Shown piece by piece: positions 1 to 15,574 of a DNA stretch of 15,574 nucleotides. Where the stretch lies: assembly GCA_946886065.1 (NCBI GenBank), contig CAMPHU010000104.1:1-15574 (forward strand). Direction: 5' to 3'. The notes beneath the pieces are model-generated. The model was not told the DNA's origin, searched no databases, and saw only the letters and a list, made by a program, of their open reading frames with translations. How positions within the stretch are numbered: position 1 is the first letter of the stretch; each line of letters opens with the position of its first letter. The stretch is from an uncultured Massilia sp. (GTDB lineage: Bacteria > Pseudomonadota > Gammaproteobacteria > Burkholderiales > Burkholderiaceae). A program made the translations under genes and the position numbers.

Positions 1-1967
1 TTCTGCCAGCGCAGGCGCGCTTCGTTCGGCGTTTCGGTGCGCTCGATCAGGAGCCTGGGCGGGTTGACTGGCCGCTGGAAGCCGATCTCCAGGCAGACGT
101 AGACGTTCTTGACCTCGCACCTGTCCTCGTTCTTCTTTTGGTAATTTAGCTTCTCGGTCAATACACGCCGATGCTCGCTGCATTTCGCCACTTTGCCCTT
201 GTATAAGGCCGGACGCGGACTCTGAACCGGCTGGTAGCCGCGCAAGGCCGCAGCGATGCCGGCCGGGTCATCGATGCATTCCCAGTAGCTGCCGTTGATG
301 CCGTAATCGCTCGTGACCGAGATTGCGGCATCGATCTGGTCGACGTTCTCGCTGGCGCCATAGCGATTTCGCGCGTCAGGAAAGGCCCCTTCGCCCATGC
401 TGGCGACGATCGGCTTCGGCAATGCCTCGCCGGTGATGCGGCGCAGCCCGAACCGGGCCTGCTCCTCGGGCGACGCGCCGCCAGGCGCATCGCCAGGACG
501 ATGCAGGTGCTCGCGCAGGGCATAATTGCTCGTCAACGAATCGCTCGCGGCCGTGTGGGCATGATCGTCTTCGCCCGGCACGCGTAGCGTAAAGTCGTGC
601 GGCGGCTGGCCGACCATGACGAAATGGCCACTCCGGAAATCTGGACGGCGCTTCAGGGTGAATACGCGCTGGAAGAAACCCGTACCGAGTTCGGCAAGCG
701 GTCGCCGTACCGACGAGGTAGGCACGGCGACCGTTTTGCTTTGCTGAGGCGCGGCATCCTTGAACGGCAGGCGGGCTCCGGTCTGCCGGGTCTCGAGGCG
801 GTGCCCGCGCAAGATGTCAGGCACGCCCTGCCAGCCTATCCCCTCGACGCCGGCAAATGCCACGGTCATGTCTTCCGGCGAGAAGTACAGGTAGACCTTG
901 CCGCGATTGTCACGGTCCGCTGCCGCCTTCCACTTGGGACCGACGGCGCCGACATGCTTCTTTGTATCGGACAGCTCCGCCAGCCCGGGTGCCTGGTGCT
1001 TTTTCGCCTGCACGCCCTTGATGATGTTCGCCAGGGTGCTCAAGCGGGCGTGCAAGGTCTGGCCGCCGCTGATGGCCCGGTAGCTGTCCGGGTTCTTCAT
1101 CATCAGCGCATCCGTACCGGAATAGCCATCGACAAGTGCTGCCGTTGTCGGTAGTTCATCGATGAGGCTGTATGGTGGATTGCAAAGGATCAGGGTGTCG
1201 GCCGGCCGCGCGCCGGGCTGGCATTTCTGCATGCCCGGGTCAAGCAGAAACGCCTGTGCCAGCAGGCTGACCAGGCAACCCTGGCTGTGCGCGACGATCG
1301 ACACCGTTTCGTCCTCGTCATAGTCGCGGATCATCGAGATCAGGGCGGCCAGGCGCCGCGCCGCCAGGATCATGTAGAGCCGGCCCGGGTTTTTCAAGAT
1401 AGGATGGGTCGCGTCACGTGCCGCCCAGTCCAGGCTTCCGCCCGCATCGCTTTTCCCCCGATTCCACATCTCCGGCAGCGAACTGGTGGCGTTGGCGAAC
1501 GGTCCACCGCCTTTTGAAAAATCCCTGTCCAGGCGGTTGCCATAACGGTCGGTTGCCTGACCGTGCGGCGTTTTTCTCCAGTCGCGCACGTGCTGGGCTT
1601 CCTCTCGGAATCCCCAGTAAAACGGGATAACCGGGCTGTGCGTGTCATCCGTGACCTGCCGCTTGTAGAAAACGGCGTCAGGATCCTCTTCCAGCTTGCT
1701 GCGGTCTGCTGTTTGCGGCATGCGGTAAGCAGCCGGCCTCAAGTCACCACACAGGCGTTCCGTCAGGCCTTCGCACAGCCCCGACTCGACCGCGTCGTAT
1801 GCGACACCAACGTCATTCACGCCATGCACGAGGATGATCGAGCCCGGCAGGTTGTGCCTGACCCCGACGATCCTTTTATTGGCTTGCCCCGGCAAGGTCA
1901 CTCCCTTGCCGGTGCCTCTGCTGAAAGGCAGTTTCTTGTAAAGCCCCGAGCTCTTTGCAGTGGTCAT
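1..1967 (-). CDS. Tle3-like type VI secretion lipase effector (C-terminus off the left edge)
   Basis: About 655 residues are visible and the frame is open to the left edge, so the protein is partial at its C-terminus. Seen: an alpha/beta-hydrolase core with an oxyanion-region motif VHGVND (47-52), a nucleophile elbow AHSQG (226-230, candidate nucleophile S228) and a candidate acid in SPEDMTV (D366). Beyond about residue 480 it resembles the DUF3274 region of Tle3 phospholipases (ITGEALPKPI, then a DQIDAA segment). There is no signal peptide, as expected for a T6SS cargo. Known for the family: Tle enzymes are loaded on VgrG and attack phospholipids of rival cells. The ATG overlaps the vgrG stop (ATGA), so the two are translationally coupled, which fits a cognate cargo. 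No adaptor gene lies between them; a chaperone and an immunity gene would be expected to the left, outside the window. The Tle3 assignment is by motif and context; phospholipid specificity is inferred. Confidence 0.82.
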   Translation of the reverse strand, partial: MTTAKSSGLYKKLPFSRGTGKGVTLPGQANKRIVGVRHNLPGSIILVHGVNDVGVAYDAVESGLCEGLTERLCGDLRPAAYRMPQTADRSKLEEDPDAVFYKRQVTDDTHSPVIPFYWGFREEAQHVRDWRKTPHGQATDRYGNRLDRDFSKGGGPFANATSSLPEMWNRGKSDAGGSLDWAARDATHPILKNPGRLYMILAARRLAALISMIRDYDEDETVSIVAHSQGCLVSLLAQAFLLDPGMQKCQPGARPADTLILCNPPYSLIDELPTTAALVDGYSGTDALMMKNPDSYRAISGGQTLHARLSTLANIIKGVQAKKHQAPGLAELSDTKKHVGAVGPKWKAAADRDNRGKVYLYFSPEDMTVAFAGVEGIGWQGVPDILRGHRLETRQTGARLPFKDAAPQQSKTVAVPTSSVRRPLAELGTGFFQRVFTLKRRPDFRSGHFVMVGQPPHDFTLRVPGEDDHAHTAASDSLTSNYALREHLHRPGDAPGGASPEEQARFGLRRITGEALPKPIVASMGEGAFPDARNRYGASENVDQIDAAISVTSDYGINGSYWECIDDPAGIAAALRGYQPVQSPRPALYKGKVAKCSEHRRVLTEKLNYQKKNEDRCEVKNVYVCLEIGFQRPVNPPRLLIERTETPNEARLRWQ

Positions 1968-4777
1968 GACTGCCCTTTCTCCTCGAGATAAATGCTGGCG
2001 AGGTGCATTTGTTCGTGCTTCAAGGTCGTGGTTGCGCCAGCGTCGTCCGACTCGCCTTCGCTACTGCCTGCCGGCGACTCGATCTTGTAAGCCAGGCCGG
2101 CCGCGGGCACGCCGCCGTCGAGATGGGGGTAGAGGCGGGATTCGAACGCAAGATCGGTTCCGTCCTTCTTGAATGAGGGGAGTTCGGCGCTCATTGTTTG
2201 AGGTCCCTCCCAGATGAAATCCGGAGCGTGGAACTTGAGAGCTTGCTTGCTTCCCAAGACAGGGGCGCCTTCTCCCAGCTTGAGGAAGGAACCATCTTCC
2301 GTTACAAACAGGATGCTCTTGGCCGCTACGGTGATTGCCCCCTCGTTGGCGCTCACCTGAATGTCCTTCGCCGAGTTGACGGCGATGTCGTCGTGCTGGC
2401 TCTGTAGCAGCAGCTTGCCCTTGTGTGCGATCGCATTGAACCCGCCGCTGCGGGCAAAGAGCGAGACGCCGTCACCGGCATTGACTGCGAAGCGTTGTCC
2501 CGCGGTGAGCTGCAGATGCTGTTGGGCGGTCGTGTCGATGTTGGTGCCCGAGTAGCTCACGATGGCGCTGGAACTCGCGAAACCGATCCCGGCGGGTGAG
2601 GTCATCGCGATCACCGGTTCCCTCGGCTCGGAGCTTTCCGGCTCGGTATTGCTGCCGCCCTCCCACTGCTTAAACCGTGAAAGCAGCGCTTCCTGCTCCT
2701 TCGTATCGAGGTTCAGGCCATTGTGTTCGGCCGCGTAGCTACCGAGGGAAGTGCACAGCTGGCCGCATTCGCGCAAGAGCTCGAGATATTCGCTGCGCGC
2801 CAGCTGGAGGCCTTTGGTTCCGGCGCCGCCGAGCAGCTTCCAGGCACTGATCAGGATTCCACGCGCGGCCCGCAAGGCAATGGCTTCGTCCGTACGCAAT
2901 TCCGCGCCTTCGCCACGCGGGCGGGAGCCATCCTGCCGACGCGGTTCCGTGAGGTATCCCAGGTTCAGCTCACTCGCGCCATGGTCGCTCGCCAACTGTG
3001 CGCTGATCTGGCCGGATGTGTCATCCAGCCGAAGCTGGTTGCCGCGCTGGCCGCGCACCTCGCGACTACGAATGCCCGACTGGTAACGCGTATCAGGCAA
3101 GCCGTCTTCCCGGACAAATACCGGTGGCGGCGCGTCGCCGTTGTACACCTGGCCGATAATGACCGGCTTATCGGGGTCTCCCCCGGCAAAGGCGACAAGT
3201 ACCTCCGTCCCGACGGGCGGAAGCAGGCGCGCGCCACACTGACCGCTGTTGCCCGGGCCGTCGCCAGCCCAATTGGACGATACCCGCACCCAGGCCGAGT
3301 CGCGGTCTGAATCCGAACTGCCGGCACCGGCCGCGTGTGCGTGGTCCTCCGGGCGTGTGGCGAGAAACCGGATCTTGACGCGGCCGAGATGATCGCACCA
3401 GACCACTTCGTTGTCCGGGCCGACCACGATGGCGCTCTGCAGCTGTGGCAAGAGTTGGGCTGGGCGAGGCGGGACGATGCGGATGTTGCGCCGGACGCAC
3501 TCAAAGCAGGTCTTGAAGCGTAGTGATTCATCGTCGCCGGTTGCGATGAGCATTGCTGCGTCACGAGGCCAACCACTGCGTTCGAACAGCCGCTCTACGC
3601 GGGCGCTGATCTCCACCGGAAGATTGTTCTCGGCTGCGATATGCTGCGAAGTGAGGACGAATTCGCGTTCGTTGGCGGAATGTGTATCGATCTCCGGATG
3701 CCCTTCCAGGCTGAACCACTCGCCAACGGCAAAGTCGCGCACTCCGCCTTCGCCTTTGAACCATTTGCTTGCGTATTCGTGTTGCGCCACCTGCGCATCG
3801 CTCAACTCCGCGAGATCGCGCGTGTTGTCACCGAGATGTGGGGCGCCAGTCCGATAATGTTCCAGCCCGGCGGCTAACTCGTTGCCGTGCGCTCCCTGGT
3901 TCGCTTGGGTCGCCACCCGGGTCGTCATGAACATCGTATTTCGCGGCTGTAGATAGTCCCAGCTGTGCAGCGAGCCGGCGCCCGGTTGGAGCTTGCGTAC
4001 CGCGCTCCAGCCCGTGATGGCGTCGCGCTGCTCGGTGGCGGCATCCCGATGGAAACGCACAGTGCCGGCCGAATTCGGGCCGAGCTTGCTGGAATCGTCG
4101 AACAGCACCAGTGTATGGCCACAAGGGGATCGTGGTCCGCTGCCGGAGGCGCTTCTTGCATTCGTTAATCCCGAACGAAAGAACCAGGCGATGCCACGCC
4201 GCTGCATCAGCCGCCGGACGAAGTCAGCGTCTGACTCGTTGTGCTGCATGATGAACTGGCGGCGCGGGTGTTGACGGCCGGCGAGCCTGGGATCGATCTG
4301 CAGGTCGAAGGCGCCCGCCAGGACCGGCATGCTTCTTTGCCACTCACCGACAAGTATCTCGATAATGTCCAGTTCGTTTTTGTCCCGGAACACCCGGGTG
4401 CTGGATCTGTTTTCCAGTACCGAAAGCGCGTCGCGGATGACTAGCTGGTAGCTTGCGAGACCGCCATCGCTTTGGCCCGATGCGGCTTCGGTCACGATGC
4501 CGCAAATGCGGCGCAGTTGCCCGCGGTCGGTGACGACCTGCAGCTCGCAAGCTGCGCCGATGAAGTTCTTGAGCGGCAGTGTCGCACTTGCGGCTACACA
4601 GAAAATCCGGAACTCGAAGCCGCCGCAGATCGCCTCGCTGCCAGCAACCCGTTGAGGGAGCAGTAACTCGTCTGCGGTGCCATCGGCGCCCTCCAGCACC
4701 AGGCGAAGCGGCCTGTTGCGCGTCGCGAGCCTGTACTGGGCGGGGCCGAACGCGATTGCCATGTCATTGACTGTCAT
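1964..4777 (-). CDS. vgrG: Type VI secretion spike protein VgrG
   Basis: VgrG forms the trimeric spike tip of the T6SS and carries effectors out of the cell. The 937 residues show an N-terminal Rhs/VgrG (phage gpD-like) region (about 10-400), a gp5 OB-fold (about 450-547) with DHLGRVKIRF, WVRVSSNWAG and GGDPDKPVIIGQVYN, a T6SS-Vgr segment (about 570-680), and a DUF2345 beta-helix (about 720-865). A tail of some 75 residues follows (862-937). It contains FESRLYPHLDGGVPAAGLAY, a divergent form of the 'aF-L-d-tG-p-pgl-Yri' motif common on Burkholderiales VgrGs, and may contact cargo. The ATG at 4777 is chosen because GGGAG lies 9-10 nt upstream. The stop overlaps the start of the lipase gene by 4 bp. 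The AT-richer upstream region suggests its own promoter, but no clear box was found. No baseplate or sheath genes are in the window, so this looks like an orphan vgrG-effector island. Confidence 0.95.
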   Translation of the reverse strand: MTVNDMAIAFGPAQYRLATRNRPLRLVLEGADGTADELLLPQRVAGSEAICGGFEFRIFCVAASATLPLKNFIGAACELQVVTDRGQLRRICGIVTEAASGQSDGGLASYQLVIRDALSVLENRSSTRVFRDKNELDIIEILVGEWQRSMPVLAGAFDLQIDPRLAGRQHPRRQFIMQHNESDADFVRRLMQRRGIAWFFRSGLTNARSASGSGPRSPCGHTLVLFDDSSKLGPNSAGTVRFHRDAATEQRDAITGWSAVRKLQPGAGSLHSWDYLQPRNTMFMTTRVATQANQGAHGNELAAGLEHYRTGAPHLGDNTRDLAELSDAQVAQHEYASKWFKGEGGVRDFAVGEWFSLEGHPEIDTHSANEREFVLTSQHIAAENNLPVEISARVERLFERSGWPRDAAMLIATGDDESLRFKTCFECVRRNIRIVPPRPAQLLPQLQSAIVVGPDNEVVWCDHLGRVKIRFLATRPEDHAHAAGAGSSDSDRDSAWVRVSSNWAGDGPGNSGQCGARLLPPVGTEVLVAFAGGDPDKPVIIGQVYNGDAPPPVFVREDGLPDTRYQSGIRSREVRGQRGNQLRLDDTSGQISAQLASDHGASELNLGYLTEPRRQDGSRPRGEGAELRTDEAIALRAARGILISAWKLLGGAGTKGLQLARSEYLELLRECGQLCTSLGSYAAEHNGLNLDTKEQEALLSRFKQWEGGSNTEPESSEPREPVIAMTSPAGIGFASSSAIVSYSGTNIDTTAQQHLQLTAGQRFAVNAGDGVSLFARSGGFNAIAHKGKLLLQSQHDDIAVNSAKDIQVSANEGAITVAAKSILFVTEDGSFLKLGEGAPVLGSKQALKFHAPDFIWEGPQTMSAELPSFKKDGTDLAFESRLYPHLDGGVPAAGLAYKIESPAGSSEGESDDAGATTTLKHEQMHLASIYLEEKGQS

Positions 4778-4804
4778 GTCTTGTCGCTCCCATCAGCTTG
4801 AATG

Positions 4805-4850
4805 GGCAGCTTCGCAGTTCTGCAGGGGTAAGCACTGCCGAAAAGCTGCC
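4805..4850 (-). other. Nested stem-loop in the vgrG leader
   Basis: An inverted repeat lies just upstream of the vgrG ribosome-binding site. GGCAGCTT (4805-4812) pairs with AAGCTGCC (4843-4850). An inner pair, GCAGT (4814-4818) with ACTGC (4834-4838), stacks on it after a small asymmetric bulge. In the vgrG transcript this would fold about 28 nt before the start codon and could affect translation or stability. The pairing is seen directly; any regulatory role is inferred. Confidence 0.4.
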
Positions 4851-4931
4851 GCCTGAGGTAATGAAAACCTCTCAATTATTCAAGGATGTGCGCGAGTAAA
4901 ACTTGAGCAGGAACAACTTTTCGACGCTCGA

Positions 4932-4947
4932 GACGGACAGGTCCGTC
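4932..4947. repeat. 16-bp palindrome, possible operator
   Basis: GACGGAC-AG-GTCCGTC is a perfect 7-bp inverted repeat with a 2-bp centre, 154 bp upstream of the vgrG start. No T-tract follows on either strand, so it does not look like an intrinsic terminator. A dimeric regulator site upstream of vgrG is possible, or it may form part of a structured RNA with the adjacent longer repeat. Confidence 0.45.
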
Positions 4948-4958
4948 AAAGCTGGGCC

Positions 4959-5017
4959 GAAGCGCTATGCTGTCCGGAAGGTAAAGAAACCAGCTTCACT
5001 GGACGGCATATCGCTTC
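4959..5017 (-). terminator. Long hairpin after the halogenase operon, terminator-like
   Basis: Two 17-nt arms (4959-4975 and 5001-5017) are complementary at 15 Watson-Crick positions, plus one G-U pair and one mismatch, around a 25-nt loop. A small CCAG/CTGG hairpin (4990-5002), followed on the minus strand by T-rich TTTCTTTAC, overlaps the loop. The structure begins 10 bp after the stop of halogenase A, where the operon transcript should end. There is no long U-tract after the outer stem, so strong intrinsic termination is uncertain. It may instead protect the 3' end, be a REP-like element, or be read in both directions. Confidence 0.45.
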
Positions 5018-5027
5018 AGGGGGTAGT

Positions 5028-6530
5028 CTATTTTGGCGCTGCGCAGTAGCGTTCGACGTACTGCTGATGGGGCGGCAGCCCGCTCACCGTCTTGTCGATC
5101 GAGCTCTTGATCGCACCGAGGAAATGGGCCAGCTCCTCGTCACCCATCAGGTCGGCCGTCTGGTGGTGGCGCAGCGGCATCACGCCCTGCCCCAGCAGCA
5201 CCTGGACCCAGGAGTTCTCGGCGAACAGCTCGTTCGCGTTGCGGAACACCCGGCCCGATTCGCGGAACAAGTCGATCCGGTGGCGCAGGCCGGCCGGCAC
5301 CTCCATGTTGCGCGCATCGCGCCAGTACGGCGTGTCGACGCGGTTGCTCACGTGGTAGTGCAGGATGATGAAGTCGCGGATATGCTCGATCTCGGTCCAG
5401 GCCTGCTTGTTGTACTCGTCCACGTCGGCCTGGGCGATGCCTTCGGTCGGGAACATCTGCATCAGGCGGATGATGCTGCGCTGGATCAGGTGGATGCTGG
5501 TCGATTCGATCGGCTCCAGGAAGCCGCTCGACAGGCCGACGGCCACGCAGTTGCCCTTCCATACCTGCTTGCGCTGGCCCGGCTGGAACCTGATGACGCG
5601 CGGCTTCATCAGGGGTTCGCCCTCGATGTTGTCCATCAAGGCCTGGATCGCCTGCTCCTGCTCCACGTAGCGGCTGGAGAACACGATGCCGTTGCCGACC
5701 CGGCTCTGCAGCGGGATGCGCCATTGCCAGCCGAAGCCGTGCGCGATCGCCCGCGTGTAGGGCACGGCGTCACCCACCGACATCGTCTGCACCGCCGCGG
5801 CGCTGTCGTTGAACAGCCAATGCGACCAGTCCTCGTACCCTACCTTCATGGCCTGGCCGATCAGGAGCGCGCGGAAACCGGTGCAGTCGATGAACAGGTC
5901 GCCCTCGATGTCGGCGCCGGAATCGAGGGTGAGCGAGCGGATATGCCCCGTGAGGGCGCTGGTGGTCACGTCGACGATCTTGCCTTCGATGCGCTGCACG
6001 CCGTGGCGCTCGCTGAAGGTGCGCAGGAAGCGCGCATAGGCGCTGGCGTCCAGGTGGTAGGCGTAGTTCATGCCGTCGCGCGGCAGGTGGGCGAAGCGCT
6101 TTTCCTGGGACGCGCGCAGCTCCAGGCAGTAGTCGCCGTACTCGCCGGCCAGGCCGCGCTCGCGGCCCTTGTGCCAGAAATGCTGGAAGCCGGCGGTCCA
6201 GTGGTCGGTGCCGGTCAGGCCGAAGGAGTGGATGTAGTCTTCCCGGACGTTGCGCCAGTTCTCGAAGCTGATGCCCAGCTTGAAGGTGGCCTGCGTGGCG
6301 GCCATGAATTCCTGTTCGCTGATCTCGAGCAGCTTGTGGAAGTGGATCAGGGTCGGGATGGTCGCCTCGCCCACGCCCACCGTCCCGATCTCGTCGGATT
6401 CGATCAGCCTGATGTCGAGGCGCTTGCCCAGCACCTTGGAGATGCAGGCGGCGGCCATCCAGCCAGCGGTGCCGCCCCCGGCGATGATCACCCGGCGCAC
6501 CGGGCGGCGGGTGAGAGTGCTCTGTTCCAC
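5028..6530 (-). CDS. Flavin-dependent tryptophan halogenase family protein (halogenase A)
   Basis: The 500 residues have all hallmarks of flavin-dependent tryptophan halogenases: FAD-binding GGGTAG (18-23) near the N-terminus, GVGEATIP (52-59), a lysine in TFKLG (K84) at the place of the catalytic Lys of PrnA/RebH, the WxWxIP signature (268-273) and EPIESTS (339-345), where E342 matches the catalytic Glu. Known for the family: reduced FAD, O2 and halide form HOX, which the Lys steers to an indole or other aromatic ring. The substrate here is unknown; relatives beside TonB receptors are poorly characterised and should not be assumed to act on free tryptophan. A GTG start at 6530 is used because AGGAGA sits 6-7 nt upstream and the FAD motif follows directly. 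It is the last gene of the operon, 13 nt after the cupin gene. No flavin reductase is nearby, so FADH2 must come from elsewhere. Confidence 0.9.
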   Translation of the reverse strand: MEQSTLTRRPVRRVIIAGGGTAGWMAAACISKVLGKRLDIRLIESDEIGTVGVGEATIPTLIHFHKLLEISEQEFMAATQATFKLGISFENWRNVREDYIHSFGLTGTDHWTAGFQHFWHKGRERGLAGEYGDYCLELRASQEKRFAHLPRDGMNYAYHLDASAYARFLRTFSERHGVQRIEGKIVDVTTSALTGHIRSLTLDSGADIEGDLFIDCTGFRALLIGQAMKVGYEDWSHWLFNDSAAAVQTMSVGDAVPYTRAIAHGFGWQWRIPLQSRVGNGIVFSSRYVEQEQAIQALMDNIEGEPLMKPRVIRFQPGQRKQVWKGNCVAVGLSSGFLEPIESTSIHLIQRSIIRLMQMFPTEGIAQADVDEYNKQAWTEIEHIRDFIILHYHVSNRVDTPYWRDARNMEVPAGLRHRIDLFRESGRVFRNANELFAENSWVQVLLGQGVMPLRHHQTADLMGDEELAHFLGAIKSSIDKTVSGLPPHQQYVERYCAAPK

Positions 6531-6543
6531 GGTCGGTCTCCTG

Positions 6544-7557
6544 TCAGCGGTTCATCCGCTTTAATAATTGGGTACGGATGCCGCGCGTGGCGTCGTCGTC
6601 CAGGGGCGCCAGGATGCGGCGGGCGGCTTCCGGGATATGGGCCGCCGTGTCGTCGCCGGCCTCGAACACGTAGTGGCGGAACAGCTCCTGCCAGGCCTTG
6701 CGCTGTTCCGGCGGCAGGTCGCGCACCGTCATCAGGGCGTGCATCAGGGCGTTGGTCGGCGTGTCCATGTAGTCCGGCGACTGGCGCCACCAGTAGTTGA
6801 CCAGCACATTGAAGCGGTCCAGCGCCTCCACGTGGTGCCACCACATGCTGGGAATGAACAGGGCGTCGCCCGGCGCCATCTCGGCCACCTGGGCGTGAGC
6901 CAGCGCCTCGGCAAAGCGCGGATACTTGCCATAATCCGGCCTGGCGAAATCGACCAGGCTGATGGCCTGCCCGGCCGGCGTGAAGTCGAGCGGGCCGACG
7001 TACAGGTTTTCCAGCTGCTTGGGCGGGAACAGGGTGAAGCGGCGCTGGCCGGCGGCCACGCAGGCCAGGTTGTCCGGCAGGTCGTAGTGGGCCGCGATGC
7101 GGGTGCGGTTGCCGATCCAGATGCTGGCCAGCGCATTGCGCGCGCCCAGGTCGACGTCGTTCTCGGCGCGGAAGCCCGGCAGGCAAGTATCGATCGTGGT
7201 CGAGCCGACGTAGATCGAGGGCGGCGGCTCGGTGCCGCGGTGCTTCTCCAGTTCCGCCAGCACGGTGTCGAGGCGCACCCGCACCGGGTAGAAATTGAAG
7301 CCGCTCAGGTCCTCGTTGTAGAAGTAGCGGCCCTCGATCTCGGGCGCGCCCAGCATGGCGCCGACGGTGGCGTCGCGGTAGAAGCGCCGCAGGTAGGCGT
7401 CGGCCGCCTGCTGCGAGCTGCGCGCCGCCTGGACCATCGGCCAATCGTCCACCAGGCCGCGCAGCAGCAGCGGCTCGGTGGACGCCAGGATCTCCGGGCC
7501 CAGGTCGCTCGGACGCAGGCCGGAGAGTTCGCGTACTTGTTTAGCGACCGGCAGCAT
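6544..7557 (-). CDS. Cupin_8/JmjC-type Fe(II)/2-oxoglutarate oxygenase, FIH-like
   Basis: A 337-residue cytosolic protein without signal peptide. The double-stranded beta-helix core carries an HxD...H metal triad: H157 and D159 in AAHYD, and H242 in IPSMWWHHVEAL. The stretch RRFTLFPPKQLENLY (172-186), then VDFARPDY and PGDALFIPSMWWHHVEAL, closely follows the asparaginyl hydroxylase FIH, with an Arg (R172) near the FIH 2-oxoglutarate-binding Lys. Known for the family: 2OG- and O2-dependent hydroxylation of protein or peptide side chains or small molecules; the substrate here is unknown. Its start overlaps the end of the SapC gene by 17 bp and halogenase A begins 13 nt after its stop, so the three are likely translated from one mRNA with coupling. 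Often annotated 'cupin-like' in TonB-receptor/halogenase clusters. Family call firm, hydroxylase activity inferred. Confidence 0.88.
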   Translation of the reverse strand: MLPVAKQVRELSGLRPSDLGPEILASTEPLLLRGLVDDWPMVQAARSSQQAADAYLRRFYRDATVGAMLGAPEIEGRYFYNEDLSGFNFYPVRVRLDTVLAELEKHRGTEPPPSIYVGSTTIDTCLPGFRAENDVDLGARNALASIWIGNRTRIAAHYDLPDNLACVAAGQRRFTLFPPKQLENLYVGPLDFTPAGQAISLVDFARPDYGKYPRFAEALAHAQVAEMAPGDALFIPSMWWHHVEALDRFNVLVNYWWRQSPDYMDTPTNALMHALMTVRDLPPEQRKAWQELFRHYVFEAGDDTAAHIPEAARRILAPLDDDATRGIRTQLLKRMNR

Positions 7558-8260
7558 CGGTCTTGATTCGGCGGTTCTTGCGGTCGATCAGGGCGCGGAA
7601 GTTCGACAGCGAGGCCAACGCGTAATAGATCGGCGCCAGGTGGCCCGCCTGGTGCAGCTCGTGCACGGCGGCGGCGCTCAGGGAAGCCAGGCGTTCCTCG
7701 TGGATGGTGTAGAAGCCAGACAGGCGGCTTTGCGAACCGTCGTCGAGCGTGACGTCGAGCGCGAAGGTTTCCAGCAGCTCGTGCTTCATCAGCGCCCACA
7801 GGAAGGCCGATTCGGCCTGCATGCCCTGGTGGATGGTCGACAGCATGGCGCTGATGCGCTCCAGGTATTCGGTATTGCCGCCGTGGGGCAGGAACACCGG
7901 CTCGCCTTCGGTCTGGCTGACGCGCGGGTTGTCGAGGTCGACCTGGATCATCAGCTCGTCGCCGTTGCGGCCGATCAGGAAGGGCTGGCGGGCGACCAGC
8001 ATCGGGATCGAGGGCGCGTCCCAGCCGTCCGGGCCCAGGAACAGGTTTTCGTTCTCGGTAAAGCCCATCAGCGCGATCGACTCGAAGGGAATCTCGTCGC
8101 CGGTCTTGCGGAAGATGATCGGGTAGTCCGATTGGAGCAGGCGGAATTCCTGGGCGAAGGTCGGCACCCAGGCCACCTCGTCGCCCAGGCCGGGGCGGTT
8201 GGCGGTGATGATGCGCAGGTCCTTGTGGTCGACATTGTTCAGGAAGGCGAAGTTGGGCAT
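7541..8260 (-). CDS. SapC family protein (PF07277 type)
   Basis: A 239-residue soluble protein matching the SapC family by its opening (HKDLRIITANRPGLGDEVAWVP), an EFRLLQSDYPIIFRKTGD segment, GPDGWDAPSIPMLVARQPFLIG and a C-terminal YTIHEERLASLSAAAVHELH element. The ATG at 8260 is preferred to the upstream in-frame ATG at 8299, because that one lies inside the preceding gene and AAAGAGA lies just before 8260. The family takes its name from an S-layer locus and is not the SapC permease of peptide ABC transporters; no membrane segments are visible. Its biochemical role is unknown, but it recurs with TonB receptors, halogenases and cupin_8 genes. It starts 19 nt after halogenase B and overlaps the cupin gene by 17 bp, which implies a common function. 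Confidence 0.85.
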   Translation of the reverse strand: MPNFAFLNNVDHKDLRIITANRPGLGDEVAWVPTFAQEFRLLQSDYPIIFRKTGDEIPFESIALMGFTENENLFLGPDGWDAPSIPMLVARQPFLIGRNGDELMIQVDLDNPRVSQTEGEPVFLPHGGNTEYLERISAMLSTIHQGMQAESAFLWALMKHELLETFALDVTLDDGSQSRLSGFYTIHEERLASLSAAAVHELHQAGHLAPIYYALASLSNFRALIDRKNRRIKTDAAGR

Positions 8261-8279
8261 GTGTCTCTTTCGTTCTTGG

Positions 8280-9833
8280 TTATCGTTGTTGCAGCCCATG
8301 ACGCCGGATATGGTCGATCAGAGCGCGGTTGTCCGGCAAGGCCGGCAGCATCCGGCGGGTCAGGCTCGCCGCGTCGCGCAGGAAGCCGTCCGCCAGCTGC
8401 GCGTCGTCATGACGCGGCGCCGGTCCCGGCTCGTGGCGCAAGCCCATCCCGTACAGCACGTACTGATAGCTCGCCGCCGGGAAGACTTCCTGGATGCGGT
8501 TGATATCGTAACGCGAGGGAGGGCGGTGGCGCCAGAGCAGCAGCAGATCGGCCAGGCGCCCGGGAATGCTGTCCGCATGGCGGTTGTCGCGCCAGTAGTC
8601 GCTGTCCTCGCGCCGGCTCAGCACGTAGTGCAGCTTGAGGAAGTCGATCACCCGCTCCCAGCGGTAGGTGAAGGTCTCGTTGAAGCGGCCCGCCGCGGCG
8701 TCCACCTGGGCGCGCGTGGCCGGCATCTGGTCGGCGAGCATGGCGGCCGACAGTTCCACCAGCGCCAGCGCGGAGGCCTCCAGCGGTTCGATGAAGCCGG
8801 CCGACAGGCCGATGGCCACGCAATTGCGGTGCCAGAATTTTTCGCGGTAGCCGGGCTGGAAGCTCAGCTTGCGCGGCGCCGGGATGTCCGCGCCGGCGCC
8901 ACTGCCCCCGAGGTAGGCGCGTAGCGCGCGTTCGGCCTCGTCGTCGGTAGTGTGGGCGCTCGAGTACACATGGCCCACGCCGCGCCGGCTGGGCAGGCCG
9001 ATGTCCCAGATCCAGCCGGCGCGCTGGGCGGTGGAGGTGGTCTGCGAGGCGATCGGCTCGTCCTCGCGCGCATAGGGCACCTGGACCGCGAGCGCGCTGT
9101 CGTTGAACAGCACGTGGCGCTGCGACAGGAAGGGAATGCCGTAGTGCTTCCCGAGCAGCATGGACTGCATGCCGGTGCAGTCGACGAACAGGTCGCCCTC
9201 CAGGTCGCCGTGCGCCCTGGTATGCAGGGCGGCGATGTCGCCGTTGCCGTGCGAGCGGATGCCGGTGACGTGGTCGGGCACGTAATGCACGCCCAGCTTT
9301 TCCAGGCAGTGGGTGCGCAGGAAGACGCCGAACTTGCCGGCGTCGAGGTGGTAGCCGTAGTTGGCCACCGCCGCGAATTCGGGCGTGCTTGCCTGCTTGG
9401 GCGCGCGGCCGGCCACGCACAGGTGGGGCTGGTGGCTCACCAGGTCGGCGAAAGGCAGGTCCGCATGATGGCGCTGCCAGTGGTGGGCAAGGTCAGCCTC
9501 GCCGTAACCCTGGGGCAGCGAGAAAGGGTGGAAGTAACGGTCGCCGTCCGCGCCGGTGACCCAGCGGTCGAAGCGCGAGCCCTGCTTGAAGGCGGCGTCG
9601 CAGGAACGGAAGAAGGCGGTTTCGGAGACGCCGGCCTCGCGCAGGGTGTCGCGCATGGTGGGCCAGGTGCCCTCGCCCACGCCGATCGGCGCCACGTCCG
9701 GCGATTCGATCAGGGTGATGCGCAGGCCGCCCTGTTCCACAGGGCGGTAGCGCGCGGCCAGCACGGCGGCGGTCAGCCAGCCGGCCGAGCCGCCGCCCAC
9801 GATCACGATGTTCCTGATGGCGTTCGTCACCAT
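8280..9833 (-). CDS. Flavin-dependent halogenase-like protein (halogenase B)
   Basis: 517 residues from the ATG at 9833, chosen because AGGAAG lies 4 nt upstream and the FAD motif begins at residue 13; the longer frame to 9902 runs into the intergenic hairpin. Seen: GGGSAG (13-18), GVGEGTWPT (51-59), a lysine in AFKQGS (K83) at the catalytic Lys position, and EPLEASAL (349-356) with E352 at the catalytic Glu position. Two signatures differ from proven halogenases: WxWxIP is WIWDIG (274-279), and the Ser after the catalytic Glu is Ala (A353), next to the halide-binding backbone. It may therefore be a specialised halogenase or a flavin monooxygenase without halide chemistry. It is clearly divergent from halogenase A, so this is not a recent tandem duplication. 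It follows the receptor gene by 76 bp and precedes SapC by 19 bp. Confidence 0.87.
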   Translation of the reverse strand: MVTNAIRNIVIVGGGSAGWLTAAVLAARYRPVEQGGLRITLIESPDVAPIGVGEGTWPTMRDTLREAGVSETAFFRSCDAAFKQGSRFDRWVTGADGDRYFHPFSLPQGYGEADLAHHWQRHHADLPFADLVSHQPHLCVAGRAPKQASTPEFAAVANYGYHLDAGKFGVFLRTHCLEKLGVHYVPDHVTGIRSHGNGDIAALHTRAHGDLEGDLFVDCTGMQSMLLGKHYGIPFLSQRHVLFNDSALAVQVPYAREDEPIASQTTSTAQRAGWIWDIGLPSRRGVGHVYSSAHTTDDEAERALRAYLGGSGAGADIPAPRKLSFQPGYREKFWHRNCVAIGLSAGFIEPLEASALALVELSAAMLADQMPATRAQVDAAAGRFNETFTYRWERVIDFLKLHYVLSRREDSDYWRDNRHADSIPGRLADLLLLWRHRPPSRYDINRIQEVFPAASYQYVLYGMGLRHEPGPAPRHDDAQLADGFLRDAASLTRRMLPALPDNRALIDHIRRHGLQQR

Positions 9834-9873
9834 GCTGCTTCCTGAAAAACGGATGGGGCAGTCTACCCCGAAC

Positions 9874-9900
9874 GGGCCGCGGCGGGAATGCCCGCGGCCC
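9874..9900 (-). terminator. GC-rich hairpin between receptor and halogenase B genes
   Basis: GGGCCGCGG (9874-9882) and CCGCGGCCC (9892-9900) form a perfect 9-bp stem with a 9-nt loop, starting 9 bp after the receptor stop codon. No T-run follows on the minus strand, so it is unlikely to stop all transcription. It may act as a partial terminator or as a 3' stabiliser for the receptor message, giving more receptor than downstream enzymes. The structure is seen; the role is inferred. Confidence 0.5.
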
Positions 9901-9909
9901 ATCGGACCA

Positions 9910-12900
9910 TCAGAACTTGTAGCGTGCGGCCAGCATGTAGCGCGGCCCGGACTGTTCCACGAACAGCAAGGTCTGCTTGGTGCGGCCGTGGATGCGCTTG
10001 ATCTCGTCCGTCAGGTTGATGCCTTCGAACTGGATGCTCAGGTTCTTGCTGAGGTTGTAGCCGATGCTCAGGTCGAACTGGCCGTAGGCTTCGACATAGT
10101 TCGGGTTCGGACCGGAACCGTCGAAGGTCCCCGACAGGAACTCGTCGCGCCAGTTATAGGCCGCGCGCACGTTCCACTTGTCGTTCTCGAAGATACCGAC
10201 CAGGTTGGCCGAATCGCCCAGGCCGACCAGCGCGAACTGCTCGCCGATGCTCGCATTGTTGTACTTCAGGCCGGAATGCACGTAGGTGTAGTTGGCCTGC
10301 ACCCCGAAGCCGCTGCCGCCGAACATGTGCAGCACGTTGAATTCCAGGCCGCGCACACGGTCCTTCTTCTGGTTCGAGAACGACGTGATACGGAAATCCG
10401 CGATCGGATCGCTGCCGATGGCGGTGATCGTGCCGGTTGGCGCACCGGAGGCGTCGTCGGCTCCGCGCACCACGCCCGGCTGGCCGGCGAAGTTGCGCAG
10501 GATGTAGTTCCGGATGCAGGTGGTGTCGCCGGTGCCGCAGCCGTTCTGCAGCGCCGCGTTCCAGTAGGTGCCGCCGACCGGGGTGCGCACGCCGAAGGGC
10601 TGGGCGATCAACTGCGACTGGCCGGCGTAGTTGCTCAGGTGCTTGCGGAAGTGGTTGACCGAGAAGAAGCTCGACTTGGCGTAGTACCACTCGAAGGCAA
10701 GGTCGATGTTCTTGGCCTTGACCGGCTCGAGCGAGGGATTGCCCTGGGTGCCGGTGCCGCCTTCCACGCGTGCCAGCGTATTCAGGACCTGGCCGCCGGA
10801 GATCTGGTCGTAGCGCGGACGGCCGATGGTCTCGCCGTAGCTGAAGCGCGCCTTCATGTCCGGGCGCAGGTCGACGTCGGCGTCGAAGCTCGGCAGCAGG
10901 TGATTGTACTTGCCCTTGAGCGTGGTGAAGCCGCGCTCGCCGAAGACCACCGGGAACTCGTTCTGCGAGACCCAGCTGATCGCGGTCGGCGTCTGCACCA
11001 GCGCGCTCGAAGTGACGTCGGTCTTCTCGTAGCGCAGGCCGAACGAGGTATGGACCGGCATCGCCGTGTCCCAGTCGGTGTTGAACTGCAGGTACAGGCT
11101 CTTCGACTTTTCCTCGGTGCGCTGGTCGGTGTCGTAGGTGGTCTTCGGACGGTACAGGTCGGGCAATCCCGTGACCTGCGCCGCCAGCGCGCGCAGCTGC
11201 TCGAAGTCGAAGGTATTGAACTGGTTGAACAAGGCCGGATTGCCGCTGCCGTCGATGTTGTCGAAGTACTTGCTCAGGGTCTCGCGGTGGAACATGCTGG
11301 CCGGGTAGTCGGCGGGACTGGTGGCGCCGGTCCAGGTGTCGCGCTGCTGCACCGAGAAAGCCGAGCGGTAGTCGACCTTGGTCGCGGCCAGGCCGAACTT
11401 CAGCTCGGAGGCTTCCAGCATCTTCCAGCTGCCGTGGAGCTGGGCCTGGTCGATCTCGGTTTTCATGTAGCCGTTCTCGAACACCGAGCCGGTCACCTGC
11501 TGCGGCGCGCGCGCGAAGTCGGCGCCGGCGATGCTCAGGACCGGGAAGTCCTTGCTGAAGTCGACGGTGGTATCGCCGCGGCTCATGCTGGCGGTGCCGA
11601 TGACATTGCTCGAGCCCCAGGGGCTGTCCGGAGTCGATTCGGCGGTGGAGTGGTGGGCGTCGAATTCGAAGCGCACGTCGTTGTTGAGCTTCCAGGCCGC
11701 GTTGAAGCCGAGCGACTTGTTCTCGTTCCTGGTGGCGAAGTCGGCCCCGCCCATCGCGATGTCGCTATTCGCGTCCGGGATGTGCTCGGTGTAGATCAGC
11801 GGGCTGGCCACCGGGCCGTCGGTCCAGGTGCTCGACGAGGCGCCGAAGTTGAACCAGGCCGAGATATCCTGGCGGCGGGTCTGGACCTTGTTTTCCGAGT
11901 AGGTGTAGTCGAGGGTGGTGGTCAGCGCCTTGGTCGGGGCGAACTGGAACACCACCTGGCCGTTGGTGCGCTGGCGCTGCACGCCGTTCATGTTGTAGTT
12001 CAGGTTTTGCGGCACCTGGTACACGTCGGTCGGATCCGGACGGTTGGTGATGCGCTCGGAACCCGGCGTGCCCGGCTGCGGAATCGTGCCCCAGTTGTTC
12101 TCGTCGCCACGGAACGGACCCTTCCAGCCATTGGAGACGGCGGCCTGGTTGAAGCCCAGGTTGCGTTCCTGGTAGCTGGCGGTGAGCGCGATGCCGAAGC
12201 GGCCGTCGGCCGAGGTATTGCTGTAGATGCCGGAGATCTCCGGCGTGATCTTGTCGCCGCGCTGGACGTCGTCCGGCAGGTTCTGGGCCGACTTGTCGTA
12301 CACGCCCTTGACGCCGACGCTGGCCTGCATGCCGGGACGCGACAGCGGACGCGGTGTGAGGATGTTGATGGTCGCGCCGATGCCGCCGGTCGGGGTTTCG
12401 GCGCGCGCGGACTTGTACACCTGGATCTGGGACACCGCCTCCGAGGCCAGGTTGGCGAAGTCGAAGGCGCGGCCGTTGCGGTCGCCCAGGCCGGAAGTCG
12501 GCATCTGGCGGCCGTTCAGCAGCACCAGGTTGAAGTCGGGGCCGACGCCGCGCACGGTCACCTTCGAGCCTTCGCCGATGCTGCGGTCGATCGACACGCC
12601 GGAGATGCGCTGCAGCGACTCGGCCAGGTTGGTGTCGGGGAACTTGCCGATGTCTTCGGCCACGATGCCGTCGACGAAGCCCTGCGCGTTGCGCTTGAGG
12701 TTGAGCGAGGATTCCAGGCTGGCGCGCAGGCCGGTGACGACCACGGTCTGGGTCGTACCGTTCGGGGACAGGCCGGGCGCGCTGGCGCCCTCGCTGGCCG
12801 GGGTGGCCGGCGCTGCCGGAGCCTCGGCCGGCGGGCTTGCCTGGTCCTGGGCGTAGGCCGGTGCGAATGCCGCGCAGGCGCTCGCCACTGCCAGGCTGAT

Positions 12901-12930
12901 CAATGTCTGTTTCGCCTTGGGGTAAACCAT
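9910..12930 (-). CDS. TonB-dependent outer-membrane receptor (Xanthomonas/Caulobacter type)
   Basis: This is an outer-membrane active transporter of 1006 residues. Seen: a signal peptide with likely cleavage AYA|Q after residue 27, an Ala/Pro/Ser-rich linker (about 30-58), a TonB-box-like TVVVTG (62-67), and a plug with EDIGKFPDTNLAESLQRISG (92-111) and VTVRGVGPDFNLVLLNGRQMP. A long beta-barrel follows and ends in YKF, the terminal aromatic needed for BAM insertion. Size and plug match the TIGR01782-like class, many members of which import oligosaccharides; the ligand here is unknown. The start at 12930 has AGGAG 5 nt upstream. It is the first gene of a five-gene operon and is driven by the promoter at 13101-13129 with a LacI-type palindrome downstream. 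No FecA-like N-terminal signalling domain is present, so control by its own anti-sigma system is unlikely. Confidence 0.95.
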   Translation of the reverse strand: MVYPKAKQTLISLAVASACAAFAPAYAQDQASPPAEAPAAPATPASEGASAPGLSPNGTTQTVVVTGLRASLESSLNLKRNAQGFVDGIVAEDIGKFPDTNLAESLQRISGVSIDRSIGEGSKVTVRGVGPDFNLVLLNGRQMPTSGLGDRNGRAFDFANLASEAVSQIQVYKSARAETPTGGIGATINILTPRPLSRPGMQASVGVKGVYDKSAQNLPDDVQRGDKITPEISGIYSNTSADGRFGIALTASYQERNLGFNQAAVSNGWKGPFRGDENNWGTIPQPGTPGSERITNRPDPTDVYQVPQNLNYNMNGVQRQRTNGQVVFQFAPTKALTTTLDYTYSENKVQTRRQDISAWFNFGASSSTWTDGPVASPLIYTEHIPDANSDIAMGGADFATRNENKSLGFNAAWKLNNDVRFEFDAHHSTAESTPDSPWGSSNVIGTASMSRGDTTVDFSKDFPVLSIAGADFARAPQQVTGSVFENGYMKTEIDQAQLHGSWKMLEASELKFGLAATKVDYRSAFSVQQRDTWTGATSPADYPASMFHRETLSKYFDNIDGSGNPALFNQFNTFDFEQLRALAAQVTGLPDLYRPKTTYDTDQRTEEKSKSLYLQFNTDWDTAMPVHTSFGLRYEKTDVTSSALVQTPTAISWVSQNEFPVVFGERGFTTLKGKYNHLLPSFDADVDLRPDMKARFSYGETIGRPRYDQISGGQVLNTLARVEGGTGTQGNPSLEPVKAKNIDLAFEWYYAKSSFFSVNHFRKHLSNYAGQSQLIAQPFGVRTPVGGTYWNAALQNGCGTGDTTCIRNYILRNFAGQPGVVRGADDASGAPTGTITAIGSDPIADFRITSFSNQKKDRVRGLEFNVLHMFGGSGFGVQANYTYVHSGLKYNNASIGEQFALVGLGDSANLVGIFENDKWNVRAAYNWRDEFLSGTFDGSGPNPNYVEAYGQFDLSIGYNLSKNLSIQFEGINLTDEIKRIHGRTKQTLLFVEQSGPRYMLAARYKF

Positions 12931-13094
12931 GTGTTCTCCTGTTCTTTTTAAAATATGGCGGTCTCACCTACCCACGGTGCCTGCCGCCTTGTCTCCACAA
13001 CCCGCCGGACGCCCTCACTACCCCGGATGCTCTTGCTCCAACTCCGCGCCCTCACCGCCTGCTTGCCGCTTCATGGAAACGTTTCCATGCAGTT
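12931..13094 (-). other. Receptor operon 5' leader (about 160 nt)
   Basis: The predicted transcription start lies about 7 nt past the -10 box, near 13094, leaving a long untranslated leader before the ATG at 12930. It contains the operator, a GC-rich stretch without recognisable riboswitch motifs, and a nested stem-loop at 12957-12988 (GGCGG with CCGCC, and CACC with GGTG inside). An A/T-rich tract and AGGAG then precede the start. No protein gene is credible here. The transcription start is a prediction only. Confidence 0.4.
13072..13089. promoter_or_regulatory. LacI-type operator for the receptor operon
   Basis: CATGGAAACGTTTCCATG is a perfect 18-bp palindrome centred on CG, the typical shape of LacI/GalR-family sites. 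Its 14-bp core (13074-13087) begins 13 nt downstream of the receptor -10 box, overlapping the expected start of transcription, where a bound repressor would block initiation or escape. The regulator gene is not in the window. Confidence 0.8.
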
Positions 13095-13100
13095 GTCTGA

Positions 13101-13129
13101 ATATTAGGGTTGGAAAAAAAAATTGTCAA
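13101..13129 (-). promoter_or_regulatory. Sigma-70 promoter of the receptor-halogenase operon
   Basis: On the minus strand, -35 TTGACA (13124-13129, 6 of 6 consensus) and -10 TAATAT (13101-13106) are separated by exactly 17 bp. The spacer contains a run of nine T residues. It lies 171 bp upstream of the receptor start codon and is followed by the CG-centred palindrome. Confidence 0.8.
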
Positions 13130-13130
13130 C

Positions 13131-13146
13131 GGAATATTCCATGCAG
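13131..13146. promoter_or_regulatory. Possible auxiliary operator half-site
   Basis: Just upstream of the receptor -35 box, GGAATATTCC (13131-13140) is a 10-bp palindrome. TTCCATGCAG (13137-13146) repeats the right half of the main operator plus its flank (13083-13092) exactly, 54 bp away, close to five helical turns. A second dimer contact or looping site is possible. The centre is TA rather than CG, so the site is weaker evidence than the main operator. Confidence 0.35.
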
Positions 13147-13239
13147 ATACGGGTCAAACTGCGGCAGTTTTGCAACATTTGCGTCCATCTCAGAGGGAGC
13201 GTCCCGGCGCGATGAGGCGAGCCGTGCGGGTCTGCTCTG

Positions 13240-13269
13240 TTGACGCGGATTTTCGTGGAATGCTAGAGT
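13240..13269 (+). promoter_or_regulatory. Promoter of the deacetylase gene
   Basis: -35 TTGACG (13240-13245) and -10 TAGAGT (13264-13269) are separated by 18 bp. It is divergent from the receptor promoter, with about 110 bp between the two -35 boxes. The matching operator follows 13 nt after the -10 box. It looks weaker than the receptor promoter. Confidence 0.6.
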
Positions 13270-13282
13270 CGGCCTGTTTGGC

Positions 13283-13296
13283 TGGAACCGCTTCCA
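13283..13296. promoter_or_regulatory. Second LacI-type operator, in front of the deacetylase gene
   Basis: TGGAACCGCTTCCA matches the receptor operator core TGGAAACGTTTCCA at 12 of 14 positions, is centred on the same CG, and has 6 of 7 symmetric base pairs. It begins 13 nt after the -10 box, the same spacing as at the receptor promoter. Control by the same LacI-type repressor is the simplest reading. Confidence 0.7.
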
Positions 13297-13317
13297 AAAC
13301 CAAGGGAGATTTGCCTG

Positions 13318-14142
13318 ATGCAGCGCCCGCTTGCACACTCCGCCCGCCTCCTCCTGCTGCTTGCCAGCGTCCTTGCGCCTGCGTCGGCCTGCGCGCAGGC
13401 CAGCGGATTCCGCTGGCCGAACGGCGCGCGCGCCGCGGTCAGCCTGGCCTACGACGACGCCCTCGACTCCCAGCTCGACCACGCCCTGCCTGCGCTCGAC
13501 CGCCATGGCCTCAAGGGCAGCTTCTACCTGCAGCTGTCGAATCCCGCCGTGGCCAGGCGCATGGGCGAGTGGCGGGCGGCTGCCCGGCGCGGCCATGAAC
13601 TGGGCAACCACAGCCTGTTCCACCAGTGTTCGGGTTCGGGCGCGGACCGCGCCTGGGTGGAGCCGCACCGCAATCTCGACACCACCACGCCGGAGCAGAT
13701 GCGCGACCAGGTCCTGCTCGGCAATACGATGCTGGAGGCGATCGACGGCCGCCGCGAGCGCACCTATACCGCGCCTTGCGGCGACCTGCTGGCCTCGGGC
13801 CGTCCTTACCTGCCGGCGCTGCGCACGGCCTTCGTGGCGGTCAAGGCGGGCGGCGGCGAAGGCGTGGCTGCCTCCATGGCCACGGTCGATCCCTATGCGG
13901 TGGCGGTGGCGGGGCCGGTGAATGCCAGCGGCAAGGAGATGATCGCGCTGGTCCGGCAGGCCGGCGCGCGCGGCACCATGGTCGCCTTCACCTTCCACGG
14001 CATCGGCGGCGACTACCTGAGCGTGTCGGCGCAGGCGCACGAGGAGCTGCTGCGCTTCCTGGCGCAGCACCGCGGCGCGTATTGGACCGACACCTTCCTC
14101 AACATCATGCAGCACGTGAAGAAGGAGCAGGCGCGGCGGTAG
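13318..14142 (+). CDS. Exported polysaccharide deacetylase (NodB/CE4-like)
   Basis: 274 residues with a signal peptide (cleavage near ACA|QA or AQA|SG, residues 26-28), so periplasmic or secreted. The NodB fold is indicated by motif 1 AYDDA (44-48; D46 as candidate base, D47 as metal ligand) in place of the usual TFDDG, by motif 2 NHSLFH (97-102; H98 and H102 as metal ligands), by YTAPCGD (150-156) at the motif 3 position, and by a late TFHGIG (225-230) with H227. Known for the family: metal-dependent removal of N- or O-acetyl groups from chitin-like polymers, peptidoglycan or other polysaccharides; the substrate here is unknown. The ATG has AGGGAGA about 9 nt upstream. The gene diverges from the receptor operon and carries a copy of its operator, suggesting that it prepares a carbohydrate for uptake. 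The cysteine near the signal end lacks a good lipobox. Confidence 0.82.
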   Translation: MQRPLAHSARLLLLLASVLAPASACAQASGFRWPNGARAAVSLAYDDALDSQLDHALPALDRHGLKGSFYLQLSNPAVARRMGEWRAAARRGHELGNHSLFHQCSGSGADRAWVEPHRNLDTTTPEQMRDQVLLGNTMLEAIDGRRERTYTAPCGDLLASGRPYLPALRTAFVAVKAGGGEGVAASMATVDPYAVAVAGPVNASGKEMIALVRQAGARGTMVAFTFHGIGGDYLSVSAQAHEELLRFLAQHRGAYWTDTFLNIMQHVKKEQARR

Positions 14143-14253
14143 TGTTTTTCAGCGGTCCATCCCGCCGAATGCGCAGTCCGTCGCAATCCGGAAGGCAAAT
14201 TCCGTGTGTTCGCCTATTCTGCCGCCATCGACAATCATTTTCGGAGATCCACC

Positions 14254-15021
14254 ATGAATAAACTGCTGACCGCCGCCTTCGTCGCCGGCTCGCTCACCCT
14301 GGCCGCCGGCCCCGTCCTCGCCGGCGACGCCGCGCGCGAGACCCGCGCCGTGGACGCCAAGGTCACCAAGGTCAAGCTGGGCGGCGTGGTCGATCTGGTC
14401 CTGGTCCAGGGTCCCACGGCCTCGCTGGTGGTCTCGGGAGATCCCCGCTACATCAAGCGCATCACCACCGCGCAGCGCGGCGACACCCTCGAAATCGGCA
14501 CCGAATCCTTCACCAACCGCAACGAGCGCATGGAACACCGGCTGCGCGCCGAGCTCACCATGCCGAACCTGGCCGAGTTCACGTCGAACGGCGTCGGCAG
14601 CTCGACCGTCAGCGGCTTTTCCGGCGACAGCGTGAAGCTGGCCCTGGACGGCGCCGGCGCGATCGCCGTCGACGGCGGCTTCCGCCAGATCGATGCCCGC
14701 CTGGGCGGCGTGGGCGCGATGAGCCTCAAGGGTGTGCGCGCCGAGCGCGTCGACCTGAGCCTGCGCGGCGCCGGCCGCATGACGGTCCAGGGCCAGACCC
14801 GGATGCTGCAGGCCAAGCTGAGCGGCGTCGGCAGCCTGGAAGCGCAGGGGCTGCAGGCCGATACCGTCGACCTGGCCCTGTCCGGCCTGGGCGGCGCCTC
14901 GGTGCACGCGAAGCAGGCCGCCGACGTGAGCCTGAGCGGCCTGGGGTCGGCCACGGTGTACGGCAATCCGGCCAAGCGCAACGCCAGCGACAACGGTCTC
15001 GGCAGCATCAGCTGGAAATAA
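14254..15021 (+). CDS. Exported DUF2807 / head GIN domain protein
   Basis: 255 residues from the ATG at 14254, preferred to an upstream in-frame ATG because GGAG lies 7 nt before it and the signal peptide starts there (cleavage VLA|GD after residue 23). After an N-terminal beta-rich region (VVDLVLVQGPTASLVVSGDP, 45-64), residues 112-253 are tandem units of about 20 residues opening with L-x-G-x-G (for example LDGAGAIAV, LGGVGAMSL, LRGAGRMTV, LSGVGSLEA, LSGLGGASV, LSGLGSATV), consistent with a right-handed beta-helix. Members of this family are periplasmic or cell-surface proteins of unclear function, abundant in Bacteroidetes and also found in proteobacteria. It is separated by 111 bp from the deacetylase gene and may have its own promoter; a functional link to its neighbours is not established. 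It ends 16 bp from the convergent gene. Confidence 0.82.
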   Translation: MNKLLTAAFVAGSLTLAAGPVLAGDAARETRAVDAKVTKVKLGGVVDLVLVQGPTASLVVSGDPRYIKRITTAQRGDTLEIGTESFTNRNERMEHRLRAELTMPNLAEFTSNGVGSSTVSGFSGDSVKLALDGAGAIAVDGGFRQIDARLGGVGAMSLKGVRAERVDLSLRGAGRMTVQGQTRMLQAKLSGVGSLEAQGLQADTVDLALSGLGGASVHAKQAADVSLSGLGSATVYGNPAKRNASDNGLGSISWK

Positions 15022-15037
15022 GCCGGAAGAACGCGGA

Positions 15038-15574
15038 CTAGCCGGTCTTGTCCCGGCCGGCCGGCGTGCGCAGCGCGAGTCCTCTGCGCGGCAGGTCGCG
15101 GCCGAGCACCAGGCGCACGTCGGCCGGCGCGCAGGCAGGCACTTCGCGCAGCTGCGCGCTGCCGATCCGTTCCGCCAGGCGCTCGGCGGCCGCGCGGTGC
15201 GCCGCCTCGTATTCGATGCGGGTACGGCGCACGGCAAATCCCTTGTCGTTCGACAGCCGGGTCACCTTCATGCCGGCAACGCCGAGCTGGCGCGCCAGCG
15301 CGCGCGCCATGCCGGTGACGCCATTGCCGTTCCTGATTTCCAGCCGCGTCACGGCGGCCTCGATCGGGGGCGCCGCCGGAGCCGGAGCGGGCGGCGCAGC
15401 CGGCGCCGACGCCTTGCCGCGCCGCAGTTCGAGCATGCCATTGCCGGCCACGTGCAGTTCGGTCTCCAGCCACACCGGTTCCCGGCCCTCCTCGCGGCGC
15501 GGGGCCTGCAGCGCCTGGCCGATCGCCGTTACCGAGGTCTTGCCGCCGACCGCCGCCAGGTCGGCGGCAAGACC
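15038..15574 (-). CDS. Protein with C-terminal LytR_C domain (N-terminus off the right edge)
   Basis: 178 codons are visible; the frame stays open to the right edge, so internal GTG codons are not needed as a start. After a region ending in a Pro/Ala-rich linker, the sequence LEIRNGNGVTGMARALARQL, then KVTRLSNDKGFAVRRTRI and VRLVLGRDLP near the end, is typical of the LytR/CpsA/Psr C-terminal domain (PF13399). In betaproteobacteria this domain often ends TPR proteins associated with Flp/Tad pilus loci, but nothing in the window proves that role. Envelope location and function are inference. It is convergent with the DUF2807 gene and has no visible connection to the receptor operon. Confidence 0.7.
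   Translation of the reverse strand, partial: GLAADLAAVGGKTSVTAIGQALQAPRREEGREPVWLETELHVAGNGMLELRRGKASAPAAPPAPAPAAPPIEAAVTRLEIRNGNGVTGMARALARQLGVAGMKVTRLSNDKGFAVRRTRIEYEAAHRAAAERLAERIGSAQLREVPACAPADVRLVLGRDLPRRGLALRTPAGRDKTG

Follow-up and report, generated by a model that had tools for sequence, protein, structure and literature searches.

TonB carbohydrate utilisation loci, in which a regulator, glycoside hydrolases, a symporter and a kinase lie near a TonB receptor gene, are among the closest described parallels to the locus analysed here. Those of Xanthomonas and aquatic bacteria tie the receptor to sugar scavenging, as our locus does, but the main text of the corresponding paper (PMC1790865) contains none of the words 'halogenase', 'SapC' or 'tryptophan', and the tailoring cassette is an addition in our case. 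Likewise, 'halogenase', 'SapC', 'cupin' and 'JmjC' are absent from the main text of a Shewanella sugar paper (PMC2996990). BrvH-type flavin halogenases have been investigated as biocatalysts with no natural substrate known, and a second halogenase gene is reported just upstream of that for BrvH (PMC5945002); neither 'TonB' nor 'SapC' occurs in the main text of that report. In full-text literature searches, none of the papers listed has this gene set as its subject, as judged mostly by titles and the starts of abstracts and, for PMC11337851, by passages of the text.

We analysed a window of 15,574 nt from an uncultured Massilia sp., on whose minus strand five genes follow one another: the TonB-dependent receptor T (12930-9910), the halogenase-like A (9833-8280), the SapC family protein S (8260-7541), the cupin_8 protein C (7557-6544) and a second halogenase-like protein B (6530-5028, with a GTG start codon). 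The gaps computed from these coordinates are 76, 19, -17 and 13 nt, S and C overlapping by 17 nt, which confirms the five-gene set that the initial annotation had placed at 5028..12930 with this same spacing; the five-gene operon T-A-S-C-B is real. T belongs to the TonB-Xanth-Caul subfamily, with a whole-protein TIGR01782 score of 630 bits, above the curated cut-off of 310. It consists of a plug and a beta-barrel (PF07715 and PF00593), and its AlphaFold model (pLDDT 84.4) matches TonB-dependent transporters in the PDB with a best E of 4.8e-29. By eye, no signal peptide was seen in A, S, C or B, and these four proteins should therefore act in the cytoplasm. No RNA element was found at Rfam gathering scores. 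Anti-phage defence was also considered and rejected, with S, C, A and B giving no PADLOC match at E 0.001.

Upstream of T, a sigma-70-like promoter (TTGACA-17-TAATAT, 10 of 12 positions; 13101..13129, minus strand) is predicted by consensus match alone, the window holding 7 such pairs against 1.5 expected. A LacI-type palindrome, TGGAAACGTTTCCA (exact match, 13074..13087), sits 13 nt downstream of this promoter-like pair and is the proposed operator of both the operon and a divergent polysaccharide deacetylase gene (PF01522; 13318..14142, plus strand). Its 12-base core recurs with at most one mismatch in the upstream regions of 66 out of 77 receptors. The exact palindrome has only one or two sites per genome in four Massilia genomes, this operon being among them each time; the only other exact sites, found in two of the four, are located at a GH16 gene's 5' end, and one of these two GH16 genes also matched a PDB laminarinase. 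A possible second operator, TGGAACCGCTTCCA (two mismatches, 13283..13296), lies near the deacetylase start and is not significant alone, since 34 of 200 shuffles gave at least two palindrome matches at up to three mismatches.

In relatives the deacetylase is either fused to a GH16 glucanase (PF01522 and PF00722 are fused at L003:4741-6324) or close to one, and genes for GH16, GH3, GH1, glucokinase, GluP and LacI stand beside the operon; of these beta-glucan parts the window itself has only the receptor, the deacetylase and the operator. Because the neighbours and the LacI-type palindrome point to beta-glucan use, T is most likely an importer of beta-1,3-glucan oligosaccharides. The initial annotation had set a pure sugar-uptake role against the presence of the enzymes. 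Put in this way, the opposition is not supported: the neighbours and the common operator connect the locus with the use of beta-glucan, and sugar uptake leaves room for the enzymes if these modify the receptor rather than what it imports.

The common operator also raises another exported protein of the regulon, the GH16 glucanase or the deacetylase, as the substrate in place of the receptor: the deacetylase diverges from the same operator region, and, of the 53 loci with a deacetylase/GH16 cluster, 51 have a palindrome site ahead of it. The very large ORFs that sometimes adjoin SapC outside TonB loci, described below, can be counted on the same side. We nevertheless consider such a substrate quite unlikely, given that neither GH16 nor the deacetylase was recognised by eye in the cassette loci for GlcNAc, galactose and beta-glucosides, whose common neighbour is the receptor.

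We compared gene order across 81 loci, 80 of them found via SapC and the other being the window, so that S is present in all by construction. The order was T-A-S-C-B in 63, T-S-C in 8, T-S-C-B in 4 and T-A-S-B in 2, and 4 loci end at a contig edge before T. In the 63 T-A-S-C-B loci all five genes lie on one strand, with median gaps of 104 (range 67 to 381), 23, -17 and 17 nt. We further counted proximity in nine genomes picked for carrying the cassette, leaving out 6 of 64 halogenase rows that scored below 150 bits. A TIGR01782 receptor was no more than 5 kb away for 52 of 58 halogenases, 17 of 23 cupin_8 proteins and 13 of 19 SapC proteins, whereas random placement would give about 2.5, 0.9 and 0.8, respectively. 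Together with the order in the 81 loci and the SapC-type association given below, these counts rule out chance co-occurrence. The earlier claims that the gene set belongs together and that similar sets recur near TonB receptors thus stand, and the neighbourhood analysis that the initial annotation had proposed places most SapC, cupin_8 and halogenase genes of these cassette-bearing genomes near TonB receptors and not randomly.

The association has looser forms as well. Of the 106 TIGR01782 receptors in the same nine genomes, 66 are free of cassette genes inside 5 kb; among the 40 with such a gene, 26 are without SapC, 22 of them with a halogenase, and SapC is therefore no general need of receptor-linked halogenases. 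Three Massilia-group genomes, among them Massilia aurea, retain T, S and C and give no match to PF04820, and halogenation is therefore not essential to the receptor.

A and B are 33% identical, and both match PF04820. The closest PDB entries are 2pyx, 9ltb and 9lu2 for A and 6y1w, 9luq and 6frl for B, with 6y1w and 6frl (BrvH) close to B. Flavin-dependent halogenases are marked by a GxGxxG FAD motif, a WxWxI motif and a catalytic Lys and Glu; both motifs are present in A and B, and the Lys and Glu at the catalytic positions are invariant (79 of 79 rows for A, 86 of 86 for B). Judged from sequence, A and B are halogenase-like with their catalytic positions kept.

Family membership and these two residues would also suit ordinary halogenases acting on free tryptophan or a secondary metabolite, placed in the operon by co-regulation only. 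This seems very improbable to us: in RebH/PrnA-type enzymes a C-terminal region anchors the tryptophan backbone, and at the sequence level it is unmatched here, the alignment with RebH ending at residue 426 of B and that of A with RebH chains at about residue 428. Besides, reading the loci by eye revealed no biosynthetic cluster, and the 52 of 58 halogenases counted above adjoin a TIGR01782 receptor. Flavoproteins of the QhpG, LodB and MibH type offer a precedent for Trp oxidation within a peptide or protein, QhpG being a flavoprotein that oxidises Trp inside a protein. They have the flavoprotein superfamily in common with A and B, whose matches to them are only distant: the QhpG profile gave a weak 40.6 bits for A and 19.1 for B, far below its cut-off of 240, the LodB profile match also fell far below its cut-off, and PDB 5uao, which we take to be MibH, is a distant match of both.

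C carries a PF13621 domain and resembles FIH and JMJD5 in sequence. It has the cupin_8 domain and the His-x-Asp...His iron triad in common with protein hydroxylases of the FIH, JMJD5 and YcfD type, the triad (H157, D159 and H241) being invariant in 93 of 93 rows. In contrast, FIH Lys214, which binds the 2OG carboxylate, is replaced by Arg in all 93 rows, and for this reason we call C FIH-like and not an FIH. YcfD uses Arg at the same position, and by this analogy the Arg of C may serve there too.

It might be argued that the enzymes have no chemistry left and instead sense flavin, oxygen or iron, or tune receptor assembly as binding partners. The operon is without a flavin reductase, and 14 of the 77 uncut loci are shorter variants that lack A, B or C while keeping T. 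Yet catalytic positions invariant throughout the rows of A, B and C would be unexpected under drift or a binding-only role, and we regard this alternative as highly unlikely.

S matches PF07277 over its full length (225.6 bits, positions 1-220 of 220). Its model is confident (pLDDT 94.8) and has no PDB or viral structure match. The family presumably takes its name from SapC of the Campylobacter fetus S-layer locus; that protein shares the Pfam family and a link to surface proteins with S, whereas its neighbours differ, and it is not known to have an established role. SapC is present in 84 of 249 Pseudomonadota genomes. Window-type SapC proteins, delimited by a threshold of 170 bits that was set after the scores were seen, adjoin cassette genes in 17 of 17 cases, compared with 6 of 128 for other SapC proteins. 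Any cassette gene is missing from 93 of 119 long SapC loci, and most SapC proteins are unconnected with TonB receptors. On the receptor tree, the SapC label required 7 changes, compared with a mean of 30.6 after shuffling, and 34 of 36 labelled rows fell in one clade (row L079 was labelled SapC-less although SapC is present there). Window-type SapC is thus tied to two receptor clades, one of them the main one.

Related cassettes stand beside genes for other sugars. T-S-A is adjoined by GH20, a BadF/BadG-type kinase and NagB-II at L175, and T-A-S by NagK at L181; galK and GH43 adjoin at L174; T-A-S is adjoined by GH36 at L222 and GH42 at L224; and beta-glucoside genes, recognised by eye, lie beside T-S-C-B and T-A-S-C-B, with a symporter at L171. 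A sugar-specific role of the enzymes was set aside on this account, related cassettes occurring in GlcNAc, galactose/galactoside and beta-glucoside loci alike. Since related cassettes occupy receptor loci for different sugars, they point to a common target. The simplest candidate is the receptor prior to export, perhaps with SapC as its escort or adaptor.

Aromatic aglycones are common on beta-glucosides, and the enzymes might instead detoxify or use a small aromatic compound that enters with the glycan, either a phenolic aglycone or a plant phenolic. BrvH is reported to brominate indole slowly, and its active site could accommodate larger substrates (PMC5945002). We think a small aromatic substrate unlikely. 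Related cassettes are also found in loci for GlcNAc, galactose and galactosides, in which no aglycone is expected; inspection by eye of the neighbours of the loci read showed no gene for aromatic degradation; and a small phenol would hardly suit an FIH-like protein hydroxylase.

Receptor maturation would combine these lines as follows. LacI would control a beta-glucan uptake operon; the GH16 glucanase, under the same operator, would release beta-1,3-glucan oligosaccharides for uptake by T, with GH3/GH1 enzymes, GluP and glucokinase completing glucan use in relatives. A, S, C and B would form a cytoplasmic maturation cassette, in which SapC binds the still unexported receptor chain and hands it over to the halogenase-like and FIH-like enzymes; these would brominate, chlorinate or hydroxylate selected receptor side chains, and the modified receptor would then be exported and inserted. 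To the operon, its conservation, sugar context, catalytic residues and SapC-type link to receptor clades, all observed here, this account adds the receptor as substrate, SapC as escort and the type of chemistry, which we infer. We offer the whole explanation tentatively, with the balance somewhat against it. More doubtful is its core taken as a dedicated modification system, in which a new-fold SapC escorts the unexported TonB receptor to cytoplasmic flavin halogenases and an FIH-like oxygenase and the receptor is brominated or hydroxylated before insertion.

If it holds, the modification system would serve receptors for several sugars, its simpler form (halogenase without SapC) would serve further receptors of the same subfamily, many halogenases without a known substrate in these bacteria would be explained, and SapC would gain its first function. 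A modified receptor would mean an extra layer of outer-membrane protein maturation, one not found described in the literature searched; were the receptor not modified, the presence of the cassette across sugars would still narrow the substrate search. The clustering of most halogenases of the nine cassette-bearing genomes around one receptor subfamily makes the substrate question testable on one protein.

The initial annotation had suggested modification of a peptide or protein, and a modified protein on or near the receptor remains the best reading given the cassettes across sugars. Two results speak against a simple modification of the receptor: the genomes with T-S-C and no PF04820 match, and the finding, at low power, that no conserved aromatic residue among 77 receptors is lost along with the halogenases. 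In 2745 residue-trait tests, the best result for the halogenase label was about 3.8 same-way pairs of 12, too few for 0.05. The non-aromatic receptor positions 666, 838 and 967 differ in the loss groups, and 666 and 838 differ in the window too. Two features particular to SapC-clade receptors, the loop 788-839 and W653, appear extracellular from strand order, a placement as consistent with ligand binding as with modification. For Trp and Tyr, the medians hardly differ between SapC-linked, halogenase-only and unlinked receptors; linked receptors are somewhat richer in Phe and somewhat longer (934 and 925 against 871 residues from the plug), all compared without a significance test.

Some further observations concern SapC elsewhere. 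Three SapC fusions (546, 625 and 653 aa) were scanned, and their extra part gave no Pfam match. Outside TonB loci, an ORF of at least 1000 aa lies within three genes of SapC in 25 of 95 loci, a count that has no control rate, and 2 of 3 scanned very large ORFs of this kind carry a LEPR-XLL domain.

The five genes all lie on the minus strand of the window: the TonB-dependent receptor T (12930-9910; TIGR01782, 630 bits against a cut-off of 310), the flavin halogenase-like protein A (9833-8280), the SapC protein S (8260-7541), the cupin_8, FIH-like protein C (7557-6544) and B, again halogenase-like (6530-5028, starting with GTG). Their overall span and intergenic distances (76, 19, -17 and 13 nt) coincide with those on which the initial annotation had based its five-gene set. 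A and B share 33% identity, the closest named relative of S is a Massilia protein (84% identity), which makes a host from the Massilia group probable, and no signal peptide was seen by eye in A, S, C or B. We compared the window with 80 named loci fetched with SapC as the query (the best 80 of 400 relatives), so that S is present in 81/81 loci by construction. The gene order was T-A-S-C-B in 63, T-S-C in 8, T-S-C-B in 4 and T-A-S-B in 2, and 4 loci begin past T, at a contig end. The genomes of two T-S-C loci (L063, L068) carry T-A-S-C-B as well (L013, L035), so that these two T-S-C sets are second copies. All 63 T-A-S-C-B loci keep to a single strand, with median gaps of 104, 23, -17 and 17 nt and a T-A gap of at most 150 nt in 54. 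The operon is real and recurrent, being found in Massilia, Duganella, Pseudoduganella, Rugamonas, Telluria, Pseudoxanthomonas, Luteimonas, Lysobacter, Paucibacter, Rubrivivax and unnamed bins.

Work on Xanthomonas and Caulobacter has reportedly noted halogenase genes close to TonB receptors before; the gene set itself was not found described in the literature searched, which mostly did not reach subscription papers. In nine genomes selected for carrying the cassette, with 106 TIGR01782 receptors and a distance limit of 5 kb, 52 of 58 halogenases (rows of at least 150 bits; 6 weaker dropped) lay near such a receptor, versus about 2.5 expected at random. The corresponding counts were 17/23 for cupin_8 (about 0.9 expected), 13/19 for SapC (about 0.8) and, with 2 weaker rows dropped, 4/8 for DUF6445 (about 0.4). 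The proposal that SapC, cupin_8 and halogenases recur together by TonB receptors is thus borne out in these genomes, far above random placement. Seen from the receptor side, 66/106 had none of the four families within 5 kb, 14 had SapC nearby, alone or with other cassette genes, and 26 had a halogenase, cupin_8 or DUF6445 without SapC (22 of them a halogenase), indicating that halogenases pair with TIGR01782 receptors both with and without SapC. DUF6445 (PF20043), which may be a further tailoring enzyme, is also found repeatedly next to the cassette in other taxa (by profile scan in L173, L176, L191 and L200; by eye and position in L170).

SapC itself was present in 84 of 249 evenly drawn Pseudomonadota genomes. 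Profiles derived from the window and the 80 loci were run on 119 long and 30 short stretches around SapC, taken from among the matches listed. Of the long loci, 20 had T, 2 had cassette genes but no T (in one, L126, only a remote halogenase-like match), 93 had SapC without any cassette gene and 4 gave no match at all; 1/30 short loci had cassette genes. Cassette genes adjoined 17/17 window-type SapC genes (at least 170 bits, a threshold chosen after the scores were seen) versus 6/128 of the remainder, and thus one SapC subfamily is part of the cassette system while most of PF07277 stands outside it. SapC outside TonB loci can adjoin giant LEPR-XLL-domain proteins (L126:1-7784, L158:1-4733). 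SapC also forms the N-terminus of proteins of 546 to 653 aa (L111:1031-2908, L113:8054-9694, L119:7943-9904), in whose C-terminal part a Pfam scan found no match.

Among rows passing length and profile-score filters, the Lys and Glu at positions that we take to be catalytic, by their roles in RebH, are invariant in A (79/79) and B (86/86). The His-Asp-His triad of C is likewise invariant (93/93), and the position of FIH Lys214, the residue that binds the 2OG carboxylate in FIH, is Arg in 93/93. The RebH alignment of B ends at residue 426. A is close to the structure 2pyx, and B to 6y1w and BrvH (6frl), the subject of PMC5945002.

The neighbourhood points to a sugar. Operon neighbours in relatives include GH16, GH3, GH1, a glucokinase, a GluP symporter and a LacI regulator. 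In the window a divergent deacetylase (13318-14142) adjoins T, and in L003 (4741-6324) a polysaccharide deacetylase-GH16 glucanase fusion takes its place. The palindrome TGGAAACGTTTCCA (13074-13087, exact match) lies 13 nt downstream of a sigma-70-like promoter pair (13129-13101); the spot just downstream of a promoter is a usual position for a repressor. Allowing one mismatch at most, the 12-base core of the palindrome lies upstream of T in 66/77 loci, against 55 of 1540 random 600-base stretches of the same loci, some of which may contain a true site. With up to two mismatches, the palindrome occurs near the deacetylase/GH16 cluster in 51/53 loci and GH1 in 18/25, LacI in 8/45, GH3 in 3/30, GluP in 0/28 and glucokinase in 0/15. 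Four Massilia genomes hold one or two exact copies each, always including this operon; in two of them the only other exact site belongs to a GH16 gene with a provisional start codon, at its 5' end and far ahead of the catalytic domain. The palindrome-linked GH16 of the close relative Massilia sp. ST3 resembles PDB laminarinases (8xph, E 2.5e-34). From this context, T is probably a receptor for beta-1,3-glucan oligosaccharides.

The flank past B differs between close relatives. L002, 91% identical in DNA to the window over 5029-13178, has GluP, glucokinase, GH3 and LacI directly after B (GH3 and LacI assigned by clustering with scanned L003 proteins); the corresponding place in the window (3-4777) is taken by a Tle3-type T6SS phospholipase effector and VgrG. 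On the other side, a DUF2807 protein (14206-15021) follows the deacetylase; its cluster, c6, is in 18/81 loci.

In the survey, T, S and A also stand beside GH20, a BadF/BadG-type kinase and NagB-II (L175), NagK (L181), galactokinase and GH43 (L174), GH36 (L222) and GH42 (L224). T-S-C-B adjoins an MFS_2 symporter (L171), and a T-S-B-type set adjoins GH5 (L209); the identification of GH1, LacI, galE and galT in these loci was made by eye. Such different sugars would not be expected of a sugar-acting enzyme. What these loci have in common is the receptor type, and A, B and C vary in the SapC-found loci. In a FastTree phylogeny of 115 receptors, with row L079 mislabelled as lacking SapC, 34/36 SapC-linked rows fall in one clade spanning galactoside and beta-glucoside loci; the other two, which belong to L175 and L181 (row L244), both GlcNAc loci, fall in a separate clade. 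The SapC label changes 7 times, versus a shuffled mean of 30.6. The locus is probably a beta-glucan uptake operon, with a tailoring cassette that is not bound to one sugar.

As to the substrate, we tentatively favour receptor maturation, in which SapC would escort the unexported receptor to the halogenases and the FIH-like oxygenase for side-chain modification. Its weight is lowered because the constancy of SapC arises by construction and 26/40 cassette-linked receptors lack SapC; both points add slightly to the weight of other exported proteins as the substrate. That these parts form a system dedicated to receptor modification is rather doubtful. A receptor residue modified by the halogenases might drift once A or B is lost; no conserved aromatic residue lost with A or B emerged among 77 receptors at the thresholds used. 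On a wider tree, the best of 2745 residue-trait tests for the halogenase label gave a net of about 3.8 same-way pairs of 12, with low power, since 0.05 is out of reach with under 6 discordant pairs. PF04820 had no match in the Massilia-group T-S-C genomes G001, G002 and G004, and in three more T-S-C genomes 2, 1 and 2 matches lay elsewhere, of which one is weak. Ranked below receptor maturation are an action of the cassette enzymes on small aromatic substrates, which we consider unlikely, and on other exported proteins, which seems more improbable still. SapC-linked receptors carry an extra loop (residues 788-839 of the window receptor), and W653 is found in 0.81 of their rows versus 0.02 of unlinked ones; judged from strand order, both look extracellular, and this apparent placement makes a role in ligand binding possible.
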